Below, piece by piece: positions 1 to 64,000 of a stretch of 64,000 nucleotides of DNA (its first letter is position 1; each line of letters begins with the position of its first letter). The notes under the pieces were generated by a model, which was given only the letters and a program-made list of their open reading frames with translations, was not told the DNA's origin and did not search any database. Source of the stretch: Atopsyche davidsoni (taxonomy: Eukaryota; Arthropoda; Insecta; Trichoptera; Hydrobiosidae). Where the stretch lies: NCBI GenBank assembly GCA_022113835.1, contig JAILWY010000024.1, forward strand, positions 6,266,501 through 6,330,500, given 5' to 3'. Both the position numbers and the translations under genes were made by a program.

Positions 1-2030
1 TTCAGTGATCACAGCTAAAATTTCATTCCAAATATATTTTTTTTACTAATACAATTATGTATTTAAAATTCATAACAGATAGTTTTTTAATATTTCATTT
101 AAAAAAATAAAAGTTTTTCAATTTATTTTTATATAAAGCTATCGGTTTAATAAAAGGTATATACTAGAATAAAATATATAAAAACACGATAAAACAATAG
201 TCTATATATTTTTTTAAATAAAATTGATATTCACATTATCGCGTTAAATTGTTTTTAAAAACGAATTTAAAACTGTAATAATTTATTTATTTACATTATA
301 CATTTTACAATTTTACAGTATTTTTCAAAGCTTAAAGTATTTCAGATAAATATCCGACTAGATCCGGCATATTTACAAGTCTGAGAGATATAAAATTAAT
401 ATCGCGGTTCCCCGAAATATGTCATGGGTTTTCTGAAAGTAAATTATCGCGTAAGACCTGCGATAACAAAAGTTAACTTTTGCACTCCTTCCGAAAATTA
501 TTTACATAATAGTTTAATAAAAATATTTATTTCAAATGGCCAATTTTAATAAAAAAAACATTTATAAACCATGCAAATACATTTTTAATCTTCAATCACC
601 AATCTTAATAAACACTTAAATCTACAATACACTAAACAACTAGTTAAACTAAATTCAAAGATTTAAAACACTAAGAAAAGTGTGATGCCCTTCATAAAAC
701 CTCCAAATGTAATATCTAGCACTTGGAAATACAAATTTTCAAAATTCAAGCAAACCGATTTGATCTGATCAAAAATTGCGCTTACAATAATAACAAATAG
801 AAAATTAAATGAAAATCAAAAAAAAAAAAAAAAAAACACTCAAAACCACATTTCTTTATCTTAATAAACAATAATAATTTAATATGGTTTTAAATTTACT
901 TCAAAAAATATATGTCAAAAGTGAATTCTCTAAACTATTTTTGGGAATGTTTTGTTAGATTTCCTATCCGAATTGATTGCCAAGGTCTCAGACTTGCGAT
1001 TTGAAGTGAGTCATAATGCTCAGCTGTGAGACTCGTAAGAATTGATAATATTGCGATAAGATTGCGAACAGCTGTTATTAAAAAAATATCGTATATTTTG
1101 TGTAAATCTTTGAAATTCAGTTTTAAAATGTTTTATAAGTATTGCATTTAAAATCCAAATTGTTTCAAATATATTCATTCCAGTCACATAGATTTTTATA
1201 GCAGTTTCCGGTAGCTTGAGGTGAGTGTTTAAACATTACACAAAGTAAAGTAACCACGTGTTTTGGAAATATGCTATTTTGTATTGAAAATAACGTTTCA
1301 TTTAATTCTTAGCCCTACTTGTTTTGAACCCTAAGCCTGGTCATCTTCAGATGCAAAATAAACTAACAAAATATACAAACAACATACGTTTAAATACAAC
1401 TACCAGAGTAAATTTCACAATAAAAATACGATATAATTGGATGAGGGTTATACAAATAGTTGGATCACTACACATTATAAAGACGTGGACTAAAATTTAG
1501 TTTTGATTGAAATAAAAATATAAATATATAAAAATAAATACAATTTTTTTATTTGTTCGTAAAAAAGGAAACTTTGTTTCACAAGGAAGCATTGCTCGCC
1601 CTAAAAAAATGCAATTTTTTACTACTAGAATTATTTATTCTACAAACTTGACCCTAAAATACATATTTTATACTTGTTGTGATATTTCCTCGACTCGTAT
1701 AAAAGTATTTTTAATGACAGAGTATCCGATAAATTACACGAATGTTCAATTTTATAAATGCACTCAAACTTAGATATAACACTAAAAATAAAACTCCCGA
1801 TATTCAGTGATCACAGCTAAAATTTCATTCCAAATATATTTTTTTACTACTACAATTATGTATTTAAAATTCATAACAGATAGTTCTTAAATATTTCATT
1901 TAAAAAAATAAAAGTTTTTCAATTTATTTTTATATAATGCTATCGGTTTAATAAAAGGTATATACTAGAATAAAATATATAAAAAACACGACAGAACAAT
2001 AGTGTATATATTTTTTAAATAAAATTGATG
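1..2030. repeat. AT-rich repeat region with dispersed short repeat families
   Basis: No credible gene. The block starting TTCAGTGATCACAG at position 1 recurs at 1804, 47913 and 48280, and in reverse near 6590, 17630 and 56450. A family with a core near 950-1110 (CTGCGATT...GTGAGT-type core) recurs at about 38160, 43180, 49855 and 55195. A second family at 1182-1275 (AGCAGTTTCCGGTAGCTTG) recurs near 39100, 40980 and 43760. Confidence 0.7.
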
Positions 2031-2293
2031 TAGGAGCCAATCAATATATTAATTAAGATATGAGGTTAGTCGGGTTAAATGATTTCATATGCCACCTTCA
2101 ACCTATGGAAAAAACAATATTTTAACGATTTTAAAATGTAAAATATTGATAAACATAATTTATTATTTCTTTTTAAATGTGCAGGAGGAATGCTATCAAA
2201 AATGCTCTCTCGTCTTTTGAAAACAAAACAGCTAAAGAAATTATAAAAGTAACGATAGACATAAAGATAAATAAATAGACACAAACCATAGAC

Positions 2294-2445
2294 CAGGGGT
2301 GGCCAACCCAAACGACCTCGCGGGCCGCATATAAAATTATATATCCCTGCATTAGATTTAGATGCACATAATGAGCTATTATTATTGAGTTTATTATTAA
2401 ACTTACATGTAAACATAGATTGTATACGTACATTGTTGTTAACAC
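2294..2445. mobile_element. hAT-type transposon terminus
   Basis: Begins CAGGGGTGGCCAACCC and runs into GCGGGCCGCATA. This is the typical CAGGGGTGG...GCGGGCC end of hAT-Ac/Charlie-like transposons. No matching opposite end or transposase is seen nearby, so it is a fragment or solo end. Confidence 0.6.
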
Positions 2446-4147
2446 GTTGTCCGTTTTCTAAATGAACAGCTAGATGTTGAACAGTTGGAAATCATTCGTG
2501 AATACTGAAACGAAGAATTCAGCAGACAGTTTTAGTTGAAGATTGAAATGCGTCACACATATGGGATTAGATTTATTTTCATGGCGTTGAAACAATGCTT
2601 GCTCTAATTATTTATTCTACAAACTTGACCCTTAAATACATATTTTACACTTGTGGTGATATTTCTTCGATTCGTATAAAAGTATATTTACCAATTTTAC
2701 TATTGAAGTCTCAGCATGAGGTACTTTAATTAATTCATGACAGGGTTTTCATGAAGCTAAGTCTTAACAATGTATAGTATTTACGTGCAAGATAAGTAAG
2801 TCCAAGCAGCCAAATACAATTTTTTTTAAGGTAACTGCAATTATTGCATCGAGACACGACTGACAATCAATCGATAACTAACTAATGGCGTCCTGTTTTT
2901 CATTGTTTGCTTAGGCATAACTCCCAAAAAAGTGCTAATTATTTGAAGCTTCAGGTGTAAGTGCAACCTCAGTACATTTAAATGGCCGACTCGATGAGCC
3001 GTTCTTGGCCTTGGCTAGTCATTGACGACACAACTGGCAATTGAATGGTCAATAAACAATAACTTGCTCGCAGCTCTACGTGCTTAGTGTGCCAATATTT
3101 TTTCTAAGCACATGTAAAATAATATTTTTTATATAATGTGATGAACCGTTAATGTTTCAAACACCGCACAGGCAGACTTTTTATTCTTTCAACTCTTGTT
3201 TAATATATTTTTCTCACACGAGATTTTTTTCATACACGCTTACATTTCACGCTCGAAAATAGATCGAGACTAAACAGATCGATGCAGAGATCTAGGCATT
3301 CCCAATTTATTACAAACAGATGTAAAAAAATATACTAGCGTATATAAGAAAAACTGTGCGTTGGTATTTTAATTTTGCAAGTATACCTCCCGCTATCATT
3401 AAGTATATTCGGCAAAGCTTAATAATAAAAAAAAAATATTTACAGAACTAGTTTTTTCTCTGTATATATTATTTTTACTTTTTGGCCTGTGTTATCATAA
3501 ATTTAAAATCAAATATGTAATTATAATGATCTTAAAACGATAAAGAGAAAATGTCAGATTGGTCAAATTCGTTGCGCAAAAGGACGGAATATATTTGCAC
3601 ATATAATCAATATTATAATGATATACCAGAGAAAAAGTTTACAAATAAAACAGTACCGCAATTACTAAATATGTTTTGTTTAGTAAGACGGTAAAAAATT
3701 TCAAATAATTCTCTAAAAATTATCAAACCTTTCGTAAAATATGTCCTTATTAATAGAAGCCAATTGATAAATTAATTAATATATGAGGTAAGTCGGGTTA
3801 AATGATTTCATATGCCACCTTCAACCAATGGAAATATAAAAAAACATATATAATATGAGTGTAATGTATAACGATGTAACTCCTACTTTACTTAAATCAG
3901 GACCGTCATATCTAAACAATTAATAAAAAATATATTATTGTGCAATTCAGTCTGTTATTTGCTCGACTAAAATCTGTTGCAGATATTAAAATGTAAAATA
4001 TTGATAAAAATAATTTATTATTTATTTTTATATGTGCAAGAGGAATGCTATCAAAAATACTCTCTCGTATTTTAAAAACAAAACACCTAAAGAAATTATA
4101 ATAGTAACAATTGACATAAAGATAAAAAAAATACACAAACCATAGAC

Positions 4148-4310
4148 CAGGGGTGGCCAACCCAAACGGCCTCGCGGGCCACTTTGGTAAAGGATTATAA
4201 CTCCGCGGGCCGCATATAAAATTATATATCCCTGCATTAGATTTAGATACACATAATGAGTTATTATTATTGAGCTTATTATTAATCTTGCATGAAAACA
4301 TAGATTATAT
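4148..4310. mobile_element. hAT-type transposon terminus (second copy)
   Basis: Same CAGGGGTGG start and same left flank (ACCATAGAC) as the end at 2294, so it arose by duplication of the site rather than by a new insertion. It keeps about 35 extra bases (CCACTTTGGTAAAGG region) missing at 2294. Confidence 0.6.
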
Positions 4311-4838
4311 ACGTACATTGAAAATAAATATATCACACTAAAAATCAAGTATGAATGTGATGAATGTGATGGTTGGCCAGGCCCGCCATAGTCGATAAGA
4401 TAAACAATATCTGTACCATCTTTGTATTGGGTTAGGAGGTACATATCAGATGTAAAACATAAAATCGTTTTATTACAAGAAACAATATTCTGAAAATGCA
4501 TCGTTCATATTCAAAATCTTTATTTGTTAGATATAAACCATCACATGTATTTAACACGATTCGTGAAGAATTTATGTCTTCTGATTTTTGATCTACAAAA
4601 ATAGTAAATAATTAAAATAGTTTGACAATTCCGGTTTCGTTGCCGGCATGCGTCATTTTTTACACGTTATTCATGGTCATGTACTATTTACAAAATTGCC
4701 TGCGGATCTCGCTTCATACGCACCGTAATTCAAAAAGGCAGCGATGAATAAAGGTAAAGCGTTTTCGAATATATTGTTCTGTACTTTCACATAAAAATGT
4801 ATTTGTAACATATGAATGATAAAGAATACCGGCGAGGC

Positions 4839-4883
4839 TATAAATAGTATGAATATATCCAAGTTCTGTGATGGGTGACGTCA
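4839..4883 (+). promoter_or_regulatory. TATA box and CRE-like site, cassette A
   Basis: TATAAATA at 4839-4846 is followed 30 bases later by a perfect palindromic TGACGTCA at 4876-4883, so transcription would start close to 4870. A strong splice donor lies about 190 bases downstream. The arrangement reads as a compact polymerase II promoter. Copy C repeats it at 53097-53104 and 53134-53141. Confidence 0.5.
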
Positions 4884-5066
4884 TGATTGCAGATTTGCCA
4901 GCCGCTCGGCATTTTGCTCGGCACTGAAGTCTTTAGTTTATTCCGGCGAGCGGTCGAAGTAGTCGTCAGTGGAGCTGTCAGAACTTGCTTCTTTGGAAGG
5001 AAATTGCATTAGCAACTTATATCTTTTGGTAAAGGACTTTCATTTGGAATTATTCCGCATTTAACG
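4870..5066 (+). other. Putative first exon, cassette A
   Basis: GC-richer than its surroundings, begins downstream of the TATA/CRE pair, and ends at the donor ACG|GTAAGTAAC. The reading frame open in copy B is broken here by 25 extra bases (AGCCGCTCGG...GGCAC) and by a TAG. It would therefore be a 5' UTR exon or a decayed coding exon. Function unknown. Confidence 0.4.
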
Positions 5067-6695
5067 GTAAGTAACATGAAATAAATATATATAGGAAATG
5101 CATTACTTTTGAAGATTTTTTGCACAACTTGTTTAAAAAGTAAAATGTACACGCCCATTTTTTATACACATTTCGGAGCTCCTACTTGTCTTCCATTGTT
5201 TTATTTTTGCGACACACAAATCATCCATAGACAGTAAATATTATTGTCTATTAAAAATAATCTCATATCGCCCTTATTTTATTTATTATTTATGCGTTGC
5301 ATAAATTAATACCTAAACGCTAAACGCGAATTAGCTTCTCTTTAATATATTTAAAAGCAATTTTTATTATTTTTGTTTAAAACGAGCCACGATTTTTAAT
5401 TATAGTTATTTGTAGAAATAGTATAAATTTCAAGAAATGTTTTAAAATATTTTATAAGACTACTTGGAGATGGTTAATTCAATATTGGAATAGTATTTTC
5501 TTCATTTTATTGTAAAATTTTGGGTCAACCTAAGAATAGTATAATATTAAGTATTATAATATGAAAAATTATATATTTTGTATCAGTCTTCAAATAATAC
5601 AATCAGAAGGGCTGCAAATGCTTCTAATAATAGCTTCTATGGATATTGTTAAAATAATATTAAAAAATGATTTGCCAATAAATCAGATATGACATGAAGG
5701 AAATTCTGTAACCAATATACATCATATTAGACATAGACTAGGGTTCGAAGCCCATCTGTCATATCATTACCTATAAATGATGACCTATAAATTTTCTGCA
5801 GCTGCCTTTAGATTCAAATAAATCTTCACTGATTTTGGTCTCAGAAGTTTGTATAACATTATCCTGTCAATTTTAACATTAGATCCCTACAGATGGCAGG
5901 CACCATTCAATCTGAACACTTATGCATTATAAAAATAAATGTTAGCTCGCTAGTTAGTATAAAAAGTATAATTAAATTGTAAAAATAAATGACCGATCAT
6001 TCAAATTTTTCGGATATAACTTAAGATGTCTAACTTAAAAGTAAATTGATTTTTCGATTCGAGTATCGCAACAAACTGACTGTTGCCCGAAGCTTCCGCG
6101 AGATCAATCGATTGATTTTATTATTACGACATGTGTTTGAAATACAAATAGAAAAGTAGTAGTCTATAAAACAAAAAAAAACTTAAAAAAATGTTAACTA
6201 AACATATGTGCAATTATAATCATTTCGTATAAAGATCAATATAATTAAGTATTTAAGAAAAATACTTCTAGAAGAGAGGATTTTCAATAAAGCTAATAAA
6301 ATGTTTTTTGCAAATAAATAAATATTATAGTTTAATTTAAAAAAAAAAGCAATTGTCCACTACGGTAATGCGAATATCAATTTAATTTTAGAAAAAATAT
6401 TGACTATTGTTCTAAATTGTTATTATTTATTGAATTCTTAGTCGGAAAAATTGGTAGCTTTAAATAAAAACAAAGTCAGAAAACATTTTTTTTTATGAAA
6501 TTGAATAACGAAAAATCATTAAGTAATCTTCTTAAAAATTATAAATACATAATTGAATTAGTAAAAAAAATATATTTGAAATGAAATCTTAACTGTGATC
6601 ACTGAATATCGTGAGTTTTTTTTTAATATTATATTTATGTTTTAGTGTATGCATGTTGTTGAGGGACAGGTCCAAGATCAGTTTTAGTCATTCAT

Positions 6696-6726
6696 CTGAT
6701 GATGACCCGGTGTATAGGGTCGAAAC
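6696..6726 (+). repeat. Hammerhead-like motif, long-stem type
   Basis: CTGATGA, one extra T, a GACCC/GGGTC stem with an 8-base loop, then GAAAC. This is the catalytic-core layout of a hammerhead ribozyme (CUGANGA, stem II, GAAA) with one extra base. Identical copies at 17736-17766 and 56558-56588. The stem III/cleavage strand is not identified. Confidence 0.4.
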
Positions 6727-6820
6727 TAGTTAATAAAAAGTTATTATTTTCATTATATTAGTGTATGCATTTTCAAAAAATATACGTATGTTGTGAATAG
6801 CTAATGCAGCCTCTTCCTGC

Positions 6821-6852
6821 CTGAAGATGCCGATACAGCATGTTGGCGAAAC
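6821..6852 (+). repeat. Hammerhead-like motif, short-stem type
   Basis: CTGAAGA, T, GCC stem, 12-base loop, GGC, GAAAC. Copies at 17861-17892 and 56683-56714. Position 7 of the core differs from the neighbouring motif at 6696 (A for T), a position that is free in hammerheads. Confidence 0.4.
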
Positions 6853-7410
6853 TTGCCCTACAATAAATATCAATTTTCAAAAACACTGAACATTTATTTT
6901 TATAATATTGCTTAAAAAAGCATCTAATTGTGTTTTTGGTGTGCGAAGACCGCTATTATCATAAATAACAACAAGACAAGATTACTAAAAAATCAGATAC
7001 GATAAAAAAATTGATTTCATAGAAGTATTAAAATAATAAAATATAAAAGTTTTATGTGTTAATTTGTGTGTGAGTAATTCACCACAAACGCTACGAAACG
7101 CTTTGAGTTGCTGATTAGTCCGCGCGGAAATGGTTTCGGTTAACTGATAAGATTACTAAAAAATTAGATACTGCCAAAAATATAATTAGGTTAAGCATAT
7201 CGGCGCCCAGTAACAATGCAAATGTTATAACCATTGACGAAAGATAACATGTATTTTGGTAGTTTTTTTCTCATAACTTTATTGGGAAAAAAACTAAATT
7301 ATTTTTAAATGAATTAAAGAGTACGCAAACATTTTTTTTGGTTCAAGTGTCGCCTCAACTGTCGGCTAAGAACATCTTTGATTAGGAGATAAGCTATCCC
7401 TCATACTATA

Positions 7411-7445
7411 TATAGGTGCGACAAACATATTTTGTCGCACCTATA
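7411..7445. repeat. Perfect 15-bp hairpin, 5-base loop
   Basis: TATAGGTGCGACAAA, loop CATAT, then the exact complement. It is 80 bases upstream of the exon 2 acceptor of cassette A. Nearly identical hairpins sit at the same place in B (about 18278-18310) and C (about 57270-57305). Confidence 0.7.
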
Positions 7446-7526
7446 AATAGTATTTTTGTGATATGAATTTATTTATTTTTGTAATTAATTTTGTAATTCA
7501 ATTTTGTAATTTAGTTTTTTTTTTAG

Positions 7527-7628
7527 CAGTCAGAAACGCGACATTCCTGGAGAAAGCCGGCTTCAGTGCCCCTGAGTGGATATTTGGTGAAAAATGAATG
7601 ACCCTGGGACTTCGACGTCTTCTGATGG
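7527..7628 (+). other. Putative second exon, cassette A
   Basis: Preceded by a pyrimidine run ending TTTTAG (with an alternative CAG three bases on) and followed by GATGG|GTGAGT. The 102-base length and both sites are kept in all three copies. Inside is an ATG with AAAA before it, opening a frame MNDPGTSTSSDG that continues into the donor. It could be the start of a spliced protein whose later exons I cannot find. Confidence 0.4.
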
Positions 7629-8605
7629 GTGAGTCATAAATGCAAAGTATTCTTAAGGGCCCTCTCTCCGTCATTCGTGTTTTTTGATAAAACTTTTACG
7701 ACATGAGATTATTTTATTTCTTATAAATTTACATTCAATTCGAGAAAAATATGCTCTCCTTAGTAAAGTTACGGCATTTGGGAGATCATAAATAAAATTG
7801 TTACAATACTCCTAAGCATTTAAAAGGGTTTTTTAAAGTGCAATTATAAATAAACATATGAACTAATAACAAAGTATGGGGTTTATAATAGTAAAAAAAA
7901 ATACCTTTGTTTCAAAACAATGGTATGTTTTTACCATTTTTTCTAATTTATCAACATTTATTTTAATTAATAAAAGATCGTTTTTCAAACAATTAAAAGT
8001 AATTTCATACAATTTATAGTTTTTTTTAATATTCTGCTAAAGTTTTTAATAACAAAAGAAAATGAATACTTAAAAAAGTTTTACCTTGATTTCTACGTTT
8101 TGGAGCATTTCAAAGGTTTTGTGAGATCGGAAACTTTGTATATACGAGTAACCTAAAGTATACTAAAATAAAACCGATATCACGTAATTGTAATGCCAGG
8201 TCTCTTGTGGACAAAAAGATATGTCCTTTCAGATATCGGAATTTTTTAAATTACTACTGTACACTATCCCAAATGATTTTTTTAAACCGTTTAAAAATCT
8301 GTGAAGTCAAAATTGCAACTTATTTTGGTGGAAAAGGGACGCTACTGGATTTGAATGCTTAAAGTCTGTTATTCAGTTCTTATGTCATTTTTATTTCTAA
8401 TTTATCATCTTTTTAATCGTATCTGCTATTTCTTATAAAGCTACCTGTTTTCCGGCATACATGTATATATTTAAACGAAATTAATAAAAAAAAGATTAAA
8501 CAAGAGTAAATTTTTTTCTAAAATATAATGCTAAATATAAATATTTATTCCCATTATCGCGGTGGACAATTATTCTATTATATATTATTCTATACAATTA
8601 TTATA
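7629..8605. other. Unassigned stretch, shared by three copies
   Basis: AT-rich, nearly identical in B (18494-19440) and C (57488-58463). It would be the beginning of intron 2 of the cassette. No ORF of substance and no transposon signature seen. Confidence 0.4.
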
Positions 8606-9011
8606 TGTGTCGGGGAAGTAAGTAGAAACACTTGATGGTGGTTATGACATTTTTATTATTCTCTTGGTATATTGTAATAATTTCGGTATTATGTGCCCCT
8701 CTCGGAAGGTCACTAGCTTGACAAATGTGACTCCGCGGATGCACAATATTTGAAGGACTCACGTTCAACTTTTACAAATGATCTGAGCTGGGCGAGCAAT
8801 CTTCTGAGCTCTGCAATACTCAGGTACAAGACCTCCTACGAAGGATCGGTCCCTACAATAAACATATAGACAGGACATAGTCATAAACGAAATAGATGCA
8901 CAATGTTATTAAAACTATATGGCAGTGTTTACTTAGGAATAACACCGGATACAGAACAATGGCGGCTCTCGTCCTTTGAAATGTAATCTACATGTTGGGA
9001 GGTCCATAACA
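8606..9011. mobile_element. LTR-like 406-bp block (possible solo LTR), copy A
   Basis: Starts TGTGTCGGGG and ends CCATAACA, so it has TG...CA ends on either strand, higher GC than the flanks, and an AATAAA inside. It is absent from copy B and present with the same length in copy C. I cannot see a clean target-site duplication, so the identity as an LTR is tentative. Confidence 0.35.
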
Positions 9012-9097
9012 ATCCCCCCCTTTAAAAAATATTTTTACAAATTCTTGCAATAAATCACAATGAATATTTGTAGAAAATTTTCACACTAACTGCTCGA

Positions 9098-9600
9098 TTA
9101 AAGATTATGAAAAGTGTCGAAGATATTAGTAATTAATAAAATAAACAGATTATACCGAACTACCATATAACAAATGAGGTTTAACTTGTCGGCGGCCAGA
9201 AACAATGCAAATGTCATTATGATTGACGAAAGACAACATCTAGTTTTTCCCATGTACCTACTGTGATAGATTTTTACAATAAATTTATTGGAAATAAACA
9301 TGTTTGTAGGCAAAACTGCTAGCTTTAAATAAAAGCAATCATGAAAAACTTACTTTTTGTTTAAGAAATTTTATAACGCCTTTTCATCAATTACTCTCTG
9401 TGTAAAATACACCATTGTATGAGCAAAACAATATTATTTTTTTAATATAAAATATAATAAATTATTACATATTTAATTCAATCTTAACTAAGATGTTTTT
9501 CTTTTTAAATATTATTTTTCATTTGGTGCATTTTGAAAAACAATTAGTGTATGTTATCGGTTTCTGTCATTTTCACATTGTGATTCTGAACACGTATTTT
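9098..9600. other. Unassigned AT-rich stretch, conserved in three copies
   Basis: Includes a 71-codon antisense frame (9098-9313), also found at 19595-19810 and 58956-59171. Composition and lack of any family resemblance speak for non-coding sequence. Part of it recurs in diverged form near 41210-41330. Confidence 0.4.
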
Positions 9601-9620
9601 AATATATACTCGTAGTTATT

Positions 9621-10128
9621 TGGGGCCTAGTTCACATAATCGAGATTTTTTGATCATTTTCTTGTCCGTTTTACGAAAAATCCACTGCATCAATCGAAAA
9701 AATTTAAATGCAAAAAGTTTGATATATCTCTTCTTCCGAATAAAATATATTTTTATTTCTTATAAATTTACTATTAATATGATAAATATGTGTTTTTCCG
9801 ATTGAAGTGTAGGAATTTGGAGATTCATCTGGTCAATTTAACAAGAGTCCTAAACATTTAAAAGTTTTTTTTTTAAATTGAAATTAAGATATTTAATATA
9901 AACCATGTGCGCCTTATTATTTAAAAAAAAAAAAAAAAATCTTCAACAAACTTTGGTTTTGAAAAGTCGTCATTTTATCCAATTTTTCAACATCTTCATG
10001 ATTTTATTTTACCCTTAAAATGAACGTAAAAAAAATCAACTTTCGATATAGCAAAATAAAGTGACAATTAAATTAATTAGCAAAACAAACTAGAAAATGA
10101 TCAAAAAATCTCTGGACTAGGCCCGAAA
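9621..10128. mobile_element. MITE with about 45-bp inverted termini, copy A
   Basis: Left end TGGGGCCTAG...GAGATTTTTTGATC and right end, read in reverse, TTTCGGGCCTAG...GAGATTTTTTGATC. It is flanked by the 8-base duplication TAGTTATT (9613-9620 and 10129-10136). No transposase. An 8-bp target duplication fits hAT or P-type mobilisation. Copy A has lost about 55 internal bases that B and C keep. Confidence 0.6.
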
Positions 10129-10578
10129 TAGTTATTAATTGCTTAGTTGACAGGTAAAAGTTTTTTTTATTAAAGATAATGTTCATTCAATACTCTGCAG
10201 TTCGGATAAAGTCTAATAATCTGGATAGAATGTGATATTTTAGTTATATATTTTTGAAAATTTTGTTTATTTAATTTTGAAAAAACTATTTATTTTGATT
10301 TAAAAATGATTGTAAAAAATATCATGCTTAGAGCTGAAACAAGCATGAGCTCATGTACACTCTGTATAACTGAGAGCCCTTCAATAGAATCAACGATCTA
10401 TAACGTAATTTTATCAAGTACCTCTGTAAAAATAATAAATACATACTTGGATCACAGTGATGCATTATTTTTTTTAATATCATTTACTTTTGAGTGCATT
10501 TTGAAAAAAACATTTGTGAATCGTTTCGTTCACTCTGTCATTTTATCATTGAAAATAGCCAACGTAGCTCCTTTCCGC

Positions 10579-10610
10579 CTGAAGATGCCGACTTACTATG
10601 TTGGCAAAAC
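10579..10610 (+). repeat. Hammerhead-like motif, degenerate
   Basis: CTGAAGA-T-GCC ... GGC-AAAAC; the G of GAAAC is replaced. Copies at 21131-21162 and 60494-60525. Upstream GTGCATTTTGAAAAA is shared with the motifs at 6821 and 40574, so these belong to one dispersed repeat family. Confidence 0.35.
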
Positions 10611-10813
10611 TATAACTTAAAAAAATCTAGTTGAAATCACTCTGTACAATTATTTTTAAATATTATTCAAATACTTTACCAATATATTTTTCTAGAGCGC
10701 AGACAGTTATCATTATTTTTTCAGAATTAATTGATATGATTACAAAAATACCCGATACGATTAAAAAATTGTAACATAGAAATAAATATGAAGGTAGTAG
10801 CGATATGCAGCAT

Positions 10814-10852
10814 CATCAAACTCTTTAGCCAGTTTGGCTAAAGAGTTTGATG
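10814..10852. repeat. Perfect 18-bp hairpin, 3-base loop
   Basis: CATCAAACTCTTTAGCCA, loop GTT, then the exact complement. It is present unchanged in B (about 21366-21404) and C (about 60729-60767). The right arm and the flank GCATGGCTTGAGGTATACTC also occur singly near 42250 and 54560, so the hairpin arose by inverted duplication of an older repeat. Confidence 0.75.
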
Positions 10853-11309
10853 CTTTAGAGACATTGCATGGCTTGAGGTATACTCTTATAATATATGAAT
10901 ATTTATTTATAAGAGTGTTTCACTTTCTACAGATGTCATGTACGGTAACAAAAGATAGCATGTATGATAAAACATGTCTACGCTTGAGACATGTCGGGTA
11001 TATTTGTTTTTCAAACTCCCGATAAACGATTATCTTTTGTGGAATTATTTACGCCGAAAATTAGTGAGAGTTCTTTAATAGAAAAAAAAAACATTTATTT
11101 TAATAAAAATCATATATTTATTAAATAAAATCGCAATTGACTTTTTTTTTTAGAAAAACCATACATTCTTAGCAGCCTTCAAGGGTTTTAATTATTTTTT
11201 CGTCCCCTTTTCTTTGGGTTTGAGAAAAACAAATTTCTTAATTTTTTGTACAGCTTCCTCTGTTTTCTCAATTTCACGAGTTATATATTATTTATATAAA
11301 AATAGTTCT

Positions 11310-11831
11310 TACAGGTGCGGTTTATAATAATCGATGAGACTTTGCTTTCTGATAAGCAGACACTCCTTGATTCTTCACATTCCAATGAGCAGGCGTGTTT
11401 TATTTTGCACCAAGAGGTTGTTTTAATTTTAAAAAAATATCTAAGATAGTGCATGCATCGAGTAAAGTATTATTATGAAAATATTTTTGGTTTTTTGTTA
11501 TAAATATCAGGCAATTGGAAAAACGAAGAGACCAAAAAAAAGGTTGTAATAAGAAGGACCTCGGGGAGAGGGAAGATTACAAATCGGCTCGATGGAACTG
11601 CGAATGTTACGTGTCCAGCATTTGCCTCGTTGTATGTTATTTATGCTAATATGATTTTTCGAGAAAACTAAGTGAAATAGTTTGAACGAGTAAATATGAT
11701 TATAACGTTGAGACTATTAAAAAAATAACGCTCCTTCAATATTAAAATTGGCCACACCAAGCTTAAACATGTCAGGGAATTTAAATAATAAACCCTTAAA
11801 TTGTCACTACCATCTAAATTCATCTACCATC
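11310..11831. repeat. Unassigned repeat between hairpin region and BEL gag, copy A
   Basis: Present in C (61222-61744) but replaced in B by gag sequence. The part GGTTTATAATAATCGATGAG (about 11322) recurs near 47131 and 54962. No coding potential seen. Confidence 0.5.
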
Positions 11832-12570
11832 AAATTTCTATGCGATGCGATCTGTTTGCGAGGCTTACATCTAAGCCGAATCGACAAGCTAGGTCTTAAG
11901 GAATCATGATAATAATATAATATCTGGTTGGATTACGTTGTTATCTCTGCCTAATTCTTGCCAATTTCTGCGCTGCACTGCGGTCATCTTTTCTAATATT
12001 AGATAGATCAGATCTACATGACCGCTCAATTTTAACTGTTATAATGTAGCCACACACTTGCGAACGGTATATGAGAATATCGATATTTCCTCCACGGTAC
12101 CAGTTATCTTTCTTGGAATTCATTTAACTTGTTCTATTTGGTCTGCCACTAGTGCGTGTAGGTTTCCAAATCTACGTTCTAGCGTTTTCATTATTGTTGA
12201 CGGATCACAGCAGGCAGACAACAGAGCCACAACTGAGTCTCTGGCTGCTCCCTCAAAACACGTCTGTAGTCGAGAAATATTCTCGCGTGGTGTATATTTA
12301 TACAACAACGATGTTTCTTGGTAGGCGGTATTAAACGCCAACCATTCCGAAGTTAACCCACAGAAAGTAGGTAAATCCCGATCGACAGCTGTTCGCAATG
12401 TCGCTGCGGTAACATTTTCTGTATTATTTGCGCGAGTGCGTTTATTGCGTTATAAGTATCTTTACTAGACGAAGTATTTTGATCGACTACTTGAGTGGTG
12501 ATCAGGGGTGGCGCCAAGGGGTCTTCATCTGGCTGTATTGGCATTGGTGGAGACACGGTTCGGCGACTTT
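11832..12570 (-). pseudogene. BEL/Pao retrotransposon gag fragment, copy A
   Basis: Three overlapping minus-strand frames (12556-12353, 12398-12120, 12123-11941) read in order as a BEL/Pao gag. The N-terminal proline-rich part (SPPMPIQPDEDP) is followed by LPTFCGLTSEWLAFNTAYQ and LQTCFEGAARDSV, the signature of the BEL gag (DUF1759) core. Frameshifts separate them and there is no pol, so it is dead. Its upstream edge joins the R1 fragment directly. Confidence 0.8.
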
Positions 12571-12574
12571 CGGA

Positions 12575-12900
12575 GGTTTTCTTTTTGGTTGCCTCAGCCC
12601 ATATGCTTGCCGCGTATGTGATTAAAGGCTCAACAGCTCCACTTAGAGTGTTTTCATCACGTCAGGAGAGCATCCCCATGTGGGTTTCGTTGCTCTTACG
12701 ATCATTTGGGTTATCGTAGCGGCTTTCTTACACACGTTGTCGATATGGCGAGACCAATTAAATTTTTTATCTATTGTCAGCCCTAGGATTTTGAAATGAT
12801 CGACTAGGGTGAGAATTTTGCCATTCATCATGATTTTAGGGGTACGTTCTCTCTGGCGGGTTATCAGCATCGCGTTCGTTTTATGCTCTGAGAACTCTTA
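12575..12900 (-). pseudogene. R1-clade LINE reverse transcriptase, C-terminal fragment, copy A
   Basis: Minus-strand frame with AMLITRQRERTPKIMM, FKILGLTIDKKFNW and HIDNVCKKAA, the typical stretch after the RT fingers/palm in R1 elements. After one single-base deletion it continues AVEPLITYAASIWAEATKKK, then changes into BEL gag. Separated from the catalytic part by the insertion at about 12900-13660. Confidence 0.8.
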
Positions 12901-13660
12901 TTTCACTTTTTTACCCCTGTTGGCGATGGAAAGCTAGGTATATCCTCGGAGGAGGCTCTAGCTCACCTTTTTTCCTCTTCGGCTTTAGCTTACGAATTTG
13001 CCAATGTTCATAAGCAATCAGTGGACTGTATTATCATTAATTTTAAACAATTTATTCGTATTAACTTTTATTCAAGCTTCATTACAAACATTGACTACAA
13101 TTTAACATTTATCTGATATTAAAACAAGTTACACTTAACACTTTATTATAACTTTGAACCGATAACCGGGTCGTTTAATTTAACACTTCACTTTTCTACG
13201 ACAGACACGCGATCCTGCATAGGTATGTCGGAGTATCATTGTTTCCGGGCATAGTCACCCCGTGGAGTCAAACTGAGTACTGCCCGCCTTGAGGAGCTGG
13301 GGGTTTTTATACCCTATTTTCGAACGCGGATGCGCTTTGGACAAAGAAAAACAGATTAGGTTATTCCGTGTGTTTCTCCGGACTCTGGGAACGATCATAA
13401 TGTTACCCGAGCCAGGTGGGTTTGGAATGCGGCCATAAACCTTTTCCCGGGCGGTTCCTTTATTTCGCGAAGTCATAAAGGGTACGCGACGATTTCTTAA
13501 GTGCAATAATCATAAAAAATTCCTCCGGCCATGTGGTCCGTGGGAGCGGAGGCCGTGGTCGAGGCGTCGGTCCGGCGGCCGTTTATAACAAATCATTTTT
13601 AAAACTATATCTTTATTATTTTTATTCTAAAAGAATTTAAACTATGATCGCATTGCCAAC
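12900..13660 (-). mobile_element. LTR-like insertion inside the R1 ORF2, copy A
   Basis: About 750 bp of unrelated, GC-richer sequence interrupting the R1 reverse transcriptase. On the minus strand it has GGGTATAAAAACC (TATAAA at 13311-13306) and further on AATAAA, the order promoter-then-polyA expected in an LTR. The exact termini and a target duplication are not resolved. Present in copy C (about 62815-63575), absent from B because that segment is deleted there. Confidence 0.4.
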
Positions 13661-14930
13661 AACCCCAGTTAACTATGCGCTGGAGAGCAGCCGATGTCAG
13701 CGACTCGGCATCTTCAATAGTATTGGCCGATACTATTAGGAGAACATCATCAGCAAAGGCCTGTACGAAGCAGTGTTCTCTGAAATCTATACTGAGCTGG
13801 TCGTCCAGTTTTATATTCCAGAAAGTTGGACCACATGTAGAACTTTGGATACACCCTTTAGTAGTCGTCTTGCAGCTTGTAGTTCCAGCATGGCTGATTT
13901 GCATTGTTCTATTGGACAGATAGCTACTGACGAGTTTAAATAAGTTGCACGAATATTGCTTTGCTGCTAGTTGGTGTAGCAAGAATGGCCACCATGCATT
14001 GTCAAAAGCTCTTTTGATGTCTAAAGAAACAGCAATATTTAATAATTTCATTTTCTTATTATTTTTAATTTTGTCTGTCGCTTTGTTAAGTGCATCTTCT
14101 TTTGATCTTTGAGGCGTTAATCCGAATTGATTATTATTTAGTTTTTCGGAGATGTGTAGATGCCAGGAAATTCTTTCAACCATCAGCTTTTCTCGTGTCT
14201 TGCTAAATATGGAAAGGAGTTTTATAGGTCTATAGGGTTTGATATCCGTATAATAGTTCTTGCCTGGCTTGGGAATCATTATCACTTTTGCTCTTTTCCA
14301 TGTGTCCGGGAAACATTTCACTCTAAGACACGCGTTGATCATTTCGAAAGAAAGATCTCAAAATGATAGCACGAAATCGTGACATATATCCGAAGTAAAA
14401 TTGTCGTCTCCTGGCGCTTTTGATGGATCCATGTTTTCTAGTACCCTGATGATTTCAGAGATTACAAAAGGTGGGTCATTGGGTGTATTGGGTGTGATCT
14501 TGAAATGTTTCCTAATAATTTCTCGATTTATAGTGTCTGTTAACTCTGAAACCTCCGGGAAAAAGTATTCTTGTAATGCTTCAGTAGAGTCCTCCGCATT
14601 TGAAAATATCAAAGGCTCATTTCTTAATGTAGCTGGGGGCTTTGCTTGATTTGTAGAGGTGAGTACTCTGTAGACCGTCGACCACACTGTTTCTCTGTTT
14701 TGGTTCAAGCAGTAGTCTTTCCATGATTGTGTTTTGGCTTTCTGGATTGCAATTTTGTAGGTTTCTTTAGCATTTAAGAATGCTGTCAATGTTATTGATT
14801 CTCTTCTTGCGGGACCTGAATTTTGTAGTCTGTGTTTGGCTCTTACGACTTCATGTTTTAGACTATTGAGTTCTTTTGACCACCATGGATTGGGTTTCCT
14901 TCCTTTCCGATCAGTCTTTTTCTTTTGCAC
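13605..14930 (-). pseudogene. R1-clade LINE ORF2, reverse transcriptase part, copy A
   Basis: Minus strand, N to C: KPNPWWSKELNSLK at the start of the RT linker, AKVIMIPKPGK, a DIKRAFDNAWW motif A and FADDVLLIV (the YADD box). The R1/TRAS group has this AFDNAWW form. One in-frame TGA separates the frames 14930-14358 and 14342-13605. The last codons near 13605 are not R1 but the LTR-like insertion. Confidence 0.88.
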
Positions 14931-15633
14931 GCCGTTTTAATTGCTTCGGAAATTGTAGTAATTGAATTTAGTTCTTTGCTAGTTCTGACGTGAGCGAATA
15001 CTTTAGGAGTTATGTTGAGGTTTTCCAATGAAACCCTACATTTTATCTCGAAAAGATTCCAATCTGCTTTTTAGTAGTGTACAAGCGAGTTGTAGGATTC
15101 CCTTTAGCAGATGCCGAAGTGCTGTTAAGAGTAAAAGTAATAGTGCTAAGTTTTTATCCACTCTCCAGTGTCATTGACACTGTGTAAGTGAAGAGGTCTT
15201 CGATATGTGTCAAAAGTGGATTCAGAGCCTCTGTTAAAAATTTGGATATCTATTTCTGCCAAGCAGTCTTGTATCTTCATTCTTCTTTGATCTGTTTTAT
15301 TGCTACTCCTCCATATTGATTTTACATTAAAGTCTCCTCCGACAATTATGGAATGATTCGCGGTTGATGAGGCTTTTTAAAAATTTTATAGTAATCCTGA
15401 GACGTCTCTTTGTGGTTCGATGTACACCGATCCAATTAATGCGGATCCATGTTCTGTGTCCAGTTTAATGTACACATCATTAGGGCCTAAGTACTGACTC
15501 ATCATCAAAGGAGAGTCTGCATTCTTACTAAAGACTACTATTTCTGCCTTGCAGATATCTTTGGGTTGAGAAGCTGCTTGAAAAACCATAACTCGAAATC
15601 GTCGAGTGACTGGATTTGGTTAAGCAGCCATAA
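14931..15633 (-). pseudogene. R1-clade LINE endonuclease region, copy A
   Basis: Minus-strand frames hold KAEIVVFSKNADSPLMMSQ (frame 15589-15386) and then GGDFNVKSIWRSSN near 15350-15310, the GGDFN box of the apurinic-type LINE endonuclease. Several stops and frameshifts; not functional. Confidence 0.8.
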
Positions 15634-15998
15634 TCAGTGCGTTGAATTGCTCTCTCTTCCATTTTTTTTTAAATGTGCAGTTCTGGCTTGAGACTTATGA
15701 TTCGTCAATTTTTGTTTAAGCTTGAAGCAATTCCAACACTTGTGCTTAGATGATTCTTCTTTGAGGTCGTATTCGGATGCCTTGTGTTTGCCAGCGCAAT
15801 ATGCGCATCTGTTATCAGCGGACTCCGTGCATCTTGTGGAGGTGTGTCCAAATCCTAGACACTTGAAGCATTGAACAAACGGCGAGTCGTCTTCAACGTG
15901 AACCTGAGTGAATCCAATATTAATCCTTCCCAAGTTCAGCATTGCATTCCTAATGCCGCTGGTTACAGCCATTATTACGTTTCTAAGTCTGTCATTTT
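15634..15998 (-). pseudogene. R1-clade LINE gag (ORF1) 3' part, copy A
   Basis: CFKCLGFGHTSTRC is a CX2CX4HX4C zinc knuckle, followed by CAYCAGKH and CWNC pieces, as in R1 ORF1. The gag is cut at about 15998 where cassette B begins at its TATA box. Confidence 0.85.
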
Positions 15999-16044
15999 GC
16001 TGTAAATAGTATGAATATATCCAAGTTCTGTGATAGGTGACGTC

Positions 16045-16203
16045 ATGATTGCAGATTTGCCTGAAGTCTTTAGTTTATTCCGGCGAGCTGTCGAAGTAGT
16101 CGTCAGTGGAGCTGTCAGAACTCACTTCTTTGGAAGGAAATCGCACTGGCAATTTATATCCTTTGGTAAAGGACTTTCATTTGAAATTATTCCTCATTTA
16201 ACG
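16045..16203 (+). CDS. Putative coding first exon, cassette B (53 codons)
   Basis: In copy B the exon is open from ATG at 16045 to the donor at 16203 (ACG|GTAAGTACC), phase 0: MIADLPEVFSLFRR... to ...EIIPHLT. Copies A and C have a 25-base insertion and a TAG in this frame. Of the few A/B differences within the frame, several are synonymous (for example GCG/GCT, CCG/CCT, TCT/TCC). No family recognised. Its promoter looks damaged: the R1 junction at about 16000 removes the T-A of TATAAATA. Coding status is an inference. Confidence 0.33.
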
Positions 16204-18391
16204 GTAAGTACCATGAAATAAATATATATAGGAAATGCATTACTTTTGAAGATTTTTTGCACAACTTGTTTAAAAAGTAAAATGTACACGCCCATTTTTT
16301 ATACACATTTCGGAGCTCCTACTTGTCTTCCATTGTTTTATTTTTGCGACACACAAATCATCCATAGACAGTAAATATTATTGTCTATTAAAAATAATCT
16401 CATATCGCCCTTATTTTATTTATTATTTATGCGTTGCATAAATTAATGCCTAAACGCTAAACGCGAATTAGCTTCTCTTAAATATATTTAAAAGCAATTT
16501 TTATTATTTTTGTTTAAAACGAGTCACGATTTTTAATTATAGTTATTTGTAGAAATAGTATAAATTTCAAGAAATTTTTTAAAATATTTTATAAGACTAC
16601 TTGGAGATGGTTAATTCAATATTGGAATAGTATTTTCTTCATTTTATTGTAAAATTTTGGGTCAACCTAAGAATAGTATAATATTAAGTATTATAATATG
16701 AAAAATTATATATTTTGTATCAGTCTTCAAATAATACAATCAGAAGGGCTGCAAATGCTTCTAATAATAGCTTCTATGGATATTGTTAAAATAATATTTA
16801 AAAATGATTTGCCAATAAATCAGATATGACATGAAGGAAATTCTGTAACCAATATACATCATATTAGACATAGACTAGGGTTCGAAGCCCATCTGTCATA
16901 TCATTACCTATAAATGATGACCTTTACCTATTAAATATAAATTTACCTATAAATTTTCTGCAGCTGCCTTTAGATTCAAATAAATCTTCACTGATTTTGG
17001 TCTCAGAAGTTTGTATAACATTATCCTGTCAATTTTAACATTAGATCCTTACAGATGGCCGGCACCATTCAATCTGAACACTTATGCATCATAAAAATAA
17101 ATGTTAGCTCGCTGGTTAGTAAAAAAAAATAATTTAATTGAAAAAATAAACGACCGATCTTTCAAATTTTTCGGAAATAACTTAAGATAAAACATTAACA
17201 TAAAAGTAAATGTATTTTTCGATTCGAGTATCGCAACAAACTGACTGTTGTTCGAAGCTTCCGCGAGATCAATCGATTGAATTTATTATTACGACATGTG
17301 TTTGAAATACAAATAAAAAAGGAGTAGCCTATAAAACAAAAAAAAACTTTAAAAAATGTTAACTAAACATATGTGCAATTATAATCATTTCGTATAAAGA
17401 TCAACATAATTAAGTATTTAAGAAAAATACTTCTAGAAGAGAGGACTTTCAATAAAGCTAATAAAATGTTTTTAGCAAATAAATAAATATTATAGTTTTA
17501 TTTTAAAAAAAAAACAATTGTCCACTTCGGTAATGCGAATATCAATTTAATTTTAGAAAAAATATTGACTTTTGTTCTTAATTGTTATTATTTATTGAAT
17601 TCTTAGTCGGAATTTTTGAAATGAAATCTTAACTGTGATCACTGAATATCGTGAGTTTTTTTTTAATATTATATTTATGTTTTAGTGTATGCATAATGTT
17701 GAGGGACAGGTCCAAGATCAGTTTTAGTCATTCATCTGATGATGACCCGGTGTATAGGGTCGAAACTAGTTAATAAAAAGTTATTATTTTCATTATATTA
17801 GTGTATGCATTTTCAAAAAATATACGTGTGTTTTGAATAGCTAATGCAGCCTCTTCCTGCCTGAAGATGCCGATACAGCATGTTGGCGAAACTTGCCCTA
17901 CAATAAATATCAATTTTCAAAAACACTGAACATTTATTTTTATAATATTGCTTAAAAAAGCATCTAATTGTGTTTTTGGTGTGCGAAGACCGCTATTATC
18001 ATAAATAACAACAAGATTACTAAAAAATTAGATACTGCCAAAAATATAATTAGGTTAAGCATATCGGCGCCCAGTAACAATGCAAATGTTATAACCATTG
18101 ACGAAAGATAACATGTATTTTGGTAGTTTTTTTCTCATAACTTTATTGGGAAAAAAAACTAAATTATTTTTAAATGAATTAAAGAGTACGCAAACATTTT
18201 TTTCGGTTCAAGTGTCGCATCAACTGTCGGCTAAGAACATCTTCGATAAGGAGATAAGCTATCCCTCATACTATATATAGGTGCGACAAACATATTTTGT
18301 CGCACCTGTAAAAAGTATTTTTGTGATATGAATTTATTTATTTTTGTAATTAATTTTGTAATTCAATTTTGTAATTTAGTTTTTTTTTTAG

Positions 18392-18493
18392 CAGTCAGAA
18401 ACGCGACATTCCTGGAGAAAGCCGGCTTCAGTGCCCCTGAGTGGATATTTGGTGAAAAATGAATGACCCTGGGACTTCGACGTCTTCTGATGG
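18392..18493 (+). other. Putative second exon, cassette B
   Basis: Same acceptor (TTTAG|CAG) and donor (GATGG|GTGAGT) as cassette A. Joined in phase 0 to the open exon at 16045-16203 it would add 24 codons and then a TGA, giving a 77-residue product. Alternatively the internal ATG (MNDPGTSTSSDG) starts the real protein. Confidence 0.38.
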
Positions 18494-20100
18494 GTGAGTC
18501 ATAAATGCAAAGTATTCTTAAGGGCCCTCTCTCCGTCATTCGTGTTTTTTGATAAAACTTTTACGACATGAGATTATTTTATTTCTTATAAATTTACATT
18601 CAATTCGAGAAAAATATGCTCTCCTTAGTAAAGTTACGGCATTTGGGAGATCATAAATAAAATTGTTACAATACTCCTAAGCATTTAAAAGGGTTTTTTA
18701 AAGTGCAATTATAAATAAACATATGAACTAATAACAAAGTATGGGGTTTATAATAGTAAAAAAAAATACCTTTGTTTCAAAACAATGGTATGTTTTTACC
18801 ATTTTTTCTAATTTATCAACATTTATTTTAATTAATAAAAGATCGTTTTTCAAACAATTAAAAGTAATTTCATACAATTTATAGTTTTTTTTTAATATTC
18901 TGCTAAAGTTTTTAATAACAAAAGAAAATGAATACTTAAAAAAGTTTTACCTTGATTTCTACGTTTTGGAGCATTTCAAAGGTTTTGTGAGATCGGAAAC
19001 TTTGTATATACGAGTAACCTAAAGTATACTAAAATAAAACCGATATCACGTAATTGTAATGCCAGGTCTCTTGTGGACAAAAAGATATGTCCTTTCAGAT
19101 ATCGGAATTTTTTAAATTACTACTGTACACTATCCCAAATGATTTTTTTAAACCGTTTAAAAATCTGTGAAGTCAAAATTGCAACTTATTTTGGTGGAAA
19201 AGGGACGCTACTGGATTTGAATGCTTAAAGTCTGTTATTCAGTTCTTATGTCATTTTTATTTCTAATTTATCATCTTTTTAATCGTATCTGCTATTTCTT
19301 ATAAAGCTACCTGTTTTCCGGCATACATGTATATATTTAAACGAAATTAATAAAAAAAAGATTAAACAAGAGTAAATTTTTTTCTAAAATATAATGCTAA
19401 ATATAAATATTTATTCCCATTATCGCGGTGGACAATTATTCTAAAAACGAATTTAAAAGTGTAATATTTTATTTATTTACAAAATACATTTTATTGGATT
19501 TAATGGACATCCCCCCCTATAAAAAATATTTTTGCAAATTCTTGCAATAAATCACAATGAATATTTGTAGAAAATTTTCACACTAACTGCTCGATTAAAG
19601 ATTATGAAAAGTGTCGAAGATATTAGTAATTAATAAAATAAACAGATTATACCGAACTACCATATAACAAATGAGGTTTAACTTGTCGGCGGCCAGAAAC
19701 AATGCAAATGTCATTATGATTGACGAAAGACAACATCTAGTTTTTCCCATGTACCTACTGTGATAGATTTTTACAATAAATTTATTGGAAATAAACATGT
19801 TTGTAGGCAAAACTGCTAGCTTTAAATAAAAGCAATCATGAAAAACTTACTTTTTGTTTAAGAAATTTTATAACGCCTTTTCATCAATTACTCTCTGTGT
19901 AAAATACACCATTGTATGAGCAAAACAATATTATTTTTTTAATATAAAATATATATTAAATTATTACATATTTAATTCAATCTTAACTAAGATGTTTTTC
20001 TTTTTAAATATTATTTTTCATTTGGTGCATTTTGAAAAACAATTAGTGTATGTTATCGGTTTCTGTCATTTTCACATTGTGATTCTGAACACGTATTTTA
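18494..20100. other. Copy B stretch corresponding to 7629-9600
   Basis: Without the LTR-like block: at about 19441 it carries instead a short AT-rich piece (AAAAACGAATTTAAAAG) that resembles 48160-48180. No gene seen. Confidence 0.4.
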
Positions 20101-20119
20101 ATATATACTCGTAGTTATT

Positions 20120-20680
20120 TGGGGCCTAATTCACATAATCGAGATTTTTTGATCATTTTCTTGTCCGTTTTACGAAAAATCCACTGCATCAATCGAAAAA
20201 ATTTAAAAACAAAAAGTTTGATATGTCTCTTCTTCCGAATAAAATATATTTTTATTTCTTATAAATTTACTATTAATATGATAAATATGTGTTTTTCCGA
20301 TTGAAGTGTAGGAATTTGGAGATTCATCTGGTCAATTTTACAAGAGTCCTAAACATTTAAAAGTTTTTTTTTTAAATTGAAATTAAGATATTTAATATAA
20401 ACCATGTGCGCCTTATTATTTAAAAAAAAAAAAAAATCTTCAACAAACTTTGGTTTTGAAAAGTCGTCATTTTATCCAATTTTTCAACATCTTCATGATT
20501 TTATTTTACCCTTAAAATGAACGTTAATTAAATAATAAAAAATAGATAAATATAATTTATAGTTTTTTCAATACTCTGTAAAAAAAATCAACTTTCGATA
20601 TAGCAAAATAAAGTGACAATTAAATTAATTAGCAAAACAAACTAGAAAATGATCAAAAAATCTCTGGACTAGGCCCGAAA
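20120..20680. mobile_element. MITE, copy B
   Basis: Same termini and TAGTTATT flanks as 9621-10128, but 561 bp long because it keeps the internal block lost in A. The insertion predates the duplications. Confidence 0.6.
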
Positions 20681-21860
20681 TAGTTATTAATTGCTTAGTT
20701 GACAGGTAAAAGTTTTTTTTATTAAAGATAATGTTCATTCAATACTCTGCAGTTCGGATAAAGTCTAATAATCTGGATAGAATGTGATATTTTAGTTATA
20801 TATTTTTGAAAATTTTGTTTATTTAATTTTGAAAAAACTATTTATTTTGATTTAAAAATGATTGTAAAAAATTTCATGCTTAGAGCTGAAACAAGCATGA
20901 GCTCATGTACACTCTGTATAACTGAGAGCCCTTCAATAGAATCAACGATCTATAACGTAATTTTATCAAGTACCTCTGTAAAAATAATAAATACATACTT
21001 GGATCACAGTGATGCATTATTTTTTTTTATATCATTTACTTTTGAGTGCATTTTGAAAAAAACATTTGTGAATCGTTTCGTTCACTCTGTCATTTTATCA
21101 TTGAAAATAGCCAACGTAGCTCCTTTCCGCCTGAAGATGCCGACTTACTATGTTGGCAAAACTATAACTTAAAAAAATCTAGTTGAAATCACTCTGTACA
21201 ATTATTTTTAAATATTATTCAAATACTTTACCAATATATTTTTCTAGAGCGCAGACAGTTATCATTATTTTTTCAGAATTAATTGATATGATTACAAAAA
21301 TACCCGATACGATTAAAAAATTGTAACATAGAAATAAATATGAAGGTAGTAGCGATATGCAGCATCATCAAACTCTTTAGCCAGTTTGGCTAAAGAGTTT
21401 GATGCTTTAGAGACATTGCATGGCTTGAGGTATACTCTTATAATATATGAATATTTATTTATAAGAGTGTTTCACTTTCTACAGATGTCATGTACGGTAA
21501 CAAAAGATAGCATGTATGATAAAACATGTCTACGCTTGAGACATGTCGGGTATATTTGTTTTTCAAACTCCCGATAAATGATTATCTATTGTGGAATTAT
21601 TTACGCCGAAAATTAGTGAGAGTTCTTTAATAAAAAAAAAAAACATTTATTTTAATAAAAATCATATATTTATTAAATAAAATCGCAATTGACTTTTTTT
21701 TTTAGAAAAACCATACATTCTTAGCAGCCTTCAATGGTTTTAATTATTTTTTCGTCCCCTTTTCTTTGGGTTTGAGAAAAACAAATTTCATAATTTTTTG
21801 TACAGCTTCCTCTGTTTTCTCAATTTCACGAGTTATATATTATTTATATAAAAATAGTTC

Positions 21861-22668
21861 TAGCCATGACCCTTTTTTAAGCAGCAAAGACAAACGAGAT
21901 CTTTGCGCCCAACTATTACGGTCATAAATTGACCTTTGTAGAAAGTCGATGCACTTCATTACATAATGATCTGCGCTTTTGTAGTAACCTTAGATAACTG
22001 TTATATTTGCCCTTATTTTTTGTCGGTCTGTGGCACGCGCCGAGTCTATTGTCCATTCTTGGGTATTGGCCACTTGAGTATATGATTTTATATCTGACAC
22101 GTTAGCTGTATCATGTGTGGAATAGAGCGGGTAAAATTTCTATGCGATGCGATCTGTTTGCGAGGCTTACATTTAAGCCGAATCGACAAGCTAGGTCTTA
22201 AGGAATCATGATAATAATATAATATCTGGATGGATTACGTTGTTATCTCTGCCTAATTCTTGCCAATTTCTGCGCTGCACTGCGGTCATTTTTTCTAATA
22301 TTAGATAGATCAGATCTACATGACCGCTCAATTTCAACTGTTATAATGTAGCCACACACTTGCGAACGGTATATGAGAATATCGATATTTCCGCCACGGT
22401 ACCAGTTATCATTCTTGGAATTTATTTAACTTGTTCTATTTGGTCTGCCACTAGTGCGTGTAGGTTTCCAAATCTACGTTCTAGCGTTTTCATTATTGTT
22501 GACGGATCACAGCAGGCAGACAACAGAGCCACAACTGAGTCTCTGGCTGCTCCCTCAAAACACGTCTGTAGTCGAGAAATATTCTCGCGTGGTGTATATT
22601 TATACAACACCGATGTTTCTTGGTAGGCGGTATTAAACGCCAACCATTCCGAAGTTAACCCACAGAAG
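21861..22668 (-). pseudogene. BEL/Pao gag fragment, copy B (longer 3' part)
   Basis: Same gag core as copy A (main frame 22643-22422). It also keeps downstream gag sequence at 22133-21861, including DRNSWAQR...LLLKKGSW. This is the place of the BEL nucleocapsid (usual pattern LCFCCLKKGH), with its cysteines mutated and stops in between. It joins the R1 ORF2 at 22668/22669 by a deletion of about 1.83 kb relative to copy A. Confidence 0.78.
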
Positions 22669-22828
22669 TCTTGCTAAATATGGAAAGGAGTTTTATAGGT
22701 CTATAGGGTTTGATATCCGTATAATAGTTCTTGCCTGGCTTGGGAATCATTATCACTTTTGCTCTTTTCCATGTGTCCGGGAAACATTTCACTCTAAGAC
22801 ACGCGTTGATCATTTCGAAAGAAAGATC

Positions 22829-23401
22829 TCAAAATGATAGCACGAAATCGTGACATATATCCGAAGTAAAATTGTCGTCTCCTGGCGCTTTTGATGGATC
22901 CATGTTTTCTAGTACCCTGATGATTTCAGAGATTACAAAAGGTGGGTCATTGGGTGTATTGGGTGTGATCTTGAAATGTTTCCTAATAATTTCTCGATTT
23001 ATAGTGTCTGTTAACTCTGAAACCTCCGGGAAAAAGTATTCTTGTAATGCTTCAGTAGAGTCCTCCGCATTTGAAAATATCAAAGGCTCATTTCTTAATG
23101 TAGCTGGGGGCTTTGCTTGATTTGTAGAGGTGAGTACTCTGTAGACCGTCGACCACACTGTTTCTCTGTTTTGGTTCAAGCAGTAGTCTTTCCATGATTG
23201 TGTTTTGGCTTTCTGGATTGCAATTTTGTAGGTTTCTTTAGCATTTAAGAATGCTGTCAATGTTATTGATTCTCTTCTTGCGGGACCTGAATTTCGTAGT
23301 CTGTGTTTGGCTCTTACGACTTCATGTTTTAGACTATTGAGTTCTTTTGACCACCATGGATTGGGTTTCCTTCCTTTCCGATCAGTCTTTTTCTTTTGCA
23401 C
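22829..23401 (-). pseudogene. R1 ORF2 fragment before the RT core, copy B
   Basis: 190 codons almost identical to 14358-14930 (one visible change, Q to R in HRLRNSG). Ends at the same TGA. The catalytic motifs that should follow are deleted at 22668. Confidence 0.85.
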
Positions 23402-24104
23402 GCCGTTTTAATTGCTTTGGAAATTGTAGTAATTGAATTTAGTTCTTTGCTAGTTCTGACGTGAGCGAATACTTTAGGAGTTATGTTGAGGTTTTCCAAT
23501 GAAACCCTACATTTTATCTCGAAAAGATTCCAATCTGCTTTTTAGTAGTGTACAAGCGAGTTGTAGGATTCCCTTTAGCAGATGCCGAAGTGCTGTTAAG
23601 AGTAAAAGTAATAGTGCTAAGTTTTTATCCACTCTCCAGTGTCATTGACACTGTGTAAGTGAAGAGGTCTTCGATATGTGTCAAAAGTGGATTCAGAGCC
23701 TCTGTTAAAAATTTGGATATCTATTTCTGCCAAGCAGTCTTGTATCTTCATTCTTCTTTGATCTGTTTTATTGCTACTCCTCCATATTGATTTTACATTA
23801 AAGTCTCCTCCGACAATTATGGAATGATTCGCGGTTGATGAGGCTTTTTAAAAATTTTATAGTAATCCTGAGACGTCTCTTTGTGGTTCGATGTACACCG
23901 ATCCAATTAATGCGGATCCATGTTCTGTGTCCAGTTTAATGTACACATCATTAGGGCCTAAGTACTGACTCATCATCAAAGGAGAGTCTGCATTCTTACT
24001 AAAGACTACTATTTCTGCCTTGCAGATATCTTTGGGTTGAGAAGCTGCTTGAAAAACCATAACTCGAAATCGTCGAGTGACTGGATTTGGTTAAGCAGCC
24101 ATAA

Positions 24105-24689
24105 TCAGTGCGTTGAATTGCTCTCTCTTCCATTTTTTTTTAAATGTGCAGTTCTGGCTTGAGACTTATGATTCGTCAATTTTTGTTTAAGCTTGAAGCA
24201 ATTCCAACACTTGTGCTTAGATGATTCTTCTTTGAGGTCGTATTCGGATGCCTTGTGTTTGCCAGCGCAATATGCGCATCTGTTATCAGCGGACTCCGTG
24301 CATCTTGTGGAGGTGTGTCCAAATCCTAGACACTTGAAGCATTGAACAAGCGGCGAGTCGTCTTCAACGTGAACCTGAGTGAATCCAATGTTAATCCTTC
24401 CCAAGTTCAGCATTGCACTCCTAATGCCGCTGGTTACGTCCATTATTACGTTTCTAGGTCTGTCATTTTGCTGTTTGTGGATTCGCATTACTTTTGTAAA
24501 GTCATCTTGCTTATTTTCTCCTATAATATTGTACAGTGTATCATTCTGCACAATTATAGTCTCTACGACGTTTGAGACGTACTCGTTTTCGACTTCTTTT
24601 AGGATCATAATTGGTCGTCTCAAAGTGCCTTCTCGTGCATTGAGATCACAGACCAAAGCTATCCCTAAAGCGTCCCGTGGGATGCACAT
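24105..24689 (-). pseudogene. R1 gag (ORF1) with CCHC knuckles, copy B
   Basis: 194 codons open. It carries CFKCLGFGHTSTRC near the C-terminus and a lysine-rich end (HLKKNGRESNSTH). Frameshifted relative to the upstream gag frame 25018-24665. RNA-binding structural protein of the LINE particle in intact relatives. Confidence 0.85.
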
Positions 24690-25189
24690 GTTATGATGAC
24701 TTTATTGTTTCGCGTATTAGAAAGGCTTGTGACTCCTACTTTGAATGTTTGAGGTTTGATGCATTCCTTTATTTTGGTTGTTATTTCTTTTGGTGTTGCA
24801 TCTTCTTCATTTGAGGATATAATCACTGCGTGTCTGGGCTCAAGAGACTTGACTCTTGAGGCGTAGGTTTTTCTTGTGTTACTTGTGTCTTGCTGAAAGG
24901 ACGTTTTTAATTCAGTAAGTGTTCTTGAGTAAGCTTCTTCTTTGGCGAGAAGCATTGTATGGCTTTCAACCTCTGCAAGCACTTTGCTTATTTCGAGAGA
25001 GTGTTCTTGTTCACTCAACCCTGAGCACAGCTGGATAATGTTGATGAATGCGCTTGAGATTTCTTCTTTTTGTTATTTGGTCATAGTGCTTTTTCCCTTT
25101 AAAAGCTCGGCAACTTTCAGCCCTGATGTGGCATTGCGCAAGATATTGTTAACGCTGAAGTTCACGCTATTCATCTTATAAAAAATAGT

Positions 25190-26052
25190 TTTTAAACAAT
25201 TAAAAGAAGTTTCTATAAACAAATATGATAAATAAATTTACAATTTATTAAACGAGATGACACGATTTGGCCAAAAGTGACAAAAGCTTGCAGCACTGGC
25301 GGTGTCCATGAGTGATGGCGTCTTTTGTGCTCTGTTACTGAACCTGCCTAAGGCATAGCGTCGATTGGACAAATAATTAAGCTCTTCGTGTCACCTTCTA
25401 ATAAATGTTAAAAAAATAAAGTATATTTTTACATATACTCGTATGTATTTATGTAAAAATATAATTATTTAATATTTCTATTCATTGAACGGTTTTACTA
25501 TTACTGAATAGCGCTGCGGCCTAACACCTTAGACTTTAGAGTGCTAGTAGCAACGCTTAAGTGTTTGTCAATTTTACTAGCAAAGTTACTATCTATCTAA
25601 AACGAATATATAACAATCGATATATTGTACCAAACTTATTTGTATTGTTTGGGTGACTATCTTTTATTAGATATATACTCGTATTTATTCATCTCAAAAT
25701 ATGATATTCATAATAAATTATTCTAATAAATGAATATTCATATAAACATTGTCATTATATTTAGGAGACCTTGGTCCAAAATATGTCAGGTTTAATTATT
25801 TCGATTTCAACATTATTCCACACTAGCGACATCTGGTGTTGTGTTTTACCTATTAATCGGTAAATCGAGGGTAGAGAGGGCCCTTAACTCTGAGGTTTAT
25901 TTGACGTAAAATTATACATTTCTGTGATTTGAAGATCTGAGTGTATTTTATCTGTATTTGTAGATTCTTTTTCGCATCTGATATTTGGTGATTTTGGTTA
26001 TGCTATAGTCGGTCTCATGGCTTGTTTCTATTAAACTTGCAGATTTCCCACT
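25190..26052. other. Upstream region of the large gene
   Basis: About 860 bases between the 5' end of the R1 remnant and the start codon. It begins with what may be R1 5' UTR (25190-25370), then AT-rich sequence without any ORF. A weak pyrimidine stretch and CAG at 26040-26042 look like a 3' splice site directly before the coding start. I see no convincing TATA box, so the promoter and first exon cannot be placed. Confidence 0.4.
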
Positions 26053-29000
26053 ATGGTCTCCGAAAAAAATGACAATAATGAAAAAAACGTAGGCGCAATT
26101 ATAAATGCTGCAGCCGGGATTACATACCAGCTGAAGCTGGCTATGCTATTTTTTTTTAAGGCAATATCCAACAGTCACTCGTTCCAACTTTGGTCTGAAG
26201 TAGAATCCGCTGGGAAATTCGACGATGTGGTCTTTACGTACCAAAATGTTGAACAGGACAGAAAAGAGGCCATCTTCCTTCAAGCCAAGCACAAAAACGA
26301 CGAGACAAAAAATATTACTTTTAACAGTCTCATTAATGACAAAAACTTCTCCGTTCCTATATACTACCAGTCATGGCTCATTATCAAGAAGTCATTTTCT
26401 CACGTAAAGTGTCTTGTGATATGCACCACCGTAGACTTCGACGAACACACCAAAAAATATTTTACCAAATTCGAGCCAAGCGATTGTTCTTATCTAATTG
26501 AATACTCGAAGCTCTTCCATTTAGATTGTAAGGACAAGATGGGTGCCGTGTACCGTCTGGCCGAGGATGCACGCGAGGAGTTGTTCTCCAAGCTGTGGGA
26601 GAGCTCGGACGTCCATCAGCTGTGCATGAAACTGTGCGCCGCCTTGTGCGGAGGGAAACCACTCGACCGGAGGTGCAACCTCGTGAAGCGATACCAATCA
26701 CCTCTAGCAAGAAAAGTGCTCAACGTATCGAACAAAAGTACTGGTTTTAAATGCGCCTTCAAAACTGATTCATCGCCTGAAGTAAGCGATTTCCGAGACG
26801 CACTAAGAAGATCTGCGAAACTCCATGCTGGAAACTGCAAATTAAAACTAACTTGTAAGCTATCTGACATTGAGAGCATCTTCGAGTTAAAAGTGAAAGT
26901 CGCAAATGGTTTCGGGATTGTTGAAACGGACACGTGCCTGCCGCGTGACCCAACTGACCGCGAAGACTTCGAACAGTTTGCAGATAAACTGTTGTTAGCT
27001 GTGAATCAACCCTCAGATACACAGCTGGACGACATTCTGACCAAAGAACTCAAGCTTCTGATCAAATGCGATGACGATCTCAAGGATACCGCCTATCAAT
27101 CAATCTTTGTTGAATTTTTTAATTGGTTTAAAGATTCACGAGGAGAGATGTTTAACGAGGGAAGTCGGAAAGATATACTTAATAAAATAAAAGCGAAAAT
27201 TAATTATCCCATAAGCGCAGGCATGCACAGTTCATACAAAGATAAACTTAAAAGTTGTACATTTTTGGAAATAATGAAAGATGGAGCCTGCATTGAGCTT
27301 GTATCTTTACTGGATAATGGAAGTGGGGTTGATAAATCACGTGTTATTTTCTTTGAAGTAGAAAATACAGTGATTGGATTATCATTGGTGCACCAAGCTT
27401 TGAAAACGACAAAAACATACAAAAAAGATAACAGCTTCATTTTTGAGAAAACCAGCTCTTTACAGACATCTAGCATTCAAGACCGAATCATCGCCAGCTT
27501 GCAGAGGAGTGACTTCCACAACTTGCTGCTGCTGGAGTGTGATGTGTGCCAGAACCAGTACTTGAGGGACTTCCTGGCCAGCGTGGTGGAGCGCACCGAA
27601 GCGCAGGTGGTGCTGGTATACCCGCATGGCACACTCTATCAGTTTCCCGTGGGGCTCTCGTTCCAATACGTTCATTCGAAGAAGAAATACGGCTTCCCTG
27701 ATCTCACCCTGGATACTCAGAGCTATTTTTTGGATAGAACGGTTACCTTACAAGGAAGCTCGGTTATTTTGAAAGATCTTCTTTCCAGTAAAGAGTTGTA
27801 TGCGGCCATCGATTGCGACACTTTAGCGAAACTTATTCTCGGGACTGAAATCCAATTCGGAGACAAAGTGACTCACTCCAAAATTTACGATCCCGAATTA
27901 TACATCGAGCGTAAATTATATCAAATTGTGAAACTAGACACGAAAATTTTGTTTGATGAGAATTTTCCCGATTTGATTGCTCTATCTGGAGTAACTTTGG
28001 ATAATCTAATGACGTTAATGAATGACAACATACATCATAACGATTTAAAAGTATTTTCTTATTTACGAAAAAATAAACTAAATTGTCAGATGACTGCAAA
28101 AATTTTCTTATTAGATGATCCTGATAGTCGGGAGAGTGATTTTTATTATATTTGTAAAATCAGATCTAAGTCTAACGTTCATTGGATGAAGATGCCCAAT
28201 TTAAAAGACCTTGTTTGGATGAAAACACACGGAAAGATCGAGCTTCTCCACAAATTCAGACTCGAGCAGGCCGGAGAGCAACAGGCCGAGGAGGACTGCC
28301 AGAGCCAGCAGGACTTGTCTTCCCACCAGACTCCGTACACCATCATAGTCAGCAACGAAGCCGGGGCAGGCAAGACCCACTTCCTCGCTTACCAGGCAAA
28401 CATCACCAAGAATAAGCATATGAACTGTATGGTGGCCTTTGTAGACTTAAACAGCAGCTCCCAAAGTTTAAACGATGAACTATCTCTCAGAAGTGAAAAA
28501 AATCACAGCTTCTCTCGTTCGAAAGTTCACAAGGCAGTATTTTTTCTTGTTGAGAAGCTATTGGATGTTAATTTGTATTCCGCGCGGTTGAAAAAGTTGC
28601 TAGAAAAAAAACTATTAGAAAGTTATCATGTAAAAGGAATAAGCGGGGTTTATGTTTTCTTTGATGGTTTTGATGAAATCAGCCCAGACTACGCGGAGGT
28701 TGTGGTGGACTTGATGTGTGCGCTGCAGGAGTGTGGGGTGGGGCTGGTCCTCACCACTAGGCCACACATGCGCCAGCACACCGAGACAGAGCTGGGGGTG
28801 TTTTGCCACACGCTGGCTGTGTTTAGAGACACGGAAAAAACTGAGTTCATTCACAAATTTAAGAAGATCCAACCAAATACTAGTAATATAGATCTCGATA
28901 AAAAATTCGATCCCAAAATGGAAAAAATCCAACGTTCAGAAATGTATCAATCTTTATGTGGCTCTCCTTTAATTCTGCAAATGGTCCTACAAGTTATTTC

Positions 29001-32000
29001 TAGTTCATTGAACTCAGATGATAACCCATTTATACCTGAAAGTTCTGACATTCAAATGTCAATTAATGCGCTGTACAAAACATTTGTGGAATCAGTATTC
29101 AAGTTATCATTATCGAAATCAAAAGCAGATTTCAATACTCTCATGTTTAAAAGAGATTTCCAAAAGAGAATGTTAAATTTTATAGAAATCCATAAAAATT
29201 TGGCCTTGTCTGCATTACTTAATAATAAAATTAACGATTTATTATCGATAAAAGAGTTGAAAGCTGTGCAGGCATACTTAGACGCACACAAACAAGGAAA
29301 TGAAAATGAAGGACTTGTGACTGCTGTGGTCGACAATAGGCCGGTCTTCATACATCGATCTTTTGCGGAGTACTTGGTAGCCGTGTACTTCAGTGAGTTG
29401 TTTAAAGGCGAATTGGAGTATGATCAATCACGCGATGTATTCGTTTCTATAGTGTTAGCAAAAGACAACTTTGTCTTGACACGCAAATTTTTTGATTCGG
29501 AATATAGTAACAATGAAGCCATGCATTTTTTAAATGAAGCTAACTTGTGTCTCAATATTTTGGAAAATTCGGTTAGAGAGGGCAATTCCAGAATATTGAT
29601 AAATGCATTGAAATGGCTTGAAATCCACGCTAGCGCTGATCAGAAGGATCACGTCTTATATAACTCGGACAAGTGCCTGCTAAGAGAAGCGATAACCTCT
29701 AAGCAACTGGACTCTCTGAAGCTTTTAATCGAGCATGGCGACGACATTAACAGTACAATCAATAATAAATCTACACACAAAGAATTTCTCATTCACGTCG
29801 CTGCCTACCAAGATTGGAAAGAAGGATGTCACTATTTAATTGACTGCAATGCCAATCTTCAAAAATATAACATGAACGGTGATAACATCTTACATATCTG
29901 CATTGAAGGAAACATTGAATTTGAAATAATAAAAAAAATTACTACCAAAGACGAAACATTAAAAGCAATGCCGACTTTACGTTTGGGGAACACTCCACTC
30001 CATCTGGCAATTCACAAAAAGAGATATGACGTGATTGATTTATTGTTAGATAATGTTAATAATATCAATATCACTAACAACAAAGGAGATACTGCTCTAC
30101 ATTATAGCATATATTGTAATTTAACGTTGGAAACTATAAAGAAAATAGCTTCACTCGGAGGTTCATTGAGCATAAGTAATAAATACAAAAATACTCCACT
30201 CATGACTGCTGCGAAATCAGGCGCGTTGGACGTTGTCAACTGGTTGGTCAAATCGGGCTGTAATATAAGCCAATTTCATGCGACTAATGGAAAAACACTG
30301 CTGCATTTATGTATTAACTGGGGCGTTGATTTAAAAACAGTTCAAACAATCGCTTCCCTTGGAGATTGGAAAAATCATCTTGACTTTAAAGGCTATTCTC
30401 CACTCATGCTTGCTGCAAAATTAGGCAGGTCAGACGTGGTCAACTGGTTGGTCGAATCGGGCTGTAATATAAGCCAATTTCATGCGACTAATGGAAAAAC
30501 ACTGCTGCATTTTTGTATCCAGGAAGATGTTAATTTAAAAACAGTGCAAAGAATCGCTTCCCTTGGAGATTGGAAAAATCATCATGACTCTGAAGGCTAT
30601 ACTCCACTCATGCTTGCTGCAAAATTAGGCAGGTCAAACGTGGTCAACTGGTTGGTCGAATCGGGCTGTGATATAAACCAAGTTCATGCGACCAATGGAA
30701 AAACACTGCTGCATTTTTGTATTAAAAGGTGTGTTGATTTAAAAACAGTTCAAAGAATCGCTTCCCTTGGAGATTTGAAAAACCAACTTGACTCTAAAGG
30801 CTATTCTCCACTCATGCTTGCTGCGATTTCAGGCAATGATGATGTTGTCAGCTGTTTGGTCAAATTGGGCTGTAATATAAACCAAGTTCATGCGACGACT
30901 GGTGAAACACTGCTGCATTTAAGTATACAGAATGAATTAAAATTGGAAACAATTCAAAGTTTTGCTCTCATTGAAGATTTGAAAAATCATCTTGACTCTA
31001 AAGGCTACTCTCCACTCTTGCTTGCTGCGCAATTAGGGAGGTTAGATGTTGTCAGCTGGTTGGTCAAATCGGGCTGTGATATAAGCCAAATTAATGCGAC
31101 GACTGGTGATACAGTGCTGCATTTGTTAATTAGAAATGATGTAGAATTGGAAAAATTTCAATGTTTTGCTTTATTCGGAGATTTGAAAAATCATCTTGAC
31201 TCTGAAGGCTACTCTCCACTCTTGCTTGCTGCGCAATTAGGGAGGTTAGATGTTGTCAGCTGGTTGGTCAAATCGGGCTGTGATATAAGCCAAATTAAGG
31301 CGACGACTGGTGATACAGTGCTGCATTTGTTAATTGAAAATGATGAAGAATTGGAAAAATTTCAATGTTTTGCTTTATTCGGAGATTTGAAAAATCATTT
31401 TAACTCTGAAGGCTACTCTCCACTCATGCTTGCTGCGAAATCAGGCAGGATTGATGTTGTCAGCTGGTTGGTCAAATCAGGTTGTGATAAAAACCAAGTT
31501 CATGCTACTGAAGGATATACACTGCTGCATTTTTGTATTAACGGGTGTGATGATTTAAAAACAGTTCAAAGTATCGCTTCCCTTGGAGATTGGAAAAACC
31601 ATCTTGACTCTGATGGCTATTCTCCACTCATGCTTGCTGCGATATCAGGCAATGACGATGTTGTCAGCTGGTTGGTCGAAACGGGTTTTGATATAAACCA
31701 AGTTCATGCGACAACTGGCCAAACAATGCTGCATTTATGTATTAAGTATAATATAGAATTGAAAACAATTCAATGTTTCGCTTTATTTGAAGATTGCAAA
31801 AATCATCTTGATTCTGAAGGTTATTCTCCATTAATGCTTGCTGCAAAATCAGGCAGGTCAGATGTTGTCAGCTGGTTAGTTGAATTGGGCTGTGATATAA
31901 ACCAAGTTCATGCGACTAATGGAAAAACAGTGTTGCATTTTTATGTTCAGAATCATGTTGAATTAAAAACAATTCAAAAAATTGCTTCCCTTAGAGATTT

Positions 32001-35000
32001 GAAAAATCATCTTGACGCTCAAGGCTATTCTCCACTCATGCTTGCTGCAGAATCAGGCGAAGATGATGTTATCAACTGGTTGGTCAAATTGGGCTGCGAT
32101 ATAAACCAAGTTCATGCAACCAATGGATGGACACTGCTGCATTTATGTGTTCAGGGGGGTATTATTTTAGAAATAATTCGAAAAATCGATTCCCTTGGAG
32201 ATTGGAAAAATCAGCTTGACTCTGAAGGTTATTCTCCACCCATGCTTGCTGCGAAATCACACAGGTCAGATGTTGTCCGCTGGTTTGTCGAATCGGGCTG
32301 TGATATAAACCAAGTTCATGCAACGAATGGAAAAACACTGCTGCATTTTTTAATGGATTACCGTGTTAATTTAAAAACAGTCCAAAGTTTGGCTCTCCTT
32401 GGAGATCGGAAAAGTCATCTTGACTCTGAAGGCTATTCTCTACTTATGCTTGCTGCGAAATCAAGCGATGTTGATGTTGTCATGTGGTTGGTCGAATCAG
32501 GCTGTGATATAAATCAAGTTCATGCGACTAATGGAAAAACACTGTTACATTTTTGTATCCAGGAGAATGTTAATTTAAAAAAAGTGCAAAGAATCGCTTC
32601 CCTTGGAGATTGGAAAAACCATCTTGACTCTGAAGGCTATTCTCCACTCATGCTTGCTGCAAAATCAGGCAATGACGATGTTGTCAGCTGGTTGGTCGAA
32701 ACGGGTTGTGATATAAACCAAGTTCATGCGACTTCTGGAAAAAGACTGCTGCATTTTTGTATCTATTACGGTGTTAAATTAGACACCATTAAAAAAATCG
32801 CTTCCCTTATTGATTGGAAAAATCATCTTGACTCTAAAGGCTATTCTCCACTCATGCTTGCTGCGAAATCAGACAGATTTGATGTTTTCAGCTGGTTGGT
32901 CAAATCGGGCTGTGATATAAACCAAGTTCATGCGACTAATGGAAAAACACTGCTGCATTTTTGTATTGATCCCTATGTTGATATCACAACAGTTCAAAGA
33001 ATCGCTTCCTTTGGAGATTGGAAAAATCATCTTGACTCTGAAGGCTATTCTCCACTCATGCTTGCTGCGGAATCAGGCAATGATGATGTTGTCAAATGGT
33101 TGGTCGAATCAGGCTGTGATATAAACCAAGTTCATGCGACAACTGGCCAAACAATGCTGCATTTGTGTATTGAGAATAAAATAGAATTAAAAACAATTCA
33201 AAGTTTCGCTTTCCTTGAAGATTGGAAAAATCATCTTGACTCTGAAGGCTATTCTCCACTCATGCTTGCTGCAAAATTAGGCAGGTCAGACGTGGTCAAC
33301 TGGTTAGTCGAATCGGGCTGTGATTTAAACCAAGTTCATGCGACTAATGGAAAAACACTGCTGCATTTTTATATCCAGAAAGATGTTAATTTAAAAACAG
33401 TTCAAAGAATCGCTTCCCTTGGAGATTGGAAAAATCATCATGACTCTGAAGGCTATTCTCCACTCATGCTTGCTGCTAAATCAGGCAGGTCAGATATTGT
33501 CAGCTGGTTGGTCGAATCGGGCTGTGATATAAGCCAAGTTCATGCGACGAATGGAAAAACACTGCTGCATTTTTGTATTGATCGCATTGTTGATTTAAAA
33601 ACAGTTCAAAAATTGGCATCCCTTGGAGATTGGAAAAGTCATCTTGACTCTGAAGGCTATTCTCCACTGATGCTTGCTGCAAAATCAGGCAGGTCAGATA
33701 TTGTCAGCAGGTTGGTCGAATCGGGCTGTGATATAAGCGAAGTTCATGCGACGAATGGAAAAATACTGCTGCATTATTGTTTTGTTCGCTTTGTTGGTTT
33801 AAAAACAGTTCAAACAATCGCTTCCCTTGGAGATTGGAAAAATCATCTTGACTCTGAAGGCTATTCTCCACTCATGCTTGCTGCAAAATCAGGCAGGTCA
33901 GATATTGTCAGCTGGTTGGTCGAATCGGGCTGTGATATAAGCCATGTTCATGCGACGAATGGAAAAACACTGCTGCATTTTTGTATTGATCGCATTGTTG
34001 ATTTAAAAACAGTTCAAAAAATCGCTTCCCTTGGAGATTGGAAAAATCATCTTGACTCTGAAGGCTATTCTCCACTGATGCTTGCTGCAAAATCAGGCAG
34101 GTCAGATATTGTCAGCTGGTTGGTCGAATCGGGCTGTGATATAAGCCAAGTTCATGCGACGAATGGAAAAACACTGCTGCATTTTTGTTTTGTTCGCTTT
34201 GTTGGTTTAAAAACAGTTCAAACAATCGCTTCCCTTGGAGATTGGAAAAATCTTCTTGACTCTGAAGGCTATTCTCCACTCATGCTTGCTGCAAAATTAG
34301 GCAGGTCAGACGTGGTCAACTGGTTGATCGAATCGGGCTGTGATATAAACCAAGTTCATGCGACTAATGGAAAAACACTGCTGCATTTTTGTATCCAGGA
34401 AGATGTTAATTTAAAAACAGTTCAAAGAATCGCTTCCCTTGGAGATTGGAAAAATCATCATGACTCTGAAGGCTATTCTCCACTCATGCTTGCTGCTAAA
34501 TCAGGCAGGTCAGATATTGTCAGCTGGTTGGTCGAATCGGGCTGTGATATAAGCCAAGTTCATGCGACGAATGGAAAAACACTGCTGCATTTTTGTATTG
34601 ATCGCATTGTTAATTTAAAAACAGTTCAAAAAATTGCTTCCCTTGGAGATTGGAAAAGTCATCTTCACTCTGAAGGCTATTCTCCACTGATGCTTGCTGC
34701 AAAATCAGGCAGGTCAGATATTGTCAGCCTGTTGGTCGAATCGGGCTGTGATATAAGCCAAGTTCATGCGACGAATGGAAAAACACTGCTGCATTTTTGT
34801 TTTGTTCGCTTTGTTGGTTTAAAAACAGTTCAAACAATCGCTTCCCTTGGAGATTGGAAAAATCATCTTGACTCTGAAGGCTATTCTCCACTCATGCTTG
34901 CTGCAAAATCAGGCAGGTCAGATATTGTCAGCTGGTTGGTCGAATCGGGCTGTGATATAAGCCATGTTCATGCGACGAATGGAAAAACACTGCTGCATTT

Positions 35001-35970
35001 TTGTATTGATCGCATTGTTGATTTAAAAACAGTTCAAAAAATCGCTTCCCTTGGAGATTGGAAAAATCATCTTGACTCTGAAGGCTATTCTCCACTGATG
35101 CTTGCTGCAAAATCAGGCAGGTCAGATATTGTCAGCTGGTTGGTCGAATCGGGCTGTGATATAAGCCAAGTTCATGCGACGAATGGAAAAACACTGCTGC
35201 ATTTTTGTTTTGTTCGCTTTGTTGGTTTAAAAACAGTTCAAACAATCGCTTCCCTTGGAGATTGGAAAAATCTTCTTGACTCTGAAGGCTATTCTCCACT
35301 CATGCTTGCTGCGGAATCAGGCAGGTCAGATATTGTCAGCTGGTTGGTCGAATCGGGCTGTGATATAAGCCAAGTTCATGCGACGAATGGAAAAACACTG
35401 CTGCATTTTTGTATTGATCCCGATGTTGATATCATAACAGTTCAAAGAATCGCTTCCCTTGGAGATTGGAAAAATCATCTTGACTCTGAAGGCTATTCTC
35501 CACTCATGCTTGCTGCAAAATCAGGCAGGTCAGATATTGTCAGCTGGTTGGTCAAATCGGGCTGTGATATAAACCAAGTTCATGCGACTTATGGACAAAC
35601 ACTGCTGCATTTTTGTATTGATCCCGATGTTGATATCACAACAGTTCAAAGAATCGCTTCCCTTGGAGATTGGATAAATCATCTTGACTCTGAAGGCTAT
35701 TCTCCACTGATGCTTGCTGCAAAATCAGGCAGGTCAGATATTGTCAGCTGGTTGGTTGAATCGGGCTGTGATATAAACCAAGTTCATGCGACTAATGGGA
35801 AAACAGTGCTGCATATGTGTATTGAGAACGATGTTAATTTATACACAATTCAAAGAATTGCTTCCCTTGGAGTTAATGAAAATCGTTGTGACTATGAAGG
35901 TTCTTCACCACTCATGATCGCTAAGAGCTCAAACAGGTCAGATATCGTCAGCTGGTTGATGAATCGTTGA
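26053..35970 (+). CDS. Nuclease-like / NACHT STAND NTPase / ankyrin-array protein (3305 aa)
   Basis: Single uninterrupted ORF. Seen in the sequence: residues 14-90 carry the order G22-x2-YQ, E49/E51, D57-D58 and Q77-x-K79, which matches the E...D...QxK core of PD-(D/E)XK nucleases of the Cap4/DUF4297 group. Residues about 90-760 are a long linker region I cannot assign. NEAGAGKT at 768-775 is Walker A. FFDGFDE at 869-875 is the NACHT-type Walker B with the paired acidic residues, and LTTRP at 900-904 fits the sensor-1 position. Ankyrin repeats start near residue 1208, irregular at first, then 28 exact 68-residue double repeats (from 1379) and a final half repeat. Start: ATG with A at -3 and G at +4, eleven bases after a possible 3' splice site (AG at 26041-26042), so a 5' UTR intron is likely. 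Inferred role: intracellular oligomerising sensor with DNA-cleaving output, cytosolic or nuclear. No signal peptide or membrane segment is evident. Codon composition changes abruptly between GC-rich and AT-rich patches. The domain calls are from motif reading only. Confidence 0.92.
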   Translation: MVSEKNDNNEKNVGAIINAAAGITYQLKLAMLFFFKAISNSHSFQLWSEVESAGKFDDVVFTYQNVEQDRKEAIFLQAKHKNDETKNITFNSLINDKNFSVPIYYQSWLIIKKSFSHVKCLVICTTVDFDEHTKKYFTKFEPSDCSYLIEYSKLFHLDCKDKMGAVYRLAEDAREELFSKLWESSDVHQLCMKLCAALCGGKPLDRRCNLVKRYQSPLARKVLNVSNKSTGFKCAFKTDSSPEVSDFRDALRRSAKLHAGNCKLKLTCKLSDIESIFELKVKVANGFGIVETDTCLPRDPTDREDFEQFADKLLLAVNQPSDTQLDDILTKELKLLIKCDDDLKDTAYQSIFVEFFNWFKDSRGEMFNEGSRKDILNKIKAKINYPISAGMHSSYKDKLKSCTFLEIMKDGACIELVSLLDNGSGVDKSRVIFFEVENTVIGLSLVHQALKTTKTYKKDNSFIFEKTSSLQTSSIQDRIIASLQRSDFHNLLLLECDVCQNQYLRDFLASVVERTEAQVVLVYPHGTLYQFPVGLSFQYVHSKKKYGFPDLTLDTQSYFLDRTVTLQGSSVILKDLLSSKELYAAIDCDTLAKLILGTEIQFGDKVTHSKIYDPELYIERKLYQIVKLDTKILFDENFPDLIALSGVTLDNLMTLMNDNIHHNDLKVFSYLRKNKLNCQMTAKIFLLDDPDSRESDFYYICKIRSKSNVHWMKMPNLKDLVWMKTHGKIELLHKFRLEQAGEQQAEEDCQSQQDLSSHQTPYTIIVSNEAGAGKTHFLAYQANITKNKHMNCMVAFVDLNSSSQSLNDELSLRSEKNHSFSRSKVHKAVFFLVEKLLDVNLYSARLKKLLEKKLLESYHVKGISGVYVFFDGFDEISPDYAEVVVDLMCALQECGVGLVLTTRPHMRQHTETELGVFCHTLAVFRDTEKTEFIHKFKKIQPNTSNIDLDKKFDPKMEKIQRSEMYQSLCGSPLILQMVLQVISSSLNSDDNPFIPESSDIQMSINALYKTFVESVFKLSLSKSKADFNTLMFKRDFQKRMLNFIEIHKNLALSALLNNKINDLLSIKELKAVQAYLDAHKQGNENEGLVTAVVDNRPVFIHRSFAEYLVAVYFSELFKGELEYDQSRDVFVSIVLAKDNFVLTRKFFDSEYSNNEAMHFLNEANLCLNILENSVREGNSRILINALKWLEIHASADQKDHVLYNSDKCLLREAITSKQLDSLKLLIEHGDDINSTINNKSTHKEFLIHVAAYQDWKEGCHYLIDCNANLQKYNMNGDNILHICIEGNIEFEIIKKITTKDETLKAMPTLRLGNTPLHLAIHKKRYDVIDLLLDNVNNINITNNKGDTALHYSIYCNLTLETIKKIASLGGSLSISNKYKNTPLMTAAKSGALDVVNWLVKSGCNISQFHATNGKTLLHLCINWGVDLKTVQTIASLGDWKNHLDFKGYSPLMLAAKLGRSDVVNWLVESGCNISQFHATNGKTLLHFCIQEDVNLKTVQRIASLGDWKNHHDSEGYTPLMLAAKLGRSNVVNWLVESGCDINQVHATNGKTLLHFCIKRCVDLKTVQRIASLGDLKNQLDSKGYSPLMLAAISGNDDVVSCLVKLGCNINQVHATTGETLLHLSIQNELKLETIQSFALIEDLKNHLDSKGYSPLLLAAQLGRLDVVSWLVKSGCDISQINATTGDTVLHLLIRNDVELEKFQCFALFGDLKNHLDSEGYSPLLLAAQLGRLDVVSWLVKSGCDISQIKATTGDTVLHLLIENDEELEKFQCFALFGDLKNHFNSEGYSPLMLAAKSGRIDVVSWLVKSGCDKNQVHATEGYTLLHFCINGCDDLKTVQSIASLGDWKNHLDSDGYSPLMLAAISGNDDVVSWLVETGFDINQVHATTGQTMLHLCIKYNIELKTIQCFALFEDCKNHLDSEGYSPLMLAAKSGRSDVVSWLVELGCDINQVHATNGKTVLHFYVQNHVELKTIQKIASLRDLKNHLDAQGYSPLMLAAESGEDDVINWLVKLGCDINQVHATNGWTLLHLCVQGGIILEIIRKIDSLGDWKNQLDSEGYSPPMLAAKSHRSDVVRWFVESGCDINQVHATNGKTLLHFLMDYRVNLKTVQSLALLGDRKSHLDSEGYSLLMLAAKSSDVDVVMWLVESGCDINQVHATNGKTLLHFCIQENVNLKKVQRIASLGDWKNHLDSEGYSPLMLAAKSGNDDVVSWLVETGCDINQVHATSGKRLLHFCIYYGVKLDTIKKIASLIDWKNHLDSKGYSPLMLAAKSDRFDVFSWLVKSGCDINQVHATNGKTLLHFCIDPYVDITTVQRIASFGDWKNHLDSEGYSPLMLAAESGNDDVVKWLVESGCDINQVHATTGQTMLHLCIENKIELKTIQSFAFLEDWKNHLDSEGYSPLMLAAKLGRSDVVNWLVESGCDLNQVHATNGKTLLHFYIQKDVNLKTVQRIASLGDWKNHHDSEGYSPLMLAAKSGRSDIVSWLVESGCDISQVHATNGKTLLHFCIDRIVDLKTVQKLASLGDWKSHLDSEGYSPLMLAAKSGRSDIVSRLVESGCDISEVHATNGKILLHYCFVRFVGLKTVQTIASLGDWKNHLDSEGYSPLMLAAKSGRSDIVSWLVESGCDISHVHATNGKTLLHFCIDRIVDLKTVQKIASLGDWKNHLDSEGYSPLMLAAKSGRSDIVSWLVESGCDISQVHATNGKTLLHFCFVRFVGLKTVQTIASLGDWKNLLDSEGYSPLMLAAKLGRSDVVNWLIESGCDINQVHATNGKTLLHFCIQEDVNLKTVQRIASLGDWKNHHDSEGYSPLMLAAKSGRSDIVSWLVESGCDISQVHATNGKTLLHFCIDRIVNLKTVQKIASLGDWKSHLHSEGYSPLMLAAKSGRSDIVSLLVESGCDISQVHATNGKTLLHFCFVRFVGLKTVQTIASLGDWKNHLDSEGYSPLMLAAKSGRSDIVSWLVESGCDISHVHATNGKTLLHFCIDRIVDLKTVQKIASLGDWKNHLDSEGYSPLMLAAKSGRSDIVSWLVESGCDISQVHATNGKTLLHFCFVRFVGLKTVQTIASLGDWKNLLDSEGYSPLMLAAESGRSDIVSWLVESGCDISQVHATNGKTLLHFCIDPDVDIITVQRIASLGDWKNHLDSEGYSPLMLAAKSGRSDIVSWLVKSGCDINQVHATYGQTLLHFCIDPDVDITTVQRIASLGDWINHLDSEGYSPLMLAAKSGRSDIVSWLVESGCDINQVHATNGKTVLHMCIENDVNLYTIQRIASLGVNENRCDYEGSSPLMIAKSSNRSDIVSWLMNR
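26095..26320 (+). other. PD-(D/E)XK (Cap4/DUF4297-like) nuclease motif block
   Basis: Part of the large ORF, roughly residues 15-90. GITYQ at 22-26 sits at the start of a hydrophobic helix. SEVESAGKFDDVVF follows at 48-61 and the QAKHK motif at 77-81. The spacing E51 to D57/D58 to Q77-x-K79 fits a restriction-endonuclease-like beta core in which E, D and K hold metal and polarise water. Known for the family: in bacteria this fold cuts double-stranded DNA when a linked sensor is triggered. That this arthropod copy is active is inference; all the core acidic and lysine positions I expect are present. Confidence 0.7.
28330..28830 (+). other. NACHT NTPase core (Walker A, Walker B, sensor 1)
   Basis: Within the large ORF. 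Walker A is SNEAGAGKT (767-775). The usual first glycine of GxAGxGK is Asn768, but K774 and T775 are intact. Walker B is four hydrophobic residues then DGFDE (871-875), the acidic doublet that separates NACHT from the NB-ARC class. TTRP (901-904) sits where NACHT proteins have T(S/T)RP. Together these indicate a nucleotide-driven STAND switch between the nuclease-like head and the ankyrin tail. Confidence 0.85.
30187..35970 (+). repeat. 28 tandem 204-bp ankyrin double-repeat units plus a half unit
   Basis: Unit starts fall every 204 bases exactly: 30187, 30391, 30595 and so on to 35695, with a partial unit at 35899. Each 68-residue unit is two ankyrin motifs: GYSPLMLAAKSGRSD..., ending near HAT, then NGKTLLHFCI..., ending WKNHLDSE. 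No unit gains or loses a base, so the frame is kept across 5.7 kb. Units 16-20 (33247-34266) are repeated almost unchanged as units 21-25 (34267-35286), and units 17-20 alternate two types (408-bp period). Most differences between units fall at unit residues 44-46 and 48. Confidence 0.95.
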
Positions 35971-36078
35971 AAAAAATATTAGTGTGAAGTGTGACTTTAG
36001 ATTGATATTTGTTAGGTTTCCTGAATTGTTTTCGTGTTTAAATATTAATATAAGCTTACATTTGTGTTTTTGATTTAA

Positions 36079-36084
36079 AATAAA
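36079..36084 (+). terminator. Polyadenylation signal AATAAA for the large gene
   Basis: AATAAA lies about 110 bases downstream of the stop codon of the nuclease/NACHT/ankyrin ORF, in AT-rich sequence. It is the first good hexamer on this strand after the stop and would give a short 3' UTR. Position only; no transcript evidence. Confidence 0.5.
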
Positions 36085-36178
36085 TCGCATAAACTTTCAA
36101 TGCATAATATCCATATCATCTTTAACAATAAAAACCAAAAGAATTAATGAGTTTTTTTTCTCTCAAAACTAAAACCGC

Positions 36179-36301
36179 TTAATCATAAAACCCCAATCGA
36201 TTAATTGATTTAGTGATTTTATTCCGGGACCAGAGGCAAGACTTCACACTGGCTTTTGATCCCGAAGCCTCTATGATATCAAAACCTCTTCTTAGAAGCA
36301 T
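36179..36301 (-). other. Coding-like minus-strand frame, 40 codons
   Basis: ATG directly after AAATTGCAG, reading MLLRRGFDIIEASGSK... to SRNKITKSINRLGFYD. GC-richer than the neighbourhood and uses all codon positions sensibly, but it is short and not recognised. It is convergent to the large gene's 3' end. A second short frame of this kind is at 36603-36680 (25 codons). Confidence 0.2.
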
Positions 36302-37092
36302 CTGCAATTTAATTTCTTAAACGTTTATTTATGAAAAATATTGATGTTCTCAACTTACTCATAAAACGTAATAAATATCATGCTTGAAAAGTATTTATCG
36401 AATATTTAAATCAATAAATAATTTGAAAATTGCAGCGCACAGTTGGAATGAACTTTATTACGAATAAACCTGTTCTTTTTTCTCAAGCACAACCAGACTT
36501 TTAAACGGTTATCCTAGTTATCTAGGTTTAATTTATTCAATTAATTAATCGTCAACTGATGCCAAAAACGGGTTTTATACACATATTTTTTCCTCATGTT
36601 CGCTACCATCTAAGCCACATCCTGTAAGCCCCACCACCTGCGCCAGCAACAGTGATAGCCACATAACGTATCATAACCATGCCTTAGGAGCTAAGCGAAA
36701 TGCCTTTTTATTAAATACTTGTTATCTTCACTTGACCATGAGATAAGGCAATAAGGAAAATACTTAGAGAAACTCAATTCTTAATGCATATAGCCAATAG
36801 CCCCTGCCACTTCTTTTGCGGCCTTCTTTACCTTGAGGGCTGGAAAGAAGACGACTCCATGCTCTCAGGTTATCCGAGCTGCAGTATCGCTAGCGAGCTA
36901 AAATACTGCTCCTCAGCAAATTCCCTGAAAATATCGTACTCGCCTATTTAAAAAAAAAAACATTTAAAAAAACCATGAAAATAAAAGTAAAACAACATAC
37001 GTTTTATAAAAGCCCATTAATTTTCAGTGTGCTGTATTGGTATTTGATTTTTTCTTAAATTTTCACCTTTATAAAAATTGTTTTAAACGCAG

Positions 37093-37203
37093 CCTGGAAG
37101 CAAAGATCAGAAAGTCAAGGGTGTGCTCTATAAGGAGGGGGTCCTTATGGTGTCTCGTGTTTTTCACACAGAAGCCTCCGCAATTGGAGAAAAATATACT
37201 TAA
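37093..37203 (+). other. Exon-like ORF ending in a stop (36 codons)
   Basis: After AAACGCAG the frame reads PGSKDQKVKGVLYKEGVLM...GEKYT and TAA. GC-rich island in AT-rich sequence with coding-like codon pattern. Could be a last exon or a pseudo-exon. An antisense frame also crosses it and is thought to be its shadow. Confidence 0.3.
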
Positions 37204-37557
37204 GTAATTTTGTAAATATTTTATAATTGTTTTGAAATATAAAATATTCATAGTTGACGAAAACTAGAGATTCTCAAAAGATAATATCCATTATTATTTA
37301 TAATTTTGAATTTAAATTTTTAAATTTATTTATAATTTTGAATTTAACAAAAAATAGCAATTTTCGTGTTGATTGTAGGATTTTGTAATATGTTAATTGT
37401 TAAAATAATATTTAAAAGCGTCGTCGACTTTGAACACTTCTAGTCCGAGACTGATGAAGCTTAAGAGCGATAATACTTTAATATATATTTACACAGTTGT
37501 AGAGGTTACGCCAATAATTTAGGAAAATCGTCAAGGATGGACCGAGATATGTTTTAA

Positions 37558-37653
37558 AAACCAATCAATAACAGGTTGCTTGAATTTCTCGACGATTATG
37601 ATCATGCAGGTCTCAGTTTGACTCGGGTGGAGTTCGAGCCCACGCCTGTATAA
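37558..37653 (+). other. Exon-like ORF (31 codons)
   Basis: Reads ...NRLLEFLDDYDHAGLSL... to EFEPTPV and TAA. The stretch GGAGTTCGAGCCC looks like a tRNA B box, but the amino-acid pattern is more persuasive. No family recognised. Confidence 0.28.
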
Positions 37654-38003
37654 AAAGTGTAAGTATTTTATTTATTGATAATAACTGTCATTTTTCATTC
37701 AATTGAAAAATATTAAGAAAGTATATTTCTAAAATAGAATCCTTAAATGAAAATATTATGTTACATTATAATTTTGCTATATCAAATGTGTTTCTCAACA
37801 CATATTATTAAATTAAGTTTTTATTTGCTTAGTTGTCAGGTAAAAGTTTAGCGAAACCGGCCATTAATTAAAATTAAGTGTTTTAATTTATTAAAAGTAT
37901 TAAAATAAAATTCCAATAAGTACTCGCTGTTAAAAGTATATATTATTTTAAAATTTAAATAGCAGGATTTCTTCCATGCAATAACTCTAATTAAAAATTT
38001 CAG

Positions 38004-38075
38004 ATCCTACAGGCTCACTTGCAACTCAGTGCATGTCTGGGCAAATACTTCGGGAACAACGAGAATGTAAATTAA
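38004..38075 (+). other. Exon-like ORF, paralogous to 39859-39984
   Basis: After AATTTCAG: ILQAHLQLSACLGKYFGNN... and TAA. QLSACLG and YFG match the candidate exon at 39859, so a short coding unit was duplicated here. Confidence 0.35.
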
Positions 38076-38668
38076 ATATTTTTTTGAATACATTTGAAAA
38101 GAAATATGTCAAAAGAGCATACTCGCAAAAAAAAATATTTTTGAGAATGTGTTGTTTGCTGTTTTATCTTCACTGATTTTTTGAGCTTGCAGACCTGCGA
38201 TTAATTGTGAGTAAATAAATCGCAGCTTGAGTCTCACAAAAATTGATTAGTATGCTATTAGAATACATACTCCTGTTAATCGCATATTTTTGTGTAAAAC
38301 TGTATTATATGAAATGTTAAAACTGTTTTTTTTTGTATCCTTTATAATTCAGTATTAAACTGAATGATTAGAATTTCATTTAAGTAAAATAAAATATTTA
38401 ATACCATATATTACACAGATTATTGTGTCTCAGTAAAAATATTGGCAAAGTTAAATAATGAGGCTGTATTAATACGATTGTTTTTAAAATTATAATCGTA
38501 TGGGATGGCTGCAAATTACACAGAGTAAGTACTTAAATATATTTTCTTGATCTGTAAAAGTTTTGGCTTTACTTGCGTCTAGAGTTGATTTATCTGCTAA
38601 ATTCATTCTTGTATTCCTATTCATTTTGCATCATATTGTTCATCATGTTTCCTCAGAATTTTTCACAG

Positions 38669-38845
38669 AATAGACTTGCTCCACAGAAAATGCACGACAG
38701 CAAGTTCCGACGCCAGAGACAAGGGACCTGCTGAAGAAGTCTCGAGTCGCTCTCTCCACTCCGAGTTGTGGCCTTCTAACTCCTCGTCTTGCAGCCTGCT
38801 CACTCCAGGAAGAGGCCAGAAGAGAAACACGACCACCATCGGAAG
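38669..38845 (+). CDS. Putative internal exon, 59 codons, serine-rich
   Basis: Acceptor TTTTTCACAG, donor GGAAG|GTCAGT, open in one frame throughout (HRKCTTASSDARDKG ... LLTPGRGQKRNTTTIG) with clearly raised GC. Ends in phase 2, which fits the next candidate exon at 38998. Unrecognised protein. Missing upstream exons may include 38004 or lie elsewhere. Confidence 0.38.
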
Positions 38846-38997
38846 GTCAGTCATTCCAAGACGATCGTAAAAATAAAAGCCTCGTACAGCAGTGTTTGGC
38901 TCTTCTATTAAATGCTTACTTTTGTCAATATGTTTATTAATTGTAGCACTAAAAATAAACCCAATATTGCAGTGGATGTTTATATTTTTATTTCTAG

Positions 38998-39082
38998 CGA
39001 TGCCAGGAGATCTCCAGTATCACCTGAAGATACCCGGCCATGGTTTTTGACAAGAAAATCTCCATTACATACTGAAATTTAA
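38998..39082 (+). CDS. Putative terminal exon joined to 38669-38845
   Basis: Acceptor TATTTCTAG|C; the phase-2 join restores the frame and gives SDARRSPVSPEDTRPWFLTR... and then TAA. Two independent splice signals and one frame agree, which is the reason for calling it. Function unknown. Confidence 0.35.
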
Positions 39083-39740
39083 TAATTTAGTGATTATTTC
39101 AGTAACATAGATTTTTCCATACCAGTTTCCGGAAGCTTGCGGTGAGTGTTGAAACTATACACAAACTATATAAGCCATGGGTTTTGGAAATATGCTATTT
39201 CTTATTGTAAATGAATATTTTTGTATATTTGTAATATTAGTTAATAATTTTCTTAATAGTAATAAAAATACCTAGTTGAATAGAATGTATCGCGTAGTAA
39301 TCACCATGTATACTTGTAAAGAAATTTCTCACAATTATAAAAAACCATGCGTGTATCTTTTCATATGCTCATTGTGTTTCTCAACACGTGTTTCTATGAA
39401 AAGTTATTTATTGCCAAGTTGTCAGATAAAAGTTTATATTTGCAAAAGACAATGTTTTTAAAATACTTTGCAGTTTGGATAAAAGTTAATAATCTATATA
39501 GAATGTGCTATTTTTAATATTTTTATTTTTGTCATTTTTGTCAGTTTATTCTAATATAAAAAATTTAAAAGATTTTATATTTTGTATATTCATGTTAAAA
39601 ACTATAAGTAAAATGGTCTTGATTGTAAAACAAATCATATGTAAAGCTAAAAGGAGCATGAGCTCAAGTACAGCCGGAATAACCGGAAGCCCTCTAAAAT
39701 AATCAACGATCTCACCACTGAGCTCCCCAAGCCGACCAAT

Positions 39741-39763
39741 ATATATTATATATTTATATACGA

Positions 39764-39796
<33 letters not shown>
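39741..39796. repeat. (TA)n microsatellite
   Basis: Almost pure TA/AT run, with one CGAG interruption. A second short TA run at 44148-44169 abuts the Tc1-like element. Confidence 0.9.
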
Positions 39797-39801
<5 letters not shown>

Positions 39802-39858
39802 GGTAATATTTAGATAACAAGTACCCACCCATGCAAAAACTCTGATTATATATTTCAG

Positions 39859-39984
39859 ATCCTTGGGCCGACTTCCTCATATATTGAGAGGGTTCACGAG
39901 CAACTCAGTGCATGTCTGGGCGAACACTTTGGGAGCCGCTGGAGTCGCACTGGCAAGAAGTCCTCGGAGCAGCTCCAGGGATAG
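39859..39984 (+). other. Exon-like ORF (41 codons)
   Basis: After ATATTTCAG: ILGPTSSYIERVHEQLSACL...GKKSSEQLQG and TAG. Shares QLSACLG..FG with 38004-38075. Just upstream (39640-39735) is another GC-rich piece, SSSTAGITGSP, whose DNA is homologous to 10330-10400. Confidence 0.35.
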
Positions 39985-40573
39985 TCAACCTTAGTTTATT
40001 AAAAATAGTTTAAAAATATAGGACTGTCATTTCGTACAATTTAAATACAATGAAATATTTAGGAAAAATACTTTATAAGAAGGGATGTCCAATATAGCCA
40101 AAAAATATATATATTTCTTATATAAATAATTACAATGTATGTGAAAACTGCAGTTATTTATTAGTTTATACAATTATGAAGTACAGAGTTTCAATTAAAG
40201 TATTGATTTTGTTTTTGATAGTTGAAATAAAATTCTATTATAATAATAAATAAAACCAAAAAATAATTGTTTTATTGCAATATATTATAGAAAAAACATT
40301 GTGTATCATTCTGAGATTTGATTGATTCTTATAAATACATGTTTGCTGGCAAAACTGGTATCTTTAAATATAAACAAATTTGAAAAATCTAATTTTATCA
40401 AGTACTGTCTTAAAAATTATAAATACAAATTTGGATTTGTAATAAAACATATATATAATTAATGAAATCTTAGAGATGATGTTTTATTATTTTTCTAGGA
40501 TGATTTATTTGTGAGTGCATTTTGAGAAAAAATTCGTTTATCTTATTAGTCACTGTATGTTGCTGCTTTTCGC

Positions 40574-40604
40574 CTGAAGATGCTGACCTAGCATTTTGGC
40601 AAAC
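40574..40604 (+). repeat. Hammerhead-like motif, degenerate
   Basis: CTGAAGATGCTGACC ... TTGGC-AAAC, preceded by GTGCATTTTGAGAAAA as in the other family members. The GAAAC box has lost its G. A related one at 46494-46525 keeps GAAAC but has CTGAAAG. Confidence 0.3.
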
Positions 40605-41745
40605 TATTTACTTAATATTATTAAAAAGTTGGAGAAACACATATATACAGGGTTATTCAAAACTTGTTACAGATGTATTAATTGTATTTGGATTAATTGT
40701 AAATAACAATCGCTACTTTCCGAGATTCAGTATCATGGATATGGCCACTGTTCTTAGCACTCTCCTGCTCCGATATTTAATAAAATTCTATGTATTAATA
40801 AGAATTTCGTGTATATAAGTATATAAGTTGGAACAAAGCTGTACATGTATTTTTTAAATATTATACAAACAATAGTCCAATGTATTTTTCCATAGCGCAG
40901 ACGGTTATCAATTTTTTATTAGAAATAAGTGAAGAGATTTATTAACCCGAGATTCAATAATTAAGTGATCATTTCAGCTACATAAATTTTTCCACAGCCG
41001 TTTCCGGTAACATGCGGTGAGCGTTGAAACTATACACACTAAAAATAACCATGCCTTTTGGAAATATGCTACTTCAAATAATGTTTTTGAATACATTTAA
41101 ATCCTTTTTTTCCACTTGTAATAAAACTCTATATATGTCTAAGCAGTAATTGAAACATTTATTTTAAAGGTATGAAGCACGTTGTACATCATTTTGTTTA
41201 TTTGTTAAGAAATTTCTCACTAACTGCTCGATTAAAGATCATAAAACATGCCGAAGGTTATTATCTAATAAAGTAATCGGATTATAACAATCTAATAATA
41301 AAAACATAACAGTGGCCAGTAACAATAAAAAATAAAAAATATATATTAACTTTTTTAAACGGTTTTTCCAAAAGGAAAATGTCCCCAATTTGGATCTCAA
41401 GTGTCATTTTTTTCTATAATGTATGAAATAATATCACCATATAATTTAAAAATAAAATGATTCACACATGCTCAAAGAGTGCTTCATATGATTTGAAAAT
41501 AAAAAAGCACATATATATTATTCTGTTTGAAAAGGACGACATTAAAATTAAAATTTAAATGGTGGCATTGCATGATTGCAGTTTTAAATAGGTTATTGTT
41601 TTTCTTGGATTTCTCATTAAGGTTTTTCAATCAAATATATCATTCAAATTATAGACTAAAATGGAAAAAAAAAAAAAAAATAAACCTTTTGTGTGACCAC
41701 AGATGCCTCAGAGCTTTATGTTTAGCTTAAGGCAGTCCATTACCT

Positions 41746-42257
41746 GGCGAAATCGTGTCATTTAATTAGTTTAATTGTCACTTTATTTTTCTATGTCGAA
41801 AGTTGATTTTTTATTAAATATTGAGAAAACTATAAATTATATTTACCAATTTTTAATTATTTAATTAACGTCCATTTCTTAGGTCAAATAAAATCTTGAA
41901 GATGTTGAAAAGTTATATAAAATGACAACTTTTCAAAACCAATGATTGTTAAAGATTTTTTTCTTAAATGTATAAGACGCACATGGTTTATATTTAATCT
42001 TTCAATTCTAATTGAAAAAATGACTTTTGAAGAAAAAATGTTTTGGATTCATGGAAAATGTACCGGACGAATCTCCAAATTACTACACTTTAATCGGAAA
42101 AAACACATATTTATCATATTAATAGTAAATTTATAACAAATAAAAGTATATTGTATCAAACTTTTTGCATTTCAATATTTTTGATTGGTGCAGTCGATTT
42201 TTCGCAAAACGGACTAGACAATGATCAAAAAAGCTCGATTATGGGACCAAGACCCTT
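41746..42257. mobile_element. Diverged relative of the MITE, inverted
   Basis: Reverse complement of the MITE at 9621 with many substitutions; the shared cores AATGATCAAAAAA and TGTCACTTTATTTTTCTATG (reversed) are readable. Another relative is at 54138-54551 inside the copy-2 insertion. The antisense and sense ORFs here are chance readings. Confidence 0.5.
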
Positions 42258-42581
42258 AAGAGTTTGATGCTTCAGAGAGATCGCATGGCTTGAGGTATAC
42301 TCTAATAAATACCTTAACTACTCTTGAATACTTTTTAATGCATCTTCTTATCTTTGTACAGTTGTTCTTATGGCTGGAATCCATTATATGTTCCCAATTC
42401 ATAGTAACCTTGAAAAACTCATGTCTTTACTTATAAAATATATTTTACGGCCGCACGATAAGAAGCAGCTGGATGGCTCGAGGCTCTTATCTGTATCGCA
42501 CAGAAGTAAAGCCACTAGGCTGTAGATATTTTTTAAATATTTTAAAAAAATCTAACTCCATGTACGAGTATGTTAAATTAA

Positions 42582-42764
42582 TTAACATTGGCCTATGCTT
42601 CTTTTCGCCGTCACCATAAAATTTTTAATATTAATGAAATCTTGTGCAGATGCTTTTGAATTCTTTACAGTTTCAGTTTTCATAATTTCTGGTCCCTCTT
42701 TATTGTTACCGGTATTTCTATGTTTTGGCCTATTGTCTGTCAAAAGTTCTTCAATATATTCATC
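42582..42764 (-). other. Coding-like minus-strand frame without start (60 codons)
   Basis: Opens after a TGA with DEYIEELLTDNRPKHR and ends ...FMVTAKRSIGQC, TAA. Polar, lysine-rich. It is unique in the window and lies just beyond the repeat edge at about 42580. Exon or pseudogene piece; not recognised. Confidence 0.22.
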
Positions 42765-44169
42765 TCATGTTTAGAATACTTCATCGTGCTTTATTTATTG
42801 ATTTTGACTTGATTATTATTGTTCATATGAATGGCTTTGGTGTATATTTATTTATGAGAATTTAATATCTCTTTTATTACATTATGCAGTTTGAAGGAGT
42901 CGTGCAATTATTGAAGGGTTTCTAATTCAATGCAATGTTTTTTCAGATGATTTTATTTGGGAATTTAAATTTAATTCTTAATGACTCATTGTATTTGTTT
43001 GTATTTTTTTACATCATGTTTATAATTTTCTGCGTTTATTCATTAATTCAAATATATCTCAGTTGTCATGCACTCGTCTCATCGGTCACTCTTTCATTTT
43101 CACATTGTGATTCTCAACCCGTATTTTTGTTAATAGTTATTTATTGCTTAATCAGGTAAAGTTTTTTTTTAACTCTTTTTACTTTTTGACCTGCGATTGA
43201 TAGTGATTGAGTAATGCTCGGCGGTGAGTTTCACAAGAATTGATTAGATTACGTACACCTGTTATTGCAAAAAAAAATATTGTATATTTTGTGTAAATCT
43301 GTATTATATAAAATGTTTAACTGTTCTTCTAATCTTTATAATTCAGTATTAAATTGTTTTATAAGTATTGCATTTTAAATACAAATTGCTTCAAGTATAA
43401 CATAGATTAGATATTTCAGTAAAAATATTGGCAAAATAAATTCAATGAGGCTGCATTAATACGAGTGTTTTAAAATTATAGTCGTACGGGATGGCTGCAA
43501 CAGGTTGAAAATACACTAAATATTTATTTTAAAATATGGTGTTTTTTTATGAGCAAAGGTCGTCTTGAATTTAAAATCAAAAATATATGGTAAGATTAAA
43601 AAAATGATCACACAAAAGTAAAAATTAAGACAGCAGCGATGTATTGAAGGTATACTCGGATATAAACAGGCCAATTCGAACTCATTACAGATCAAACAGT
43701 TTTTAGAACAATTAAAATAACTATCGCTACATTCCGATAGTCAATAATATTGTGATCATTCCAGTCACATAGATTTTTATAGCAGTTTCCGGTAGCTTGC
43801 GGTGAGTGTTTAAACTTTACACAGAGTAAAGTAACCACGGGTTTTGGAAATATGATCTTTAATCGAGCAGTTAGTGAATCTTCAAAAATACAAAGTCATT
43901 TAATGAGCTTTACATACTTTTCAACATGGTATTCTTATTACTTCTAAGACTAATATTACAATTGGAATAAAGGATTTAAAATGTATTCAAAAACATTAAT
44001 TATAATATGAAATAGCATATTTGCAAAAGCCAAGGTAACTTTACTCTGTGTATAATTTCTATAGAAACATCTATGTTACTGGAAAGATCGCTAAATTATT
44101 GAATCTCGGGAAGAAACGAATATTATTATTAATTGTTCATTAAACTGTATATATATATATATATATATA

Positions 44170-45371
44170 CAGTTAGTAAGAAAAGAGCGTAACTTGCATA
44201 AATTATAAAAAAAATTAAGTCTTGTATTAGAAAATAGTAAAACACGTAGTTAATCATACATACTTAGATGTTTTATTATCAATAAGGTGTCTTGACTCCT
44301 TGCATTGTTCATAATAGCCAAGCATCTTCGAGGCATAATTTCAACTAATTTTTCTTCATATTCACGGGATAATGATTTCTATATGGCTTTTAAATTGCAA
44401 GTAAGCTCAGTGGCATTTAGCGTTTTATTCCCTCAAAGTTTAAGCTTCATTAACGTTTAAACGTTTTTAATTGGGTTTGCGTCAGGAGATTGTGAAAGCC
44501 AATCCAAGACCTCGATGTCTTTATCTTGTTTCCACGCGCTGCATAGGCAACATCGGTGTTTGGGGTCATCATCTTCTTGTAATATCCATGACTCACTTGG
44601 GCTTGGGATCAGACTTTGGGCAGATGGTAATAATGCTTTCTGGTATATTTGGTTCATCCTTGCAGCATTCAAAGTTCCGGTAAACAAGTTCAAATTGCCA
44701 AAACCACGTTTTGGGAAGCATCCCCAAACATGCACCTTTACCGGATGTTTTACAGTTTTTTCGACCTGTCTGTTATCGGCAGTTGACCAAGCACGAGGTG
44801 AGATACTAGTTGCCTAAAACGAAGCTTCGTTTAAAAAGATAGTCTTGTCCCAGTCGCGGTCTTTGTTTTCTTGTGCCCAGGACATTCTTTTCTGAAAGGA
44901 GCGGTTTCATCAGTGTGCTTCGGTATTTTAATCTCCATCAAATGTCTTCTACTTGTAGCTAGAGATATATTTAGTCCTTTTTGCTTTAGTTTTTCTTGTG
45001 CAGATTGCAAAGATAGAGGTGGTTTCTTCTAAAATAGGTTAGTTATCCGCTTACCCTCGGCGGATAACGTCTTTTTTGTTTTACCACGTTCTGGTAAGTC
45101 ATTGACGTGTTTCGTTTCTAAATATCGGTTTTCCCACTTGGTCATAAACGCCTTTGACTTATTCATAAACTTTGAAGCCTGAAAGTGTGACATTTTTATC
45201 TCAAACTTATCTCTGGAAATATGCACTCTGTGCGAAGTGAACACAAAGCTGGATAACTTTTACGATGCATTAAGGGCAAAACGTTGGACTATCTGCTGGT
45301 TTCTTTTATTTTGAATTTTAAAACCCCGAACACATTTTTTTACAGTGTTCACGTTCTTGTAAAACAAACTG
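44170..45371 (-). mobile_element. Tc1-like transposon, decayed
   Basis: Ends CAGTTAGTAAGAAAAGAGCGT and, reversed, CAGTTTGTTTTACAAGAACGT are imperfect inverted termini, each next to TA (44168-44169, 45372-45373), the Tc1/mariner target. At 1.2 kb it is shorter than usual for Tc1 elements (about 1.6 kb). Confidence 0.8.
44457..45244 (-). pseudogene. Tc1-like transposase, broken
   Basis: Frames in order: N-terminal DNA-binding part 45244-45029 (VNDLPERGKTKKT), middle with frameshifts, and catalytic part 44735-44457 (VWGCFPKRGFGN, LQEDDDPKH, LSQSPDANPIKN). The first catalytic Asp is Asn (IFLNEASF, codon at 44829-44831). The last acidic residue (PIEN in active relatives) is Lys. Dead on two of three DDE positions. 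Confidence 0.85.
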
Positions 45372-45566
45372 TATATAGGATCCCCGTCGATTAAATTAGC
45401 TATGTTTCTACCCTATAGATGCACACAGAGAGGTGTAACACTTAATAATCTAGAAATATTAGAGATTCGTAAACAATCTAACTTAAATCAAAACACATTA
45501 CTTAATAATATTGTTTTCCCGTCCTCATCACCTTTATTAAACATGTTTCCACTATAATTTATCTAC

Positions 45567-45670
45567 TTCTATTATTATTACTATCGTCTATTATTATTAT
45601 GATTATTATTATTTTATCAGTATTGTTATTATTGTTATTATTTTTTTATTATTAAATTTATTATTATTAA
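45567..45670. repeat. (ATT)n / (TTA)n low-complexity stretch
   Basis: Imperfect trinucleotide run (TTATTATTATTA and variants). No other feature. Confidence 0.85.
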
Positions 45671-45818
45671 AACGATAAACACAAAAAAAAATTTAGTCCA
45701 TAACTAAACTAATTGTATAACCCTCATCTACTTTTGTCAATTTTTTATTGTTATCAATATCCTGTTAGTTGTATTTAAGCATATGTTTTTTGTATATTTT
45801 GCTAGTTTAGTTATGCAT

Positions 45819-45848
45819 CTGATGATGACCTAGTCTATTTGGTCGAAG
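45819..45848 (+). repeat. Hammerhead-like motif, long-stem type
   Basis: CTGATGA-T-GACC, 9-base loop, GGTC, GAAGC. Resembles the motif at 6696 with a shorter stem and a changed GAAAC box. Lies just outside the Tc1 remnant. Confidence 0.3.
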
Positions 45849-47759
45849 CTAGTAATGCAAAAAATTTAATAAACTCAAAGTGAAGACAAAATACAAATGT
45901 ACTTTTATCATTATAATTTTATAATTGTTAGTTTATAAAAAGAAGGCAATCATTTCGTACAAGTTAAATACAATGAATTATTTAGGAAAGATTATTTTTT
46001 AAGAAGGGACGTCCAATATAGCTAATAAAGTATGTTTCTTAAATAATTACAGTGTATGTGAAACCTGCAGTTATTTTTCATACATTACTTAAGGTATAAA
46101 GAGTAACATTAGAGTAAGGTAGGAACATTAATTAAGGTATTGATGTTGTTCTTGATAGTTGAAATTAAATTCTACTATAAAAATAAATTAAACCTAAAAA
46201 AAAATGTTTTGTTGCAACATATATTAGAACTAATATTGTGTATCATTCGGGGGTGTTTTTATTTGATTGACTTTTATAAATCCATGTTTTCTGGCCAATC
46301 TGGTAACATTAAATATAAACAAATTTGAAAAACATAATTTTAAACCTGTTAAAAATTATAAATACAAAATTGGATTAGTAACAAAACATTAACATTTTTA
46401 GTGAAACCTTAGAGATGATCTTTTATTATATTTCTAATATAATTAATGTGTGTTTGTGTGTCTTTTTCATTTTTAAATTTCGCTTCTTTTCACCTGAAAG
46501 TGCTGACCTAGCATTTTGGTGAAACTAGACAAAAGTGAAGTGAAGACAAAATACAAAGGTACTTTTATCATTATATATATAATAAACAGGATTGACAAAA
46601 CAATATAACATAAATATCATATTCAATAGATATTATTTAATTTTGATCCGAATTGCAAGTATTTTATAACCATTATCCATTATAAATATATCCTTTTACC
46701 TGACAACTAAGCAATAAATAACTATTCACAGTAACATGTGTTGAGAAACACAATGTGAAAATGACAGAGTAACTGATAAGAAACACGCATGTTATTTCAA
46801 AATTGTAAGAAATTTCTCCACAAGTATACATTTGATTTACTACGCGAGACATATTTTCATATAATAAAGGTATTCTTTTTACTACACCTAATAAATACAT
46901 CTACATGCATGCTATAATTATATATGACAATGATACAATAAATAACGGACTTGCAGTCATTGCACATGCCTTTAATGAATTTTTTCAATGTATGTACCAA
47001 CAATTTTGTCTTGTTTTTTAAACAAAGCGATCATCCACGGGATGGTGCAAAGATATCATAAAAGCCGAACAGAACGTTAAATTTCACAGATGATCTATTA
47101 TTTATAATATATAAATATAATAGAATAAGTGATTTATAATAATCGATGAGTCTTTGCTTTCTGATAAACAGGCACTCCTTGATTGCTTATCATTCTAATA
47201 TGCGGTCGAGTTTGACTTTGTAATTAAAGATACTGCATGCATCGAGTGATATTTTTGGTTTTTAAAAGATCCGGGGATCGGACAACGATAAACAACAGGT
47301 AAACAATAAAACATCATAGATCAAATTTCATTTGAGATAATATAGTTTTATTTCTAATACAGCGATATATTTATGATTTTTAACAAAAAGTACTTGATGA
47401 AATTATGAAGTTAAATCTAAAAATAAGAAATGGTTTTTAAATATTATTTTTATTAAAAGCTGCCAACAAATATGTTATTTCTGGCTACTGATCTGTTAAA
47501 CCTAATTATATATTTAGGTTTAACACGTTTAAATTTCCTTGTATATATACGCGTATAGCTGCTGCTGTCTTCACTTTTACTTGAAAGTAATCAATATTTT
47601 AATCGTATCTAATATTTTCTTGTAATCTTATCAGTTATATCTGATTAAAATTGGTTACCGACTTCGCACTTCAATATCACGATTTGGCGTTTTTTGAATA
47701 AGATTTTTGAAATAAGTGATTAGTGCATTTTCAACTTGTTTTTTTTTCTAAAGCAAACA

Positions 47760-47791
47760 GTTTCGCCAACATGCTTGGTCGGCATCTTCAG
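47760..47791 (-). repeat. Hammerhead-like motif on the minus strand
   Basis: Read on the minus strand: CTGAAGA-T-GCCG ... TTGGC-GAAAC, a complete core. Two further minus-strand relatives lie at 1321-1350 and 50245-50274, where the stem is GACC/GGTT and the box is CAAAAC. Confidence 0.38.
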
Positions 47792-49256
47792 GCGAGATGA
47801 GGCTGCATTTGCTATTTACTATAATAATAACCGATACGATACAAGAATATTCAATTTTCTAAATGCATTCTAACTTAATTATAACGCTTAAAATAAAACT
47901 CACGTCATTCAGTGATCACAGTTCAAATTTCATGTATTTTTTACAAATTCAATTATGGATTTAAAATTTATAACCTACAGTTATTTAGTATTTTTCAATA
48001 TTAAATTTCTTTAAAAAAATGAAAGTTTTTAATTTTGTATATATGTGTATTGTATCGTATATAAAGCTACTGGTGAAAAGTAGTAAATATTTTCCATAAA
48101 TTAAAATGCAATAAATAAAATTTATATTCGCATTAAGGCGGTGGACAATTGTTTTTTTAAACGAATTCAAAACTGTAATATTTTGTTTAATAACAGAGTA
48201 TCCGATAAAATACACGAATGTTCAATTTTATAAATGCACTCAAACTTAGATATAACACTAAAAATAAAACTCACGATATTCAGTGATCACAGCTAAAATT
48301 TCATTACAAACATATTTATTTTACTAATACAATTATGTATTTAACTTTCATAACAGATAGTTCTTTAATATTTTGATTAAAAAATAAAAGTTTTTCAATT
48401 TATTTTTATATAAAGTATCGGTTTAATAAAAGGTATATACTAGAATAAAATATATAAAAACACGATAGAACAATAGTCTATATATTTTTTAAATAAAATT
48501 GATATTCACATTATCACGTTAAATTGTTTTTAAAAACTAATTTAAAACTGTAATAATTTATTTATTTACACTATACAATTTTACAAGCTGTATTGGAGTT
48601 TTTTTCTAACAGTATTTTTCAAAGCTTAAAGTATTTCAGATAAATATCCGACTAGATCTTGCTTATTTACAAGTCTGAGAGATATAAAATTAATATCGCG
48701 GTTCCCCGAAATATGTCATGGGTTTTCTGAAAGTAAATTATCGCGTAAGACCGGCGATAACACAAGATGACTTTTGCACTCCTTCCGAAAATTATTTACA
48801 TTATAGTTTGATAAAAATATTTATTTCAAAACATATTTATAAACCATGCAAATACATTTTTAATCTTCAATCACCAATCTTAATAAACACTAAAATCTAC
48901 AATACACTAAACAACTAGTTAAACTAAATTCAATGATATAAAACACTAAGAAAAGAATGATGCCCTTCATAAAACCTCCAAATGTAATATCTAGCACTTG
49001 GAAATACAAATTTTCAAAATTCAAGCTAGCTGATTTGATCTGATCAAAAATTGCGCTTACAATAATAACAAAAAGAAAATAAAATGAAAATCAAAAAAAA
49101 AAAAAAACTCAAAACCTTATTTCTTTATATTAAATTGGATTAATGTTAATCAGATGCGTATTTATTTACCCATGCAGGTATTAGTATGTTTATGTGATTA
49201 AGCATATTTTTTCACACATTGAAAACGATTAAAGAAAACTCTCAGAAAATATCATC

Positions 49257-49334
49257 GTGACTTGTGAGGGATTCGAACCCACATCCCCAAGCTTTCATGG
49301 CCGGTGCATTTATCCAACTATGCTAACGAGCCAC
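49257..49334 (-). ncRNA. tRNA-like SINE head, minus strand
   Basis: Reads GTGGCTCGTTAGC, TAGCATAGTTGG (A box) and GGTTCGAATCC (perfect B box), ending GTCAC, which pairs with the first bases (GTGGCT/AGTCAC). The anticodon stem is poor, so it is a SINE promoter rather than a working tRNA. Confidence 0.7.
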
Positions 49335-49594
49335 TGCAATTTAGTGAGAATTTTTAATAATCATAATCTACATATGAACCAATATGCCCAGGCTAATCAA
49401 TATTTAATGATTTGCAAACACTGGACTTAATTAAAGTAACAAGTGAAGCATTTTTATATCCAAATATGGTTATTATTATTTTTAAAATCTATTGATGTTT
49501 AGCCGAGACGCGCACCATTCTATTTATATTAAATTGGATTAATGTTAATCAGATGCGTATTTATTGCAGATGCGTATTTATTGCATAAATTGCA

Positions 49595-49672
49595 GTGGCT
49601 CGTTAGCATAGTTGGATAAATGCACCGGCCATGAAAGCTTGGGGATGTGGGTTCGAATCCCTCACAAGTCAC
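49595..49672 (+). ncRNA. tRNA-like SINE head, plus strand
   Basis: Identical in sequence to the head at 49257-49334 but in opposite orientation. Intact A and B boxes suggest polymerase III promoter competence. The tail GATGATATTTTCTGAGAG continues for about 70 bases, without a poly-A. Confidence 0.7.
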
Positions 49673-49752
49673 GATGATATTTTCTGAGAGTTTTCTTTAA
49701 TCGTTTTCAATGTGTGAAAAAATATGCTTAATCACATAAATTATTTCTTTAT

Positions 49753-52414
49753 CTTAAAAATAAACAATAATAATTTAATATGGTTTTAAATTTATTTAAA
49801 AAAATATATGTCAAAAGTGAATTCTCTAAACTATTTTTGGGAATGTTTTGTTAGATTTCTTATCCGAATTGATTGCCAAGGTCTCAGACTTGCGATTTGA
49901 AGTGAGTCATAATGCTCAGCTGTGAGACTCGTAAGAATTGATAATATTGCGATAAGATTGCGAACAGCTGTTATTAAAAAATTATCGTATATTTTGTGTA
50001 AATCTTTGAAATTCAGTTTTAAAATGTCTTATAAGTATTGCATTTAAAATCCAAATTGTTTCAAATATAACATTGATTAGATATTTCAGTAAAAATATTG
50101 GCAAAAAAAATTCAATGAGGCTGCATTAATACGAGTGTTTTAAAATTATAAAATATAAAATTATAATTATAAACGGTAATGAATTAAGATAACTTTTTAA
50201 ATACTTTACATTTAATGTGTTTCATTTAATTCTTAGCCCTACTAGTTTTGAACCATAAGCCTGGTCATCTTCAGATGCAAAATAAACTAACAAAATATAC
50301 AAACAACATACGTTTAAATACAACTCACAGAGTAAATTTTACAATAAAAATTCGATATAATTGGATGAGGGTTATACAAATAGTTGGATCACTACACATT
50401 ATAAAGACGTGGACTAAAATTTAGTTTTGATTGAAATAAAAATATAAATATATAAAAATAAATACAATTTTTTTATTTGTTCGTAAAAAAGGAAACTTTG
50501 TTTCACAAGGAAGCATTGCTCGCCCTAAAAAAATGCAATTTTTTACTACTAGAATTAAGTTAAGATGTGCGGTGCAGTTCTAAAGAGTTAAAAAACTTCA
50601 TTCGATAAATGCCTCTGTTTTGGAATTTAATTATAGAGCAATGTTTTCGCAATATTATTGTGGCTGTGCTGCTCGTTCTTCAGCATTTTTTTCAGTAAAA
50701 TAAACATGTTGTCCGTTTTATAAATAAACAGCAAGATGTTGAACAGTTGGAAATCATTCGTGAATACTGAAACTAAGAATTCAGCAGACAGTTTTAGTTG
50801 AAGATTGAAATGCGTCACACATATGGGATTAGATTTATTTTCATGGCGTTGAAACAATGCTTGCTCTAATTATTTATTCTACAAACTTGACCCTTAAATA
50901 CATATTTTACACTTGTGGTGATATTTCCTCGATTCGTATAAAAGTATATTTACCAATTTTACTATTGAAGTCTCAGCATGAGGTACTTTAATTAATTCAT
51001 GACAGGGTTTTCATGAAGCTAAGTCTTAACAATGTATAGTATTTACGTGCAAGATAAGTAAGTCCAAGCAGCCAAATACAATTTTTTTTAAGGTAACTGC
51101 AATTATTGCATCGAGACACGACTGACAATCAATCGATAACTAACTAATGGCGTCCTGTTTTTCATTGTTTGCTTAGGCATAACTCCCAAAAAAGTGCTAA
51201 TTATTTGAAGCTTCAGGTGTAAGTGCAACCTCAGTACATTTAAATGGCCGACTCGATGAGCCGTTCTTGGCCTTGGCTAGTCATTGACGACACAACTGGC
51301 AATCGAATGGTCAATAAACAATAACTTGCTCGCAGCTCTACGTGCTTAGTGTGCCAATATTTTTTCTAAGCACATGTAAAATAATATTTTTTATATAATG
51401 TGATGAACCGTTAATGTTTCAAACACCGCACAGGCAGACTTTTTTCTGTTTACGCAGCCAATGCATATCTTGTTAAATATATTTTTCTCACAAATACTTT
51501 TTTTTCATACACGCTCGAAAATAGATCGAGACTAAACAGATCGATGCAGAGATCTAGGCATTCCTAATTTATTACAAACAGATGTAAAGAAATATACTAG
51601 CGTATATAAGAAAAACTGTGCGTTGGTATTTTAATTTTACAAGAGTTACCTCCCGCTATCAATAAGTATATTCGGCAAAGCTTTATAATAATAAAAAAAA
51701 ATATTTATAGAACTAGTTTTTTCTCTGTATATATTATTTTTACTTTTTGGCCTGTGTTATCATAAATTTAAAATCAAATATGTAATTATAATGATCTTAA
51801 AACGATAAAGAGAAAATGTCAGATTGGTCAAATTCGTTGCGCAAAAGGACGGAATATATTTGCACATATAATCAATATTATAATGATATACCAGAGAAAA
51901 AGTTTACAAATAAAACAGTACCGCAATTACTAAATATGTTTTGTTTAGTAAGGCGGTAAAAAATTTCAAATAATTCTCTAAAAATTATCAAACCTATCGT
52001 AAAACATGTCCTTATTAATAGAAGCCAATTGATAAATTAATTAATATATGAGGTAAGTCGGGTTAAATGATTTCATATGCCACCTTCAACCTATGGAAAT
52101 AAAAAAAACATATATAATATGAGTGTAATATATAACGATGTAACTCCTACTTTACTTAAATCAGGACCGTCGTATCTAAACAATAAGTAAAAAATATATT
52201 ATTGTGCAATTCAGTCTGTTATTTGCTCGACTAAAATGTGTTGCAGATATTAAAATGTAAAATATTGATAAACATAATTTATTATTTCTTTTTATATGTG
52301 CAAGAAGAGGAATGCTATCAAAAATACTCTCTCGTATTTTAAAAACAAAACACCTAAAGAAATTATAATAGTAACAATTGACATAAAGATAAAAAAAATA
52401 CACAAACCATAGAC
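49753..52414. repeat. Segmental copy 2 counterpart of 860-4147, no gene seen
   Basis: Follows copy 1 closely from about 50710 (2445 of copy 1). A 76-codon antisense frame at 50627-50857 includes THFNLQLKLSAE, also readable with stops at 2450-2580; possibly a remnant of a transposase, but I cannot assign it. Confidence 0.5.
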
Positions 52415-52580
52415 CAGGGGTGGCCAACCCAAATGACCTCGCGGGCCACTTTGGTAAAGGATTATAACTCCGCGGGCCGCATATAAAATTATATATCCCT
52501 GCATTAGATTTAGATACACATAATGAGTTATAATTATTGAGTTTATTATTTATCTTGCATGAAAACATAGATTATATACG
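52415..52580. mobile_element. hAT-type transposon terminus (copy 2)
   Basis: Counterpart of the end at 4148 inside segmental copy 2, with the same flank and only a few substitutions. No transposase accompanies it. Confidence 0.6.
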
Positions 52581-53096
52581 TACATTGAAAATAAATATAT
52601 CACACTAAAAATCAAGTATGAATGTGATGAATGTGATGGTTGGCCAGGCCCGCCATAGTCGATAAGATTAACAATATCTGTACCATCTTTGTATTGGGTT
52701 TGGAGGTACATATCAGATGTAAAACATAAAATCGTTTTATTACAAGAAACAATTTTCTGAAAATGCATCGTTCATATTCAAAATCTTTATTTGTTAGATA
52801 TAAACCATCACATGTATTTAACACGATTCGTGAAGTATTCATGTCTTGATCTACAAAAATAGTAAATAATTAAAATAGTTTGACAATTCCGGTTTCGTTG
52901 CCGGCATGCGTCATTTTTTACACGTTATTCATGGTCATGAACTATTTACAAAATTGCCTGCGGATCTCGCTTCATACGCACCGTAATTCAAAAAGGCAGC
53001 GATGAATAAAGGTAAAGCGTTTTCGAATATATTGTTCTGTACTTTCACTTAAAAATGTATTTGTAACATATGAATGATAAAGAATACCGGCGAGGC

Positions 53097-53324
53097 TATA
53101 AATAGTATGGATATATCCAAGTTCTGTGATGGGTGACGTCATGATCGCAGATTTGCCAGCCGCTCGGCATTTTGCTCGGCACTGAAGTCTTTAGTTTATT
53201 CCGGCGAGCGGTCGAAGTAGTCGTCAGTGGAGCTGTCAGAACTTGCTTCTTTGGAAGGAAATTGCATTAGCAACTTATATCCTTTGGTAAAGGACTTTCA
53301 TTTGGAATTATTCCGCATTTAACG
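53097..53324 (+). other. Promoter and putative first exon, cassette C
   Basis: TATAAATA at 53097, TGACGTCA at 53134, and a donor GTAAGT after 53324. It has the same 25-base insertion and in-frame TAG as cassette A, consistent with A and C being recent sister copies. Confidence 0.42.
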
Positions 53325-54134
53325 GTAAGTAACATGAAATAAATATATATAGGAAATGCATTACTTTTGAAGATTTTTTGCACAACTTGTTTAAAAAGTA
53401 AAATGTACACGCCCATTTTTTATACACATTTCGGAGCTCCTACTTGTCTTCCATTGTTTTATTTTTGCGACACACAAATCATCCATAGACAGTAAATATT
53501 ATTGTCTATTAAAAATAATCTCATATCGCCCTTATTTTATTTATTATTTATGCGTTGCATAAATTAATACCTAAACGCTAAACGCGAATTAGCTTCTCTT
53601 AAATATATTTAAAAGAGATTTTTATTATTTTTGTTTAAAACGAGCCACGATTTTTAATTATAGTTATTTGTAGAAATAGTATAAATTTCAAGAAATGTTT
53701 TAAAATATTTTATAAGACTACTTGGAGATGGTTAATTCAATATTAGAGTAGTATTTTCTTCATTTTATTGTAAAATTTTGGGTCAACCTAAGAATAGTAT
53801 AATATTAAGTATTATAATATAAAAAAATATATATTTTGTATCAGTCTTCAAATAATACAATCAGAACGGCTACAAATGCTTCTGATAATAGCTACTTTGG
53901 ATATTGTTAAAATAATATTAAAAAATGATTTGCCAATAAATCAGATATGACATGAAGGATATTCTGTAACCAATATACACCATATTAGACATAGACTAGG
54001 GTTCGAAGCCCATCTGTGTTTATCATTACCTATAAATTATTACCTTTACCTATTAAATATAAATTAACCTATAAATTTTCTGCAGCTGCCTTTAGATTCA
54101 AATAAAACTTCACCGATTTTGGTCTCAGTTTAGA

Positions 54135-55545
54135 GTAAAATCGTGTCATTTAATTAGTTTAATTGTCACTTTATTTTTCTATGTTGAAAGTTGTTTTTTC
54201 TACAGAGTATTGAAAAAACTATAAATTATATTAACCATTTTTTTACTAGTTAATTTATGTCCATTTTAAGGTCAAATAAAATCTTGAAGAAGTTGAAAAG
54301 TCTTTTGAAGAAAAAATGTTTAGGATTCTTGAAAAATGTACCGGACGAATCTCCAAATTACTACACTTTAATCGGAAAAAACACATATTTATCATATTAA
54401 TAGTAAATTTATAACAAATAAAAGTATATTGTTTTCGGAAGAAGGGATGTATCAAACTTTTTGCATTTAAATATTTTTGATTGGTGCAGTCGATTTTTCG
54501 CAAAACGGACTAGACAATGATCAAAAAAACTCGATCATGGGCCCAAGACCCTTAAGAATTTGATGCTTCGGAGAGATCGCATGGCTTGAGGTATACTCTA
54601 ATAAATACCTTAGCTACTCTTGAATACTTTTTAATGCATCTTCTTATCTTTGTACAGTTGTCCTTATGGCTGGAATCCATTATATGTTCCCAATTCATAG
54701 TAACCTTGAAAAACTCATGTCTTTACTTATAAAATATATTTTACGGCCGCACGATAAGAAGCAGCTGGCATGGCTCGAGGCTCTTATCTGTATCGAAAGA
54801 AGGAAAGCCACTAGGCGGTAGTTTTTTAAAAATATTTTAAAAAATCTAACTCCATGTACGAGTATGTTAAATTAATTTTGTTTTTGTATTTTAAGTATTT
54901 GTTTGTAATTTTTTACATCATGTTTAAAATTTTCTCTTCATTTTTACATCATGTAAAAAGTGGTTTATAATAATCGATGAGTCTTTGCTTTCTGCTAAGC
55001 TAGTACTCCTTGATTGCTTATCTTTTTGATATGCGGGCAAGTTTCGGTTCATTTTACCAGAACAATCAGTTTGGGTAAAAAAAAAAAACATATTTATAAA
55101 ACATACAAAAAGTATATGTAAAATCATAAAAAAATATTTAACTATAAAGTAAATGTTTAATGAGAGTACTCTTAATTATTTTTGGGAATGTGTCGTTTGA
55201 ATTTTTATTTAAATTGATTTTTGACCTGCGATTAATAGTGAATGAGTAATGCTCGGCTGTGAGTTTCACAAGAATTGATTAGATTACGTACACCTGTTAT
55301 TGCAAGAAAAATATCGTATATTTTGTGTAAATCTGTATTATATAAAATGTTCAAACTGTTCTGTATTCTGTTATGTTCTGTTAACTGTATCCTAAGCACA
55401 TAATATAAAAAAAAAACCAATTAAATAAATAATTGTACTAAAAAGTATGTTATGAAAAGTGGATAATATTATTGTAAATGGCCTGAAAAATAACAAAATA
55501 ACTTTTTCGATCACCGCTACAGCAGAAAATATTTTAAACCAATTA
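54135..55545. mobile_element. 1.4-kb insertion in copy 2 flanked by a duplicated 150-bp block
   Basis: The block from CCAATATACA(C/T)CATATTAG to TTTTGGTCTCAG occurs before (53970-54130) and after (55548-55705) it, but once in A and B. The inside matches 41746-42560 and then repeats seen near 47131 and 43190. This looks like a rearrangement bringing in sequence from the 41-43 kb region or a relative, not a single transposon. Confidence 0.5.
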
Positions 55546-57385
55546 AACCAATATACATCATATTAGACATAGACTAGGGTTCGAAGCCCATCTGTCATAT
55601 CATTACCTATAAATGATGACCTATACCTATTAAATATAAATTTACCTATAAATTTTCTGCAACTGCCTTTAGATTCAAATAAATCTTCACTGATTTTGGT
55701 CTCAGAAGTTTGTATAACATTATCCTGTCAATTTTAACATTAGATCCCTACAGATGGCAGGCACCATTCAATCTGAACACTTATGCATTATAAAAATAAA
55801 TGTTAGCTCGCTAGTTAGTATAAAAAGTATAATTAAATTGTAAAAATAAATGACCGATCATTCAAATTTTTCGGATATAACTTAAGATGTCTAACTTAAA
55901 AGTAAATTGATTTTTCGATTCGAGTATCGCAACAAACTGACTGTTGCCCGAAGCTTCCGCGAGATCAATCGATTGATTTTATTATTACGACATGTGTTTG
56001 AAATACAAATAGAAAAGTAGTAGCCTATAAAACAAAAAAAAACTTTAAAAAATGTTAACTAAACATATGTGCAATTATAATCATTTCGTATAAAGATCAA
56101 TATAATTAAGTATTTAAGAAAAATACTTCTAGAAGAGAGGATTTTCAATAAAGCTAATAAAATGTTTTTTGCAAATAAATAAATATTATAGTTTAATTTT
56201 AAAAAAAAAAGCAATTGTCCACTACGGTAATGCGAATATCAATTTAATTTTAGAAAAAATATTGACTATTGTTCTAAATTGTTATTATTTATTGAATTCT
56301 TAGTCGGAAAAATTGGTAGCTTTAAATAAAAACAAAGTCAGAAAACATTTTTTTTTATGAAATTGAATAACGAAAAATCATTAAGTAATCTTCTTAAAAA
56401 TTATAAATACATAATTGAATTATTAAAAAAAATATATTTGAAATGAAATCTTAACTGTGATCACTGAATATCGTGAGTTTTTTTTTAATATTATATTTAT
56501 GTTTTAGCGTATGCATGTTGTTGAGGGACAGGTCCAAGATCAGTTTTAGTCATTCATCTGATGATGACCCGGTGTATAGGGTCGAAACTAGTTAATAAAA
56601 AGTTATTATTTTCATTATATTAGTGTATGCATTTTCAAAAAATATACGTGTGTTTTGAATAGCTAATGCAGCCTCTTCCTGCCTGAAGATGCCGATACAG
56701 CATGTTGGCGAAACTTGCCCTACAATAAATATCAATTTTCAAAAACACTGAACATCTATTTTTATAATATTGCTTAAAAAAGCGTCTAATTGTGTTTTTG
56801 GTGTGCGAAGACCGCTATTATTAAAAAATAACTGACAAGATTACTAAAAAATCAGATACGATAAAAAAATTGATTTCATAGAAGTATTAAAATAATAAAA
56901 TATAAAAGTTTTATGTGTTAATTTGTGTGTGAGTAATTCACCACAAACGCTACGAAACGCTTTGAGTTGCTGATTAGTCCGCGCGGAAATGGTTTCGGTT
57001 AACTGATAAGATTACTAAAAAATTAGATACTGCCAAAAATATAATTAGGTTAAGCATATCGGCGCCCAGTAACAATGCAAATGTCATAACCATTGACGAA
57101 AGATAACATGTATTTTGGTAGTTTTTTTCTCATAACTTTATTGGGAAAAAAACTAAATTATTTTTAAATGAATTAAAGAGTACGCAAACATTTTTTTTGG
57201 TTCAAGTGTCGCCTCAACTGTCGGCTAAGAACATCTTAGATAAGGAGATAAGCTATCCCTCATACTATATATAGGTGCGACAAACATATTTTGTCGCACC
57301 TATAAAAAGTATTTTTGTGATATGAATTTATTTATTTTTGTAATTAATTTTGTAATTCAATTTTGTAATTTAGTTTTTTTTTTAG

Positions 57386-57487
57386 CAGTCAGAAACGCGA
57401 TATTCCTGGAGAAAGCCGGCTTCAGTGCCCCTGAGTGGATATTTGGTGAAAAATGAATGACCCTGGGACTTCGACGTCTTCTGATGG
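57386..57487 (+). other. Putative second exon, cassette C
   Basis: 102 bases between TTTAG and GTGAGT as in A and B, with one visible substitution (CGACAT to CGATAT). The MNDPGTSTSSDG start frame is unchanged. Confidence 0.38.
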
Positions 57488-58463
57488 GTGAGTCATAAAT
57501 GCAAAGTATTCTTAAGGGCCCTCTCTCCGTCATTCGTGTTTTTTGATAAAACTTTTACGACATGAGATTATTTTATTTCTTATAAATTTACATTCAATTC
57601 GAGAAAAATATGCTCTCCTTAGTAAAGTTACGGCATTTGGGAGATCATAAATAAAATTGTTACAATACTCCTAAGCATTTAAAAGGGTTTTTTAAAGTGC
57701 AATTATAAATAAACATATGAACTAATAACAAAGTATGGGGTTTATAATAGTAAAAAAAAATACCTTTGTTTCAAAACAATGGTATGTTTTTACCATTTTT
57801 TCTAATTTATCAACATTTATTTTAATTAATAAAAGATCGTTTTTCAAACAATTAAAAGTAATTTCATACAATTTATAGTTTTTTTTAATATTCTGCTAAA
57901 GTTTTTAATAACAAAAGAAAATGAATACTTAAAAAAGTTTTACCTTGATTTCTACGTTTTGGAGCATTTCAAAGGTTTTGTGAGATCGGAAACTTTGTAT
58001 ATACGAGTAACCTAAAGTATACTAAAATAAAACCGATATCACGTAATTGTAATGCCAGGTCTCTTGTGGACAAAAAGATATGTCCTTTCAGATATCGGAA
58101 TTTTTTAAATTACTACTGTACACTATCCCAAATGATTTTTTTAAACCGTTTAAAAATCTGTGAAGTCAAAATTGCAACTTATTTTGGTGGAAAAGGGACG
58201 CTACTGGATTTGAATGCTTAAAGTCTGTTATTCTGTTCTTATGTCATTTTTATTTCGTATTTATCATCTTTTTAATCGTATCAGCTATTTCTTATAAAGC
58301 TACCTGTTTTCCGGCATACATGTATATATTTAAACGAAATTAAAAAAAAAAGATTAAACCAGAGTAAATTTTTTTCTAAAATATAATGCTAAATATAAAT
58401 ATTTATTCCCATTATCGCGGTGGACAATTATTCTATTATATATTATTCTATACAATTATTATA

Positions 58464-58869
58464 TGTGTCGGGGAAGTAAGTAGAAACACTTGATGGTGGT
58501 TATGACATTTTTATTATTCTCTTGGTATATTGTAATAATTTCGGTATTATGTGCCCCTCTCCGAAGGTCACTAGCTTGACAAATGTGACTCCGCGGATGC
58601 ACAATATTTGAAGGACTCACGTTCAACTTTTACAAATGATCTGAGCTGGGCGAGCAATCTTCTGAGCTCTGCAATACTCAGGTACAAGACCTCCTACGAA
58701 GGATCGGTCCCTACAATAAACATATAGACAGGACATAGTCATAAACGAAATAGATGCACAATGTTATTAAAACTATATGGCAGTGTTTACTTAGGAATAA
58801 CACCGGATACAGAACAATGGCGGCTCTCGTCCTTTGAAATGTAATCTACATGTTGGGAGGTCCATAACA
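58464..58869. mobile_element. LTR-like 406-bp block, copy C
   Basis: Same ends and length as 8606-9011, with minor substitutions (for example CTCGGAAGG to CTCCGAAGG). Shared insertion linking copies A and C. Confidence 0.35.
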
Positions 58870-59482
58870 ATCCCCCCCTTTAAAAAATATTTTTAAAAAT
58901 TCTTGCAATAAATCACAATGAATATTTGTAGAAAATTTTCTCACTAACTGCTCGATTAAAGATTATGAAAAGTGTCGAAGATATTAGTAATTAATAAAAT
59001 AAACAGATTATACCGAACTACCATATAACAAATGAGGTTTAACTTGTCGGCGGCCAGAAACAATGCAAATGTCATTATGATTGACAAAAGACAACATCTA
59101 GTTTTTCCCATGTACCTACTGTGATAGATTTTTACAATAAATTTATTGGAAATAAACATGTTTGTAGGCAAAACTGCTAGCTTTAAATAAAAGCAATCAT
59201 GAAAAACTTACTTTTTATTTAAAAGATTATTTATAACGCCTTTTCATCAATTACTCTCTGTGTAAAATACACCATTGTATGAGCAAAACAATATTATTTT
59301 TTTAATATAAAATATATATTAAATTATTACATATTTAATTCAATCTTAACTAAGATGTTTTTCTTTTTAAATATTATTTTTCATTTGGTGCATTTTGAAA
59401 AACAATTAGTGTATGTTATCGGTTTCTGTCATTTTCACATTGTGATTCTGAACACGTATTTTAATATATACTCGTAGTTATT

Positions 59483-60044
59483 TGGGGCCTAGTTCACATA
59501 ATCGAGATTTTTTGATCATTTTCTTGTCCGTTTTACGAAAAATCCACTGCATCAATCGAAAAAATTTAAATGCAAAAAGTTTGATATGTCTCTTCTTCCG
59601 AATAAAATATATTTTTATTTCTTATAAATTTACTATTAATATGATAAATATGTGTTTTTCCGATTGAAGTGTAGGAATTTGGAGATTCATCTGGTCAATT
59701 TTACAAGAGTCCTAAACATTTAAAAGTTTTTTTTTTAAATTGAAATTAAGATATTTAATATAAACCATGTGCGCCTTATTATTTAAAAAAAAAAAAAAAA
59801 TCTTCAACAAACTTTGGTTTTGAAAAGTCGTCATTTTATCCAATTTTTCAACATCTTCATGATTTTATTTTACCCTTAAAATGAACGTTAATTAAATAAT
59901 AAAAAATAGATAAATATAATTTATAGTTTTTTCAATACTCTGTAAAAAAAATCAACTTTCGATATAGCAAAATAAAGTGACAATTAAATTAATTAGCAAA
60001 ACAAACTAGAAAATGATCAAAAAATCTCTGGACTAGGCCCGAAA
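59483..60044. mobile_element. MITE, copy C
   Basis: Same termini and flanks, 562 bp. The small deletion in copy A is not shared, so that deletion happened after A and C separated. Confidence 0.6.
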
Positions 60045-61744
60045 TAGTTATTAATTGCTTAGTTGACAGGTAAAAGTTTTTTTTTTAAAGATAATGTTCA
60101 TTAAATACTTTGCAGTTCGGATAAAGTCTAATAATCTGGATAGAATGTGATATTTTAGTTATATATTTTTGAAAATTTTGTTTATTTAATTTTGAAAAAA
60201 CTATTTATTTTGATTTAAAAATGTTTGTAAAAAATATCATGTTTAGAGCTGAAACAAGCATGAGCTCATGTACACTCTGTATAACTGAGAGCCCTTCAAT
60301 AGAATCAACGATCTATAACGTAATTTTATCAAGTACCTCTGTAAAAATAATAAATACATACTTGGATCACAGTGATGCATTATTTTTTTTAATATCATTT
60401 ACTTTTGAGTGCATTTTGAAAAAAGCATTTGTGAATCGTTTCGTTCACTCTGTCATTTTATCATTGAAAATAGCCAACGAAGCTCCTTTCCGCCTGAAGA
60501 TGCCGACTTACTATGTTGGCAAAACTATAACTTAAAAAAATCTAGTTGAAATCACTCTGTACAATTATTTTTAAATATTATTCAAATACTTTACCAATAT
60601 ATTTTTCTAGAGCGCAGACAGTTATCATTATTTTTTCAGAATTAATTGATATGATTACAAAAATACCCGATACGATTAAAAAATTGTAACATAGAAATAA
60701 ATATGAAGGTAGTAGCGATATGCAGCATCATCAAACTCTTTAGCCAGTTTGGCTAAAGAGTTTGATGCTTTAGAGACATTGCATGGCTTGAGGTATACTC
60801 TTATAATATATGAATATTTATTTATAAGAGTGTTTCACTTTCTACAGATGTCATGTACGGTAACAAAAGATAGCATGTATGATAAAACATGTCTACGCTT
60901 GAGACATGTCGGGTATATTTGTTTTTCAAACTCCCGATAAACGATTATCTTTTGTGGAATTATTTACGCCGAAAATTAGTGAGAGTTCTTTAATAAAAAA
61001 AAAAAACATTTATTTTAATAAAAATCATATATTTATTAAATAAAATCGCAATTGACTTTTTTTTTTAGAAAAACCATACATTCTTAGCAGCCTTCAATGG
61101 TTTTAATTATTTTTTCGTCCCCTTTTCTTTGGGTTTGAGAAAAACAAATTTCATAATTTTTTGTACAGCTTCCTCTGTTTTCTCAATTTCACGAGTTATA
61201 TATTATTTATATAAAAATAGTTCTTACAGGTGCGGTTTATAATAATCGATGAGACTTTGCTTTCTGATAAGCAGACACTCCTTGATTCTTCACATTCCAA
61301 TGAGCAGGCGTGTTTTATTTTGCACCAAGAGGTTGTTTTGATTTTGAAAAAATATCTAAGATAGTGCATGCATCGAGTAAAGTATTATTATGAAAATATT
61401 TTTGGTTTTTTGTTATAAATATCAGGCAATTGGAAAAACGAAGAGACCAAAAAAAAGGTTGTAATAAGAAGGACCTCGGGGAGAGGGAAGATTACAAATC
61501 GGCTCGATGGAACTGCGAATGTTACGTGTCCAGCATTTGCCTCGTTGTATGTTATTTATGCTAATATGATTTTTCGAGAAAACTAAGTGAAATAGTTTGA
61601 ACGAGTAAATATGATTATAACGTTGAGACTATTAAAAAAATAACGCTCCTTCAATATTAAAATTGGCCACACCAAGCTTAAACATGTCAGGGAATTTTAA
61701 TAATAAACCCTTAAATTGTCACTACCATCTAAATTCATCTACCA
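60045..61744. repeat. Copy C stretch with hairpin and hammerhead-like motif, no gene
   Basis: Counterpart of 10129-11831. Contains the degenerate hammerhead-like motif (60494) and the 18-bp hairpin (about 60729). The 104-codon frame 60221-60535, conserved in A and B, runs straight through the repeat motif and is probably not a protein. Confidence 0.45.
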
Positions 61745-62485
61745 TCAAATTTCTATGCGATGCGATCTGTTTGCGAGGCTTACATCTAAGCCGAATCGAC
61801 AAGCTAGGTCTTAAGGAATCATGATAATAATATAATATCTGGTTGGATTACGTTGTTATCTCTGCCTAATTCTTGCCAATTTCTGCGCTGCACTGCGGTC
61901 ATCTTTTCTAATATTAGATAGATCAGATCTACATGACCGCTCAATTTTAACTGTTATAATGTAGCCACACACTTGCGAACGGTATATGAGAATATCGATA
62001 TTTCCTCCACGGTACCAGTTATCTTTCTTGGAATTCATTTAACTTGTTCTATTTGGTCTGCCACTAGTGCGTGTAGGTTTCCAAATCTACGTTCTAGCGT
62101 TTTCATTATTGTTGACGGATCACAGCAGGCAGACAACAGAGCCACAACTGAGTCTCTGGCTGCTCCCTCAAAACACGTCTGTAGTCGAGAAATATTCTCG
62201 CGTGGTGTATATTTATACAACAACGATGTTTCTTGGTAGGCGGTATTAAACGCCAACCATTCCGAAGTTAACCCACAGAAAGTAGGTAAATCCCGATCGA
62301 CAGCTGTTCGCAATGTCGCTGCGGTAACATTTTCTGTATTATTTGCGCGAGTGCGTTTATTGCGTTATAAGTATCTTTACTAGACGAAGTATTTTGATCG
62401 ACTACTTGAGTGGTGATCAGGGGTGGCGCCAAGGGGTCTTCATCTGGCTGTATTGGCATTGGTGGAGACACGGTTCGGCGACTTT
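61745..62485 (-). pseudogene. BEL/Pao gag fragment, copy C
   Basis: Copy-2 counterpart of 11832-12570, with identical breaks (frames 62471-62268, 62313-62035, 62038-61856). Confidence 0.8.
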
Positions 62486-62489
62486 CGGA

Positions 62490-64000
62490 GGTTTTCTTTT
62501 TGGTTGCCTCAGCCCATATGCTTGCCGCGTATGTGATTAAAGGCTCAACAGCTCCACTTAGAGTGTTTTCATCACGTCAGGAGAGCATCCCCATGTGGGT
62601 TTCGTTGCTCTTACGATCATTTGGGTTATCGTAGCGGCTTTCTTACACACGTTGTCGATATGGCGAGACCAATTAAATTTTTTATCTATTGTCAGCCCTA
62701 GGATTTTGAAATGATCGACTAGGGTGAGAATTTTGCCATTCATCATGATTTTAGGGGTACGTTCTCTCTGGCGGGTTATCAGCATCGCGTTCGTTTTATG
62801 CTCTGAGAACTCTTATTTCACTTTTTTACCCCTGTTGGCGATGGAAAGCTAGGTATATCCTCGGAGGAGGCTCTAGCTCACCTTTTTTCCTCTTCGGCTT
62901 TAGCTTACGAATTTGCCAATGTTCATAAGCAATCAGTGGACTGTATTATCATTAATTTTAAACAATTTATTCGTATTAACTTTTATTCAAGCTTCATTAC
63001 AAACATTGACTACAATTTAACATTTATCTGATATTAAAACAAGTTACACTTAACACTTTATTATAACTTTGAACCGATAACCGGGTCGTTTAATTTAACA
63101 CTTCACTTTTCTACGACAGACACGCGATCCTGCATAGGTATGTCGGAGTATCATTGTTTCCGGGCATAGTCACCCCGTGGAGTCAAACTGAGTACTGCCC
63201 GCCTTGAGGAGCTGGGGGTTTTTATACCCTATTTTCGAACGCGGATGCGCTTTGGACAAAGAAAAACAGATTAGGTTATTCCGTGTGTTTCTCCGGACTC
63301 TGGGAACGATCATAATGTTACCCGAGCCAGGTGGGTTTGGAATGCGGCCATAAACCTTTTCCCGGGCGGTTCCTTTATTTCGCGAAGTCATAAAGGGTAC
63401 GCGACGATTTCTTAAGTGCAATAATCATAAAAAATTCCTCCGGCCATGTGGTCCGTGGGAGCGGAGGCCGTGGTCGAGGCGTCGGTCCGGCGGCCGTTTA
63501 TAACAAATCATTTTTAAAACTATATCTTTATTATTTTTATTCTAAAAGAATTTAAACTATGATCGCATTGCCAACAACCCCAGTTAACTATGCGCTGGAG
63601 AGCAGCCGATGTCAGCGACTCGGCATCTTCAATAGTATTGGCCGATACTATTAGGAGAACATCATCAGCAAAGGCCTGTACGAAGCAGTGTTCTCTGAAA
63701 TCTATACTGAGCTGGTCGTCCAGTTTTATATTCCAGAAAGTTGGACCACATGTAGAACTTTGGATACACCCTTTAGTAGTCGTCTTGCAGCTTGTAGTTC
63801 CAGCATGGCTGATTTGCATTGTTCTATTGGACAGATAGCTACTGACGAGTTTAAATAAGTTGCACGAATATTGCTTTGCTGCTAGTTGGTGTAGCAAGAA
63901 TGGCCACCATGCATTGTCAAAAGCTCTTTTGATGTCTAAAGAAACAGCAATATTTAATAATTTCATTTTCTTATTATTTTTAATTTTGTCTGTCGCTTTG
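62490..64000 (-). mobile_element. R1-clade LINE with LTR-like insertion, copy C (cut by window end)
   Basis: RT C-terminal fragment 62785-62558, LTR-like insertion about 62815-63575, and RT core 63966-63520 with AFDNAWW and FADDVLLIV. Base-for-base close to copy A, with the same insertion point. The rest lies outside the window. Confidence 0.85.

Follow-up and report, generated by a model that had tools for sequence, protein, structure and literature searches.

Several described systems resemble the gene analysed here. Bacterial Avs proteins (Avs3, PDB 8dgc; Avs4, 8dgf) carry a Cap4-like nuclease at the N-terminus, a STAND NTPase in the middle and a repeat sensor at the C-terminus. Nucleases of the same superfamily are found as Cap4 in CBASS, as LmuA in Lamassu and in HerA-DUF4297 systems, where they are controlled by SAVED-bound nucleotides, LmuB or HerA. 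Animal NLRs such as NLRP3, NLRC4 and NOD2 combine a NACHT domain with a death-fold head and an LRR tail, and arthropods are, to our knowledge, usually said to lack this arm of immunity. NACHT domains with ankyrin repeats are common to arthropods and Wolbachia prophage, and PMC5062602 proposes a transfer between them. PMC8195603 lists REase heads among the effectors of bacterial conflict systems and ascribes few or no TRADD-N domains to arthropods.

We have investigated a 64-kb stretch of the genome of the arthropod Atopsyche davidsoni, referred to as the window, which covers positions 6,266,501-6,330,500 of the 9.0-Mb contig C24 in an assembly of 370.7 Mb and 80 contigs. It holds, as initially annotated, a single ATG-to-stop frame of 3305 residues, which is the longest of four ATG frames of at least 150 residues (the next comprising 245) and has a GC content of 38-42%, compared to 24-32% across most of the window. 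A contaminant origin of the window was rejected in view of its place inside the contig and of 144 matches in the same genome to PF00379, the arthropod cuticle domain. The features of the gene, all on the forward strand, are:

26053..35970, +, coding sequence in one open frame, 3305 residues
26023..26042, +, predicted 3' splice acceptor, pyrimidine-rich and ending in CAG, 10 nt before the ATG
26101..27207, +, Cap4/DUF4297-type nuclease head by profiles and structure models, residues 17-385 (core 15-140)
26197..26289, +, putative active-site span with E49 (26197-26199), D57-D58 (26221-26226) and Q77-A-K79 (26281-26289)
27208..27852, +, AAA+/P-loop-like domain without Walker A (pseudo-NTPase), residues 386-600
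28309..29502, +, NACHT NTPase with helical and winged-helix part, residues 753-1150
28360-28377, +, Walker A motif AGAGKT, residues 770-775
28663-28677, +, DGFDE motif, residues 871-875
residues 901-904 and 970-972, +, further NACHT motifs TTRP and GxP
29686..35967, +, ankyrin tail, residues ~1212-3305, with 204-bp tandem units from 30194

With a nuclease-like head, a STAND domain and a C-terminal repeat sensor in one protein, this organization parallels that of Avs, from which it differs in its animal host, its NLRP3/NLRC4-like NACHT domain, the ankyrin tail, the extra pseudo-NTPase domain and its membership in a multigene family. Since it resides in an arthropod genome and ends in ankyrin repeats, it is no prokaryotic antiphage gene with an Avs-type sensor and we do not consider it an Avs, although it may work in an Avs-like manner. 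The fold of residues 17-385 and the order of an acid, a DD and a QxK motif are shared with Cap4, LmuA and HerA-DUF4297 nucleases, whereas the head is here fused to NACHT and ankyrin domains. The NACHT fold with its motifs and the presence of a repeat tail are shared with animal NLRs; in contrast to these, a nuclease-type head stands in place of the death-fold domain and ankyrin repeats in place of LRRs, with no Pfam match to a CARD, PYD or DED head or to an LRR tail in the protein. By its description, a related arrangement is found in NACHT proteins of arthropods including Daphnia and in a NACHT-ankyrin-latrotoxin protein of prophage WO (PMC5062602). That source already covers the NACHT-ankyrin part; the word 'nuclease' is absent from its main text, and the head, the expansion and the mosaic copies of the family are not described in the portion available. 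A literature search of partial coverage, from which we claim no absence from print, returned no title or abstract start that names such a head together with NACHT and ankyrin domains.

The nuclease-like head and its neighbouring domains

The initial annotation had proposed a nuclease-like head to be checked by profiles and structure prediction. In profile searches, the PADLOC model of LmuA and its kin match the head given alone (LmuA, 3e-8), but the LmuA match is absent from the listing if the query comprises 749 or 1382 residues, there is no match in Pfam, and NCBIfam and PDB sequence searches gave nothing useful either. An hhalign comparison of the head with a local LmuA profile, from which 5 of 12 loci were left out for want of a frame in the script, did not reach significance. 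On the structural side, predicted models of the head display a PD-(D/E)xK-like fold of the Cap4 type, an assignment that rests on VIA-align 2 and the profiles, while Foldseek found no match at E ≤ 0.001, the best being MspJI at 0.03.

The head contains the motifs GITYQ, E49, F56-D57-D58 and Q77-A-K79-H. In an alignment of 40 rows, consisting of the window protein and 39 homologues (P0027, the fortieth homologue, has no head match and was left out), F56, D57, D58, Q77 and K79 are the only columns within residues 1-230 that are alike throughout, a conservation that appears to be more than chance and that bears out the D57/D58 and Q77-x-K79 positions following GITYQ noted initially. The acid had been placed at E51, which does not hold, as this residue is E in the window copy and E, K or D among the copies in the same genome; the conserved acid is instead E49, which is kept in 38 of 40 rows. 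Among 21 own-genome heads, E49, D57, D58 and K79 are invariant and Q77 is found in 20. The acid/DD/QxK signature of the Cap4/DUF4297 superfamily is thus present. The paralogues alone are weak evidence for an active site, since 38 of the 126 head positions do not vary within this set, whose mean identity is 70%.

These residues bear on the question of whether the same receptor might carry a catalytically dead head, or one that only binds nucleic acids, with scaffolding or cell death via partners as its output. Such a head would be consistent with the replacement of (D/E)xK by QxK in motif III, with the lysine at position 77 of one copy and with the asparagine at position 49 of some relatives. 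We nevertheless regard it as quite unlikely in view of the invariance of E49, D57, D58 and K79 in diverged copies, tempered as this is by the other invariant positions, and of the QxK at the corresponding place in both SAVED-domain proteins inspected. A tblastn search with the head of paralogue L037 against 72,556 plasmids (limit E 10) returned three records, all annotated as SAVED-domain proteins (E 1, 2 and 3), and the two inspected both contain DDVV and QVK at the expected places. In the SAVED comparison, L040 scored 13.7, 12.0 and 9.0 with the profiles A2, A3 and A4, compared to 8.1, 7.5 and 6.2 for the best of 2,700 shuffles, L041 exceeded the shuffles with A2 only, and LmuA sequences passed with none of the three. 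As a separate observation, the LmuA model matches in 25 of 299 Pseudomonadota genomes. Several of these matches lie within frames of 1192-1942 codons and are restricted to roughly the first 115 model positions, the part also matched by the window head; these proteins are perhaps Avs-like.

Following the head, the pseudo-NTPase stands directly before the NACHT domain. The latter is matched in Pfam by NPHP3_N (1.5e-4) and NACHT (0.014), neither of which reaches the Pfam cut-off, and shows the NACHT fold, a Walker A motif of the GK[ST] type with K774 and T775 intact as initially described, DGxDE, sensor 1 and GxP, which place it in the NACHT clade of STAND NTPases. The ankyrin tail had been called huge, and indeed a 204-bp unit that encodes 68 residues with two ankyrin repeats is present 28.3 times at 30194-35966; among the 28 repeat anchors of the tail, 27 of 27 spacings are exactly 68 residues. 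The proposed combination of a Cap4/DUF4297-type nuclease, a NACHT STAND domain and an ankyrin sensor in an arthropod is thus supported by profile matches, structure models and the cuticle-domain repertoire.

Gene family, duplication and recombination

The gene is not alone but a member of a clustered, recombining family. Residues 1-749 gave 82 match rows in the own genome, seven with an internal stop, and residues 750-1150 matched 43 places, 41 of them without a stop. A head is found upstream in the same open frame in 31 of these 43 places by a script with a gap limit of 1800 nt and in three more (two on C13, one on C3) with gaps of 1858-1903 nt and the same open-frame length, giving 34, and the family would comprise some three dozen large genes. 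Clusters are located on C24 (4.25-4.37, 5.93-5.97, 6.25-6.35 and 8.0-8.3 Mb) and C28 (4.36-4.46 Mb), with other copies on C3, C11, C13, C20 and C27. The paralogues compared are the 20 best-scoring rows and two more heads, a sample that leans towards intact copies and in which 20 of 20 paralogues keep frames of 1065-2803 residues. Median pairwise dN/dS values, taken over non-independent pairs with dS of 0.1-1.5, are 0.58 for residues 15-140 (185 of 210 pairs), 0.46 for residues 761-960 (195 pairs) and 0.67 for residues 961-1150 (188 pairs). Two unusual arrangements were noted: L034 (C24:8202748-8209365) is one frame of 2883 codons in which a NACHT stretch occurs twice and a middle region is present a second time in part, and the family member at C28:4438188-4441661 lies inside an open frame of 4209 codons.

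The surroundings of the gene are repetitive. Window positions 1-14085 resemble 48279-64000 at 91-99.7% and have the same orientation, and much of this flank recurs a third time at 16061-24474. In our reading, a recent tandem duplication has affected about 50 kb that surround the gene, with an additional inner repeat. The next copy, L018, lies some 53 kb downstream of the window gene and outside the window, and the 1.4 kb preceding the two genes are 99% identical. Both heads agree in 98.7-100% of bases as far as residue ~380. Between there and residue ~1200 the identity is 77-92%, and it is lower still across the ankyrin repeats. Beyond residue ~570, L018 shares 94-99% identity with L033 and L035 on C11, whereas the body of the window copy is, among the 20 paralogues compared, nearest to other copies on C24. 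The two genes thus carry one head on two different bodies.

By eye, frames resembling LINE reverse transcriptases and zinc-knuckle proteins are found in repeated pieces at 13605-16074, 22829-25072 and 63520-63999 on the reverse strand, and a fragment resembling a mariner/Tc1 transposase at 44457-44813 on the same strand. Such nearby elements, together with the uninterrupted body, the clusters and the repeated flanks, would also be expected of genes without host function that are multiplied by segmental duplications as cargo of repeats or mobile DNA. We consider this highly improbable, as dN/dS is below 1 in every region measured, the copies examined keep long intact frames and the upstream similarity of the window gene to 13 other copies mostly ends within about 140-330 nt, with short patches further up.

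At the 5' end of the gene, an in-frame stop is located just upstream of the CAG that precedes the ATG, so that the open stretch starts at 26035, and a similar CAG is found near the start of the 20 paralogues compared. It is also present in L037, L038 and L039, where the surrounding sequence is different and where L038 and L039 have upstream stops as well. We read this CAG as the end of a leader intron; in several paralogues, where a frame that starts at an upstream ATG continues across the CAG, the alternative is a conserved N-terminal peptide.

Proposed mechanism

The computation shows the order and the fold of the domains, a conserved putative active site, the motifs of the ATPase, the size of the family, its intact frames and its recombination, while catalysis, oligomerisation, a ligand and an immune role are our inferences. 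We favour the interpretation, with a probability of about 60%, that the genes constitute an expanded arthropod family of NLR-like STAND receptors acting as nuclease-headed infection sensors. In such a receptor, the ankyrin tail would bind a trigger, most likely the product of an intracellular invader such as a virus, an intracellular bacterium or a mobile element. Binding would release the NACHT domain for ATP binding and oligomerisation, which would gather the N-terminal Cap4/DUF4297-type heads for the cutting of DNA, either that of the invader or, in a suicide response, that of the cell itself. Tandem duplication, the exchange of bodies joined to a common head and the turnover of ankyrin units might all create new specificities. 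More tentatively, and with somewhat less than even odds in our judgement, some arthropods might generally possess diversified, recombining intracellular receptors, kin to proteins of intracellular bacteria, that oligomerise a bacterial-type nuclease upon infection and cut DNA, amounting to an animal form of abortive infection with shuffling of heads and sensors.

If true, arthropods would have an NLR arm after all, in the form of an NLR-like multigene family that recombines and uses a nuclease as its effector. This would place a bacterial abortive-infection effector in animal immunity and tie the history of the family to exchange with Wolbachia-like symbionts. The question is testable, as the head is small enough for expression and assay.

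Relatives in arthropods and intracellular bacteria

Protein searches returned 40, 43 and 5 homologues, most of them without a name, and confirmed that other arthropod gene models have related N-terminal regions, as suggested initially. Named arthropod relatives are from Diabrotica, Planococcus, Nephila, Temnothorax, Rhynchophorus, Euwallacea, Periplaneta, Pectinophora, Wasmannia, Diploptera, Ephemera and Culex, and named bacterial ones from Wolbachia, Symbiodolus and one MAG labelled Verrucomicrobiota. A degenerate-pattern scan of genome contigs confirmed two loci of 159 stretches, one in Ca. Mesenet longicola, where a frame of 1076 residues contains head, NACHT and ankyrin in the order of the window protein, and one in Midichloriaceae, spread over two neighbouring frames; the scan is not exhaustive, since Wolbachia, which has the head, is missing from its list. 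In Ca. Symbiodolus P0004, which also has a head and a NACHT domain, the ankyrin repeats stand in front of the head, and the Wolbachia proteins P0047, P0052 and P0088 bear a head. No locus was confirmed in viral contigs searched with the head alignment, and the Mesenet protein found no match in phages and plasmids. Because related proteins occur in intracellular bacteria, the ancestry of the family is entangled with these organisms.

The phylogenetic tree comprises 57 rows, of which 34 are unlabelled, and 17 of its 53 inner branches are weak. Labels change six times for arthropods and five times for bacteria, with at least four of the changes in either case on starred branches, and the clustering of neither label exceeds that of shuffles (as low in 66 of 500 for arthropods and 218 of 500 for bacteria). 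The simplest reading would be a repeated transfer between arthropods and bacteria. The seven own-genome rows group together (SH-aLRT 99) at the end of a long stem; as the copies on C3 and C13 and at C24:7981103 are missing from the tree, more than one entry into this genome is possible.

These relationships raise the possibility of a domesticated symbiont effector, a gene from an intracellular bacterium, where it would serve as host-directed effector or weapon, with an arthropod role other than infection sensing, such as symbiont control or germline conflict. The matching domain order in Mesenet, the head-bearing proteins of Symbiodolus, Wolbachia and Midichloriaceae and the interleaved arthropod and bacterial rows all point in this direction, but the grouping of own-genome copies on a long stem, their apparent leader intron and a tree with many unlabelled rows and with labels no more clustered than in shuffles argue against it, and we deem it unlikely.

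Several smaller observations concern heads in other contexts. In P0047 and P0088 of Wolbachia (the latter with TPRs) and in the ant gene models P0030 and P0036, the same head is followed by an NTPase of the NB-ARC type. P0030, from Temnothorax, shares a group (100*) with P0047 and P0059 of Wolbachia, pointing to a recent transfer. P0047 has matches in 10 of 299 Pseudomonadota genomes, including its head part only in the Midichloriaceae genome, whereas the other match rows begin from residue 264, in the NTPase part. The same Midichloriaceae genome contains a second head-like match at C81:4108-4464, within a frame of 1879 codons.
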